Assembly (NCBI GenBank): GCA_963924555.1
Contig: OZ004585.1
Location: forward strand, 3,423,488 to 3,487,487
Origin: Crambe crambe
Lineage: Eukaryota > Porifera > Demospongiae > Poecilosclerida > Crambeidae
Direction of reading: 5' to 3'
Length of the DNA stretch: 64,000 bases
A program made the translations under genes and the position numbers. The notes beneath the pieces were generated by a model, which worked only from the letters and a program-made list of their open reading frames with translations, was not told the origin of the DNA and did not search any database. Shown here one piece after another: positions 1 to 64,000 of this stretch. How positions within the stretch are numbered: position 1 is the first letter of the stretch; every line of letters starts with the position of its first letter.

Positions 1-860
1 AAGTATAAAATTGGACCATTTATCTTAAGCATGTTTGTCTCTAATGCTGACTACTACTATGACAAACTAATACCATTAGTCGATAAATCCCAAGGTGCAA
101 CATGACTCAAAGTGCTCCCCAATGTGACTTTGTCCTTAGTGAAATTCTCACCACACTGACTTATTCAGCAGATATTCCGCAAGCCGAAGGTGAGTGACCA
201 TATCTCAGATAAGCCACACCATGGAGAGTTCAACAGCTGGTCTGTGGGGAGTTGGCATGGCTTAGAATAGGTAATAGTTGACTAGATACTGTGGGAGCTG
301 ATTTTTTAAAATTATTATTTCAAGAAGGACTTCTTAAATATACAGTAAAGGCTTTGGGGTTTATAGCATCAAAGGAAGGAAAGCTTGTCTAGTTTAGTTG
401 CTAGTCTACATTTCTTCACACTGATAAAATCTAATGCTTTATCAGAGAGTACGATAGTACTCTAAGTAGGGATGGCACAGATAACCCCATTGGAGTACTT
501 TCTTTCATAAATGATCATTGTAGATTCCTAGAGAAAGGGCATCATGAAATAGCTGGGAGTATATAATCTTTTTCTCTAATGAAAGCTATGTTGTTTTTAT
601 CATAGCCTACTAAACATTTGCCATGATCTATAAATTCATATCGGGTTCTAAAAACATATCAAATTTGATATTTTGGAGCAGAATTCCATAATCTAACTGG
701 TCTTTTCAGCGAATGGAGTAGTTTTATCAAGTGATTTGGAGTTTTTCAAAACTTCAGAACAATTTAAATATTATTTATAGAAGCAGAACTCTTATGATAG
801 CTATTTAGTTCACCCAAAGAGTTATGTAACCATTGATCTACTTATGCAGACTGTACGATC
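1..860. other. Upstream non-coding stretch
   Basis: No convincing open frame or splice-linked exon is visible on either strand. It holds one copy of a short interspersed palindromic repeat (441-497), listed separately. The rest is AT-rich single-copy-looking DNA that presumably includes the promoter of the gene starting at 861; I see no clear TATA box close to it. Confidence 0.5.
441..497 (+). repeat. Short interspersed palindromic repeat, copy 1
   Basis: The sequence starts ATCAGAGAGTAC, has a short spacer, then GTACTCTCTAAGTAGGGATGG and ends near ACCCCATT. Related copies lie at 17618-17670 (reverse), 35345-35383 (reverse, truncated) and 38412-38470 (forward). The AGAGAGTAC/GTACTCTCT arms form an inverted repeat. 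The family is not recognised; it may be the end of a larger mobile element. Confidence 0.75.
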
Positions 861-1897
861 ATGGCAGTTAAAATATCTGATGCTTCCTACATCAATGTCA
901 AGCAACCAGTAGATATCAGTGATGAAAGTCGTCAAGTATCTGAAGAACAGGAATTTTCCTCCTACATGAACACTAAAGAGAGAGAGAGAAAATATCAAGC
1001 TGTGCAGAAAAACACTTTTGAACCCAGTGGTAATTACACTGATCTCAGTTGTAGAATCATACCTTCTGAACTGATTGGTATCACAGCTGAAGGTTGTATA
1101 CGTATGCCTCAGGCTTCTGTTAAAAGGATAAACTATACAGATATATTACCATCAAACAAATCAAACTGTTTGAATAAGTGTCCCAGTGATCTCAGAGAAG
1201 TGAATTGCAAACAAATGAGTGATGCTTCTGACAAAAATTCAAATAACTGCACTCAGAAGAAAGTCTCTAAAAGACCTCCACTTGTTAAGCCAAAACCTAA
1301 AAGGATACCCCTTACAGAAGCAAAGCAAGAAACAGTTACAAATCATCCAGCAATTAAGATGTTTAGCACATGGAGGTGCACCTATATTCTCTTATTGGGA
1401 CTGTTGCTGCTTATTTTGGTAGTTATTTCAGTTGCAGCAATAGCCATCACAATAACTAGACTTCACTGTGAGTATGATCGCAGCTCCTGCACAATTTATC
1501 CAATTATAGTTCAAGGGGATCCATACCCTTATCTGCTGAATAATACCTGTGAAACTTATGCAAAAAAGAAAACTATTCGGAGTAGTAAGGTTTGTTTCAG
1601 AGATTTTACTTGTACCCATCAAGGTTACTGCAATTGTTATTAATTTTTTACTGTGTAGCTATCTCAGTGTCTAGATTTATTTTTCTATCCTATTCTCAGG
1701 AGATAATACAAAGAACTTGTGAATATTCAAGTGGCTTTGATAATTTTGTCAGTGCACAACTTCGGCAGATAAATAGTGATCACTACTGTCAGTGCTACAT
1801 CATCCTCTGGCCCAGACCCAATGGACTATTGCAAGGACTTAGAGAGGAGGATCTGCAAGTAAATTGTACCATGACTGTTTCAAATTGTAACTATTGA
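861..1897 (+). CDS. Two-exon type II membrane protein with cytoplasmic tyrosine motifs
   Basis: Exon 1 is 861-1589 and exon 2 is 1700-1897. The intron has a GTTTGT donor and a TTCTCAG acceptor in phase 0 and gives 308 residues; without splicing the frame stops at 260. Residues 1-172 are polar and lack a signal peptide. A strong transmembrane segment lies at about 174-199. The C-terminal part has many cysteines (for example C-Q-C near the end) and NNT/NCT glycosylation sequons, as expected for an ectodomain. The cytoplasmic part has YINV (10-13, a YxN type SH2 motif), YTDL (59-62), INYTDI (90-95, ITIM-like) and a basic proline-rich stretch at 136-151. The family is not recognised; a signalling receptor role is inferred from motifs only. 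Confidence 0.65.
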
Positions 1898-4264
1898 TCT
1901 GTGTGTGTGTGTGTGTGTGTGTTTGAGGGGGTTGTTTAAGTAGTAGAAACAAAAAATGAAAATAATATAAGTTTGGCTTGTCCACTGCGCTGCTGATTGG
2001 GACCAAGTTACAGCCTATAATAGTAGATCCTAAAACTCCCATTGATCCGAGTTAGTCAGCATTTGATACCAGTCATCAGGGGAGAACCCAATCCGATCAA
2101 CACTAAGCCATGGGTTTCAGTCCCATTAATCTCCCGACCCATTGGCTAGCTCCTGGTAAGGGAGGGACCACTCCCACTAATGGAGTCCGATAACATCAAA
2201 GATTAGAAGCCCCAAGCTGTTTCCTATCATGTTGCAATTCACACTACTTCACATGACCCATAACTCAGTCATGATCATTTCTGGTTTGCAAGCTGCCACA
2301 CTGGTTGATTTTAGATAGTCAAACTTGACCTACTTATAAGATATGTAAGTTTAGCTAATAATTGTACAGTGTAATCTTAAGCTAGGTACCTTGATGACAG
2401 AGGATCTTCATGCACTTTTTTTGACCATGTGCTCTGACTCTTAATTTATTTTTTTTGAACAGTGTCATGTATAATTAGTTCATGGTAATTGTGTAGTATT
2501 TAACTCTTCATTTCTTACTTGCATAATTGCTTGTGCTTGTGTGTGTGTGTGTGGGATATAGAGCAGTAGCACAGTACTTTCATTAAGTTATACATTAGGC
2601 CACTCCAACTTGCATGTTAGTTTCAGGTCCTCGCCCGCATTGAAATATTGAATATTGAGTGTTTGAGGATTATATGACATCATCATAATTTACTGGCACG
2701 TGTGCTCAACTATTTCTCTGATCTATGGTCCAAGATGTAAAGAGCTTCTACTAACTACCATCAAAATAACATCGAATGGCTCTATTGTGAATTTACATTT
2801 CTACCCCAATCCTGCCTCTGCTGACTCCATGGAAGTTGGAAGAAATTTTAATTTATGTGGTTTTTAATTATTATGTTGTGATTAATTTTAATCTATGAAT
2901 ATATGAATATTATTAAAATAATCCCATATCCTAGCCCTCTCGCCTCAATTTTTTGAGGTCTAGAAGACCTGAAACTAAGATGCAACTTGGCATGGCCTTA
3001 GCAATTGGTCCTCCTGTTTAATGGAGGAATGGCTCTTGCAGCTGACGGTTGATAGATTTGTTTTCACTTGTTTGAATAACTTTGTACTGCATATTTTGTG
3101 GTTATTAGTCACTGCAGGCTTACTGTTTATTCATATTTCCTAGAATTAGACCAATATCAATTAACAGATATAAACCCTCGGGCATCAAGCAATATATCTT
3201 GTACACCCCTCATAGGCATTATAATAATAATTAACAACTCGTTCCTCTCTGACTTGAACTGTTCATCATTAACAATTGTCATCATGCTGGAGTGGTATGT
3301 AGCTGGTATGGCATAGCCTACACTAGTTGCACAGTGTGACACTGTGAGGGTATGGCAACATGGTCATAATACTCTACAAGATCTTGTAAAATACAAATAA
3401 TTAACATTAAGAGACCATGGTACCAAGATTGTATACAATAGTATGCTTGGGTATCTAATTAAGGAATCTTGTACTGTAATTTCATACAGTAGAGGGAGGA
3501 AAAAAATTAGGAGAAAACTGCAAAATCTCACTGGCCCTACTCCCTTGCTCTGCCAATATCATAAAAAGAAAAAAGAATATGTAAACCCTGAATTAGGTTT
3601 ATACCATCATAATAATCACCCATCTCAGATTATTGTGATGTAACCTTAGCAGCTCACACACTTCACTGCCATCTCTAAAGCAAGTTTGACTTTTTCCATG
3701 CCAATTACAAAGACTAACTCATTAGAGTGTATCCCTGAGATGTTGAACTTATATTCTGGCACTGCACTCTCAGTCAGGATCAATTGTCCAACATGAGACA
3801 TAATGATTTACAGTTAACTTCTGGATAATTGCTCTATGCCTAAGTAGCTTGAGTAGCTAGTTAGGCTAGTTGTTTATTGCACCTGGGAAAAAGAATACAA
3901 TTTAGTATCATGATGATTGATCACCAGCTGTAGGAAATATACATAGTATACCAGAACCCTAAGGATCTATTGAGATTGCTGGCTGGCCACACACACCCCC
4001 ACTAATTATAATAATAATTTCATACTACTACTACTAATAATGATAATAATAATAATAATAATAAATCACACTACCATCTCTCTTTTTCACTGTCAGTTTT
4101 GTTCAACTGAGTACACCCATTTAATTTTGCATAATGTGCTCTTCCCTCCTGTGACACAGGCTTAATACAGTGACCTCACTTTGATCGAATAAAGAAGTCA
4201 CCACTGGTAGTGTTACTGGGTACATATGTACCACAGTTCAATAGTAGTATTTGAGTAACTGTCC
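1898..4264. other. Intergenic region with repeats
   Basis: No supported gene. It contains a TG microsatellite (about 1899-1922), a second TG run near 2536-2552, an inverted-repeat element (2596-3000) and an AAT-type microsatellite at about 4007-4063. On the minus strand an AATAAA lies near 3870 and could serve the large minus-strand gene ending at 4265, but this is only a possibility. Confidence 0.5.
2596..3000. mobile_element. MITE-like element with about 38-bp imperfect terminal inverted repeats
   Basis: The left end (TTAGGCCACTCCAACTTGCA, continuing to TTTCAGGTCCTC) is matched in reverse complement by the right end at about 2955-3000 (TAAGGCCATGCCAAGTTGCA on the other strand, then TTAGTTTCAGGTCTTC). 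The interior has no coding potential. A target duplication is not clear. It is most simply a non-autonomous DNA transposon. Confidence 0.6.
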
Positions 4265-4407
4265 TTACTCAATGTGTCCTTTAATGAGGCCACACCACTC
4301 ACACGGTAGACTCACACTCAGACAGATATACATAAGGGCAGTCAGAGTGAATACGGGAACATTAAACAATGCTACAAAAAATGACTCACCAGGCAGGCAG
4401 AAGACTT
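4265..4407 (-). other. Tentative last exon with a hydrophobic segment
   Basis: A TTGCAG acceptor opens a frame in phase 1, the same phase in which every EGF exon ends. It encodes about 47 residues: a short polar start (VFCLPGES), a hydrophobic stretch [19 protein letters not shown], then a short tail and a stop. This would give the protease a single transmembrane or lipid-anchor signal. The 506-bp intron and the lack of transcript data make this uncertain; the true 3' end could lie elsewhere. Confidence 0.35.
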
Positions 4408-7400
4408 CTGCAACTAATTTTTTTAAATTTTTTTTAGTGGAACCGTAGAAAATAATAATAGCCATCCACATGGGGTGGGGTTTCCAACTAGAGTCAGAGC
4501 TAGAGAGAAGCTAGCCACAAAAAAAGGCTTGGTTTGAGGCTAGAGAGATGCTATGAAGAGCCTAGGGAAGAGCAACAAGTAGCATTATTAGTGTATTATC
4601 CTATGCTAGAAAGCCTACCTTAGTTTTGGTGATCCACATGACTCTGCTGTTGGATTCACTGTGCATGTGGAGTCCAAAATGAAGTAGAGTTAGTGCCGCA
4701 CTCTTAAGTTAATAGCATGGAGAAGGACAAAGGTACTTAAGAGATTCACGATGGCAGCAAAGCAGGGAGTAAATGTACATTGATATTATTTATGTATTTC
4801 TTTTTTTTTTCCTATTTGGTTTTTCTAACAAAAAACACACTTATCAAAATGCTATGAGATTCAATAACGTATAAATTTGCTCAGACTTGCCCATATAACT
4901 TTAACAAGCTTACTGCTGCAATTGAATCCATTCCCACTGAATCCTGAATTACAGACACAGACAAAGGAACCATTGGTATCTTGACACATGGCATTCACAT
5001 CACATGGAGTACTATCACACTCATTGATATCTGCATTGTAACGATATGATAATGCTTCATACTTCATACTAAATAGGCTAATACTACAAACACTGCAAAG
5101 AAACTAGGATGGTATCAAAAGCTACAGCAGCCATAGTATTTTTTTTTCACCTGGCCTAGAAAGTAAAGGAAATTCCCGACTACTAGCTGACCAACGTAAA
5201 TTTAAATCTTTAAGATCACATTGCAGACCAGTCTGGATTAGTTCCACTATAGCCTCATGCCCAGGCCCAGCTTTTTCAAGGAGCGGGAGAAAAGTGAAAG
5301 GGCCTGGTATGAATTTATGCACCTAAGTACAGTGAAAGATGTACCTAACATGCATGTTCTATCCAGTCTGACTTGAAACTCGACTCTCCAGCTATAATGA
5401 TCTAGGTCTACACTCCAAAATGCATGTCATGCAATAGTGGCACCCTGTGTTGGTGCATAATGTGCATGCTCTAATCGTAATTGCAATAATATTGGTTGAT
5501 AGGCTCATCCAAGTGGATTTTAGGCTCTAAGCGCATTGTGGTAAGCATTACTGTATTCAGCTGCCCATATCTCAACAGTTCTAAGGAGCTGAAATGAATA
5601 TTAGCTCTAAAGCCTATAGGAATATTTGGTGTCAAACTAATGTTGCACATTACCCTAGTAATTAGACATTTCATTGTAAATAATTTTCATTCACTGACAA
5701 GTGTTCAACAATGCAAATTACAGTACCACTTATGTAGGAGTGAAGTCCTCAAGTCCTTATAAATTCCATACATAGGTAGCTAGTTCATAATAGTAAGTTA
5801 TTAATGAATAGGTATCTTTATGGTCCTGACATAGAATGGGTCAATTCAGAGTTCAATGTAAAAAAGGTGAGATGTTTAAAAGTGGAAATGTGAGAGGGAA
5901 GATAAAAATTAGATAGTCAGTTCAGCAAAAGGTCCCTCTTCTGTGTGAGAGGATAGGCGTGATTCGGCTATTGCTCTGTCAATAGGAGGTGACTTTACGG
6001 CTCTGCTAGCTGATGAACATGATCCACAAATTACTTGAATCGTTGATGATAAAGTGAGAATGAAAGCATGCAGCGGAGCAAACACATTGTGGGGTTACAT
6101 GCTTGATTCCATTTAAGGGAGGCTAGACGTTTGAAAGTTGAGGTTGCACTCCATCCTAGGCTACCTATGCAGGACATCACAATTGGTGAAAAGGAGCCAT
6201 GTAATAGCATGAAATGACGTGCTTTAAGCCATAGTATTCGGTAGCTGACTGAAACCTTCACTTGAAGCAGCAACTAACGTTTACATACTTATCCCATTAT
6301 ATGCTACGTATGTAGTATGATAACTGGCTGGCTGCTAGCAATATCTCTATGATTAGGCAGTGGTCCCTAGTTTTATAAAGAGTCCCCATGATTTGTTGCC
6401 ATGGGCCATATTCCGGGTACAGGGGGCCAAAATTAGGCTATATCACTACGATATTGGCCTGGAGTCTGGTAGCCACTTGAACACATCCTTCATAAAAAGC
6501 TTGCACTGATCATTTCTTAAGGGTGAGGTGAGTGAATTCTAGCGCTGAAAGAGTGATAGTTTGTCAAATGTTTTGTGTTATGAAATATAGCAAGTCCCCT
6601 TGATCTGGGGATGGAGCACATGGAGATCTGGGGCCTTTTATTTTTCTCCCATTCTGCGAAAAAATTGGGCCTAGGTACGTTAGCCTAAAGGGATGAGTGG
6701 GATATAGTATGCAAGGACAAGTGGGCATGAATTTAACCTCATCCCTTCAGCTCTTGTATTATATTCCTAACAGGAGCTTACTGCTGCAAGCGAATCCATT
6801 TCCACTGAATCCTGAATTACAGGCACAGACTAAGGAACCATTAGTATCTTGACACATGGCATCCACACCACATGGAGTACCATCACACTCATTGATATCT
6901 GCATGAATTTTAAAGAGATAAGAGAAGGAGATACGGTAAATAAGAGCTTACTGCTGCAAGTGAATCCATTTCCACTGAATCCTGAATTACAGGCACAAAC
7001 AAAGGAACCATTGGTATCTTGACACATGGCATTCACATCACATGGAGTACTATCACACTCATTGACATCTACACAAGTTATAAAGTGATGAGAATATGAA
7101 ATAAAATAAAAATTCTGAGCTTACTGGTACAAATGAATCCATTTCCACTGAATCCTGAATTACAGGCACAAATAAAGGAACCATTGGTATCTTGACACAT
7201 GGCATTCACATCACATGGAGTACTATCACACTCATTGATATCTGCATGAATTTTTAAGGGATAAGAGAAGGAGATACAGTAAAATAAGAGCTTACTGCTG
7301 CAAGTGAATCCGTTTCCACTGAATCCTGAATTACAGGCACAAACAAAGGAACCATTGGTATCTTGACACATGGCATTCACATCACATGGAGTACTGTCAC

Positions 7401-10400
7401 ACTCGTTGATATCTGCATGGGATAGGAATATGACATACATACAAAAAAATGGGAGCTTACTGCTGCAAATGAATCCATTTCCACTGAATCCTGAGTTACA
7501 GGCACAGATAAAAGAACCATTGGTATCTTGACACATGGCATTCACATCACATGGAGTACTATCACACTCATTGATATCTACATGAATTATAAATGGATAA
7601 GAGTATGAGATATAATAAAAGTAGAGCTTACTGTTGCAGATGAATCCATTTCCACTGAATCCTAAATTACAGAAACAGATAAAGGAACCACTTGTGTTTT
7701 GACACACAGCATTCACATCACATGGATTAAAATCACACTCGTTGATATCTGCATGGGTTAGTAAGATAGAGTATGATATACAATAAAATAGGAGCTTACT
7801 GCTGCAAGTGAATCCATTTCCACTGAATCCTGAGTTACAGGCACACACAAAGGAACCATTTGTATCTTGGCACATGGCATTCACATCGCATGGAGTGCTA
7901 TCACACTCGTTGATATCTGCATCATAATGAAAATTTCTTAATGCATGTATACCCTCAAAAATGATAATCTTATGAAATTCTGCAGCCTCCCTCTCTTTTG
8001 CAGGGGGGAATGGATCTACACATGGTATAGACGACTGCATGGCTCTGCCATACTGGGATGTGCCCCCTCCCACACAGAGTGTGAAATAAAATTTACTAAG
8101 TTATTTTTGGAAGACTCATTATTAGCTAATTCTCATAAGTATCAGCTATGTTGTGCACCCATTTTGGGTCTAGGGTCTAGGGCTAGTAGGCTAGGCTAGG
8201 GCTGTGACTAAAAAATGTAAATTTTAGATGTATTTAAGTAACAGAATCTACTTTAGTTATTCAGCAACAAGTGAGCTGAATCTCAGGTCATGGCTCATTG
8301 AAATTGTATACAGGTTACACTCTAAAATGCCCCAGGCATACATAGCTACAGTATGTGTCCCGAATTAGTAGTGCTAGCTGCATGCTCCAATTGTAATCGA
8401 GATTGTTTTTTACAGCCTTTTGTCATAGAGGTGCTTGGCCTCATACCCAGGCTCTAAATTTATGTGGAGGTTGGAAATACATGCAATTTCACACCAAATT
8501 CCTGTCTATTATACTTTATGATGCTTTGTGATATCATAAACATATAACTACATGTATAAGCATCCATTACAGGATACCTAGAAAGCCATCTATTGCAATA
8601 AATTCTGGAGCAAAGAAGACAAGACTGGCACTTCAAGAATTTCCAGTTATGTAAACAAATAAACAGAGGAAATTGCTTGCTGCTGCTCATGTTCAGTACT
8701 AGGTGGGGGGTAAAACACACTGTATGCAAAGAAGAACTGGTACATGAAATAAACTAGAGCTAGCTGTTGCTGTCTGCTGCAGTACAGTGCTGATTCAGCT
8801 ATATTGCATCATTCGTCACGGACAATTACTGAGAGATTTCAGGATTTTGCCACATGTACAAACAGTGGGTACCAAGCCACCTCCGCAAAACTTTAGAGCC
8901 TGGGGATATGGCTAAGAGGAACTAGACTTATTGAAGTGGATTGTAGGAGCTCAAGTGCCTATGGTAACCATTTAATATATGGAACGTCCTGGTTGGAACC
9001 ACCATTTACATATGACTCTGTCTCTGACAGCAATATCTAAGAATGAGTTGGACTTGGAGCTTATCAGCTACTTGCTGTCAAATGCTGCACATTGCCATAG
9101 TAGTAGGCACTAGGCTTATCTAAATGCTTTGTGGTATGAAGTATTACAGCTTTCTATGTATCCAGCCTGCCTACCACTTATAACTCAACAGCAAAATCGG
9201 CTAGCTCACTCGCTGTCAAATGTTTGCACATTACCTTAGTTATTGTGTTTGCTTACATATGGGTGGGGGAATCCAAGGTTCACCCCATGAATTCTGATAT
9301 GAGTCTTCAAATTACAACCAGCTACTTTTAGTCCATACACTTGGATCATCTTTCACCCAGTCTTAATAGCCTCTGTACTACAGGGTTCTGCAGAATCTTT
9401 TCAACAAGAATATGTTCAAATTGTCGTGATAGAGCTATACTGCTGTGGTCCAGGCCTATTGTTCTACTCAGCTACTACTTCCAAATAAGGTAGGTCTTGG
9501 GTCTTCAACTGTTGCAAAGATTCTGCAAAGCCCTGTATCACTATGCAATCTGTTCTAGCTTGTATCTATACGTATCTTCTTCAGTAACAAATCACAACTC
9601 AGGCTGCCCAAATTATTTCCATAACTATGAGTGAATCGGAATTACAGTCACAGACAAAGGAACGATTGACATTATCAATGTCACACACACATAGAGGTAT
9701 GAAATTTTATAGTTCAAGGTAAGAAGGGATTTGCTGTTATAGCCCTTGGTAGCAATGCTTAGGTCTCATAATCAGGAAAATCTTTTCATCAAAACTAAAT
9801 AAAAAATCCCCATGAAATTATAGCTAACCACTTTTGGATTCTACTAGAATTCCTACACACTTTAAATGTGAAGTATTGATGAATTAGAAGCTTACTGCTG
9901 CAAATGAATCCATTTCCACTGAATCCTGAATTACAGGCACAGACAAAGGAACCATTGGTATCTTGACACATGGCATTCACATCACATGGAGTACTATCAC
10001 ACTCATTGATATCTACATGAGTTATTAAGGGATAGGAATATGACAACAAAAAATTGGAGCTTACTGCTGCAAGTGAATCCATTCCCGCTGAATCCTGAGT
10101 TACAGCCACAGATAAAGGAACCATTGGTATCTTGACACATGGCATTCACATCACATGGAGTGCTATCACACTCGTTGATATCTGCATGAATCATAAAGGG
10201 ATAGGAGTATGAGATATGGTAGAATAGGAGCTTACTGCTGCAAGTGATCCCATTTCCACTGAATCCCGAAATACAGGTACAGACAAAGGAACCATTGGTA
10301 TCTTGGCACATGGCATTCACATCACATGGAGTACTATCACACTCGTTGATATCTGCATGAGTTATAAAGGGATAGGAATATGACAACAAAAAAATTGGAG

Positions 10401-13400
10401 CTTACTGCTGCAAGTGAATCCATTTCCACTGAATCCTGAGTTACAGGCACAGACAAAGGAACCATTGGTGTCTTGACACATGGCATTCATGTCACATGGA
10501 GTATTATCACACTCGTTGATATCTGCACAAGTTATAAAGGGATAGGAATATGATACACAAAAAATTGGACCTTACTGCTGCAAGTGAATCCATTTCCACT
10601 GAATCCTGAGTTACAGGCACAGATAAAAGAACCATTGGTATCTTGACACATGGCATTCACATCACATGGAGTGCTATCACACTCGTTGATATCTGCATGA
10701 GTTATAAAGGGATAGGAATATGATATACAAAAAATTGGACCTTACTGATGCAAGTGAATCCATTTCCACTGAATCCTGAGTTACAGCCACAGATAAAAGA
10801 ACCATTGGTATCTTGACACATGGCATTCACATCACATGGAGTGCTATCACACTCGTTGATATCTGCATGAGTTATAAAGGGATAGGAATATGATATACAA
10901 AAAATTGGACCTTACTGCTGCAAGTGAATCCATTTCCACTGAATCCTGAGTTACAGGCACAGATAAAAGAACCATTGGTATCTTGACACATGGCATTCAC
11001 ATCACATGGAGTGTTATCACACTCATTGATATCTGCATGTATTATAAAGGGATAGAAATATGACATACAAAAAAAATTAGAGCTTACTGCTGCAAGTGAA
11101 TCCATTTCCACTGAATCCTGGGTTACAGGCACAGACAAAGGAACCATTGGTGTCTTGACACATGGCATTCACGTCACATGGAGTATTATCACACTCGTTG
11201 ATATCTGCACGAGTTATAAAGGGATAGGAATATGATATACAAAAAATTGGAGCTTACTGCTGCAAGTGAATCCATTTCCACTGAATCCTGAGTTACAGGC
11301 ACAGATAAAAGAACCATTGGTATCTTGACACATGGCATTCACATCACATGGAGTGTTATCACACTCATTGATATCTGCATGAGTTATAAAGGGATAGGAA
11401 TATGATATACACAAAATTGGACCTTACTGCTGCAAATGAATCCATTTCCACTGAATCCTGAGTTACAGGCACAGATAAAAGAACCATTGGTATCTTGACA
11501 CATGGCATTCACATCACATGGAGTGCTATCACACTCGTTGATATCTGCATGAGTTATAAAGGGATAGGAATATGACAATAAAAAAATTGGAGCTTACTGC
11601 TGCAAGTGAATCCATTCCCGCTGAATCCTGAGTTACAGCCACAGATAAAAGAACCATTGGTATCTTGACACATGGCATTCACATCACATGGAGTGCTATC
11701 ACACTCGTTGATATCTGCATGAGTTATAAAGGGATAGGAATATGATATACAAAAAATTGGAGCTTACTGCTGCAAGTGAATCCATTTCCACTGAATCCTG
11801 AGTTACAGGCACAGATAAAAGAACCATTGGTATCTTGACACATGGCATTCACATCACATGGAGTACTATCACACTCGTTGATATCTGCATGAGTTATAAA
11901 GGGATAGGAATATGATATACAAAAAATTGGACCTTACTGCTGCAAGTGAATCCATTTCCACTGAATCCTGAGTTACAGGCACAGATAAAAGAACCATTGG
12001 TATCTTGACACATGGCATTCACATCACATGGAGTGTTATCACACTCGTTGATATCTGCATGAGTTATAAAGGGATAGGAATATGATATACAAATAATTGG
12101 ACCTTACTGCTGCAAGTGAATCCATTTCCACTGAATCCTGAGTTACAGGCACAGATAAAAGAACCATTGGTATCTTGACACATGGCATTCACATCACATG
12201 GAGTGTTATCACACTCATTGATATCTGCATGTATTATAAAGGGATAGAAATATGACATACAAAAAAATTAGAGCTTACTGCTGCAAGTGAATCCATTTCC
12301 ACTGAATCCTGGGTTACAGGCACAGACAAAGGAACCATTGGTATCTTGACACATGGCATTCACGTCACATGGAGTAATATCACACTCGTTGATATCTGCA
12401 TGAGTCATAAAGGGATAGGAACATGAGATATGGTAATATAGGAGCTTACTGCTGCAAGTGAATCCATTTCCACTGAATCCTGAATTACAGGCACAGACAA
12501 AGGAGCCGTTAGTATCTTGACACATGGCATTCATATCACATGGAGTACTATCACACTCATTGATATCTGCATGTGTTATAAAAGGATAGGAATATGACAT
12601 ACATACAAAAAATTGGAGCTTACTGCTGCAAGTGAATGCATTCCCACTGAATCCTGAGTTACAGGCACAGACAAAGGAACCATTGGTATCTTGACACATG
12701 GCATTCACATCACATGGAGTACTATCACACTCGTTGATATCTGCATGTGTTATAAAAGGATAGGAATATGATATACAAAAAAAATTGGAGCTTACTGCTG
12801 CAAATGAATCCATTCCCACTGAATCCTGAGTTACAGGCACAGATAAAGGAACCATTGGTATCTTGACACATGGCATTCACATCACATGGAGTGCTATCAC
12901 ACTCGTTGATATCTGCATGTGTTATAAAAGGATAGGAATATGATATACAAAAAATTGGACCTTACTGCTGCAAGTGAATCCATTTCCACTGAATCCTGAG
13001 TTACAGGCACAGATAAAAGAACCATTGGTATCTTGACACATGGCATTCACATCACATGGAGTGTTATCACACTCATTGATATCTGCATGTATTATAAAGG
13101 GATAGAAAATTGACATACAAAAAATTAGAGCTTACTGCTGCAAGTGAATCCATTTCCACTGAATCCTGGGTTACAGGCACAGACAAAGGAACCATTGGTA
13201 TCTTGACACATGGCATTCACGTCACATGGAGTAATATCACACTCGTTGATATCTGCATGAGTCATAAAGGGATAGGAACATGAGATATGGTAATATAGGA
13301 GCTTACTGCTGCAAGTGAATCCATTTCCACTGAATCCTGAATTACAGGCACAGACGAAGGAGCCGTTAGTATCTTGACACATGGCATTCATATCACATGG

Positions 13401-16400
13401 AGTACTATCACACTCATTGATATCTGCATGTGTTATAAAAGGATAGGAATATGACATACATACAAAAAATTGGAGCTTACTGCTGCAAGTGAATCCATTC
13501 CCACTGAATCCTGAGTTACAGGCACAGACAAAGGAACCATTGGTATCTTGACACATGGCATTCACATCACATGGAGTACTATCACACTCGTTGATATCTG
13601 CATGTGTTATAAAAGGATAGGAATATGATATACAAAAAAAATTGGAGCTTACTGCTGCAAATGAATCCATTCCCACTGAATCCTGAGTTACAGGCACAGA
13701 TAAAGGAACCATTGGTATCTTGACACATGGCATTCACATCACATGGAGTGTTATCACACTCATTGATATCTGCATGTATTATAAAGGGATAGAAATATGA
13801 CATACAAAAAATTAGAGCTTACTGCTGCAAGTGAATCCATTTCCACTGAATCCTGGGTTACAGGCACAGACAAAGGAACCATTGGTATCTTGACACATGG
13901 CATTCACGTCACATGGAGTAATATCACACTCGTTGATATCTGCATGAGTCATAAAGGGATAGGAACATGAGATATGGTAATATAGGAGCTTACTGCTGCA
14001 AGTGAATCCATTTCCACTGAATCCTGAATTACAGGCACAGACAAAGGAACCGTTAGTATCTTGACACATGGCATTCATATCACATGGAGTACTATCACAC
14101 TCATTGATATCTGCATGTGTTATAAAAGGATAGGAATATGACATACATACAAAAAATTGGAGCTTACTGCTGCAAGTGAATCCATTCCCACTGAATCCTG
14201 AGTTACAGGCACAGACAAAGGAACCATTGGTATCTTGACACATGGCATTCACATCACATGGAGTACTATCACACTCGTTGATATCTGCATGTGTTATAAA
14301 AGGATAGGAATATGATATACAAAAAAAATTGGAGCTTACTGCTGCAAATGAATCCATTCCCACTGAATCCTGAGTTACAGGCACAGATAAAGGAACCATT
14401 GATATCTTGACACATGGCATTCACATCACATGGAGTGCTATCACACTCATTGATATCTGGTAGGAATACGGAAGAGTAGCTAAGTAGATTATAAGACAAA
14501 ATATTATGGTGAATATGCACTGAAATAAAATACCTATGACTATAGATAATTTTGGCAGTATAATTGGTACCTGCTACTGTTTTGTTACATTATGTACGAA
14601 ACCAGAATCCTAAAGATCTCCTTCTTATTTCACATCAAAACTGAATGAGATATGAAGAATTGTGATGATCACTAAACTTTGTCCACTAGAGAAGAGAAAA
14701 TCAAAGAGGATAATAGGAATCCAGATAATTCTTTATAACTGTTGGACTTATAACATTCATCTCAAGCAAAAGAAGCTGATATTCATAATTATTCATGTGG
14801 AGGAAAAAGACTCCAGCTAGCCAATATTTTCTTTCTGCAGATTCAATGAAGAGAAGAAATGAACTCCACTTCTGCCTTTTAAAGCTCCATCTCAGTGAGC
14901 AATAGAGAAATACCTATCCTGATCGTATGGCACTTAGCTAAATTTTGAGGAGCTCAACTTTTGCAGATCACCCCATACGTGTCTTGTACGTACAAAAACA
15001 AGGGCGCCGGCTATTTAATGTTGATTCAGAACTAGGTAGCACATCGGATCCATTCTAACTCTTCTAAGTACCGTATTTCCTTGAATAATAGCCCGGGCGT
15101 TTATTTCTTACAGAGAATTCTCATACCCGGCTACAAAATGAGGCAGGCTTCTATATAAGGCCGGCGTCTATTAAATTAATGTACTGCGGGCCGGCGCGGG
15201 GCATATGCACAAGGTGGCGTGTGCATTATTAATGGCGAGTTGAGCGTTATCCGAGGATATAGTTAGCATTGCTGCATCATACGTAGCTGAAAGTAGGTTC
15301 ATTAACTGATCTTACCTGCTTCTTAGACTTTTATCTGTCATTTCTATAGCTTTGATTTTGGTTATGCTACCGTAGCAAGATCTTTTTGACACAAACTTAG
15401 CAGCTGCTTCATGCACGCATGCGCGCGCGGTTTGCAGCTATTAAACTTTGAACTTTGACCAGGCGTTAATTCGAGGCCGGCGTGTATTTCTTATGTTGCT
15501 TGAAGTTTCCCGGCGATTATATGGGGCAGGCGTTTATTCAAGGAGGGCTATTATTCAAGGAAATACGGTAATTAGATTTCTCTCCGGATAAAAAAAAATC
15601 TACTGGTGTAGTGAGGGGGTGTGGTTATTACTTTCACGTGAACACGTATGCACTCCGAATGCAACCTATGTGTACCACACACATATGTAAGCAACTATTT
15701 TACAAGCACATTATTAGCATTCTTTTTCATTAAGTTATTGCTCAGGTTTGCCTGAATGATTTCCATATTATGTTATGGAAGCTTACTACTGCAAGTGAGT
15801 CCATTTCCACTGAATCCTGAATTACATGTACAGACAAAGGAACCATTGGTATCTTGACACATGGCATTCACATCGCATGGAGTACTGTCACATTCATTGA
15901 TATCTATTATGTACATGAAAACAAGAACACTGAGAAAACACTATCAGACCTACTCATGCAAGTATTCCCATTTCCTGAAAATCCAGTAAAGCAGGTGCAC
16001 ATGAAGGAACCAGTGGTATCTTCACATAGAGCATTCTCATCACAAGTGTCTATACCTTCAACACACTCATCTGCATTAATCAAAAAAATTTACATCCGTA
16101 CGTAAGTTTACCACCAAGGTATTTTCTACAGTTGGTTAATTTGGTCAGAGAAATGTTTGACTATCAAAAATGAAAAACGTTGATGAGTTTTTGTTAGCAT
16201 AGCAGCATGCAAGTAAAGAACTAGCCAAAACTAAAATTTAACATACTGAGTGTAAGAGTTATTCTTTAATATGACTAGGGTATGTTCATTGTTCATTACG
16301 GTAAGTGAATCATTTTTTTACATATAATATACATATGTACCACCTCATATCCAGGGTCTGAGTCTTTAATTTGAGAAACTGGTAGTGACTCTATGCTTTA

Positions 16401-17553
16401 TGTTAGCAGAGACAATTCTGTTTAGTCTCAGGTACAGTAAGTTGTATTATCTCTTACAGGAGAATATTCGAAACATTACTTTAGTTGCTGTTATTTGTAG
16501 CCATGCATGAATAGCTAGATAGCTATGCCTTTTATTATTATTATTATTACTTGATAGGCACCACAGGATGTTAAGATATGATTTCATGAATCATCTAGCC
16601 TACTTATGTATTCCAGCTAGTTTCTAGCTCTATCTTTGGGTTGATTGTATACTTACTGACTGCTGCATCTAATAATGCTCACAGCGAGTAATTATCCATT
16701 TTATAAGGCAATGCTTAACTGGGTATGGCAATGTGTAGTGACAAGTATTCCTATATGCTGATAGGCTCAAGTCTAGTATTGATTCAAGCTTCAAATATTT
16801 GCTGTCAAGTTATGTAAGTAAGTGCATAGAAAGCTGTAATACTTACCACAAAGCACTTAGAGCCTACAATTCACTTAGACATGCATGCACAAGTAATCAG
16901 TGCATGCCTGGGCGCTACTATTGCACAGACACATTGCAGGGCATCATATAGGTACTCTCAAGCACCAGGCACAATGGTAGCATAATAGGTGAATTTTCAG
17001 ACATAATAATATTATGCAAAATGTTAGGGTTAAAGCAAAATAGGTAACTTTTGGGGAATTCCTCAAAAGCATAAAAGGCATAATAGACTGATGCCTAATA
17101 CTAGGCACTACTACCTGGGGCATTTACCTGAGAGTTAGCTCGCTCACTTGCTGAATTATACATATAGGGAACTTCAGAAGTTTGGTAACTTCAAACTGTT
17201 TTGAGCAGCTCTAACTCTCCTTAAATATGCTCTATGTAGTAGTATTTTAGTTGCTAATTATGTAGAACATTTTTTACAGATGATGTTTCACTAGACTCAA
17301 CCTGTTTTGAACAACAATTGTGCAGTCACACATACCTATTGTATTCAGAATAGTTACTATAGCATTGCTGGGTGACAGTGTCACGGATGGAGCATTTGAT
17401 GATAGTTGAACTGAGAATGTTTCATTAGACTCGTTATCATTATCGGTAATGATTGTGATATTGACACAATTCCGATTATTTGAGGTTAGATCCAAGTTTG
17501 ATATCAGCATAGAGACAGGAGTATAATCATCCATAACTATAATAATCATAATG

Positions 17554-17616
<63 letters not shown>

Positions 17617-20600
17617 TAATGGGGTGATCTGTGCCATCCCTACTTAGGGAGTAATATTGTACTCTCTGATGAAATAATAATAGTCCCTCATCAGTTCGGG
17701 TGCAAAATTGCATATTGCACTCTTACCTACTACACATGTCCAGATTAGCCTAGTAATGACATTTCTGAAGATAGGCAAGCTAATACTTTTTGACAATGAT
17801 AGGCAATTAAGCTAGGCTAGGCTGATGATAGACAAGCTATTAATAATAGTCAATTTCAGTGTAGTTTTTCTTACCTAAATGACATTTCTGAAGATAATAG
17901 GCAAAGTTGATTGATTTCTACATGGGATTGATCTTATCTAAGTGGATTAGTCTACCCCTAGGCTTTGTCAGGTTCCATTTACAGCTTCCTTCCTGGCTGA
18001 CACATGTAAATGATTAATAGCCAATCACATGATTTTTCATGCAATTTGACTACAATTGCATTTGAAACTGTCTAAATTTTTTCCTCCTGCAATTACCTAG
18101 CCAGTTTCTCATGCAATTATACTCAACCTACGCAGATACAAATAATAATAATAATAATACAACAATAAAACAATCGTTCAATTGTTCAGAGATTTGGTAG
18201 CAGTTTACCATAGCTAAATTTTTATTTATCTGGACCAGGATACGAGTAAAGAAAAATATTTAGCTATTCTAATAAACGAAGATGATGTAGGAACGACTGG
18301 TCAAAAAAGAATTGGAACAAGGGCTTAATGGATGAGTCGTAGCAGCTATAACTTACTGTTTTGCATTAGTCGTAAGGTAGTTTGTGGGTATTAGCTATGA
18401 GTTAGTTGCTCTTTTTTTTTTTTCTTTTTTTTTTTTGGAAACCAGGAAATTGCTTCATATATAAAATCTTTGTACATGCAAGTCATGATCTTAGATGACA
18501 TACTCAGGAAGGTATTATGAGTCAAAGGTGAGTCACTGGCCTGATTTCTGTCTCTAAGAATTGATAATGTAGCTAAGATTTCTACAAAATAAAAATAATA
18601 ACCTTAGATTACTTCATTACTTCCCTGTGCTTTCTAAATCAAGATTTGTCACAATTTCAAAGGTCTTATTTAAGATTATGCTTATGCACATTTTTTAATT
18701 TGACCATATCTAAAGTATCAACTCTTGTAGATTCTTATCAAGAGGTTAACCCATATCAGACTATGGCATCCATAATATGCTTTGAAGTTTTGACCACAAT
18801 TAGGTTTTTAAAACAGTGAAACTACTAGCCATCAGGCTTTGGAGGACCTTCGAGCTGTTGCCAATGATGACCTTCGCCTTCAGTCACCATAATAGCAACA
18901 GCTCTCAGGTTCCTAAAGTAGTGAAACTCCTCAACTTCGTGCAATAACCTATACATAGAGACTCACTGACTCATAATACTTTGCAGGGTGAACCTGATGA
19001 AGGCTAGAGAGTTCTGGTTGAAACGTTGGTGGTTTGTTTCATAAGCTAATTTTATGAGAACTAATTCTATTGAATTTTTATCATGTTAGCTGAGAAAAAT
19101 AAGCAGAGTAAGAATTGTCTTGTTCCTTGCGAATGAATATCCTATTATAAATTTCATCTTGGTAGTACTGATTTTATAATGGATGGTTAATTGCTACCAA
19201 ATAAAAGAAGCAGTGTTGGATTACAATACTGAATACAGCTCTATATAAAGGAAAACTGAAAGACCTCTTCCAATGCTTACCTGAAGCTGTATCATTAGCA
19301 GATGTTATTACATCCAGTGTAACTGAAACAGTTCTATTTAGGGCAGCACTACCAGCACTGTATACAAGTACACACACTGTTATGAAGCCTGTTTGTTCCA
19401 GGACAAAATAAGATTCCATCTGAAGTCCTACAGTCACACCTGCAAAGTTATGTCAATATTTATATATAAGTTTACACTGTTCAAAGATGTATGAATTAAA
19501 GCTATCCACAAAATACCAGTCATTGAATGTCACATCAATTATGTCCTATAATAAAAGAGTTCCATGGTAGCTAACTATTTGACAAAGCTGCTATCTTCAA
19601 ATTATGGGCATTCATATTACCAGTTTCAGGAAAGGAGAGGGTGTAAACAGTAAGGACCACAGTTTCAGGTTTCCATTAGTTCTCGTTATTGCACCTACAT
19701 GCACAACTACACCAGAATTGTGCAGCCATGGGGTGACCTGACTAGCCTTGTACTCAGGCACATTTTGCAGGGAAAGATTAGCAGACCATACAATTTACAG
19801 TAAATGATATAATTATAACAGGTAATTGTTTCTGCTAATAATGTGCACACAGAGTAATTACACCAGAATCAGCTTGGGTGTCTCTCTTATGTCTGCAAAG
19901 AATTTATGAAAATATCTCTTTACAGCTTTTTCAATGTACTTTAATTCTAATGTGATTGTAACAATTTAAATCTCATACTGTCCTGCTATACATTTTTTTT
20001 TTTTTGAGTAGACTACTTTGATTCCAATAAAGTAGTACATTTACACTTACTGTTAGGACATTGGATGCACATAGAATTGATGGAATATCCACTGCCATTG
20101 ACACAGCATAGTGCCACAGAGTCAAAATCTCCAAGAGGAGTTACACACATTCCAGTACTGTCGTAGCTGGCATAGCAGGTCGTCATATTGGATAGAGGAA
20201 CTGGAAACAATGATCACATTTTAATTTATTTATTTTTGGCAATCATGTTTTGTTTTTGTTTTTTGTTGTTGTTATTGTTGTTTTTTTGTTTTGTTGTGTT
20301 TTTTTTTGTAGTCTTCTTCTTCTTCTTCTTCTTCTTCTCCTTCCAGTAGCAAGAGAGTACAAGTTTACATAGTTACGTGCATAAGTTTGTAGCAGGTTCA
20401 AATTAGCAATAATCATGAAGGAAATGCTTTGAGGTTACACATGCACTCTCCAATAACACACAGTTACATAATCTTCAGTAAAAAGCTTGCTCTTCACTCA
20501 TCAGGTTGTTAAATGTACTTCATACCTGCATTGGTGACTCGTCCAGGACAAGGAGTCGGTACTGCATTTTGTATAACAATTTTAGCATCAGTACTGTTAG

Positions 20601-22442
20601 CAGGAGTATAATTATTACCTTGAGTGGGACAATCACTTAAGGTATCCTGTAAGTAAATGAAAATATTTTGTTATCCCTTTCTTAGTTTAGTGTTTAATTG
20701 ATGATAACCACCGTATGGATATTTTCCCCAACTTGTTGAATAGAACTACCAGGATATAGCAATAATGTCAGAGAGACCTTCGATAGCAATTATTAATGAA
20801 AATGTTATGATAGCTTGCTACATATAACCTATACATTATGGCACTGAAAAGTCATAAAAATAGACAAGAGCATTTCAGACTACAGTTACACATGCAACTT
20901 ACAAAACAGATATCAGCACAAGATGGACAAATAAAGGATCCTTGATAACGAAAATTATTCACCATTGTGTCAATCACCAGCTAAATATAGTATTGCTATA
21001 ATTATGACTGATCTCACCATCCACAATTAACTCACCTCTTCACCTTCACATGCACACAAAAATCTTTGACTAAAGAGATGAATCTCCACACCACTTGAAG
21101 TACAAGCATACTGTAATTGATGTAAACACTTAGGATACTCGGTCTAGTTATACTGACACACATGTATAGGTATGACAGTCATACACCTGTAGCTGTCCAG
21201 TAGAGAGTCTTAGTCTAGTTGTCCCAGTTGTGAAAATGAATAAGTTAATTCAACTTTGTTGAATAGGAGCCCTTGTTACATTCATGTATGGTATAGGAAG
21301 CTTTGATTACGTACCTGATAACAGCCAACGCTCCTTGTAACAGTGATTACACTTCCGCTGCTGTCAGTCCTACTCCACCCTCGTCCATGTTCAATACATC
21401 TGGAGCCTGACCCAAGTAATTCACCAACAATATTACTGGATTCAACAGGTTGGTCACCACTATTAGAACAGCTCCTAGACTGAAATGTATAAACATAGTT
21501 AAAAATGTATCATAGAAGTCCACCATGGCTTACATTTGAGAAAGGGCGATCAAATGGGCAGTGATCATATAACTGACTTGAACCACCAACTCTAGCTGGG
21601 CTAATAGTGTTGCTATTAAAGTTTGGCCCAGAATTGAAGTACTGCATAAAAATAAAATGTATATTAACTAAAATCATCAACTTTGGCCAATACCTACATA
21701 CATAATTATGCACTCGTAAAATTACATATGTCAAGTATCTTACACGTACCAAGGATGTAAAATTACTATAAGATAAAAAGTTAGACATACTTGATTCTGA
21801 AGCGGTAAATCACTGGAGAATTGTATTAGATTGCAAAATGATCGTAAGTCTCTATCTACACTGCAAGTAGTGAAACTTCCAGGTGCATTACTCAGGACAT
21901 TGCAGAAAGGACTTATTGAACTTCCACTTTATAATAACACAAATAATAATTATGATGATCTGAAATAATAATCATATTACCTGCTTGTTTGACGGTTGAT
22001 ATGTTCCAGGCAGCTTCCACGAAGAAAACGACAGCCAGCTCCACTCCCCCAAGCAAGGGCTCCAGCCATAGAGTAATTTGCCACATACCACCTACATGGG
22101 TCAGAATCAATGATTATTTAATACTACACACTATGCACTAACCCTGAGTCTTGAAATAGTGCTAAAGTCAGATGAGATACTGGAGAATTAAATGATATCT
22201 GTCCAATCATGTATTCATTCTACATAAAGTATAAATTCCTTAATCAGCTATAATTGCTTTTTGATATTCTCTGTTACATCAGCCTAATTTATAACACTAT
22301 TGACATTACACCAAGGATTCTTGCTTCCCAGTGTGAACCTGCTGTCCCTGATCCACCATCATCTTCCACTTCAACACCAAGAATTGATTCAATAGGACAG
22401 CCATATTGCAAAGAAGCTTGTTCCTATGTGTAGGTGTGTGTG

Positions 22443-22484
<42 letters not shown>

Positions 22485-24630
22485 CGTGTGCATGTGTGTG
22501 TGGTATAATTATAATAACTATTAGCTATGATAAGATCATTTAAAGAATTCATACTATAACATTTGGAGTCACTATGATATTTGCAGCACGTGACACTGGG
22601 CCATTTCTAGTTTCCCAGTCTGGATACATCACATTGCGAACAGTTTCATTTCGAACATTCCCATTTTCATCCCTGAAAAATTGGAAAAGCCCGCTGGTGA
22701 ATCCCTACAAGAAGAAATAATACAGCCAATAATAATAATTGAGGGGAAATCCTAAAGGTAGAAAAATTAAAGTTCCAAATTATAGGCTTGATGGATCAGA
22801 TACCTATTGTCTGTTTGAGTCTGACTGATTTACAACCATTTATAGTTATGCCTAGTCATCTATTCAGCTGACTGATAGTCCAGTGGAGAGCTCAGCTGAG
22901 TCAATGTAGGAATCCCAGTGAGTCGAAGTGAAAGCATCGTGAATGGTAGGTACAAAATGTGTACATACTAAAGCTACCAATGAGCAATGCTCTAAGTATT
23001 CCTTTCACTGACCATACAATATATGCACATATCCCAGCTTTACAATTATTAAGTCCCACCCCTTAATTTCCTTCCTAATAATATCTTCAGTCTTTTAGCG
23101 TAGTGATTGATATCACATTTAGCTCCTACTACATATATAATGAAATACACAATACGTACCAATGGACACACCACCCTCTCACATATGTGCTAAGGTGTAG
23201 GGGAATTTAATAGCTCCAAATATGTAAGTATGCACTAAGGTTGAGACTGGATACGTAGATACAATGATCAACATACCAGTGCATGTGTTACTTCATGAAG
23301 AGCAACAGTAAAAATTTCCTCATCTGTAAGTCCATTGATAACATCAAGGCAGTACACATTAAATCCAGCGATTGGCCTTTAAAAAATAACATGCAACTAT
23401 AATAGTGAAATCCATCACTGTGATACTTACGTACCTACTCAAGGAAGATTCGAGTTGACAAGCATTAGCAAATGCTAAGACACCTGAATTTTGAGCACAA
23501 GTGCCAGTATTACTGTAAGTGTAATATATGATCATGTCTGTGTTGCTTATGCCAGGCCCATCTGTGGATCCTGGCCTCTGAGCACAATTAGCACTGTTAC
23601 CAAAACATTCGGTACATGCCTATAAAAATATAATACACACACAATGAAAGTGAACTGCAATACATATCCTCAAATAATTTATATGCCACCAAAAAAATCC
23701 TACATAGTAGTAGATTTCAAACAAATGTGGTAATCTGGAGTTGGACCATTAGAGTTTTGTACGGACAAAGCAATAACACATCAGCTTTAGCTTTTGGCAG
23801 TTATGATATCCATTTCAAAACTTAAAACTAAGCAGTGGTGGATTCAGGATGCGAGAAAGGGGGTTGCACGCATTCATTTTACTTGACCACACCCACTTCT
23901 GAGGCTGACTGCTGTGACATGGTAAGACTTAGGCAGCTAAATTTTAATAGATACAGCTAGATAGAGATAATAGACGATAAAGAGGATGAAATTAGTCTGC
24001 TTACATCTGAGCATGCTCAGTGGGCACAGCGTGCTGGGCTGGTGGGCAACGACCCCTGGTTCGTGACCTGCCAGACTAGGCCCAAAGGGGGAAACCTTCA
24101 AACCCCCCTGGATCCGCCACTGCTAAGTCATTTATGTTAATACCAATTTTTGATAAATTCAGAGGTTACTATTGATTACTAAATTTCAACTCCTGAGGAA
24201 GAAAATTATAACAGTGTATTGGAACCTTGTTAACCAATATATTTGACTAATGAAAGCCTTTAAGGATCACAGTAGAACCTTTCATTTGCTCGATTACACA
24301 TACTTGTAGGTGATCTTCTGGAATAGGAATGGAACCACAGGTTGAGGTAGCACTACACTGGTTAACACAACCTATTCTTACTGAATCCCGAAAGAAGGCA
24401 CGACCATTATCACAAGACCTGAGAAGCAAACGTACACCACAAGTTAATACATGAATAAAGCCAAATCTGTAAAAAAAAGTACCCTAGTGTATGTACATAT
24501 GTGTGGATATGAAAATCTAAGACTACCCTTATTAGTAGATCAAGTTAATTATGCAGAGATATAAATTCTACCATGGTTATAAATTTGGGCCAATAGGATT
24601 ATAGAGACCTATACCTTTTTACAGAGTCAA

Positions 24631-24661
<31 letters not shown>

Positions 24662-25596
24662 TGGACATCTTCATTCCTACTAAATAGAGTAGAAATTAAT
24701 TATACATCCAGGTTGACAACAAACATAGGCCAGAGTTCAAATATATCGAAAATACTATTCTGCAGTTATGTAATAAATCTGTGGGTATGGCTATTATTGT
24801 ACAGCAGAACCAACAACCATCACTCAATTTTTGTATACAAACTGTGTCTGATTCCTGTTATGAAGTTATAGCTACCAATTACGATAGGCACTGTAGCTAG
24901 CTAGTGGAAGAGACATTTAGCTAGTTACTAATTCCCTCCCCCCTGAAGTTTGCCATTAAAAATATATAGCATAAGCCACAAATATATTGTGGGACTTAGT
25001 TAACTAGCTAAGTTGTCTCAAGAGTGTCCCCATTACATTGTACCTTTGTAACAACAGAGGTTGAGTGACAGGAATGACACTAAGTGCAGCTTGAAAAAAA
25101 CTTTCCAGTCGAGAAATTATTCCCTGTACAAAAAGCAATGTATGTTAGTTAGAATAAAGTGTTTTTTTTGTCAGTAAATGTATGTATAGCTACCTCCAAT
25201 CGCATCCTCTGTGCTGTAGTACCACTGCAGATACAACGATAATTACCATATTAGCTATATATCTTTAAGCTGCTGTTATCATGGACATGAACCACGTTTC
25301 TCAGGTGATTAATATACCAACTTAGCTATTTGAACTAACACGCCACTGTCATGATAGAAAAAGGAGAGACGAAAAGGTGTAAAGTTAGATGCTTCTCTTT
25401 TCTGAGGTCCTGAACCACCTCTAAGGAGTACTCCAGTTATCAGCTATAATAACAGTAACTATGTATATAGACTAGCAAAGTAGCAGAAGATTATACTTAC
25501 TTTTGATGTATCTGGGTCATGATAACACTTAAATTCTATAGCATGGACTGAAAGAGATAGGATACAGATGATCAAGAACTTAGCAAAATTTTCCAT
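4265..25596 (-). CDS. Leishmanolysin-type (M8) metalloprotease fused to Calx-beta and 37 EGF repeats
   Basis: Traced exons from the start: 25501-25596, 25340-25443, 25194-25224, 25044-25123, 24304-24418, 23435-23619, 23277-23376, 22555-22704, 22310-22423, 22143-22219, 21981-22091, 21791-21926, 21534-21641, 21315-21479, 21036-21110, 20903-20980, 20526-20646, 20051-20200, 19281-19439, 17336-17536, then 37 EGF exons (16070 down to 4914) and a tentative last exon 4265-4407. All have GT-AG boundaries and all phases match, totalling about 2,275 residues. A signal peptide ([19 protein letters not shown]) is followed by a C-Y-H-D motif like the M8 cysteine switch. The zinc site is HEVTHALGF (His231, Glu232, His235) with the third His in GSHWE (His318) and a Met-turn-like NEYM at 326-329. 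Residues about 666-785 form a Calx-beta domain. It is probably a secreted or membrane-anchored protease with a long calcium-stiffened stalk. Splicing is inferred, not observed. Confidence 0.85.
4914..5030 (-). repeat. Isolated EGF exon, last of the traced series
   Basis: A 117-bp exon identical in design to the array members ([20 protein letters not shown] and six cysteines), with GT-AG boundaries and phase 1-1. It is separated from the next upstream EGF exon (6782) by 1.75 kb of intron filled with dispersed repeats. Confidence 0.8.
5031..6781. other. Long intron with dispersed repeats
   Basis: No exon of the EGF type is seen here. It contains a repeat shared with 8930-9240 and 16740-16930 (landmark TTAGGCTCTAAGCGCATTGT near 5520) and a short segment AAAGTGAAAGGGCCTGGTAT near 5294 that recurs near 58112. 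The small minus-strand open frames have no recognisable content. Confidence 0.5.
6782..7916 (-). repeat. EGF exon cluster, 7 exons
   Basis: Exons 6782-6898, 6952-7068, 7125-7241, 7296-7412, 7461-7577, 7632-7748 and 7800-7916, each 117 bp, with introns of 48-56 bp. All except 7632-7748 are nearly identical. That one differs most ([26 protein letters not shown]) and looks like an older copy. Four introns (54, 48, 54 and 51 bp) are multiples of three and stop-free, so five exons read through in one frame. Confidence 0.85.
7917..9895. other. Long intron with a decayed EGF exon
   Basis: Mostly repeat-derived DNA. About 9618-9690 keeps fragments of an EGF exon (the tract GAATTACAGTCACAGACAAA and a damaged remainder), which looks like a dead array unit. 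The 8930-9240 part is a copy of the dispersed family also found at 5480-5660 and, reversed, at 16740-16930. Confidence 0.5.
9896..14456 (-). repeat. Dense EGF exon array, 27 exons with higher-order repeats
   Basis: Low ends of the 117-bp exons: 9896, 10065, 10236, 10406, 10576, 10746, 10916, 11088, 11258, 11428, 11598, 11768, 11938, 12108, 12279, 12450, 12624, 12796, 12966, 13136, 13307, 13481, 13653, 13823, 13994, 14168 and 14340. Each starts after CAG with ATATCAAC and ends GCA before GTAAG; introns are 52-57 bp and also nearly identical. Each unit encodes one calcium-binding EGF of 39 residues. The intron length series 54-57-55-53 recurs, marking a block of four exons (687 bp, 13136 to 13823) and a related block of five (857 bp, 12279 to 13136). 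This implies recent block duplication or strong homogenisation. Confidence 0.9.
14457..15786. other. Intron containing a DNA transposon
   Basis: Between EGF exons 14340-14456 and 15787-15903. Apart from the terminal-inverted-repeat element at 15069-15570 I see no exon or RNA gene. Confidence 0.5.
15069..15570. mobile_element. Non-autonomous DNA transposon, TA-flanked
   Basis: The ends are perfect inverted repeats of 23 bp starting CCGTATTTCCTTGAATAATA, flanked by TA on both sides, as for Tc1/mariner-type insertions. The interior is GC-rich for this window (GGCCGGCG motifs) and repeats sub-motifs such as GGCGTTTATT. It has no transposase frame. It lies in an intron of the protease-EGF gene. 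Confidence 0.8.
15787..16070 (-). repeat. First two EGF exons of the large gene
   Basis: Exons 15787-15903 and 15954-16070. The upstream one (15954-16070) is divergent: it begins [16 protein letters not shown] and ends GNTCM, and is joined in phase 1 to the Calx-beta exon 17336-17536. The other is of the common type. The divergence suggests that the array expanded from units downstream of these founders. Confidence 0.85.
16071..17335. other. Intron between Calx-beta and EGF exons
   Basis: No exon recognised. It contains, in reverse orientation at about 16740-16930, the dispersed repeat also seen at 5480-5660 and 8930-9240 (landmark CTTACCACAAAGCACTTAGA). Confidence 0.5.
17618..17670 (-). repeat. 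Short interspersed palindromic repeat, copy 2
   Basis: Reverse-strand copy of the 441-497 element, reading AATGGGGTGATCTGTGCCAT and then the GAGTA/TACTCTC arms on the plus strand. It abuts the AAT microsatellite. Confidence 0.75.
18990..19104 (+). mobile_element. Penelope-like fragment with hammerhead-like core
   Basis: Contains CTGATGA (18994-19000) and GAAAC (19020-19024) followed by GTTGGTGGTTTGTTTCATAA and a tail ending GCTGAGAAAAATAAGCA. The core and flank match 27875-27955 closely. The tail is the reverse complement of the start of that second copy. No upstream ACGT arm is seen, so the ribozyme fold is not complete here. Confidence 0.55.
23833..24122. mobile_element. MITE with CAGTGGCGGATCCAG-type ends
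   Basis: The ends CAGTGGTGGATTCAGG and CCTGGATCCGCCACTG are inverted repeats, and CTAAG flanks both sides (23828-23832 and 24123-24127). Such ends resemble those of hAT-type non-autonomous elements, although hAT duplications are normally 8 bp. It sits in the intron between protease exons 24304-24418 and 23435-23619. Confidence 0.7.
24632..24657. repeat. Poly-C tract
   Basis: About 26 consecutive C in an intron of the protease gene. A second run lies near 27199-27213. The lengths may be assembly-sensitive. Confidence 0.8.
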
Positions 25597-27382
25597 ACTT
25601 CCAGACTAGCAACTGATGTGTTGCTAGATAGCAATTTACTTCCAATCTTTGTCAATAGAAACCTTATTAGCTATGTCTGATGACTGCTACAAGAATGTAT
25701 TATAGAGCACACTGAATCAGCAAAAATTAATACACGTAAAAGCAATTTTAGGATCTAGCTAGGAGCCTTTTTTTTTTTTCAATTTCAATTGACTGTTTAG
25801 AAAAGAAAGTGGCTTGGATTCAGCCAAACATTAACAATGCATTGTGCCAATAGTCAATAGTCAATAGAACAGCCCACTAGGAGCACAAAAATAAACACAA
25901 ATTAAAGTGACAATAAGACACTAAGCTCAAACAAGATGATATACGCACACAAATTATGATAAAAGGTTAGTGTTCGATATCTCTACTGGCACACCAGCCA
26001 ACTTCAAAATGGTCACAGGATGCAAGACAAGACAGGCACAGATAGATTCTCCTCCTCACAGCAAGGGAACATAGTGACTCCTCTCCCATGGTGGCTTAAC
26101 AGTCTCGAAAGTACCGGCAACCCCTCAGTGCACTGTGTCTTGAAATCGAGTAGTCCCCCCAAAGGCTTCTCCATCCCACAACTTCCTCTACCCTAACAAC
26201 AAGGGGCACTTTCTTGTCAGGATGCTTTTTTCACTATGTATAAGAAATGTACTATTTCCATCCAGGTTCTGTATGCATGATGCCCACCTCTGCCTGCTGC
26301 TGTGTTTCAACTACTATATTCATTTCCTATCTGTATTGGTTTTGGTGGTGTAACTGCCTCCCTGTGTGCTGCCTTCCCTAGAGAACTGCTTCTGCTGGGA
26401 TGTTGGGAGACTGTGATACTGAAGTGAATTTTTCACAATTTAGTGGGTAATGTGCAAGGCTTGCTTCCTTGAAGAAGGGCTAAATATCTCATGATTCTGT
26501 TAGTCTGTGTAGCTTAGTGCTTAACAGCCTCCTGCTTGACCTGAGAGGTAGCAGTTTATCTGTTACTTCTGCAGCATAGAAGTCAGCTAGTTAATGTAGC
26601 AGCTTGGTTGTGATACTGTGGTGGCAAAGCTAGGTACCCTCACTATCCTGCTATCCCTTCACAATAGTTGTCCTCTGACCCTGACCAGCACCTTTATAGC
26701 TACCTGTCTAAAATGCACCCTAGGCATGTGGTTTTATCTTGTACTACTGAGTAGTTTGTAGTGCCATTCACTGTCTACTGGGCGAGATCTTGTGCCTATT
26801 TTGATATATTTATTAATTACGTAGCTTCTGCAACCAGCCTTACTATAATGGTCAAATTAAGCATACAGTTGTGCTATTCTTGTACTGTCCATACCTTGCA
26901 ATGGAGGCTAAAAAAAACTTATCTTGTTGTGTTGGCTCATCAGAAGTTGTCTGTTACCATGCAATGCATCAACAACCCTGTTAGCACAGCCAGATAGCTG
27001 CACTACCGTAATTACTCTGTAATGCAAACATTAATTACAAATGTACAGCTGTAGTAGTGGGCCAGCCAGCTGCACAGTGCAGGTACTCAGCCTGCATGCA
27101 TGCTTGGGCTATCTACGTTTGTGAAATGTTTGGCTACGACGATGCAGCATCCTCAGAATCATAGGCAAAGGAAACAGGGGGCACTGGGGGCACATGCCCC
27201 CCCCCCCCCCCCCCACATTTTGTGGACTGGTGGCACAGGGGGCATTCACCAAAGTTTCTTTTTTAACCAAAATTAATGTAACATGGCATTCCTTGTAAAA
27301 AAACCATAAGTGTGACCATAAGCACATGACAATAAGCACATGGTAGGCATAGTACTGTGGGTAGAATTGGTAAGCTGTTATC
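25597..27382. other. Intergenic region upstream of the large gene
   Basis: It should contain the promoter of the minus-strand protease gene, but no clear core motif was picked out. It holds a tRNA-like SINE relic (26506-26575) and a poly-C stretch near 27199-27213. No gene is supported. Confidence 0.5.
26506..26575 (+). repeat. Degenerate tRNA-derived SINE head
   Basis: The segment GTGTAGCTTAGTGCTTAAC resembles a tRNA A-box arm and the later AGGTAGCAGTTTATCTGTT sits where a B-box would be expected, but the B-box is degraded. A functional tRNA is unlikely. The 3' body of the element is not defined. Confidence 0.35.
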
Positions 27383-29905
27383 ATGGCAAAGCAAACCTCA
27401 TTGAGTCACTGGTTTCCACCAACCAAGAAAAGGAGAACTGATGAAAGGTATGGTACACTTAGAGATCATCAGATGTATACAGTAGTCATAATAAAACTTT
27501 TTCAATGCAGACCACAACATGATCATTTAACTTCTGAATCAAGTGATAAAGAGAATTGTAATGCTACTAGTCAATGTGTGCCTACAAGTGAAATTGCATG
27601 CACTGGCGACTGCTGCAATCTAGAAGCAGCTGTTTCAAGTGGTCCTCATCAAGTAAAAAAATCCTATTATTATTAATCAAACCAAAAAAATTCAAGGCAA
27701 GAAAAGTCGATATTTTTGTATGGATTGGTTTAAGGATTATCCTTGGCTAATTTTATTTGCTACAAGATTGAAGTCTGCTTATTTTTCTCAGCCAACATAA
27801 TAATAATTCAGTGCGTTGTCTAGATAACGAGCGTAGCTATATAAGGACGTTTCTGTGTGTATTTTTTTGTATCACCCTGATGAAGACTAGAGTATTTTGG
27901 TCGAAACGTTGGTGGTTTCTTTCATAAGCTAATTTTATGAAAACTAATTCTATTGAAGATTGAAGTCCTTCTGTTACCTTTGCAAATACTGCTCAGAAAA
28001 GGGTTTACTCTTAGATAAACAGTATGACAATGCATTTGTGCTTACAGGGTTTGATAATTGGAAAAAAACACACCAACGTTTCAGACAACATGCAAAAACA
28101 AATGCCCATATAGAGTCAGCACAGAAAATTAGGCAGTTGGCTGCTCCAGGCATTAATTCACTATTTAGCAATCAGGTCAGAAGTGAGCAAGAGTTTCATC
28201 GCAGAATGTTGCATATTCAATTATCATCTTTACGTTATTTAGGGTTGGCTATTCGAGGCCATGAAGAGCTTGAAGGTAATCTTATGCAGCTTTTTACATC
28301 TTCGTGCTGAAGATACTTCAGAGTTAAGAGCATGGATAGCAGAAAACACTACTTATCTAGTGATTGTTTGAGTGAAATGATTCAGTTGCTTGGTCGCCAT
28401 GTGTTGTTGGATATTGAATTAGGTCTGCTTACAGCTAATGAAGCAACTGATATATCTAATAAAGAACGATTTGCTATTGTAATTAGATGGGTGGATAATG
28501 CTTTGATATACATGAAGACCCTATTGAACTTATTAATGTGCCTAAAACAGATGCCAAAACCTTGACAAAATTACTTAAAGATTGCTTAATACGACATCAG
28601 ATTCCATTAGCTCATTGTCGTGGGCAGGCTTATGATGGGGCTGTAAATATGAGCGGCTTCATCAATGAAGTAGCTACTAGAATTCAAGAAGAAGAACCAA
28701 CAGCATTGTATGTTCACTGTCTTGCCCACAACATTAATTTATGCTTACAAAAAGTTGGTAAACAGATTAATGTAGTGAGGGAAGCTTTAGACTTAACAAT
28801 GGAACTGGGCGTATTTATATAACTCTTTTTCGCCTAAGCGTTCAAGTTTGCTGGAGTGCTTGAAATCTCAGTTTTCTCTTGATACACCTACTGTCAAAAA
28901 CCTTATGTCTTACAAGATGGACAGTGCGTACTGCAGCCATACAAGCAATTCTTTCTAACTACAATGTTTTACAATGTTTTATGTAAATTACTTGTTGAGG
29001 TGAATGAGAGTGGAAGAGATGAGTATGCCATGACGGCAGGTGGTTATCTCAGTACAATGGACAAATTTAGCACCTTTTTTGGTCTCAAATTGTCTCATTT
29101 AATTTTTTTCAGCCATTGAACAGCTTTCAAGAACTTTGCAAGCTAAGAATACCAATATGCAGAATGCTGTTGAAAGTGCTAAATTAGCCTCAAGTTATTT
29201 GGAAAGGCAAAGATCTGAAGAAAATTTTGAACAGTTTTATTCTCGAGTTTTAGAGGATTCAAAAGGACTTGACTTCGAGGCCAGTCTTACCACGTCACAG
29301 AAGGTTACCTCAAAGGATTGATTCTGGTTCAACCAGTAATTATAGATTCAGAGATCCTAAATCCTTTTTTCACCAACAGTATTATGAAACGATAGACTTA
29401 CTGAATGGAGAACTCAAAGAACGTTTTCAGCAAACAAGAGGTATGCCAATAGCAGCAGCATTGGAGAAGTTCTTGCTTAAAGCCTTTGAATCTGACTTTA
29501 CATTTCCAGATGAGATTTCAATATATGCCAATGATGTAAGCTTTTGATCGGCTGAAAGTACTGCTTCCTGATTTGCTAAAAACTTTCAATAAGGCTAATC
29601 CATTAGAGGAAATAAAACAGATTACTACCTTGAACACAGTCTGTCACATGATGAATTCAATTGAGAGTTCTAAGGAAGTGCTTAGTGAGGTGTACAAATT
29701 ACATTCCAGTAACTTCTTCTACAGCTGAGCAATCTTTTTCAGCTCTTCGAAGGATAAAAACATATTTGAGCTCATCCATATTGCAACATTTGTCTTTTTA
29801 TTACACTTTCATAAGGATTAAACTGATAACATCGACTTAATAAAAGTAGCACATGAATTTATATTAGTTAATGAGAGAAGGAAAAAATTTTTTGGATTAC
29901 AATTA
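27383..29905 (+). pseudogene. hAT-type transposase, ZMYM1-like, broken
   Basis: The frames together resemble a transposase-derived protein with a TTF-type zinc finger, an RNase H-like hAT core and a C-terminal dimerisation region. Recognisable parts are SLSHWF at the start, WFKDYPWL before 27764, FCYLCKYCSEKG after 27968, HCRGQAYDGAVNMSG (28615-28660), YVHCLAHNINLCLQ and the C-terminal RRKKFFG. It is disabled by frameshifts near 28305 and 28540, stops after 28820 and 29540, and a 180-bp insertion (27776-27955) inside the zinc-finger region. Terminal inverted repeats were not found. It is almost certainly non-functional. Confidence 0.8.
27776..27955 (+). mobile_element. Penelope-like insertion with hammerhead-like motif
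   Basis: A 180-bp insertion flanked by the exact 12-bp duplication AAGATTGAAGTC (27764-27775 and 27956-27967). Removing it and one duplicate restores the zinc-finger frame of the host transposase. It contains ACGTTTC (27847-27853), CTGATGA (27877-27883), a possible stem GACT/GGTC and GAAACGT (27903-27909), the order of a hammerhead ribozyme core. Its first about 20 bases are the reverse complement of the tail of the copy at 18990-19104, the inverted-end arrangement typical of Penelope-like elements. Confidence 0.65.
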
Positions 29906-30007
29906 ATAATTATTTCCCCCAGATCAATAACTAAACTTGTAGGATCCCTGCCCTCTCCTGCTGGCCTTGATTCCCTCCTCCCTTAGCATTTTGACTATAG
30001 TACATAC

Positions 30008-30530
30008 TGTGTCTTAGGTGTCCCAGGTGTCTATGGTGTCTTAGGTGTCCCTGGTGTCTTAGGTGTCTTTGGTGTCTCAGGTGTCTATGGTGTCTTAGGT
30101 GTCCCAGGTGTCTTTGGTGTCCCCAGTGTCTTTGGTGTCCCTGGTGTCTTTGGCGTCCCTGGTGTCTTTGGTGTCCCAGGTGTCTTTGGTGTCCATGGTG
30201 TCTGTCTTTAGTGTCACCAGTGTCTTTGGTGTCCCTGGTGTCTATCTTTGGTGATCCCAGTGTCTTTGGTGTCCCCGGTGTCCCAGGTGTCTTTGGTCTG
30301 TCTTTGGTGTCCTGGTGACTTTGGTGTCTCGGTGTCTTTGGTGTCCCCAGTTTCTTTTGGTGTCCTTGGTGTCTCTGGTGTCTTTGGCATCCCTGTGGTG
30401 TCCCTATAAAGTTTTTGATGTCACAGGTGCCTGTGGTGTCCCTGGTGCCTGCAGTATCCTTGGTGTCCCTAGTGCCTTTGATAGCTACCTGCAGTGTCCC
30501 TGGTGCCCTATATGTATAGTTGTCCCTTCA
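30008..30530 (+). repeat. GGTGTC minisatellite
   Basis: A degenerate tandem array of 9-10 bp units such as GGTGTCTTT and GGTGTCCCT, about 500 bp long, between two transposon-derived genes. Open frames across it are low-complexity and rejected as genes. The GACACC array at 42950-44125 uses the complementary motif. Confidence 0.85.
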
Positions 30531-30584
30531 GTCAAGTTTCAAGAGTCACATGTGAATTAGCTAGCTACAAGTGCAGTCTTTAAC

Positions 30585-33500
30585 ATGGAAACACCAAATC
30601 TAAAAGTGAGTATATACTGTCATTAGTAAGAATTGTGTGAAGGTTATGTATGTATAAGGATGTGTTCCCTTCATATAAGAAATCATTCTCATGTCCACTG
30701 GAGGAATGTCAAAAGGTGTACTCACGACAGGACAGTCTCAAACATCACCTTCAGCATGATCATCTAATGGAAGATGTAGTTAAGAAGGGAAGGTTTTTAT
30801 GCAGCCACTGTGAAAAGAAGTATTACCATGCAACCAGACTTGTGAAACACTGTGAGAAAGAGCATGATTTGCAAATAGGCAAGACAATATATTGTGTGTC
30901 CAGTTCTATGACTTAACAGAACTATGTAATGATGCAGATGTACAAACCAAAATGTTTTCTAGTTGGATAAGTTTTTTAGCATGGAAAGAAGAAGAAGAAA
31001 CTGAAACTTATACTTGCTTTGTTCAGCCTAATGGAGAGATAGCAAGATGTGAAGAAAAAACTGCAGGTTTTTCTTCCTATGCCTTACATGTCTGTGTATA
31101 CTGTATAATAATAGCTATAGGTCCTAGTCGCAGTGTATTGTATGTGTGCTGCAGAGATAGCAGCAAGAAACGCATCAACAATCGTCCAAATAAATCAGGA
31201 CAAACACGAAAGCGTGTTAGTTCACGCAAGCTTGAAAGTTTCTGCATCTCACGCATGATGGCTACAGAGGATGCTAAAAATGGAAATGTTAAGGTTACAT
31301 ACATTACTTCACATACCAACCATGAACTTGGAATAAAGGAGTGCAAGCACCTTCCTCTCCCTTTATCTGTGAAGAACTACATACAAGAACAGTTTTCAGC
31401 AGGAGTATCCCTGGAACATGTACTTGATGGTACTATAGCCCATTACAATCAAGTCATAGCATCCATGATGTTTGCTGCTATCTTTAGATATCGGAGGTGA
31501 TATTGGTGCAAGGGCAAACCGTGAAGACTTTGTTAAAGCTGCTTCTAGAAAGCATTTCATTACCCGTCAAGACTCCAGGTATTGCGGTAGCCCTAAGCCT
31601 TTAGTTTGTGTATAACACAATGGTTCAATTTAGAAACATATGTCGAAAACTACGTGAATTCACCAATCACCGACACTCAGAAGATGCAATATCAGTTGAC
31701 AGACTTGTAAAAGAACTACAAGAAGAAAGTCCATCACCTGTTTTATTTTATAAAGCCCAAAATATTTCCATCCCAGAATTTCCGATGTTAGCAAGAGAGA
31801 GTTTTCTTTTGGTCATAATGACCAATTTTCAAGCATCCATTTTCGAGGAATTTTGTGATAAAATTGTGTGTATTGATTCTACACATAAGACAAATGAATA
31901 TCGCTTCAAATTACTTACCATAGTTGTTCCTGATGAATATTGCAATGGTATATATATACAGGTCAATTTAACAATAATTATAGGGTAATCTTTGTGACTT
32001 TTTACACTTAGGGCAACCAGTCGTCTGGGTAATCTCTGACAGGGAGGATACACAAACACTTGAAGTTGTTTGGACTGTTGTGAAAAACCGTTGTCCACAA
32101 GCCAATGTTACTACTTTAATGACGGATGATGGTATTAACATGCAGTATTATGATGCATAAAAATTTTAGGTCACATACATAATACAGATCTTGCTGGCAT
32201 ACTTGCCTGTTCCCATGCGTACCCTGGAGTTCGTCATATCCTCTGCAAGTGGCACATAGACAGGTACAATGTTTTATACAGTTCTAAATATCTTCTCCAA
32301 AAAATCATACCTTCCTATGTTAGTGCCCACACTTCTAGCCCAAAACTATAGACTCCATTAATAATTTTTAGAACTTGGCAGAGGAAACTACACAGCACTG
32401 TGAAAAATAAAGAACACCAAGCTGAAATATATGCTTGCCTATGGATGCTGATTTCTGAAGAGGATGAAAATAATTTTCTACGAAATCAAGATACCTTCTT
32501 GTCATACTGGCATGATAAAGAACCAGATTTTGTGGCCTATTACCGACAAGAATATTTAGAGAGAGCAGGTTCACAGTCACATGTATATAAATACATTGCA
32601 ATTCATGCAATCTACATAGATAAGTGGGCTATGTGTTATCGGCATTTTGATCACAGCTGTACGGATACTAACATGCTCGTGGAGAGGTTAGAGTAGTTAT
32701 CCTACCATTACGATGTCATTTTTGTTACACTGCAGCTTCCATAACAAGTTAAAAACAAATCCTCGGTATTTTAATAAATGTACAAATCGGCGATGTGATG
32801 ATCTCATCCAAGTACTACTGAAAATTGAAGAGGATATGTTTTATGATTGTAAAAGGAAGGAAATTTTGAGTACACCTATGGATGCATCGTTGAAGATAGA
32901 GGGGAAGCAGAGACACGCTTGCGGAAGAAAAATACCCGAGTCAAGCATCACAGTGTGTATCTTAATTATAAAGCTTCTAGTAATATTCATTAGTGATATG
33001 TTTGATAGTCTGTTAGTGACAATCGGTATCAGGTCGACTCAGTGGAACAAGGATGCAAATACACTGTGAAAATTCTTTCTTCTAATTGCTCACAACGACC
33101 TGGATGTGTTCCACAGTGCTGTGAAGTACAGTGCAAATATCTGTGCCGTCACATGGTTCAGTGCACATGCTTAGACTATGTTCATGGACATATTTGCAAA
33201 CATGCACACAAGGTATGCAAAATTCATAACTATTATAATTTAAGTCATTAATCAATAGATCAACATAATGCTTCATGCACAAAATAACACTGACACATCG
33301 AATTTTGATAACTCAAAAAACAATCATCAACCATGTCAGCAAAATAGAAAATCTGATTCAGGTAAAAAGAATTTCACATAAGTTTTGAAAATAAATTATG
33401 ATAAATTAATAGATTTGTTTGGAAAGAGGAAGACAATTACAACTTACATGGATGAAATCAAAGGCTGTATTGATGTTGTAGATGACCCAGATGTACTTGA

Positions 33501-33934
33501 TAGAGCAATTGCACTTTTAATGCAAACAAAATCAGCCATTCAAACATCGGCTATTGCTCCAGTAGGGACTTTTCAAAAGAAAGACCATTTTACCCCTACA
33601 CAAAAAAATGAAATACAGCTCCGTTTTAAGAAGACAACAAGAAGTCCTGGGAGGAAGAAGCAAAGCACTTCCATGAGGCAAGGCTGGTCTTTAATAACCT
33701 TAATAGTATACACTGTTCTGTTCAGGAAGCCAACCCAACAACAAAAACAATTATGGTCTACCATGGAAACAGAACAAGAAACTCAACCTCAGTAATAATT
33801 ACTACTGTATAAATAACTATGATTATGATATTGTTACTTTTTAGTAACATCACATGGAACTGGAAGAAATGAATGACAATAAAAAGGAAATGGCTGAAAC
33901 AAGTGATGAAGAAGACATTGAAGATGATCAATGA
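30585..33934 (+). CDS. MULE-type transposase-like gene with C2H2 and SWIM zinc fingers
   Basis: Probably spliced. A short first exon (30585-30605, METPNLK) joins 30658 onward. Two C2H2 fingers follow (CPLEEC...H-x4-H and CSHCEKKYYH...H), then a FAR1-like basic region, then a MULE core: CIDSTHKTN (first catalytic Asp), VISDRED, TLMTDD and CKWHID. A SWIM finger (CTCLDYVHGHICKHAHK) lies at 33166-33220 and an acidic tail (MAETSDEEDIEDDQ) at the end. Clean introns include 31447-31488 region, 31950-32011 and 32262-32371. The junction near 31578-31604 does not keep phase as read, so one exon may be mis-modelled or the gene slightly damaged. It could be a live element, a domesticated gene or a young relic. 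Confidence 0.65.
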
Positions 33935-34366
33935 AATTCTAAGCCATGTTTTTTGTGACTCAGAGCAAGAAAGTAACTAATAATAGCCTTCTATACACCG
34001 ATATTATTGATGTTGTTTCATAAGTTAGCTATAGTGGAGGGTGGGCCATTTGCTGAATAGAGCATGCTACATGCTGCAATTGTGTATATAACTTCTACAT
34101 GTAATAGGGTGTGAAATGACATTAAGACCTTCTGTGTCCAAGCTTCTTTCTTGAAAAAAGATAGTCCTTATTGTAAACATGAACATAATGGTTAAGCTAC
34201 ACTATGTACTTCAACGCATAATATTTTACTGAGGAATTATGTAGGCAGTACAAACACAATGGTAACCTACTTCCCTACCTTTTGACTGAAGCTTGAAGTA
34301 ATTGTCTCTTTCTTCAAATACAGAAAAACAAGAATGGCACTGAAGAAAGACTATGAATTAGTGATA

Positions 34367-34404
34367 CTTCCGGAATCAATATTATAACTTCCGGCGTGAC
34401 GTCA
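34367..34404. promoter_or_regulatory. ETS and CRE sites
   Basis: Two CTTCCGG motifs (34367-34373, 34388-34394; ETS core) are followed directly by the palindromic CRE TGACGTCA (34397-34404) and CG dinucleotides. Such a cluster is typical of broadly active animal promoters, but no downstream gene is recognised on either strand. Confidence 0.45.
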
Positions 34405-35035
34405 TCGCGTAATTAAATTTCCGTATATTTCACGGTGGCGATTAGACTGTATAGCATTAGTTGGGCGAGCAAGCAGCCAGTGGTCATTTCAATGTGCTCC
34501 CCCCTCACTTATGATTATATAGCCCCAACAGTGACTTTCGATATCTAGCTATTCAGGTTGTTAACTGACTTGGTGCATTCCCAGTTAACATTAGAGTGTC
34601 TTCTCTGAACCCAGGCTACCACTCCTGTTCAGACTCAGTAGCTAGTCTCTCAAATAATGAGCCCTCATATGCTCTAATCTGGCAGCTCTGTGTTCTGCTG
34701 ACTCTGCTCTCCTTCTGGCTCTCATTTGCTCTGCTCTTGCAGCATTATCTTCTGCTGACTCTGTACATTCCCTCCTCCTGGCTCTATCTGTCGCATTTCT
34801 TTGCTAGTCTTGTTTTTCTCTGTTCCTTTGACTCTGTTCTCCTTCTAGCTCTGTCTCTTTCATTTCCTTCATGAGGTCTCGCTCTTCTTTGCTGGTCAGT
34901 TTCTAGAGGGTGTTCTGGGGCCCTCCTTCGCTTGTTTTCTGGTTCTCTGGGTTCCATAATACTCGCTACAATAGTGTTTCAACTTCAAGCTTAACGAAAA
35001 TGATTGCTTATTATGACGTTGCTTAGTAGCTATTT

Positions 35036-35056
35036 CATGCGCATGCGCATGCGCAT
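35036..35056. promoter_or_regulatory. Tandem NRF1-like sites
   Basis: The alternating run contains overlapping TGCGCATGCGCA, the palindromic NRF1 consensus. A GCTTCGCTCGC-rich stretch follows at 35115-35140. It could be a promoter or a simple GCAT repeat. Confidence 0.4.
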
Positions 35057-35344
35057 TTTGAGTGATGTACGTTACATATAAATATCGCGAATTTCCATTT
35101 TGACCAATTAGTGTGGGGCTTCGCTCGCTTCGCTCGCTCGCCAAATATTATAAAGAAAAAGAACGAAAAGTCAATTTTAGAACTCGTTTTTTTTCTTATG
35201 TTGGCGAATGAATTTTTGGCTTTTGAACATTCTCCTCTCTTCTTTGTAGATATAATAATTCACTGTAGCCTTCTGAGAACCTGTAGAGTGAGGGTAGAAG
35301 AGAAAGAAGAGTTTTTAGTTTATACTGTCCTATGGACTTTGACC

Positions 35345-35383
35345 TGCCATCCCTACTTAGAGAGTGCTACTGCACTCTCTGAT
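35345..35383 (-). repeat. Short interspersed palindromic repeat, copy 3 (truncated)
   Basis: Reverse copy containing TGCCATCCCTACTTAGAGAG and GCACTCTCTGAT. The GGGGTGATC end seen in copies 2 and 4 is missing. Confidence 0.7.
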
Positions 35384-36126
35384 TATTACAGTCGATTTCT
35401 TGCACATGTGGTACATAAGTCATGAATAAAAATTTAACCACGAAATAATTACCCCTCAAAGTATGGATATTATCTAATGCAAGTATTAAATGGAGTGAAT
35501 AATCTGCTGATGTAGTGATCTCCATCATAGGATTACTAGCATAACAACAGTGGCAAAGGAAACCATGCAGGGAACCTAGATATATCAGTCTGGACTATGG
35601 ACTACTGCATTGGACCTAATTTCATTTTCCTCTTATAGAAATCTCCCTTGCAAAGCCAGAGGTCCTAAAACCACAGTTCTCTACCCCTTGATCACTTATA
35701 AGCTATAACTTTCTCAAATATCTAGTTTGATGCATCAACAGAGAGCTGATCGTCCACTCTCTCTGCGGGTGTTTTAAATTTGAAATTTGGTTAAGAATTG
35801 AGAAAGTTATAGAAGTTATAGTGAATGATGGTGAATGCAAATAGACTATAAGTCTATAGATCCCACCTCCTAGTGCAAAATAGTATAAGCCTCAATCATG
35901 GCCTGGCTCAGTGTCTAGAAGGGTTTTATCAGATTCTAAAGAAGTAACCAGAGGTCCATGCTCAAAACAAGGACCGACCCTTTATCTTCACCCATGAAAT
36001 AAAAAGACAGTAGGAATGGTTAAATGTACCGTTAAAAAAGTTCAGTAACAAGTAAATCAAGTAACCCCTTACCCATACCCACCACCAAACTCAAGAACCA
36101 CACCAATATTACCAAACTACAAGCTA

Positions 36127-36268
36127 ACTATTCCTACTTCACTCCTAGCCCTCCTAATTTCAATAATCACACCCATATCACCCAATTTAAGCTCGGCCTC
36201 TCATGGGTGGAGTGAAGTAGGGATAGTTTGCGTGATATAGGTGATATTATTGAAATTAGGAGGGCTAG
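36127..36268. repeat. Inverted repeat with permuted arm order
   Basis: Arm A (about 36127-36143, AACTATTCCTACTTCAC) and arm B (36145-36183, starting CTAGCCCTCCTAATTTCAAT) are each followed by their reverse complements, but in the order A, B, A', B' instead of A, B, B', A'. It cannot fold as one simple hairpin. It is probably mobile-element derived. Confidence 0.55.
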
Positions 36269-37572
36269 CAGTTCTTCTAAGTGTACGTTCAGTAGTGGAT
36301 TACGAATCATATAAACTTAGCCTCAAAGATAATTGTGGACTTACACATTTATAGTTTTTATGATTTTTCCCACTTCAGCAGTGGTAGCCATGCATTATTC
36401 CAAAGGTTGATAAAAGAACCATTAGAATTTGGCAATAATTTAAGTCTACATTATCATTATACAATGCTGATCCTATGTAAGAATTTTCACTACTATAGAA
36501 CTTGCTAGATTTAATGAGTGATTCCTGTACAAGATAAAAAAAATAACAGGCCCAAATCCAGACAGATGACAGGCCATTCAGCTACTTGACCAGTCATGTG
36601 TGACAGGTCATGTTTTAATTAGTAACTGCCAACCTGTCTGCATGGGTTTGTTTATCTCTACCTTACTTTTGAACTTGACTATGTATCTGATTGGGACAAT
36701 TGGCTTGATAATATTAATTTGAACTTTTTGATTTCATGATTTCCTCGACTGAATCCCTCCAATCAAGGTATATGGTTGCTATGGCAACTACCACATGTCA
36801 GGTTATAACCTATCAAAATTTAATCATCATTAGTCAGATCAATCTGAAATAGGGTAAACACTTTTTTAAAAAATCCCATCCGGATAGCTAGGATACAAAA
36901 GTATATGATGCTTTTTTATCTTAAATGGTAGGATAGCTATATGTGGAATTGCTATTGTCATTGCCTTAAAAAAGAAAAGGAAGGCAATTAAAGAGACATC
37001 ATCAGATATGGGTCAAGCATGCAGAAAAGGGAAGAACTAGATGCATATAACTTTTTATAAAAGTAGGCTAAAAATACCTCACCAGGACACACAGTTCTGA
37101 AAAGCAATCCCAGACTGTATGGCAATAACTCTATAGCTAGCTGGCAGCTGCTAGTGAATTTGAATCTGCATCAACATGTAATATTATAAGTACTACTTAC
37201 TATAATAATACAAGGGAGGAAAATACCTACAAAGTTTGCTATAAATTTAAGCCCCCTAGGGTCTTATGATTTTTGTGGATACGTGTTGCCAGAAATAGAA
37301 CCTTGTTCTATTCTCTAAAAGTATCCTCTAAGTATCTCTCACTAGAGATTTTTGTATCCGGAAACAAAGTATCCATGTATATGGATACAAAAAGTATCGT
37401 AGGCTTATAGTTGAACAGAAAGCAAGTCAAGTATAAATAATCAATAAGGGAGGGAGAGTGTCAAACTACCTACTAACTTCCTATTGCACCATAAAAATAC
37501 TGTCTGGAAAAGTAACTATAACTCACACATCTTAGTTATGACCTAGAGATAGTAGTGGTTGATCCTAGTCTC

Positions 37573-37715
37573 ACTACAGTGGAACCTGGTTATAATGGTC
37601 CCTGTATAAGCAGGTCACCTCTACACCAGCAAGTCACAAGAGGGACATTTCAGTTGATCCGAGTTAACAGGCCACCTCTTTATAACAGCCATTATTTCTG
37701 CTATAAATTGTGACC
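37573..37715. mobile_element. CAGTGGAACC-type DNA transposon fragment
   Basis: Begins ACAGTGGAACCTGGTTATAA, a common start of metazoan pogo/Tigger-like non-autonomous elements. Related starts occur at 41733 and 50343. The right end is not clearly defined. Confidence 0.5.
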
Positions 37716-37770
37716 CTAGATCAATTTACCCATCATGCAGAGTCCGACTCTGCATGATGGGTAGATCTAG
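37716..37770. repeat. Near-perfect hairpin
   Basis: Arms CTAGATC and TACCCATCATGCAGAGTC pair with the downstream GACTCTGCATGATGGGTA and GATCTAG, with a one-base centre and a four-base bulge. It may be a transposon end or extruding palindrome; the lack of a loop argues against a microRNA precursor. Confidence 0.6.
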
Positions 37771-37987
37771 TGTGGGACTCAGTAGATTTGGGAGTTGGGT
37801 GAAAAGGACTTTGCTAGAGACTCTCCTAAATCTAAATGAATCCCCACCGATAGTACAAATAGCTAGAAATATTAATTTACATCTTAGCACTACAAGAAGA
37901 GTCTCCATCACATCTTGGCTGCAATGAGGGGGGAGGGGTCACCTCCTATAATATAAAAAGGGACCCAGTCCACGAGTTATTTATCAG

Positions 37988-38160
37988 ATATCTAATCACC
38001 TGCTTAATTAGTTGCACTAATTGTCTGTCTCAATTATTTACATCAGCAGGCAGAGCTCTAATTATCTATAAGTGGCATAATTAGTTGCACCAATTGTCTG
38101 TCTCAATTATTTACATTAGCTGGTCTGACTGAGTCAGATTTCTAATTACCTATAAGTGGC
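37988..38160. repeat. Two-copy tandem repeat of about 82 bp
   Basis: The block containing TAATTAGTTGCAC(T/C)AATTG and CTGTCTCAATTATTTACAT appears twice in direct orientation. No coding content. Confidence 0.65.
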
Positions 38161-38411
38161 TGTCTCAATATAATACCCAGGGTTCTGCCCTGATTATAAC
38201 AAGCAGCCTAGCCAGAGAGCAGACTTTAATAATCATTGCTTATTCTAGATATAAATAAGTGGGAATGGCTGCATGTAATGTTCATAAATTTAACAAGACA
38301 GCCTATCCAATTACCATACCCATATATCATGTAATTCAGATTAGAGATGAAAATATGGTGCATGCATGTAGCTATAATTAGTCATCAGAGATATGATTAT
38401 TTATAACTATT

Positions 38412-38470
38412 ATCAGAGAGTATTCTCTATATCGTACTCTCTAAGTAAGGATGGCATGGATCACCCCATT
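38412..38470 (+). repeat. Short interspersed palindromic repeat, copy 4
   Basis: Forward copy: ATCAGAGAGTA, spacer, GTACTCTCTAAGTAAGGATG, then GATCACCCCATT. The spacer is longer than in copy 1. Confidence 0.75.
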
Positions 38471-38674
38471 AAAGTAATATACTTAGTATTTTCTTTCTGC
38501 GCACAAGCGATATATTGCAACGCATGCCAAGCGAAATTAAAATCCTCGAAAAATTTATAATCTAGTTTTGTACTGATATTCACAAAATTTTAATTCCTCG
38601 AAAATATCTACCCATACAGTAAGCTAGACACCTCGACCAATGTATATTCAGAAACCCTCGGGTCCACCCTTGCT

Positions 38675-38746
38675 CCACTGTCAAGTCTTTTCTAATCATC
38701 AGTCCACAGTGATGGACTGATGGTTAGAAAAGACTTTTGACAGTGG
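38675..38746. repeat. 32-bp stem hairpin
   Basis: The arm CCACTGTCAAGTCTTTTCTA and onward to CAGTCCA pairs with TGGACTGATGGTTAGAAAAG and onward to CAGTGG. The loop is six bases, with one G-U type change and two extra T. Candidates are a small-RNA precursor or a MITE remnant. Confidence 0.6.
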
Positions 38747-38801
38747 CAGCTTGAGTCCATCATCGTTCAAATTTCTATATTGCGTTACTGGTATTCAATT
38801 G

Positions 38802-38869
38802 AGTGGCAGCTTCTGCCCCACTTAAGCCATGACAAATCCTGTTGCTTAGGTGGCAGCAGAAGCTGCCAC
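38802..38869. repeat. Second hairpin next to the first
   Basis: GTGGCAGCTTCTG pairs with CAGAAGCTGCCAC, and CACTTAAGC pairs with GCTTAGGTG apart from one wobble; the loop is about 17 bases. It lies only 55 bases from the hairpin ending at 38746 and shares the motif GTGGCAGCTT with it. Confidence 0.6.
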
Positions 38870-39215
38870 ACAAGTCAAATACTCTACACAGATTTAATAA
38901 CCACACTCATATCCTGACTTAGAGCACTCCTGGGAGTAAAGTAGGTTTGGAATTTACACACAACCATCCCCATTTGTCACTTTATTTCTTTTTTCCCCTT
39001 CTTTATAGTATTTTATAGCATCTATGCCCCCCTGGATCCCACTAAATAAAGCTGGTTGGCTATACTTAATTTATTAATTAATTCAATTATTATTAAACTT
39101 TTACTGGCTGGCTATAGTTAATTAATTTAATTTTTTGCATGGTATATAAGATGATGCATTAGTCTTCTAGGTCAGTCAGCCCAGCAAGTGATCGTCCATC
39201 TACTACTATAGCTTA

Positions 39216-41599
39216 ATGGGTGATACAGAAGCCACTAGCAGTTCACAAAGCAGCCAGCAATCACCACTCATAATGGCAACTAGCAGTTCACAGAACAGCC
39301 AGCAATCACCTAATAGTAGCCTCGTAATGGGTGATAAAGGAGATACCAAAAGTTCACAGAGCAGCCAGCAGAATGAAACCATGGTAAGTGGATATAGTTA
39401 CTGCTGTCGAGAGTACATTTCATATTCTTCAGTAAACTGAGGAATCTCATGTACATGCAGGCACCATTCTTTGTAAATTGGGAGAATCCTGCAATCGGGA
39501 CTGTTAATCTTCGAGATGGATCCAAAAGTGATGCTAAAGGTGATTTTGCTATAAAGCTTGATAAGCTAATCGAAGCTGGAAAAAAAAACTGGATACATAG
39601 CAACTGTGAAAAGAGCTATTGATTGCATTGAGAGGTAAATTAAGTAAAGCGAAAAAGATGCTTTTATAAATTATTAATTTTATTGATAAAGAAAGACTCT
39701 TGCTAAAATGTTAACCATTGCTTGTCTACTTTTGTCTGTAGAAAGTGTTTTTTCACAATGGAATCGACTTCATTTAAGTCAAGATTCATGGCTAATATAA
39801 ATAATTCATTTGGGAGTGGAGGAATGTCCCTGGCACTGAATGAAAGCCAATTTTCATCTTTTATACAATTCCTTAAAAAAGATGGGCTGCCAATAAAGAA
39901 GGCAGTACAAATAATAGGACTGCAGAAAGATGAAAAAGTGTGGGTTTTGGGAGAAGATTTACACTTAGACACGAATGGTGATATCATTGAAGAAAGCAAT
40001 CGTACTTACACTTGGCTGAATGAAATATGTGAAGGATTGTCTAGCATGAGAATAGAAGAGGTTCTTCCGAAGATAAAATTACCTCTTGATACATCTGTGT
40101 TACACAGGTAATTAGCACCACAGTAATGTAGGTTAGGAATATCTTTTGAGCGTGTGTGCATGCAAGTACATGCAGTCACATGTTATGCAAAAAATAAGGG
40201 TTTTTAAATTTAAACTGACATTAATTTTCACACAGGCTGGTCGAGTTGCTACAGACGGTGATGAAGCATAACTTTATTCCATCTTTAATTTTAATTGCTG
40301 GTGCAGTATTATCTCTTCATTATGTCACAATAACGAAGACTACTGGCTGCCCTATAGTGATTGCAGAGGGCATGTCACAGACTGGAAAATCCACCGCTCT
40401 ACGCATTGCACTTGCACTTATAGGTAACAAATTATGATTTCTTATCTCCAGCACTAATGTGTATGCAGAAGATATAGCTGATCGATGCTACATGTCTCCT
40501 TAGCAATATAATGTTAAAGCTTGTTATTTAGTAAGCTAGTTAAGCAGTGCCTGGCCAGCCTAGTACATGGATGGGTTACCCCATGGAAAGGCTGGTGTAA
40601 GTGGAATGGTGGTGAGTTGGTAGTTGTGTCCACTGAGCTCCACCCCTCAATTGAGATAGGAGGTGTCTCTGACACTGCATCCTTCGAAAGAGATGTAAAA
40701 CCATTGGTCATAGGGGGCCTAGCCTATGGCTATACCTATACCATCGCCTCCCATTGAAATGTTTTTACTCTACAGGTATGTCAAGAGATGCAATTTACGA
40801 AAAATTTACAAATTGCTTCATATTGGAGAGGGCTGCAGCATCGACGTTACCTTTCGGAATTGATGATCCAAATGATAAATCCAACAAAGGAAGTAACTTA
40901 AATGAGATTTTAGTTGACCTGTACAACCAGGGAAAGACAGGCTCTCTGAGGAGAACCACTCTGATTCCAAAATCTATACCTATAGTGGCAACGAACTATA
41001 AACTGAACCAAGATGAAAGGTTTGTAGCATTAATCCATGTATAAAATAATTATGAGAATTATCTGTATTAACAGAGTGCAATCAAGAGTGTGTGTGATCC
41101 CATTTAAAAAGCCGCCAATTGCGCCAAATAATGATGAAGATTCATTTGATGAGTTAGATGAAATGCTATTGAATGGAGACTTGTCATCTACATGCGGCTG
41201 GGCCATTCAAGTGAAGACAGTACTTGAGGACAGAGAACAGTTTAAGCTAATAAAAAAAGGGTTGAGATCTTTTGAAGGTCGCTCAGTCCTTAATTGGACG
41301 TATTTATTGATGTGCTTAAAAGAAGTAAGAAATACTAAGGCTTATTTAGTTACGTATGTACTTTATTGAACTTGCAGCTATTGCTTAAAGCCGGATTTCC
41401 AGACATGATTGATACAGCAAATGAATTTATTTGCGACCTACATGCAGACTCCAAATCCTTTCCAGCACAAACAGCCACAGAAGATGCTGATGTTATTCAT
41501 CAGACAATAGATGAAGTGATTGATACGTGCTCCCAACAACCTGTTTCTAAGGTTAGCTTAAGGGATTGCCTAAGTGGGTCACACAGTAAAACAATATGA
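39216..41599 (+). CDS. P-loop NTPase-like protein, seven exons, one apparent frameshift
   Basis: Exons 39216-39383, 39461-39634, 39742-40107, 40236-40433, 40776-41019, 41075-41324 and 41378-41599 join in consistent phase, except that exon 2 needs one base fewer in its run of nine A (39580-39588) to read GYIATVKRAIDCIER into exon 3. The N-terminus is Ser/Gln-rich with three SSSQ-type repeats. Exon 4 has a hydrophobic strand and Walker A (EGMSQTGKSTAL). Exon 5 has LPFGIDDP (Walker B-like) and IPIVATNYK (sensor-like strand). Exon 6 begins RVQSRVCVIPF, a possible arginine-finger region. The family is unclear; it may be AAA or DUF927-like. The frameshift may be a sequence error or a real lesion. 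Confidence 0.65.
40530..40757 (+). mobile_element. 5S rRNA-derived SINE in an intron
   Basis: AAGCTAGTTAAGCAG and then TAGTACATGGATGGGTTACC match the internal-promoter half of metazoan 5S rRNA (AAGCTAAGCAG ... TAGTACTTGGATGGG). A non-5S body follows to about 40757. Only the 3' half of 5S is represented, so it is a SINE relic and not a 5S gene. It lies between exons 4 and 5 of the P-loop gene. Confidence 0.6.
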
Positions 41600-42949
41600 A
41601 TCAGCTGTCTGGTTCACCTCAATATGTATGCATAGTGCTTGCTGTCTATCCGTTCACCTCATTATGTATGCATAGTGCATGCTGTCTATCTGTTCACCTC
41701 AATATGTATGCATAGAGTACACAGTGTATGACAGCAGTGGAACCTCCCAAGGACTGCCCGATTATGGACTCCTCAAAATTAAGCACTCCAGTACCTTTAA
41801 GTGGGCATGGTCCTTAAGGTTACGGTCTACACTTGTCCCAATAATTAACGAGGCGGGTAGTTGTACTAGCTATGAGATGCTACAGTCAAAAAAAATATCT
41901 AACACATCATGCAGGTATTGGAGTACATTCTGATGTGTTAGATATGTTGGATCCATATCAGTGGGATGAAACTGTATTTTTTGACTGAAGACAACCTAAC
42001 AGCCATACAACCATCTCCATGACCTTAGGACTGTATTAACACTTGGACACATGAAACATTCAATTCAATCAATAACTTAGACTTACTCACCTTGATTCAA
42101 TCAACAGCTCACACATGCTACCATATATGATCATCATTCAATCACTATCAAACTATACTGTTGTATCATTCAGTCAGTCCTGTTGTGATTTTGCCAAGTC
42201 TACATGAAAAATCTTTCCTCTCTTCCAGTTACCTGGGTGAATAGCTAGTCGTGTTAGCGCAGAACTTTGGGCTCATTGCGAAGAACCCACAACACCCGCC
42301 TCGCTAATTATTGGGACAACTGTAGACCGTAACCTTCTTTTGCTTGCTGTGTAGCCACAATGATATCAAATTTGCTCTTACTTATCTATCAAGATATTTG
42401 CCCACACTGGTCGACAGTTTGGCCACTACTTGGTTCTACATATCAGTGATGGTTTTGATCGTCCAAAGGGACACCATTAAATAAATATTTATAAAGTGGG
42501 CATGGCAAAATAGATTGCTCAAGAATTCTGGGCACGACACGAAATACAGGGGCGGACCCTCACTAATCCCAATAGCCTTGGGACACAGAGCCCTTTTGGA
42601 TTAGTGAATACATACAGTTTGAATGGAGCACTTTCTAATTTCCATTCAAAATAGCCCTAAAATTTATGGCTATTTGGATATGTGAAGGTTCGGATCAAAG
42701 GGGTTCAGATTAGTGCACATGCCAACCATCCAGACTTCCCAGGGGATTAGGAGACCCAGGAAACAACAGAAAAACCCAGGGAACACATTTTCATTATCAT
42801 GCCTAGGTGCTCTTTAATAGGTTAGATGATTATATGCATCTGAGATACATCAACATTAAATTTTAATAATTTCATTAATTCAAATCCAAGGAAAAAACAG
42901 TATCTCAGATCCAGAGAAGTGGCTTATGTAGCTAGTGTATTGCAGTGTT

Positions 42950-44125
42950 TTCACAGGGCACCACAGGCACAAGGCAGCATGGCACCAAGGACATGTACAT
43001 AAGTACTATGGACACTAGAGGCACACAGACACCCAGATGCAGCATGAATACTAAATGTGACACCACAGTGATACTAAGGCACCATGCCACCAAGGACAAA
43101 AATGTGACACTAAGGCATTGGACACCAGAGGCACCAAGGGCACATAGACACAGTGCTGTGATACTTTACTCCATGGACACCAGAGGCACCCTTGACACCT
43201 GGCAACAAAGGCATCCTTGACACTGTGACACTATGGCACCAAAGCACCCTTGATACCAGTGGCACCATGACACCCTTGACACCATGACACTAGAGACCAT
43301 GGCACCACAGGAACCCTTGACACCGTGACACTAAAGCCCCGTTTATACGGGGGCTCTAACCCGGATTCGACCCGGATTCACTTCGCGTGTGAATGGTGCC
43401 AACTCGGATTCCAATCCGGGTAGCCCAACCCACATCAATTAGGTGGATTGGAATCCGGATTGAATCTCAACCTGGGTTGGGTGCGCGTGTAAACACGGCT
43501 TAAGACTCCTAAGCACCAGTGACACTATGGCACCAAGACACCACAGGCACCCTGACACTAGAGGCACTAAGGCTCCTAAGCACCAGTGACACTATGGCAC
43601 CAAGGCACCCTTGACACCGTGACACTAGAGGCACTAAGGCTCCTAAGCACCAGTGACACTATGGCACCAAGGCACCCTTGACACCGTGACACTAGAGGCA
43701 CTAAGGCTCCTAAGCACCAGTGACACTATGGCACCAAGGCACCACAGGCACCCTTGACACCGTGACACTAGAGGCACTAAGACTCTAAGCACCAGTGACA
43801 CTATGGCACCACAGGCACCCTTGACACCGTGACACTACAGGCACTAAGACCAGTGATACTATGGCACCAAGGCACCACAGACACCCTTGACACCATGACA
43901 CTAGAGGCACTAAGGCTCCTAAGGACCAGTGACACTATGGCACCACAGGCACCCTGACACTAGAGGCACTAAGGCTCCTAAGCACCAGTGACACTATGGC
44001 ACCAAGGCACCCTTGACACCGTGACACTAGAGGCACTAAGGCTCCTAAACACCAGTGACACTATGGCACCACAGGCACCCTTGACACCGTGACACTAGAG
44101 GCACTAAGGCTCCAGAGCACCAGTA
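42950..44125 (+). repeat. 67-bp minisatellite (GACACC/GGCACC type)
   Basis: The clean part (43505-44125) is a tandem array of about 67 bp: CACCAGTGACACTATGGCAC, CAAGGCACCCTTGACACC, GTGACACTAGAGGCACTAAG, GCTCCTAAG, with insertions of a CACAGGCAC module. The 5' part is more degenerate. No plausible protein spans it. Confidence 0.85.
43335..43500. mobile_element. 166-bp MITE inserted in the minisatellite
   Basis: The ends AGCCCCGTTTATACGG and CGTGTAAACACGGCT are inverted repeats and both sides carry TAA (43332-43334, 43501-43503), a 3-bp duplication of the PIF/Harbinger type. Inner segments (CCCGGATTC / GGATTGGAATCCGG) repeat in both directions. Confidence 0.7.
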
Positions 44126-45519
44126 AAAATTATCTTACCTATCATGCAGATCTGACACATGCTGGAGAAAAGGAGGTCAAAGTTCGTTGGATCTCTGGGC
44201 ATAACGTGATTCGTTTTTTTTGTTCTCCCACACATTAAGGCGGGGCTGGTAAGAGACCAAGAAACCTCTAGCTACAAGGTACAGAAATGTTAACCGTAGC
44301 CGTAGATTTAAACATAGGTGGAACTTCAATGGCGTAGATTAAATATTAATTTAGTCTCCTTTGAAAATCCTTTTTGGAGTCAGAAGAAGGTAGAGTTGGG
44401 TTTTATTAGCATACTATAATTAGGAACCATAAGTAGCAGAAATAAGGCAAGTGTTTTAAAAATAGACACATTAGTCTTAAATGACTACACTATAATAGTT
44501 TAATAATATGAATCTGCTGACTTGTATTTTTTTTTTTTTGAACAAGTGTAACAGGCTTTGCTTAATAACCATGTCAAGTTCCACACTGTATGCTTAGAAA
44601 CACAGTGATTAGACTCTTTTCCCTTGAGTATTCTCAATTGGCTGCTAAATACTGTCTAGGGGTGTGGACAGAAAGAATATAAAGTGTAGCTTTGAGATTG
44701 CAGAATGTTTGGGGGTGTCAACGATCACTGATTGGGACTGGACTCACATAGCATGCTCACAGCTATCTGTTATCCAAGTGATGCCCTTTATCTGATAGTC
44801 TCAAATTGTAGTGTGTGCATGTCCCTAGATCATGTGACGATGCTCAGAGCTTTCATGTTGCTATGAAAGAGCCAGTTGTAATCTTTATCCTTTTAATGCA
44901 TACAATGATTTAATCTGTGGTCAAAGGTCAGTCCAGTAGTAATTGCTGACAGCAAAGGACTGAGTAAATAATTTTGTCTTGATATCTTTACATGGTTTTG
45001 TATATTGTTTTTGGTGATGAATTTTATGATGGTTGTTCCTTAAAGGAATAAGACGTAGTAGCCCTCTCCTTTCACAGAAATGTCTGTAAACAATATAGAA
45101 TAACCTGTAATGGACAGTACGGTTAACAGATTAAATTCACACATAGCATTCATGATGTTGCTCTACCAAGTGATAATTCTCTGGCTGTTAGTGCACATGT
45201 GTTATTTTTTGTTGACCAATCTGAAACCTCTGTAATTATACCAACAACATGCCATAAATTAATCTTTTTGTTGAGGACTCGGACCATTTTAGCAGGTCAA
45301 AACAGAGGAATTAGCAGTCAAGATTGTTGTAAAACTTATGATAGGGCTTTGCTATACTTGCAGAATAAGTTGATCACTCGATCTAAAGCCCATTCCTACA
45401 CACACATGTAGGGTATGAAATCTTTACACCATCACTCCAGCTACCTGGGTGTTTAGCTGATGATGGGTATGCTTCCTACACTTATATGAAGAGTGCTGAT
45501 TTGTGTTGTGGTTATATAT

Positions 45520-47007
45520 ATGATGCAGAAGAATTTTATCATGCAAGTCATCACATTTGGATCCCTTCTGTTCATGCTGCTACTGTTTCCATGCATCATT
45601 CAAGCTGGACCAGTGCTCCCTGAACAACCACACACCAGGTCATTTTCTAGGTACGTAAATATAGCCCAACAAAATATGTAACATCCATTCAGTTTAAGAA
45701 TTGAGGTGATTTGGCAGAAGATAGCTATAGCTAAATAGTTGACTAGCTATTGGATCTCGTGCTGGTCTGACTTTAATCATTATTTTTGTGATCATTGGAT
45801 AGGGTTTGATCTATCCTTCTCTTTATCCTTGTAGCTGGTAGGAATGGAAAGTGGACCATTATAATTATTACTTTTAAACAACCTTGGTGATTAAACATCA
45901 TGAATGACATAATTCAAGGATCATAGTGTTTGCATTAACAGATTCCTTCGTGATACTGGTCTTATTCGGTTGCAACGTCAGGATCAGGCAGTGGTCTGTC
46001 AAAATAACACAGACTGTCTTCCAGAAGGAACTGTCTCTGCTCCCTCTGACCTAGTCAGGTGTATAGCAGGTAAGCCACTTTGATAATCAGGAAAGGTCCA
46101 TACTAGTGTGTAAGCTGCAACAATCTTAATGGAAAATCAATAATACTTTGACCACACTAATTTCATATCATAGGTGAATGCATTTGTAACTCGTGCTTCA
46201 TGCATAATGACTCTACCAGCAAGTGCCGTTTGTGCCCTAGTTTTCCTTTCAGTGAGGATGACCAGGAGTGTGCATTAGACAGGAGGAGATCTCAACTTAC
46301 TGCGTTCCTTCTTTCTTTTTTTCTCTCTTCAACTGGAGCAGCCAATTTTTATATTGGAAGAAATGATTTAGGTAAGTAGACTCAAATTTAATACCTCTGT
46401 TGGATTGTGTTGTCATAAGGCTACCTTCTAGTATGCTTCATTTGGGCTAGAAAACTGGTGCCAATAATCGAAAGTTGAATAGCTAGTTACAGAAACTGCT
46501 GGTATAGCTTTTTGGCCCATTGATACTTCGGAAATGGAAAAACTACATGAATAATATCTAATTTTCCCCCAGGTGGTGGACAATTGTTCTTGCTTCTATT
46601 TTTGCTTACATTGTCCTATTCATTGTGCTGCATTCCCTGCTGCTTAGCCTGCTGTGCAGCAAAAGAGGAAATGAAAGGTAACCATTGATGGATTGCATAG
46701 TGCTGGGTATAAGGCTCTAGTGGGTTCTTTCTCAGCTTTTAGATTACATAATATATTATTATCATGATTACTCCTCTCCTTGGTGCTGCAAGGCAGCACC
46801 ACACTTGCAGAGTTGTTAGGTTAGCATGTTCACAACTATTTTAATAATACAGGGAGCATTATTTTCATGACCCTGATGATTATTGTTGTGATCCTTGTTT
46901 TGCTGGCATCGCTTGCATTAATGGGATGGTGGATTGCTGACATTGTCATATTTGCTACCAATCAACGTCTCTCTAGCGATGGATGTGTTCTTCAACCAAA
47001 TCTTTAA
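45520..47007 (+). CDS. TM2-like membrane protein, paralogue A
   Basis: Exons 45520-45650, 45942-46069, 46174-46371, 46573-46677 and 46853-47007, with phases 2, 1, 1, 1. A signal peptide (MMQKNFIMQVITFGSLLFML onward) is followed by a lumenal part with a CQNNTDC pair and a CICNSC...CRLC knot. The first TM2-like helix carries FLSSTGAANFYIG, the next exon is a Cys-rich helix, and the last has a hydrophobic helix ending WWIADIVIF and the tail GCVLQPNL. TM2 proteins usually have a DRF motif at the first turn; here it is ANF. Two paralogues lie at 50118-52525 and 54260-59143. Function unknown. Confidence 0.75.
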
Positions 47008-47537
47008 AGTACCAGATGTATAAAAAATGTGTGATGAACCTCGTTATAATTATCGATGTACACTATTATGTATTTTTTTAACTTTATTGAGATCTTGATC
47101 TTTTTTTTTTGTATAGCTACTACAATAATGTGATCATAATATGAGAAGTATGCCCTTGGAAACTGTAGATAACTTTAAACCCACAGCAGTAACATAATTA
47201 TAGAGATCATAGCTCAATTGTTTCCTCTCTGGGTGGTGTTTTTGACACAATATCTCAAACAACTGATGATAAAGGAAAGATATCGAGTGCTGGACCAGGA
47301 AAATATCTTAAATAAACAAGGAAATATAAGTAGCGTCTCTTAAAATAATGTTTGCTACTGTAGTGTCTTCTGCAAAGTAGGTACCACATTATGGTACTGC
47401 TGTGCAGTACTATATTGGGTGTATGAATAGGAAAATGAAAGAATAACTTGATTTGCCTCACTCACAGTTGCTACTGATAGGAGGAAATGGAATTCCTCTG
47501 ATACACACAGAACAGGAAATAAGGAATTGGGCTCTTG

Positions 47538-47545
47538 TATATAAA
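47538..47545 (+). promoter_or_regulatory. TATA box
   Basis: TATATAAA lies 50 bases before the ATG at 47595. It overlaps the apparent upstream extension of the frame, so that extension is promoter and 5' UTR, not protein. Confidence 0.55.
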
Positions 47546-47594
47546 GCAACCAGCTTCACCAGCAGTGAACAATCGGTGGCGTGATTCATCAATA

Positions 47595-48881
47595 ATGGGT
47601 CCACTGATATATCTTTTGTTGATTATAAGCCTGCAAGCAGTTTCTTCCAGTCCCTTATCAAATGGTCGCCACAGATATAATGATGTATCACTTGCAAAGC
47701 TTTCATCTAACCTAGATTCGCTACGGGATGAGTTAGAACAGAGCATTACAAAAGATGAAGTGGACAGTTCAAGTGATAAAAAACTCGAGGTTCAACATCA
47801 AGACCATGTTAAGAAAGAGACTGAGCCTGAATCACTCAATCAAGATGATACTGAAAAGCCAAAGGACAAAGATAACTTAAAAATTCAGCATGCAGATGAT
47901 ACCCCAAACAGTGCTTCACAAGAATATCAAAAAGATGATACCATTGATGACAGCACGGTCCAAGCATGGGATGATGGTGAACAGGCTGATGGAGTTGTGC
48001 AAAATGACAACAAGGAAGATGAAGATGACGAAGAGGATGACGGAGTCATGCAGAATGATGAAGATGATGATGATGAAGATGATGATGAAGAGGAAGATGC
48101 AGCTATGCAAGATAGTGATGAAGAGGAAGATGTAGATGACGAAGATGATGATGAAAAGGAAGATGCAGGTATGCAAGATGATGAAGATGACAATGAAGAT
48201 GCAGATATGCAAGATGAAGATGATGAAGATGCAGGTATGCAAGATGATGATGAAGAGGAAAATGGAGCCATGCAAGATGATGAAGACGAAACTTTGCAAG
48301 ATGGTGATGATGAAAAGGAGGACAATACAGAAGTGAATATGATTCAAGATGACCAAAAATTTGAAGATGACCAACAAGATGATAAAGTTAGTGCATACGA
48401 TCTTGCAAAAATAATGGACGAAGATGCAATTGAAAATGCCTTGAAAAGGGACACAAAAGAACTTAAAAAGTATGAAAAAATGGATAAAGAGATAAATAAA
48501 ATAATGAAAGACCTGGATAATATGAAACAAGGAGGGGTAAACCTAAATGATCAAGATGACCAAAATGTTGACGAAATGGATGATGATGCTACCACTCAGA
48601 GAAGCCGTAGACGTAGGACTCAAGGAAGACGTAGGACTCGAGGAAGAGGTTATAAAAACCGAAATCCTCTATGTAAGCCACCTCCTATTCCTCGTCCTCC
48701 TCCTCGTTCTCCTTCACCTTGTCCCAGCACAAGAGGAATAAGACGTAGAAGTGGCTACAGACGTGTAGGTATACCTGGAGGCAGACGTGGAATGAGACGT
48801 GGAAGCCGACGTGGAAGCAGACGTGTAATGAGGCGTGGAGGCAGACGTCGCTCTAGGCGTAGAGGCAGGGGTCGACGTTGA
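47595..48881 (+). CDS. Secreted protein with acidic block and Arg-rich tail
   Basis: Intronless, 428 residues from the second in-frame start. That start is chosen because it begins a good signal peptide (MGPLIYLLLIISLQAVSSS) and sits downstream of a TATA box. Residues about 138-262 are almost pure Asp/Glu, punctuated by MQD or MQN at uneven spacing (10-22). Residues about 263-330 are mixed and probably helical, 361-376 are proline-rich with two Cys, and 336-428 are Arg/Gly/Ser-rich (RRGSRRGSRR type). The opposite charges suggest self-association or binding to mineral or polyanions. It recalls charged matrix proteins, but no homology is recognised. The acidic DNA creates long antisense frames that I do not regard as genes. 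Confidence 0.75.
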   Translation: MGPLIYLLLIISLQAVSSSPLSNGRHRYNDVSLAKLSSNLDSLRDELEQSITKDEVDSSSDKKLEVQHQDHVKKETEPESLNQDDTEKPKDKDNLKIQHADDTPNSASQEYQKDDTIDDSTVQAWDDGEQADGVVQNDNKEDEDDEEDDGVMQNDEDDDDEDDDEEEDAAMQDSDEEEDVDDEDDDEKEDAGMQDDEDDNEDADMQDEDDEDAGMQDDDEEENGAMQDDEDETLQDGDDEKEDNTEVNMIQDDQKFEDDQQDDKVSAYDLAKIMDEDAIENALKRDTKELKKYEKMDKEINKIMKDLDNMKQGGVNLNDQDDQNVDEMDDDATTQRSRRRRTQGRRRTRGRGYKNRNPLCKPPPIPRPPPRSPSPCPSTRGIRRRSGYRRVGIPGGRRGMRRGSRRGSRRVMRRGGRRRSRRRGRGRR

Positions 48882-50117
48882 TTCAGATGCAGACTGGAAA
48901 ATGACTGAAACTAGAATAGGATTGTAGATTAGTAATCCACAGTAGAACAATGCCTCCTATAATAAGAGTGTGTCGGTCTTTTTATAGTAGTTTTTATCCG
49001 AGCAGTTTGCCTTTTATTGAACATTTTCAAGTTTATGAAAACCATGCCTTAGGATACATTTCAAGTCAAGCTGAACAATTATTTGTATAAAAACAAAAAA
49101 ACAAACACTGTTTGATAATAGGTGTTAGAAAATTATTTTTGTAGTCTTTACTGCATTGTATGCAACATGCATATTGATTCAAAATAAACCTGTCCAAGTG
49201 ATTTATGACAGACAAACCTATATATATCAAGAAGATCGGAATTATGAGCATACAATTTTGAAACTGCTAGTGATACTGTGAGCCATGGGTGTATACAATT
49301 GGTGGACTGGACTAGATAGATTGTAGCAACAACAGTAGATTAGCAAGGGTCTGCACAACTATTCAGTCACCATAGATACTGTTACATCCACTAGATCTGA
49401 CTTTTGTTGTCAGCACCCGAAGTTACTTGGAAAATAAATTATAACGTTTAACAGAGATTAAGCTTTATACTTTTATTTGGTACCACAAGGAAGATATTTC
49501 CTATTGAGTGTGACAAGGACCACATGAACCATCAGTGCTCATTAAAGGATGCAGAAAACACTCCTTTCAAAGTGAAAAAAATTTACACTTTTTATTTCCT
49601 GAATGCAATAACTACAACTGTAGCATGTACAAACCCTTAAGTATTATTTAGACCTAACAAATATGTGGTGTAAGAAGTTATAGGCAACAGGCACTAAGTC
49701 AGGCCACACGTGCACATGATGCTAGTTTGGGCATGCTTCAAATTTTCCGTGCAGCACACTAACAGACAATAATCAATGTAGAGTCTCTAGTATCACTCGA
49801 ACGTTTCACAATAACAAGTAACTCATCCAGTAGTCCAGTCCACTGGTTGTATATACCCATGAATTCATGGGAACTTGAAACAATTACATACCCTCTGTAA
49901 TACATGAACACTAATAAGTGGTGTATGGCTATAGAACCCTGGGTCTTATGACTGCAGTTCTAATAGTGGTGAAATGTTCTCTCAGATGGTAGGATAAAGG
50001 TATAAGCTCCCTGAACTATAAGCTCATTTCCAAGCTCATTGAAATCATTTACCAAGTCAGCAAAATTTTTTGTTCAACCAACATTGCATAACTATTATGA
50101 AAAGATATTATATATAC
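48882..50117. other. Intergenic region with poly(A) signal
   Basis: AATAAA at 49183-49188 (+) could end the transcript of the acidic-basic protein gene. Otherwise no gene, only AT-rich sequence. Confidence 0.45.
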
Positions 50118-52525
50118 CTATAAGTCTTCATAGAGGGGACAACCATTGTTATCGGGACGACTATTTTGAAGAAAGACAACTAAATCAGCTATCCACCAGA
50201 AGATTATCACTAACAATATGAGCACTACACCAAGAGCTGAGAGTACACAGCATAATAGTGCACAGCAGTAACGCAATACATCTAAAGTAAAGAACAACAA
50301 TATACAACATTAAACAATTAACTTCTAGATACGTACCAGTGTACAGTGAAACCTGTCTATAATTATCACCTCTGGGGGCACCAAAATGTGGTCTTTTAAT
50401 GGAGGTGGTCTCTTTATAAATGGTACTAGGACTTATTACAGTGGTCTTTAAGAGAGGTGGTCTCAATTAATACAAGTTTCAGTGTTTAACCTCCATGCCC
50501 ACTAGTATAATGAACTTACTATCATCATCATCATCATCATCATCATTACAGCATTCAAGTACACAGCATGGAAAAAATATCATGGTGCAGGACAATACAA
50601 TCACCAACAGTAACAGGACAAGCTGCACCGCACCTATTTAGAAATATAAAACTTGTCAATCCAGCATATATGTCCATGCATATTAAGAGCAGTGCTAACA
50701 CAGTTCTTATTGACATAAATAAGATTCAGTTAAACATTTTATCACCAATATATTCATTACCTTTTTTACTATCTAACTATGTAACAGTCAGTGATTACTA
50801 ACAATCATTTAACACTGGTGTAGGAATAGGAATAGTATAACTTGCATCATAGTCACACTACACTCCCAGCAACGTATTAATTTTAGCACAGAACTAGAGC
50901 TATGTCACGAAGTTAGTAACATGAAAGACTAACTATATAGTCATCCATTCATATCATTAATCATTCATTCACTTAAGCAGCGTAATCAAAATCAAATATT
51001 TTGTTTGTAAGTCTGTAATGTGACATGGTAAGTTTGTGAGATGCTTCCTTTTACAGGGAAGGAATGTGGTCTACCTGTTGGCGAAGTAATATCTTCTACA
51101 AAAATAATCATTTCTAGTACCTGGTTACAAGCAATAAGAATAACTTGCAAGGTATAGCAAAATACATAGAGGTAACTAGCTAGATTAGTTTCTCATAATA
51201 TGAAATAATTATCTCCGACTAGTTTCCAACAAGTTTAACATTTTATGCCCCACCCTAAGGAAAATTGCACTATGTGGGCTCATCTTGCTCATCATAACTA
51301 CATAAAAACTTGTTAGCTCGTTACTTTTTCATTGTCTATTCTCTGAGATTTCTATGTATCCAGTGAATCCACTGAAGTAACAGCTCAAACCACTCCATTA
51401 AATAATTCTTCATCCATGTATACAATGTATTGTGTGGGTGTGCATATGAACGTGTGGTATTAAGACATACATACCATAGATGCTTCGGACACTGCTGCGC
51501 CTCAGCACCAGTGCCAAGACAAAAAATGAATTCTATTAAAGATGATCACTGATGAAACCAAGAGTGTCATAAACTCATTGTTCTCATCAAACTCACCTAA
51601 AAGATACTGTCCAATATAAAAGTTTGCAGCACCAGTTGAAGAGAGAAATGCAGATAATAGCACAGTGGTTTTTTGTGACCTACGATCATCCACACAATGA
51701 CCAGAATCAGTCCAATTCCAACACACATTTATCTGGCAAGAGTTGTTATACAACACAAAACAATCTGAGCACACACAGGATCCTGAAGAGACTTCACAAT
51801 TGATGAACTTTTGTGGTATAGAAACACTCTTCAAATGATCTGGAGTGCAATCAATGGCATTAGTACAGGAGTAGTTCATATCACTTCGTTTTGTCCTTAT
51901 ATGTCCTTCAGTGTTGGAAATTTGTATATATTCTATCCATGACTTGAATGAAGACAGCAATCTGAAATATAAAGGAGGGACAATGATTACCTTCGATATA
52001 TATAATAATCTAATGACTATGGAAATATGTATACCTACAATCTACAACATCAATGTGTAGACCTTTTTGAGGGAATGTCTGGACAACTCTTGACATATAT
52101 GAGTGAGAAATGACCCTACAGTCACATATTGGAGCTCTGCATCCGAGATTTACATACATAAGTAGCATGGCAATGTGCGGGCTTTTGCTTTAGTGATCCA
52201 TAGAATCTTTACCCAAACTCTCAAACAGCTGAATTTATAGTTCATGACATCATATAATGGTGATGTCGTACACATTGCCCAGATCAGCCTTTGAGTAGCT
52301 CACAACCAATTGAGTATAGTCAGTCCTTAGTATAGCCCACCGGTTTAACATTCCATGCTAATATCTAACCCTGTCTGCTGAATTCAGGGTGGTGTGGGGG
52401 TGTAATTACCTTTTGAAATAATGTCCCTTCCTGTCCTCATCCTTTTTCTCCCCACATACACCACTGCCAATAAGTAACAGGAATATCACTGCCTTCATAT
52501 ACTTCATTTTAGCTGATGTAGCCAT
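50118..52525 (-). CDS. TM2-like membrane protein, paralogue B
   Basis: Exons 52410-52525 (signal peptide; MATSAKMKYMKAVIFLLLIG), 51597-51961, 50520-50633 and 50118-50281, with the same junction phases as paralogue A but with its exons 2 and 3 fused in one. Lumenal cysteines include CTNAIDC, CVCSDC and CWNWTDSGHC. The TM2 signature is AFLSSTGAANFYIG, the second hydrophobic exon ends CCVLEC followed by a run of seven Asp encoded by a GAT repeat, and the last exon ends WWIADLVVF and GCPLYEDL. The Asp run is absent from A and C. An intron holds a MITE (50342-50486). Confidence 0.75.
50342..50486. mobile_element. MITE with ACAGTGAAACC ends
   Basis: The left end ACAGTGAAACCTGTCTATAA and the right end (reverse complement ACACTGAAACTTGTATTAAT) form imperfect inverted repeats. 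It lies in the last intron of paralogue B and is related to the CAGTGGAACC fragments at 37573 and 41733. Confidence 0.6.
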
Positions 52526-54259
52526 CTTTGTCCAGTGCACTACTACAGTGGGAAATGAGGCTAAACCTTTTCCAATTTCTATCAATACCTTGGCTCCAAG
52601 GCACCAAAAAGGGGATTCATTTTCTATAGGTTGATTGTGTTTACATGTAGACCACACCCACTCAAAATTCTGTGAATACGATTGCAATTCGAGTCCCAAA
52701 ATAAATTAATGATCAATGCACATGTGCAAAATATTCAATTTTTGAAAATACATGTGAAGTGGAAAAAGCACGTGCATTGTGGCGAGTCTCATGGTCTAGC
52801 TACATTAACTAGAACATATTATTTCAAGATATAGATTATAAAGAGCTAGCCACAAAACTATTACTTCAGTTCAGTACAATCAGTACATAATTAGTGGCAG
52901 TTTTATCAGCTTACCTTAATTTAACTTTCTTTAGTTTCAGCTTATCTTTATAATCCTTTTTGGTAATGATACTTCTTCATACTGCCTACATAATTATAAT
53001 CGTGTGCATAGCCAGAAAAAAAAAGATTTGGCAACAGTATTGTAGGTAATAGAATTAAGCTCGTAGCCATAAATTTCTTTAATCAACCCCTTGCTAGTAT
53101 GTGTGCGGAATAAATTAAGAATATTCTGCACAACAAAAGAGATAGCATCAAGGTAGCAATCTCATTTCTAGCCTGACAACCATGAGATAAGGTAAAGGTT
53201 CGACTACACCAGACTAGAGGTATTAGGGTGTTTTATATCACCACTATCACTGGGGTATTCGGGTTTGGTGGATGTCTTAATCTACAGGGCTGTCTAAGGT
53301 CATGTGTTTGTACAGATTGATGTCCAAAAAATAGGATTCCCTACATGTACACTGCATGCTAACAGCACCAGACTCTTTCCGGTAAGGAGGTAGCCATATG
53401 CCAGCTAGTACGTGGAAATCAGATCTCGACTACACAGACACTGTTAGGTAGCTACGTCACCAGCTCTATTAAACCATAGTCATCACATAGCATCGCTTAC
53501 TTATTCGGATGATCTACATAGTCCTACTGCTTCTCTAGCTCTAGAACGTTTTTTGGCTTACAGTTTGATGGTACTCGTGGGAATTCAGCCTTGTTATGTC
53601 ATGCCAACCCCACCTTTCGCTTTCCAGCCCCTCCTACCATTATGCATAGCAGTGTTCACTATTTCCGGCCACTTCTATACCCCACAATGATTTGCACCTA
53701 CTACCCACAATATAAACCTTCATCCACAAAAGTTTTCACCCCATCCACACTAAGTACTTCGTAAATCTTCACAGAAGTCACCCACAAATTTACCCATAGG
53801 TGGTTTACCTCACACACTATAATTACGGGTTAACCACTTGCAAAACAAGAGCATCTAAAGAGTGGCGGGGAAAACTTCTACAGTGGCAGAAACTGTATAA
53901 AGGGATACAGAAATATGTCTGTATTATGATCCCAACATGTTCTTGTTCCATCGTGGTGTCACACCTTGAGTAAAGTCTTTCTCATAGTGCCATGGACAAT
54001 TTAAGAAAATCCAATACAGGCCTCTGTCCTCATCGCTTTTTCAAAGTGAAAAATTGGCTTCTTGTGACGTTAACCTTTGACACCTCTCTTTCTATTTTTC
54101 ATAGGAAATAGCTGCAGGAGGACTTTGTGTAGGAACTCAATTTAGTTAGTCAAAGTAAAGACAACTTGGACTCTACAATATTTACTTGTTACGTATTCAA
54201 CTTTTGATTGTATGAAAAACAAATGTGTATGAAAAATAACATTATCTGGTAACCATAAT
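52526..54259. other. Intergenic region between TM2-like genes B and C
   Basis: I see no supported exon, RNA gene or clear repeat array here. Confidence 0.45.
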
Positions 54260-57200
54260 TCATAAATTCGGCCTTAATATACATCCATTGCCACTAAGAC
54301 GGTCATTCTTAGCAAAAATCGCAAGGTCTGCTATCCACCAGATTATGATGCCCACACCAAGTACAACAGTCAAAATAATCGATAAAATAAACAGAAGGCA
54401 GAAGCAACAGGTCCCTGCAAGAAAATTCATGACTTTGTTGTTCATATCACATGAATGCAACACAAGGTATCAATGGTTTGATATGAATACAGAGTTTACC
54501 TTTCACTGCTCCATCACTGCAGACACATCCACAATATACACAGCATGGACAAATCAAAACATAAGCAGAAATGAGAAAACCAATCAACACAATCAATTGT
54601 CCAATAGCTGCAAAAAGGAGATGAATTTTAATGAAGGACATTGTGAAATTAACCAACCCACAGCACATTACAAATACATGAATCATGTATTAATAGCTAC
54701 AAAATTAATTTAACATGAACACATGAACATTCATTATTTTAACACAAAATATTAGCAGTTTATGGTACTACCATGACACACATGACACACATAGCAAGTA
54801 CTTACCAAGAGCATATGACTTGATGTAAAAATTAGCTGCACCGGTTGATGATAAGAACAGAGATAGAAAAAAAGCACTCCTTTGATCCTGACGAACATCA
54901 CTGCCACACATATTGGTTGATGTAATAAATGGGTAATCCCGGCAAGCGAAGCACATGGAAGTTTCAGGATTCAACGAAAAGCATTGATTACATACACATA
55001 CACCATCTGAACAAAAAAAATATAACATACCGAGTAGAAAAAAACAACAACAACAAAAAAAACGTGATGTAAATAAATAAATAATTAATCAGAGCACGAT
55101 CGTTCCCTGAGTACCTCAGCGCTTCGTTGCAATCACGGATCTCTAAAGCAACTTCATCCCTCTTCATGCTATTAACTTAGAGCTATTTCGTTTTGGACTG
55201 CGCATCAAGTCAGAAATTGTACTACCTGATACAATCTAAGAACATATGGAAGCAGAGCTCCTTACTTAGCTTTCTCCTGTAGAGGCAAGCCTTGATTGCA
55301 GACAGTGATGAGACTCTGATAACCAGTGTGTACAGGCATCATGTGGTTCAGGTGAGTATCTAGTTTAACTATCATCAGTATTAATAGCTAACACAACACT
55401 CAAAAAGCAGCTAGGTCATAATCAGCTTATATTACGGAAATGTTTCCTATCAGGTTATGGCTTTCCAGCTTCAATAATCTGACACTAGTGAGAGAGTAGG
55501 CCCAATGGGCACTGGTGCCAGTGATGGTTACTTTGTAAGCCATTCCGGAAGGGCCAGTTCTTGAGGTAGGCCTGAGTTTATGTATTATAAATAGGTATAA
55601 TACGCACAAGTAACATGCTTTGCATGCTGCTCTACTTGGTATGTCAGATACACTTGAAAAATCCATCTGAATGTTATTACTTCAGAAGATAATATTGTTT
55701 CCTAGCACAGCTAGTACTTGTAGAATTTCAATTCTTGGAAGGTGCAGGCTTATCTATCAATGTCACTGTAACTGTTTAGCCTTGAACCGAGCCTCCTTTT
55801 TCTAAACTGTGCTCCAACCCTTTACACATTGCTACTTTCTTATTCTCAGAGACCATAAAATATATGTTGGAATTAGTACTTCAAGGTAAGAGGTGGCACT
55901 TAAAAAAAATCTGGATCACCTCTAGAAAACTACTGTGTCTCGCCTAACTCTCATTAAACCATTTATATTTCAACCTTCACCATTATTTTCTGGCACTATG
56001 AAGTGCCAACTAAAGCCTAGAGAAGAGAAACAAGGTTTAATGAAGGTAGTGATTTTCCACATGACTCTCTGCTGTTGGATTCTCCGTGAATGAAGCTTTC
56101 ATGGCTGACTAGTTACTAAATTAATCGAAGCCTTTCTACTTTAGTCTAAGCTCTAAACTCTGCTGGCCTCACTGAACTATCTTGTTTTCTCAGCAGTGTG
56201 TGCATCGGGTAAGGGTTGCCAATATAGATTTAATGAACAAAAAGAATTATGTAGCTGTATTAAATTATTATTTTCTTAGAAACTCAAGCTATTTCTGGTT
56301 ATATCCACTCCAAATTCAACCGGCTCTATTCCACGATCCTCAAAAGAGATTATTCCACATGTGCACTCAGGATAGCAGCTGCTGTACTGTACGCTGTGTC
56401 GACTACTCCATTTTGATCTCACTCAACTCAGGAATTCTATATTCACTGATTTATGGTACATAGGCATTATTACCCTGTTTCCTTCCTTCACCTCTACCCT
56501 TAAAGCTTGCTTACTTTTTTTGAGTAATGGTCATCCCTACATTTTACAATTTATTTTTTTCCCTCAGGTCTCTTTTCTCTTTAATAACTAATTTTATGTA
56601 TGTACAAATGTAAGAAGTTTCTTGAGTATGCATAACTCTCCAGGGCAGCTCTACAGCATAGCAATAACTTAAGCAGCCAAATAATTATTTATGATCAGAA
56701 TCCCCAAGTTAAATACCATATGAGTTAAATTTGGAGGTGTATTAAATTTGACGGTTTAGCGATCCATCTTGGAATCACCAATAATAATGTCTGCCAATAT
56801 CTATAGCTAGGGCTAGGGGGCTCAAGTGTATCCCGTAAAACAATGAGCAGCACGTGCAAGACTACATAATAGCTTAGTTTCCAGCTGTTTGGTGATCGTG
56901 AGCAGCTGATATCAATCTCGGAATGTGGCCAACTATGTATATGTTGCCATCTGTTATTACTGCAACAGTGTATGGGTTCTCTGAGTTTCCTTCTTCCCTT
57001 TGACATCTGAATAACTCCCCCACGTTTGGATTTCAGATAGCTTTAATAGCCTAGTCAAGTGAAACTCCATGGCTTGCTCCTGGCTTGCTCCTCCTGGCTT
57101 GCTTGGTGCTCCACTGATGGCATGCGCACGCACACGCAGTATAAGAATGTGCGCACAAGTGCGCCGGGCTGCTGCCAATAATATCTGCCAAAAACTTTCC

Positions 57201-59143
57201 ATGGTACAAATGCCAAATAAAACTCCCACCAAAATTAACTCGTATACGGTAGTCATGAAGAGATTGAGATCAAGTTGACACAGTACAGTACAGCTAGCTA
57301 CTACGCTGAGTATACAAGGGAATAATAATTTTATATTAACTCTTTCGAGGGTCAACAAGTAGAAAAGATTGTAGCTGGTAGAATTTGTTGGAGTGTAGCT
57401 TGAGTGGTTTGCAAGTTGAATAATGACCAATGAAAGTGCTAACCCTCAGTGCACATTGACAAACATGCCATTACAGAAGCTACAAATTAGAGCCTATGGA
57501 ACTGATGGAATTTAAACACCGAAGAGTACTGTTTATACATAGTTGAGGCTGAAGCTAAAAGCAATTACTGCAATGTGACAGACTGGCTCACACAGAAATT
57601 ATTTTACAAATGAATTATACTTACCACTGCAGCCAATCAAATCAGTTGAGACATTACTTGGTATACCAGAAGGTATACAATCACTGGGTTGTGTACAGGC
57701 TGGTTGTCCCGTTTGTCGACGAATCCGATACTCCCTCTTTAACCTGTAGGAAATAATGGTTATCATGAACTCAAAGTCCCCATCCTGGTTTCTCCTTGTG
57801 GTTTAGGCAGCATGTCTTGCTTAATCATTTGATCTTCATTCCCAAATAGTTTTTCCAACTTGCTCTGGGCCTGTATTCGTGTCCTTTGGGCATCACATCT
57901 TGTTCAAGCTCTCCAGCACATGTGCAATTCCAGTCAATCATCACAGAAGAAAACCGAAAACCACGTAATAGTATACCAGGTGTAAAAAAACCATGTTCAA
58001 TACTTAAGAGTATTGAAAATCCTCGGCAAATTTACTAGTGTAGGCTCACCCCAATTATAAGTGGCAATAAATTCATTGTGTAGCCTGTCCCATTCTTTTG
58101 TGGGGTGGAGGAAAAGTGAAAGGGCCTGGTATAAATTGCACTTCTTCCAAATAATTAATGAGACTCACTATATTACTTTCATGCATGTCCATTACACAAA
58201 TCGTAATAAACATTACATCATTGTATTTTCGAGAGCTGAGTCAGCAGCTCTAGCTAGACCATTCTGTTTCTATGTTAGATTCAACTCATCTCACTCAGAA
58301 AGGTACAAACAAGCTGTTTATGAGAATTGATGTGTTTGTGCCGCTACCAGCTGAGAAGAGTTGTCACTATTGAGTCTTACCTTCTTTTTTTTTCTTTGAC
58401 CATAAGCTTGGCTTGAGAGGGATGGTGTTGTGTCTCAGTTTATTTCGCTGATGTGGATCAGGTCTGGAGCCAGATCTAGCTATCTGATAAATGCCATAAA
58501 TTATATATTCACCATCCACAGGATTTTACAATACTACATAGTTAATTGCAATTTGTACTAGGCCCCTTCTGCCCCACGAAAAAAAAGAGGGGCCTGGCAA
58601 ACCAGCTGTAGATATCCAACCTTGGGTTGTGTGTCAAATGATGGGAGTATGTGAGAGAATCAGAGAAGTTGTCTTCGGAGACAGCTGAGGTGTGTGCACT
58701 GAAGCAGAGATTATGTGCAAAATCAAATAAGATTTTCTTCCAAAACCTGGCCTCAGAGATAAACATCTCAAGGTGACGGTCCATCCCAACACTCAATAAT
58801 ATAATGCATAAATACATCTACCACACCATCAGGCTCACCCCACAACATACATAGCTATAAAAATTAAAAGGTGATATTAATAATCACTATTGGCTTAATT
58901 ACAAGAGCCACGGTAAAAATAAGCAAAACCATAGCTACTACCCGGCCCGTTTCTTATAAAGATCTTATATGTAGGGTCTTGTAACTTAGCTAAGAAGACG
59001 ATTGATAGGCTAATTTTTTCCCCCCTTGGTTTTGAATCGTGCTGATGAGAACTAATTAGTTACCTTTGGATAAAACTCTCAGAACTTTCAATAGCGATGG
59101 CGCAGCACAACGTTCCAAGCACTATAAGGAGCCTCACAATCAT
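54260..59143 (-). CDS. TM2-like membrane protein, paralogue C
   Basis: Exons 59064-59143 (signal peptide MIVRLLIVLGTLCCAIA), 57625-57743, 54806-55016, 54500-54607 and 54260-54414, phases 2, 1, 1, 1, identical to paralogue A. Lumenal motifs are CTQPSDC and CVCNQC with CFAC. The TM2-like turn is FLSSTGAANFYIK, the fourth exon is a hydrophobic helix ending ICPCCVYCGCVC, and the last ends WWIADLAIF and GCILRPNL. The second intron is 1.3 kb and the third 2.6 kb, much longer than in A; no other gene is seen in them. Confidence 0.75.
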
Positions 59144-59311
59144 CCTGGACCTCAATAAAACAGGCCCTGTAATCATTGATTTATCATTTCCGCGATATTA
59201 AATATGCATGCACAAGAGTCAGACCCTGGCTTGCGAGACGAATTATGCCTGCATTCACCACACATGATACTATAGTAGCTAACTCGCACAACAACAATAA
59301 CAACAACAAAA

Positions 59312-61072
59312 TTACACATCATTCCATAGATAGCGTTCATCTTTTAGCAACTTGGCTAATTTGATATTATATGGATTAAAAAATTCTCTCAAAATATTCC
59401 TAGTTTCTGGCCACATCCTGAAATTTGCCGCATATTCGCTACTAGTAATCCATGGATTTTTGTTCACTTTATCCTTTATGACACTGTTGGTTCTCTGCAC
59501 GCCAATGAATGACCAAATCGATTTCATAGTTGATAGTGGATCAGCTGATAAATCTTCCATTCTTATTAGCAGAATTTGATTTTGTTGAAATATACTGAAC
59601 CATCTTAAGACATGTAAATAATATATACTGAGTCCCAACCTTAAATTTTTACAACCTGCTTCATGTCCCGGGGTGCTTCCTGTTAAATTTGTGCAATATA
59701 ATTCAGAATGACCACTGCTTATGCACTTATGAAATTGTTCTATTATTGAGATACTGTGGTTATGAAATATTTCAGAAGCTACAAGAGTAATCTTTTTTGG
59801 AATTCTGTATTTATCATTAGATTTCCACCTTGAACGAGAACAAAAATACCAAAAATCAGACCATAATCTATCAACTGGATTCCGCATGATTATCACAACT
59901 TTGGACTGAGGAAGAGTGTTATGTAGAATCCATGGAACAAAGCAGATATCTTTATTGAAACTCCCAAATAGTTGAGAAGCAGCAAACACAGTCGAAGCAC
60001 TGGCATCAACAGTGAACATGTTCGAGGTTCGTCTCAGCTTATCTGAAGCACCGAAGAAATGAAATAAATATATCAAAACTTGTAACTGTTTATATTTGAT
60101 ATTTGATGTTTTTGTGAAGTCTCTCCAAAACTCATCCTCCTTCCAGCGAGGCTTAGCAAATAAAGGATGAGACTCAAAATATTTATACAACAAAGTTGTT
60201 CCACACTTAGGAAATCCTATTAGAAAGACAGTAGGAACACAAAAGTAATTATCAGTCTGATGTTTGGTAAAAAGGGTATGGTTACTAGAACCCAACAGCC
60301 TTTTCATGATCATCTCGACTTCATCTTCTCCAAACCATTTCTCTATATCCACATAAAAGTTTAAGTTGGTCATTTTTTGAGTATGACTAGCTGGCAGTAC
60401 ATTGAAGTTTTGTACATACCAACAGTTAGAGGATGTCATTTCATTCTGATGTGGTATAAACTTATGCCATGAATCTAAATTATTCGTTATGATCGAGGAC
60501 GAGCTCGCATCAGCCGCTTCCTTCATTTCATGACAAGGGTCCTGTTGATGACTCTGATACAAGTGCTCTGCAGTAAAGCGATAATGAATAAATCTACTTG
60601 CATTTGTATGAATTTTGCTATTTAAAATTTAATGAATATTTTGACAAATCGTAAACCAGTTGACATGTTTGGTGAGTGAAAAGTGAGCCAGTTTATGGAA
60701 AATACCATGATACATGTGTACTTAAATTATTGGTTCAAAACAAACATTTCTGTTAAAGCTGACTCAGATAACTTCCTCCAGCTAGTAAAATGATTATGAT
60801 CTGTCCCGCTAGCTATGAGAAGATCACTGGTACAGCAATTTGGTTTGAATAATCGAAGCCCCATAACCAATACTCAGAGCCTGGGCATGGGGTACAAATA
60901 CTGTACAGAAAACTATGTAACTTGCCATCTTGATATTTCACTGAATTTCTCATACGAATCTCATCCTTCACAAGGCTGATGTGAACTCCAACCACATCAC
61001 TACTTTCATTGATCGACTCCAATTTCCCTACTCTGTTTCTTAGTAAATAAGTATAATTGAAATGGGTACACC
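59312..61072 (-). CDS. Sulfotransferase, carbohydrate-type
   Basis: The main exon is 59312-60567. It has the 5'-phosphosulfate loop GFPKCGTTLLYKY and the 3'-phosphate site IIMRNPVDRLWSDFWYF, about 110 residues apart, as in PAPS-dependent sulfotransferases. The order and the late WxSSEYAANF and MWPET segments suggest the GalNAc4S-6ST/CHST15-like group. The enzyme would move sulfate from PAPS to a glycan in the Golgi lumen. The exon starts after a CTGCAG acceptor with no Met, so upstream exons exist. A phase-compatible candidate is 60902-61072 (171 bp, HFNYTYLLRN start), but no signal anchor or start codon was found. Confidence 0.8.
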
Positions 61073-63587
61073 CTATAAAATTAATACAGTATCTAAGATT
61101 ACATTATGAATAATGGCTATATATATATCTTGGACCTATATCTACATATGCTAAAGATCCATAGATACACATCTTTATAGTCATGCCATAATTATTGGTT
61201 ATTGTTATCCAGGGACATAATATGCAGACAGTTACCACTACATACTCCTAAATAGTACTAGGTAGACCTTGATAATTGCTAGGGGTGTCTTGATGATTAA
61301 TATAGGCATGTATAGTACAATGAGGATTATAGTCTGCCATAGCCATTTACCCGGGTCAAAAGGTCAGCTTTGGTCTGACATTATATTATATTCCATTGCA
61401 CTTAGGAATGTATCTATTTAAAGGTCATTATCATGATCAATTCTTCTGACATTTTGTCAAATCATTTCAAAAGAGCTATGATCCTCACTGATAGTACATC
61501 CTGTGACATGTTCCAAAGCAATTGCAATGGCCAGGCTCATGTGGTAAACATTTGAAGAGCCACCAGATGCCTTTTTTTTTCTTTTTTTTTTTTTGGCTTA
61601 CTAGCTCAGGCAGCTAGCAGCCTAAGGAGTTAAGAAAGTATTAAATGGAGAAAATAAAAGCTGGAAAGACCTTATATCACCTGTTGACTTTTACAGATTG
61701 AATACATGTAGCTAGCTAACTTATTCATAAATAAATTTACCTCCTGGTTCATGTATGCATGCACATTCATAAAAGCAGTGGTCACTGGTTAGGATACTAT
61801 ACTAGGACTCTCAGTTAGTCAGAAGTTATCTGGGAGCGTCAGGACCCAGATATTAAAGCAAACTTTTCAAAACTTCTGTCAGACTGTTCCCACAATGACA
61901 TGTGTATTAATAAATGGTTGTGTGCTGTGCACGCTGGTGTTACTACATGTAGTTCCTTCTTCTTCCCCATAATTAGGACATCCCCTTCATATTTAGAAGA
62001 ATTATTTTTTTGCCCATTAATTTTGTAAGACTAGTAGATACATGCAGCTCCTGTCTTTCCGTTTTTGTGTGTGGTCAAACTCCAATACCCCAATTGGTTC
62101 TGCACAGTCAGCAAGAGGTGTCAAACCCTGCAAGCAAATGTGGTCAGTGCTTCTGAGACTGAAGAAAGGATCTCTACAGTCCAAGCCTCATTCATTCTTA
62201 GACCACTGTTGTGTCGTACTTGCAAATCTCTAACTCTTAGTCTATCAAATCCTGTAAGCACTTGCACACATGTGCGTGAAATGGGTGAAAGTTGCTGCAG
62301 ATGTGCATAATGAAAGAGAGCTTTAGAGATGTGATTTGGGGTTACTAGGGTACTACCATAGGAATTTGAACAGACCTTTTTCTTTCCCCTACCACAAACA
62401 CACACACACACACACACACAAAACAACAACAACAACAACAACAACAACCAAAAAAAAAAACAGGGGGTATGAACTACCTTTCAATACATTTGGGAGAGTC
62501 TACTAGTGTGCTATTCAATTTGGAGATGCATGGGCTACAGCTACATTCATACCTATAATATACACCAAGACGAGAATCATGCAAGGCAGCAAACAGCGGG
62601 GACTCAAACTCGTAATAGTTACTTTCATTTCCCCTAGAAGTTCTAGCTCGAATTTATAAGTGCGCTTCAATTCGTCTAAGAATGGATGAAGAACATTCTA
62701 GGGGTATGGAAAAATAATTTAGGTAGCTACTGTATGTAGTAGCCATGAAAGGTTTATGATGTGATGCGGTTGAGTCTTAGGTGCTGGACCCATGATCAAT
62801 TTCCCCAACTGGCAAGTTTGATCAAGCTTGCAGTCTGCCCATAGATGGTGGTACACCTTGTTCAGAGTTTACTAGTAGTGATTTTGATATCGGGTATAAA
62901 CCTACCAAGAGATGACTCTCTTGTTAAAGCAGTGTCTCATGGAACCTTCTGAGGCATGCAGAGATTTTTGAGCCTAGTCTGAGGGGAAAATGTCTGGTCA
63001 CATTGCAACCTGAAAAAGAATTAGCATTATGCTATAACAGTATGACACCTCTAGAGGATAATAGCTAGCTAGATAGTTAATCATATCATCCTACTGTCAT
63101 CTGTCATTTAATTTGAGAATATGGGGCATGGCATGATGTGCTACTGGCCTGGAAGCCTGTACAAGCTGATTGGTTACAGCTAAAAGGAGGTGACACCTGG
63201 GTTTTTATTATGTACCTATGGTGAGAGACTGTATTAATTCTTATGTGAAAAAACTTTTGCTTAGTATGGAGGGGCCAACATTGAGTAAATTTCATCCTCC
63301 ATTGCTGGGCCTTCCAGTCATATTTGGATACCACACCCCCTTCTTGGTTCATGGTGTAATGAATTATACTATGACGAGTAATGACATTAATTGATGAAGA
63401 GAGACGGGCAAATGGAAGTAGTGTGTAGGCTAATGAAAAGTTGGAATTGGAAGGCATAATAATTATTATCTCATAGCCATTAAAGTTATAGTGTGTGAAA
63501 GGTATGTAGGTGGATGGTGAGACAGCAGTGCAGCAGTAAGTCAGGCAGTAGTGAGTTCAAGAAGGTCTGTAGATGTGTGATGTTTGC

Positions 63588-63645
<58 letters not shown>

Positions 63646-64000
63646 TTGTCTGGATTCAGGGTGTATTAGTCTCGCCCACCTTCCCTTTACCAACCACACA
63701 GAAAGTGAATGGATGATCTTATTTGCTAATGATTTTATGGTTGGCCATGTGCAAAACAATATATCATGGCTCTCTCGAATGATTTTTCCCTCTCCACATA
63801 CTGTGTACATGTTTTACATTTAAATCCACTGTGCAGACTTCTCCTAAAATTCATGATGTATAGTCAGATCCTCCTTCCAACAATAATTATTGCTGACCAT
63901 GCACAAGATTGTGTGTGGGATTTGACCACAGTTGGTAAAGGGTCTGGTGTACGAGACTATGGGTATACATATCTACAACATATGTACCTTTTGAACTGGT
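61073..64000. other. Region without recognised genes
   Basis: Holds a CA microsatellite (about 62397-62420) followed by a CAA run, and a compound CT then CA microsatellite (about 63583-63641). Small frames on both strands lack domain signatures and have no supporting exon structure. Upstream exons of the sulfotransferase may lie here unseen. Confidence 0.45.

What the first reader, a model, noticed from the sequence alone, without database searches (positions are those of the whole stretch)
4265..25596. Leishmanolysin protease fused to Calx-beta and a 37-unit EGF stalk
Twenty upstream exons and 37 EGF exons on one strand join with matching phases throughout (total 6,828 coding bases, divisible by three including the tentative last exon). 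The M8 catalytic set is intact: HExxH, the third His in GSHWE and a Met turn. M8 proteases in animals are usually short, without such a calcium-binding repeat stalk. This architecture would place a metalloprotease on a long rigid rod, possibly for adhesion, self/non-self contact or matrix turnover.
Basis: partly seen in the sequence, partly recalled or inferred. Interest (0 to 1): 0.88.

Follow-up and report, generated by a model that had tools for sequence, protein, structure and literature searches.

The report
Sponge leishmanolysin on EGF stalk
A sponge gene appears to join a leishmanolysin-type protease to a Calx-beta domain and a stalk of 37 near-identical calcium-binding EGF units, while close relatives in the same genome keep the protease but seem to carry a short serine- and threonine-rich tail instead.

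Summary
On the minus strand, 20 exons (25596-17336) and 37 EGF exons (16070-4914) join in phase without a stop: 6,733 coding bases. Pfam finds Peptidase_M8 (1.4e-60), Calx-beta (1.4e-13) and EGF; HEVTH, the third His and the Met-turn align with Leishmania leishmanolysin. The EGF units are constrained (pN/pS 0.23) and partly near-identical, so the array expanded recently. New here: another contig (C11) holds four long M8 copies, sister to the window gene in a tree, plus a partial one. They share the M8 exons and the next exon's motifs, then seem to end in Ser/Thr-rich frames, mostly with a hydrophobic, GPI-like tail. No frame as Ser/Thr-rich lies in the window introns tested; the gene runs on into Calx-beta and EGF. 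I read this as a stalk swap in a branch of animal M8 proteases. A third, short M8 gene (C19) groups with ordinary LMLN/invadolysin. M8+EGF proteins exist in protists; I found none named from an animal. Not shown: RNA across the Calx-beta/EGF junction, the 3' end, function, other sponges.

The parts
25501..25596 (-). exon 1: start codon, signal peptide, pro-region with FKCYHD (Cys 24)
25340..25443 (-). exon 2: pro-region, basic pair KR (residues 47-48)
   Evidence: aligns to the C19 exon
25194..25224 (-). exon 3 (31 nt)
   Evidence: least certain of the M8-part exons
25044..25123 (-). exon 4
24304..24466 (-). exon 5
23435..23619 (-). exon 6, M8 domain
23277..23376 (-). exon 7, zinc motif HEVTH
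22555..22704 (-). exon 8, M8
22310..22423 (-). exon 9, third zinc His (GSHWE)
22143..22219 (-). exon 10, Met-turn (NEYMIG)
21981..22091 (-). exon 11, M8
21791..21926 (-). exon 12, M8
21534..21641 (-). exon 13, M8
21315..21479 (-). exon 14, M8
21036..21110 (-). exon 15, M8
20903..20980 (-). exon 16, end of M8 (CPSCADICF)
   Evidence: exon end shared with C11 and C19 paralogues
20526..20646 (-). exon 17, linker with motifs shared by the C11 paralogues (DTLSDC.., PCPGRVT)
20051..20200 (-). exon 18, Cys-rich linker; no second match in this genome
19281..19439 (-). exon 19, Calx-beta first half
17336..17536 (-). exon 20, Calx-beta second half
15787..16070 (-). EGF units 1-2 (exons of 117 nt, phase 1-1)
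9896..14456 (-). EGF units 3-29, tandem array of a 170-bp exon+intron unit
6782..7916 (-). EGF units 30-36
4914..5030 (-). EGF unit 37
4265..4407 (-). tentative last exon with a hydrophobic stretch (KVFC..GHIE stop); unproven

Best explanation
One gene encodes a secreted or surface zinc protease of family M8 (leishmanolysin), in a branch of the animal LMLN/invadolysin family seen so far only in this genome, whose C-terminal stalk has been exchanged. Shown from sequence: a hydrophobic leader, a pro-region with a cysteine and a basic pair, the complete M8 catalytic set, two linker exons, one Calx-beta domain and 37 calcium-binding EGF units in phase. Shown by comparison: sister M8 copies on another contig keep the M8 exons and the exon 17 motifs and then run into Ser/Thr-rich frames with a stop, which I do not find in the window. 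Inferred: the enzyme is made as a zymogen held by the pro-region cysteine (as recalled for GP63) and freed by cleavage after Lys-Arg; calcium stiffens the EGF units into a rod of up to roughly 100 nm (about 2.7-3 nm per unit, recalled) that holds the protease away from the cell or anchors it in matrix; recent unit duplication sets the rod length.
For: Gene model without stops, matched phases. Pfam M8, Calx-beta, EGF. 1lml alignment. A Cys and a basic stretch also stand near the N terminus of most of the named animal sequences printed (by eye). M8 part under purifying selection against 4 C11 copies, dN/dS 0.21-0.25 (dS 1.0-1.6, near saturation). EGF units pN/pS 0.23 over all pairs, 0.38 for comparisons with the divergent units 1, 2, 31 and 36; 0 of 37 broken. 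C8+C11 clade 100/100 inside an animal M8 clade 100/99. The exon 16 end and the exon 17 motifs recur in the C11 copies. One ATG first-exon candidate (12 codons or more, consensus-type donor) in phase before EGF 1, not signal-like. In introns 17, 18 and 20, 0 of 2, 0 of 5 and 0 of 15 distinct terminal frames end as hydrophobically as C11 tails 1, 2 and 4 (2.0 or more), and none reaches their Ser+Thr content of 37-40% (highest 26%).
Against: No RNA was available, so junctions 17-18, 18-19, 19-20 and 20-21 rest on phase and on the lack of good alternatives. Phase 1-1 joining is common for extracellular modules (recalled), so a phase match is weak by itself. At the looser level of the C19 tail (1.7), intron 20 has 1 of 15 hydrophobic terminal frames (19 residues, at 16863), and intron 19 has 2 of 21, both built on simple repeats. 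Introns 19 and 20 (1,744 and 1,265 bp) are the longest of the 20 upstream ones (middle about 140), although introns of 1,330, 1,979 and 1,751 bp lie inside the EGF part. The 3' end is unresolved. Exon 3 and the C11/C19 exons were placed by eye; the tail frame of C11 copy 5 is not GPI-like by my measure (1.34).
Confidence: 0.7

Rival explanations
1. Two genes: an M8 + Calx-beta gene that ends in a short exon after 17336, and a separate EGF-array gene that starts between 17335 and 16071.
For: The 1,265-bp gap between exon 20 and EGF 1 is long for this gene. Genes can lie very close here: the tail stop of C11 copy 1 is followed by copy 2 within a few hundred bases. 15 distinct terminal frames exist in the gap, one of them as hydrophobic at its end as the C19 tail.
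Against: That frame has only 19 residues and such frames are expected by chance. None of the 15 reaches the C11 level. The only ATG exon in phase with a consensus-type donor is not signal-like, so the EGF gene would need an unseen signal exon. Phases match.
Confidence: 0.18
2. One locus with alternative 3' ends: a short secreted or anchored M8 isoform (ending in intron 19 or 20) and a long EGF-stalk isoform.
For: Two strongly hydrophobic terminal frames in intron 19 and one weaker in intron 20. Secreted forms of invadolysin are reported in flies and vertebrates (PMC6899020, passages).
Against: The two frames in intron 19 come from simple repeats and would cut Calx-beta in half; no tail like those of the C11 or C19 copies was recognised in the window (tblastn, best E 0.32).
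Confidence: 0.2
3. Decaying or unexpressed array: the EGF exons are a repeat expansion without protein function.
For: Near-identical units and a possible remnant of a unit at 9670-9638 (11 residues, E 0.62).
Against: 0 of 37 units broken, splice sites intact, third codon positions vary about 2.5 times more than first and second, pN/pS 0.23.
Confidence: 0.05

Closest known systems
Animal LMLN / invadolysin (M8): the C19 copy of the same genome and named animal hits
   Same: M8 domain with the catalytic set; N-terminal Cys in most named animal hits printed; 10 of 13 C19 exon ends fall within one column of window exon ends, C19 ends having been placed by eye
   Different: Mostly about 650 aa in the named hits, PF01457 only; C19 has a short hydrophobic C-tail and no Calx-beta or EGF seen in its locus; the window gene is in a separate branch
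C11 M8 cluster of the same genome (four long copies, one partial)
   Same: Closest relatives (four long copies in the tree); same exons to the end of M8 and exon 17 motifs
   Different: Ser/Thr-rich frame and stop in place of exon 18, Calx-beta and EGF; a weak Calx-beta-like piece (E 0.37) lies beyond copy 5 on the other strand
Protist M8 proteins with EGF-type repeats (Pythium insidiosum, Cafeteria roenbergensis; ciliate Miamiensis avidus)
   Same: M8 together with EGF-like units (ciliate: one table passage of PMC3599101)
   Different: EGF_2 or teneurin-type EGF profiles, or furin-like repeats in the ciliate; no Calx-beta; Pythium and Cafeteria M8 outside the animal clade (the ciliate was not in the tree)
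Leishmania leishmanolysin GP63 (1lml)
   Same: Catalytic residues aligned
   Different: Chain of 478 residues, matched to the M8 part only
EGF-array gene at C1:4608 kb of the same genome
   Same: Same kind of short-intron EGF exon array
   Different: No M8 match there; an IgGFc-type long exon precedes it (by eye)

Membership tests
Peptidase M8 (leishmanolysin) | HExxH, third His, Met-turn, whole-domain match | tested here: met
Peptidase M8 (leishmanolysin) | proteolytic activity | not testable with these tools
   needs expressed protein
Animal LMLN/invadolysin, in the wide sense | falls in the animal M8 clade | tested here: met
LMLN orthologue, in the narrow sense | groups with C19 and other animals rather than apart | tested here: not met
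   C8+C11 separate (100/100), C19 with other animals (89/87)
LMLN orthologue, in the narrow sense | short C-terminal hydrophobic tail directly after M8 | tested here: inconclusive
   none in introns 17 and 18, weak frames in introns 19 and 20; no RNA
Calx-beta | Pfam PF03160 over nearly the whole profile | tested here: met
   5-117 of 119
Calcium-binding EGF | six Cys, [DN]-[IV]-[DN]-E start, Cx[DN]x4[FY]xC (consensus recalled) | tested here: met
   37, 36 and 36 of 37; PF07645 above cut-off
Protist M8-EGF proteins | same EGF type and M8 branch | tested here: not met
Sponge aggregation factor | tandem Calx-beta repeats with the family's own end domains (recalled) | tested here: inconclusive
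   one Calx-beta only; end domains not searched

The most novel reading that the evidence does not exclude
In this sponge lineage an M8 protease family duplicated and diversified its stalk, and the window copy became a calcium-stiffened protease rod whose length changes by recent unit duplication and may differ between individuals, so that it acts as a variable contact or matrix-remodelling surface enzyme in cell or self/non-self contact.
Probability: 0.12. Interest if true: 0.78.

Novelty: new variant of a known kind. Interest (0 to 1): 0.5.

Why it matters
If confirmed, it would be an animal leishmanolysin with a multidomain calcium-dependent stalk, and a case where sister genes in one genome show stalk replacement, plausibly by shuffling of phase 1 exons. 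It would give an enzyme candidate for sponge matrix or contact biology, and a repeat array whose length could be measured between individuals.

Tried and rejected
A Pfam M8 search of the genome showed only two M8 loci; the protein search showed a third, the C11 cluster, so the family search had missed it. NCBIfam gave only a match far below its cut-off. Structure prediction was not used, because a spliced protein is not read letter for letter from the window. Literature, search listings only: 0 papers for sponge+leishmanolysin+EGF, sponge+Calx-beta+EGF+aggregation factor and leishmanolysin+Amphimedon; 10 for sponge+Calx-beta, 2 for Crambe crambe+metalloprotease, 10 for leishmanolysin+EGF-like+domain and 4 for leishmanolysin+sponge, none about a sponge M8 by title and start of abstract. 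The library holds open-licence papers only, so absence is weak. Each of the three protein searches scored a capped candidate list (7,990-7,992) and gave no hit named as a sponge protein, so absence in other sponges is not shown.

Full report
What is there. I rebuilt the gene on the minus strand from 25596 downwards. Twenty exons (25596-17336) followed by 37 EGF exons of 117 nt each (16070-4914) join with matching phases, AG acceptors and GT donors, and no stop; the spliced length is 6,733 nt, 2,244 aa. My first guess needed one exon added (exon 2) and three ends shifted by a few bases (donors of exons 9 and 16, acceptor of exon 20). Pfam gives Peptidase_M8 at residues 172-593 (E 1.4e-60), Calx-beta at 682-799 (1.4e-13) and several EGF models beyond residue 800 (run on the first 918 residues). 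The only solved relative found by sequence with residues 1-631 is leishmanolysin 1lml (2.7e-30); HEVTH, the third His and the Met of the Met-turn align with it (residue numbers). A cysteine near the N terminus (FKCYHD) and a Lys-Arg pair at 47-48 precede the catalytic domain; most of the named animal sequences printed show a Cys and a basic stretch in the same region by eye.

The EGF array. Six Cys are kept in 37 of 37 units, the cbEGF-type start in 36 and the hydroxylation motif in 36. Tandem Repeats Finder describes the stretch of units 3-29 as 26.7 copies of a 170-bp period. Exon identity averages 0.92 over all unit pairs, ten pairs of exons are identical, and many exon+intron units are 98-100% alike across units four, five or more apart. 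Exons are more alike than the 33 short introns (0.917 against 0.867). pN/pS is 0.23 over all pairs and 0.38 for comparisons with the divergent units 1, 2, 31 and 36; third codon positions vary about 2.5 times more than first and second. The array is therefore recent, coding and constrained. A possible remnant of a further unit lies at 9670-9638 (11 residues, E 0.62).

Relatives in the same genome. The genome's sizes fit Crambe crambe odCraCram1 (143.14 against 143.20 Mb; contigs C1, C9, C11 and C19 equal chromosomes 1, 6, 8 and 16 to 0.01 Mb; C8 is 9.17 against 9.18 Mb; 119 contigs against 124 scaffolds; passages of PMC12166358). This is a match of sizes, not proof. A Pfam search found M8 exons at the window and at C19 only. 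The spliced protein as query found a third place, C11:1179-1203 kb. There tblastn shows four long copies and one partial copy; pieces without a stop are about 37-85% identical to the window. HE[VA]TH and GSHWE are present in 4 of 4 long copies. In a tree of 29 rows the window copy and the four C11 copies form a clade (100/100), and C19 groups with the other animals (89/87), all inside an animal clade (100/99); the tool warned of long branches among the other rows. In the earlier tree of 30 rows, without C11, the window and C19 copies were an open fork of the animal clade, Styela (a very long branch) lay outside it, and two Bactrocera sequences sat with a trypanosomatid. dN/dS between the window and the C11 copies is 0.21-0.25 over 192-468 codons, with dS 1.0-1.6, so the window protease is probably kept by selection.

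The stalk swap. C19 and the C11 copies share with the window the exon end after CPSCxxIC. The C11 copies then continue with D-S-L-[SA]-N-C and P-C-P-[GE]-x-[VI]-T motifs, much as window exon 17 does (DTLSDC..PCPGRVT), and after that with a Ser/Thr-rich frame: 37-40% Ser+Thr in copies 1, 2 and 4, 31% with much Pro in copy 5, a serine run in the partial copy. In four of the five the frame ends in a strongly hydrophobic tail and a stop (2.2-2.9 on my scale); in copy 5 the end is weaker (1.34). C19 ends in a short exon with a hydrophobic tail (1.71). The joins of these tail exons were read by eye. The window shows no convincing match to these tails (tblastn with the tails of copies 1, 2, 4 and C19, best E 0.32). 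At the level of 2.0, none of the 2, 5 and 15 distinct terminal frames in introns 17, 18 and 20 is GPI-like; at the C19 level of 1.7 one 19-residue frame in intron 20 is. Intron 19 has two strong ones out of 21, both built on simple repeats, and using them would split Calx-beta. None of the frames in introns 17, 18, 19 and 20 is as Ser/Thr-rich as C11 copies 1, 2 and 4 (highest 33%). Exon 18 has no second match in the genome. So the window gene seems to have lost the tail of its sisters and to continue into Calx-beta, whose last exon ends in phase 1 without a stop; the next in-phase coding exon that I recognise is EGF 1. In the gap between them only one ATG exon of 12 or more codons with a consensus-type donor fits the phase, and it is not signal-like. 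That is the case for one gene. It is an argument from sequence, not RNA, and which tail is ancestral is inferred from the C11 and C19 copies.

Where else. Calx-beta matches (53) and EGF matches (184, not all listed) in the genome did not fall close together by eye, apart from the window (lists are lower bounds). The genome has other EGF exon arrays, e.g. at C1 after an IgGFc-type exon (by eye). In the protein collection the 631-aa M8 query gave 116 proteins, the M8+Calx-beta region of a 1,503-aa query 2, and the M8 region of the 2,244-aa query 39. 23 of these 39 list EGF-type Pfam families (PF07974, PF23106 or PF25024), none lists Calx-beta or EGF_CA; the two of the 23 with an organism name are Pythium insidiosum and Cafeteria roenbergensis. 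Pfam scans of 5 of the long proteins show EGF-type families above cut-off in 2 of 5, Pythium (whose model also carries a BEACH domain) and Cafeteria. A ciliate paper lists M8 with EGF-like and furin-like repeats (PMC3599101, one table passage). So M8+EGF arose outside animals in other forms; the present architecture differs in EGF type, Calx-beta and M8 branch. No hit was named as a sponge, so its spread among sponges is unknown.

How it may work. Shown: catalytic residues, domain order in the genome, selection, recent expansion, sister genes with another tail. Inferred: secretion, zymogen control by the pro-region cysteine, maturation at Lys-Arg, calcium-stiffened rod, attachment. The cysteine-switch idea is recalled for GP63; the one passage I saw for a schistosome invadolysin names other cysteines, further along, as candidates (PMC9928134). 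GPI addition has been predicted for invadolysin, but the plasma form was apparently not GPI-linked (PMC6899020, passages), so 'GPI-like' for C11 and C19 is my reading of a hydrophobic end. Whether the window protein is held by a membrane segment (the tentative exon 4407-4265) or released into the matrix is open.

Verdict. New variant of a known kind; function open.

Noticed in passing
G000:C11:1178491-1203613 (L048, L049, L050): A cluster of five M8 paralogues (four long, one partial), with Ser/Thr-rich tails of different lengths and a long serine run in the partial one; missed by the Pfam M8 search.
   Followed up: partly
G000:C11:1205178-1205273, plus strand (L050): A weak Calx-beta-like piece (E 0.37) beyond copy 5 of the M8 cluster.
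   Followed up: no
G000:C1:4604-4616 kb (L032, L033): EGF exon array with a long IgGFc-binding-like exon and an SRCR-like exon upstream and NIDO/AMOP-like frames downstream; names by eye, no domain search.
   Followed up: no
G000:C9:6288-6373 kb: A stretch of some 85 kb with dozens of EGF matches of the same type.
   Followed up: no
G000:C10:6556-6568 kb: Ten Calx-beta matches spaced about 1.2 kb apart, a tandem Calx-beta gene or genes.
   Followed up: no
window 17539-17620: Trinucleotide microsatellite directly upstream of the exon 20 acceptor; it makes leucine, isoleucine or tyrosine runs.
   Followed up: partly
window 9670-9638: Possible remnant of an EGF unit in the gap after unit 29 (11 residues, E 0.62).
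   Followed up: no
window 59315-60628, minus strand: Sulfotransferase reading frame (Pfam Sulfotransfer_1, 5e-17).
   Followed up: no
window 51505-52041, minus strand: Possible TM2-domain frame, below Pfam's cut-off; a frame that looks similar lies at 54771-55088 and has no Pfam match.
   Followed up: no
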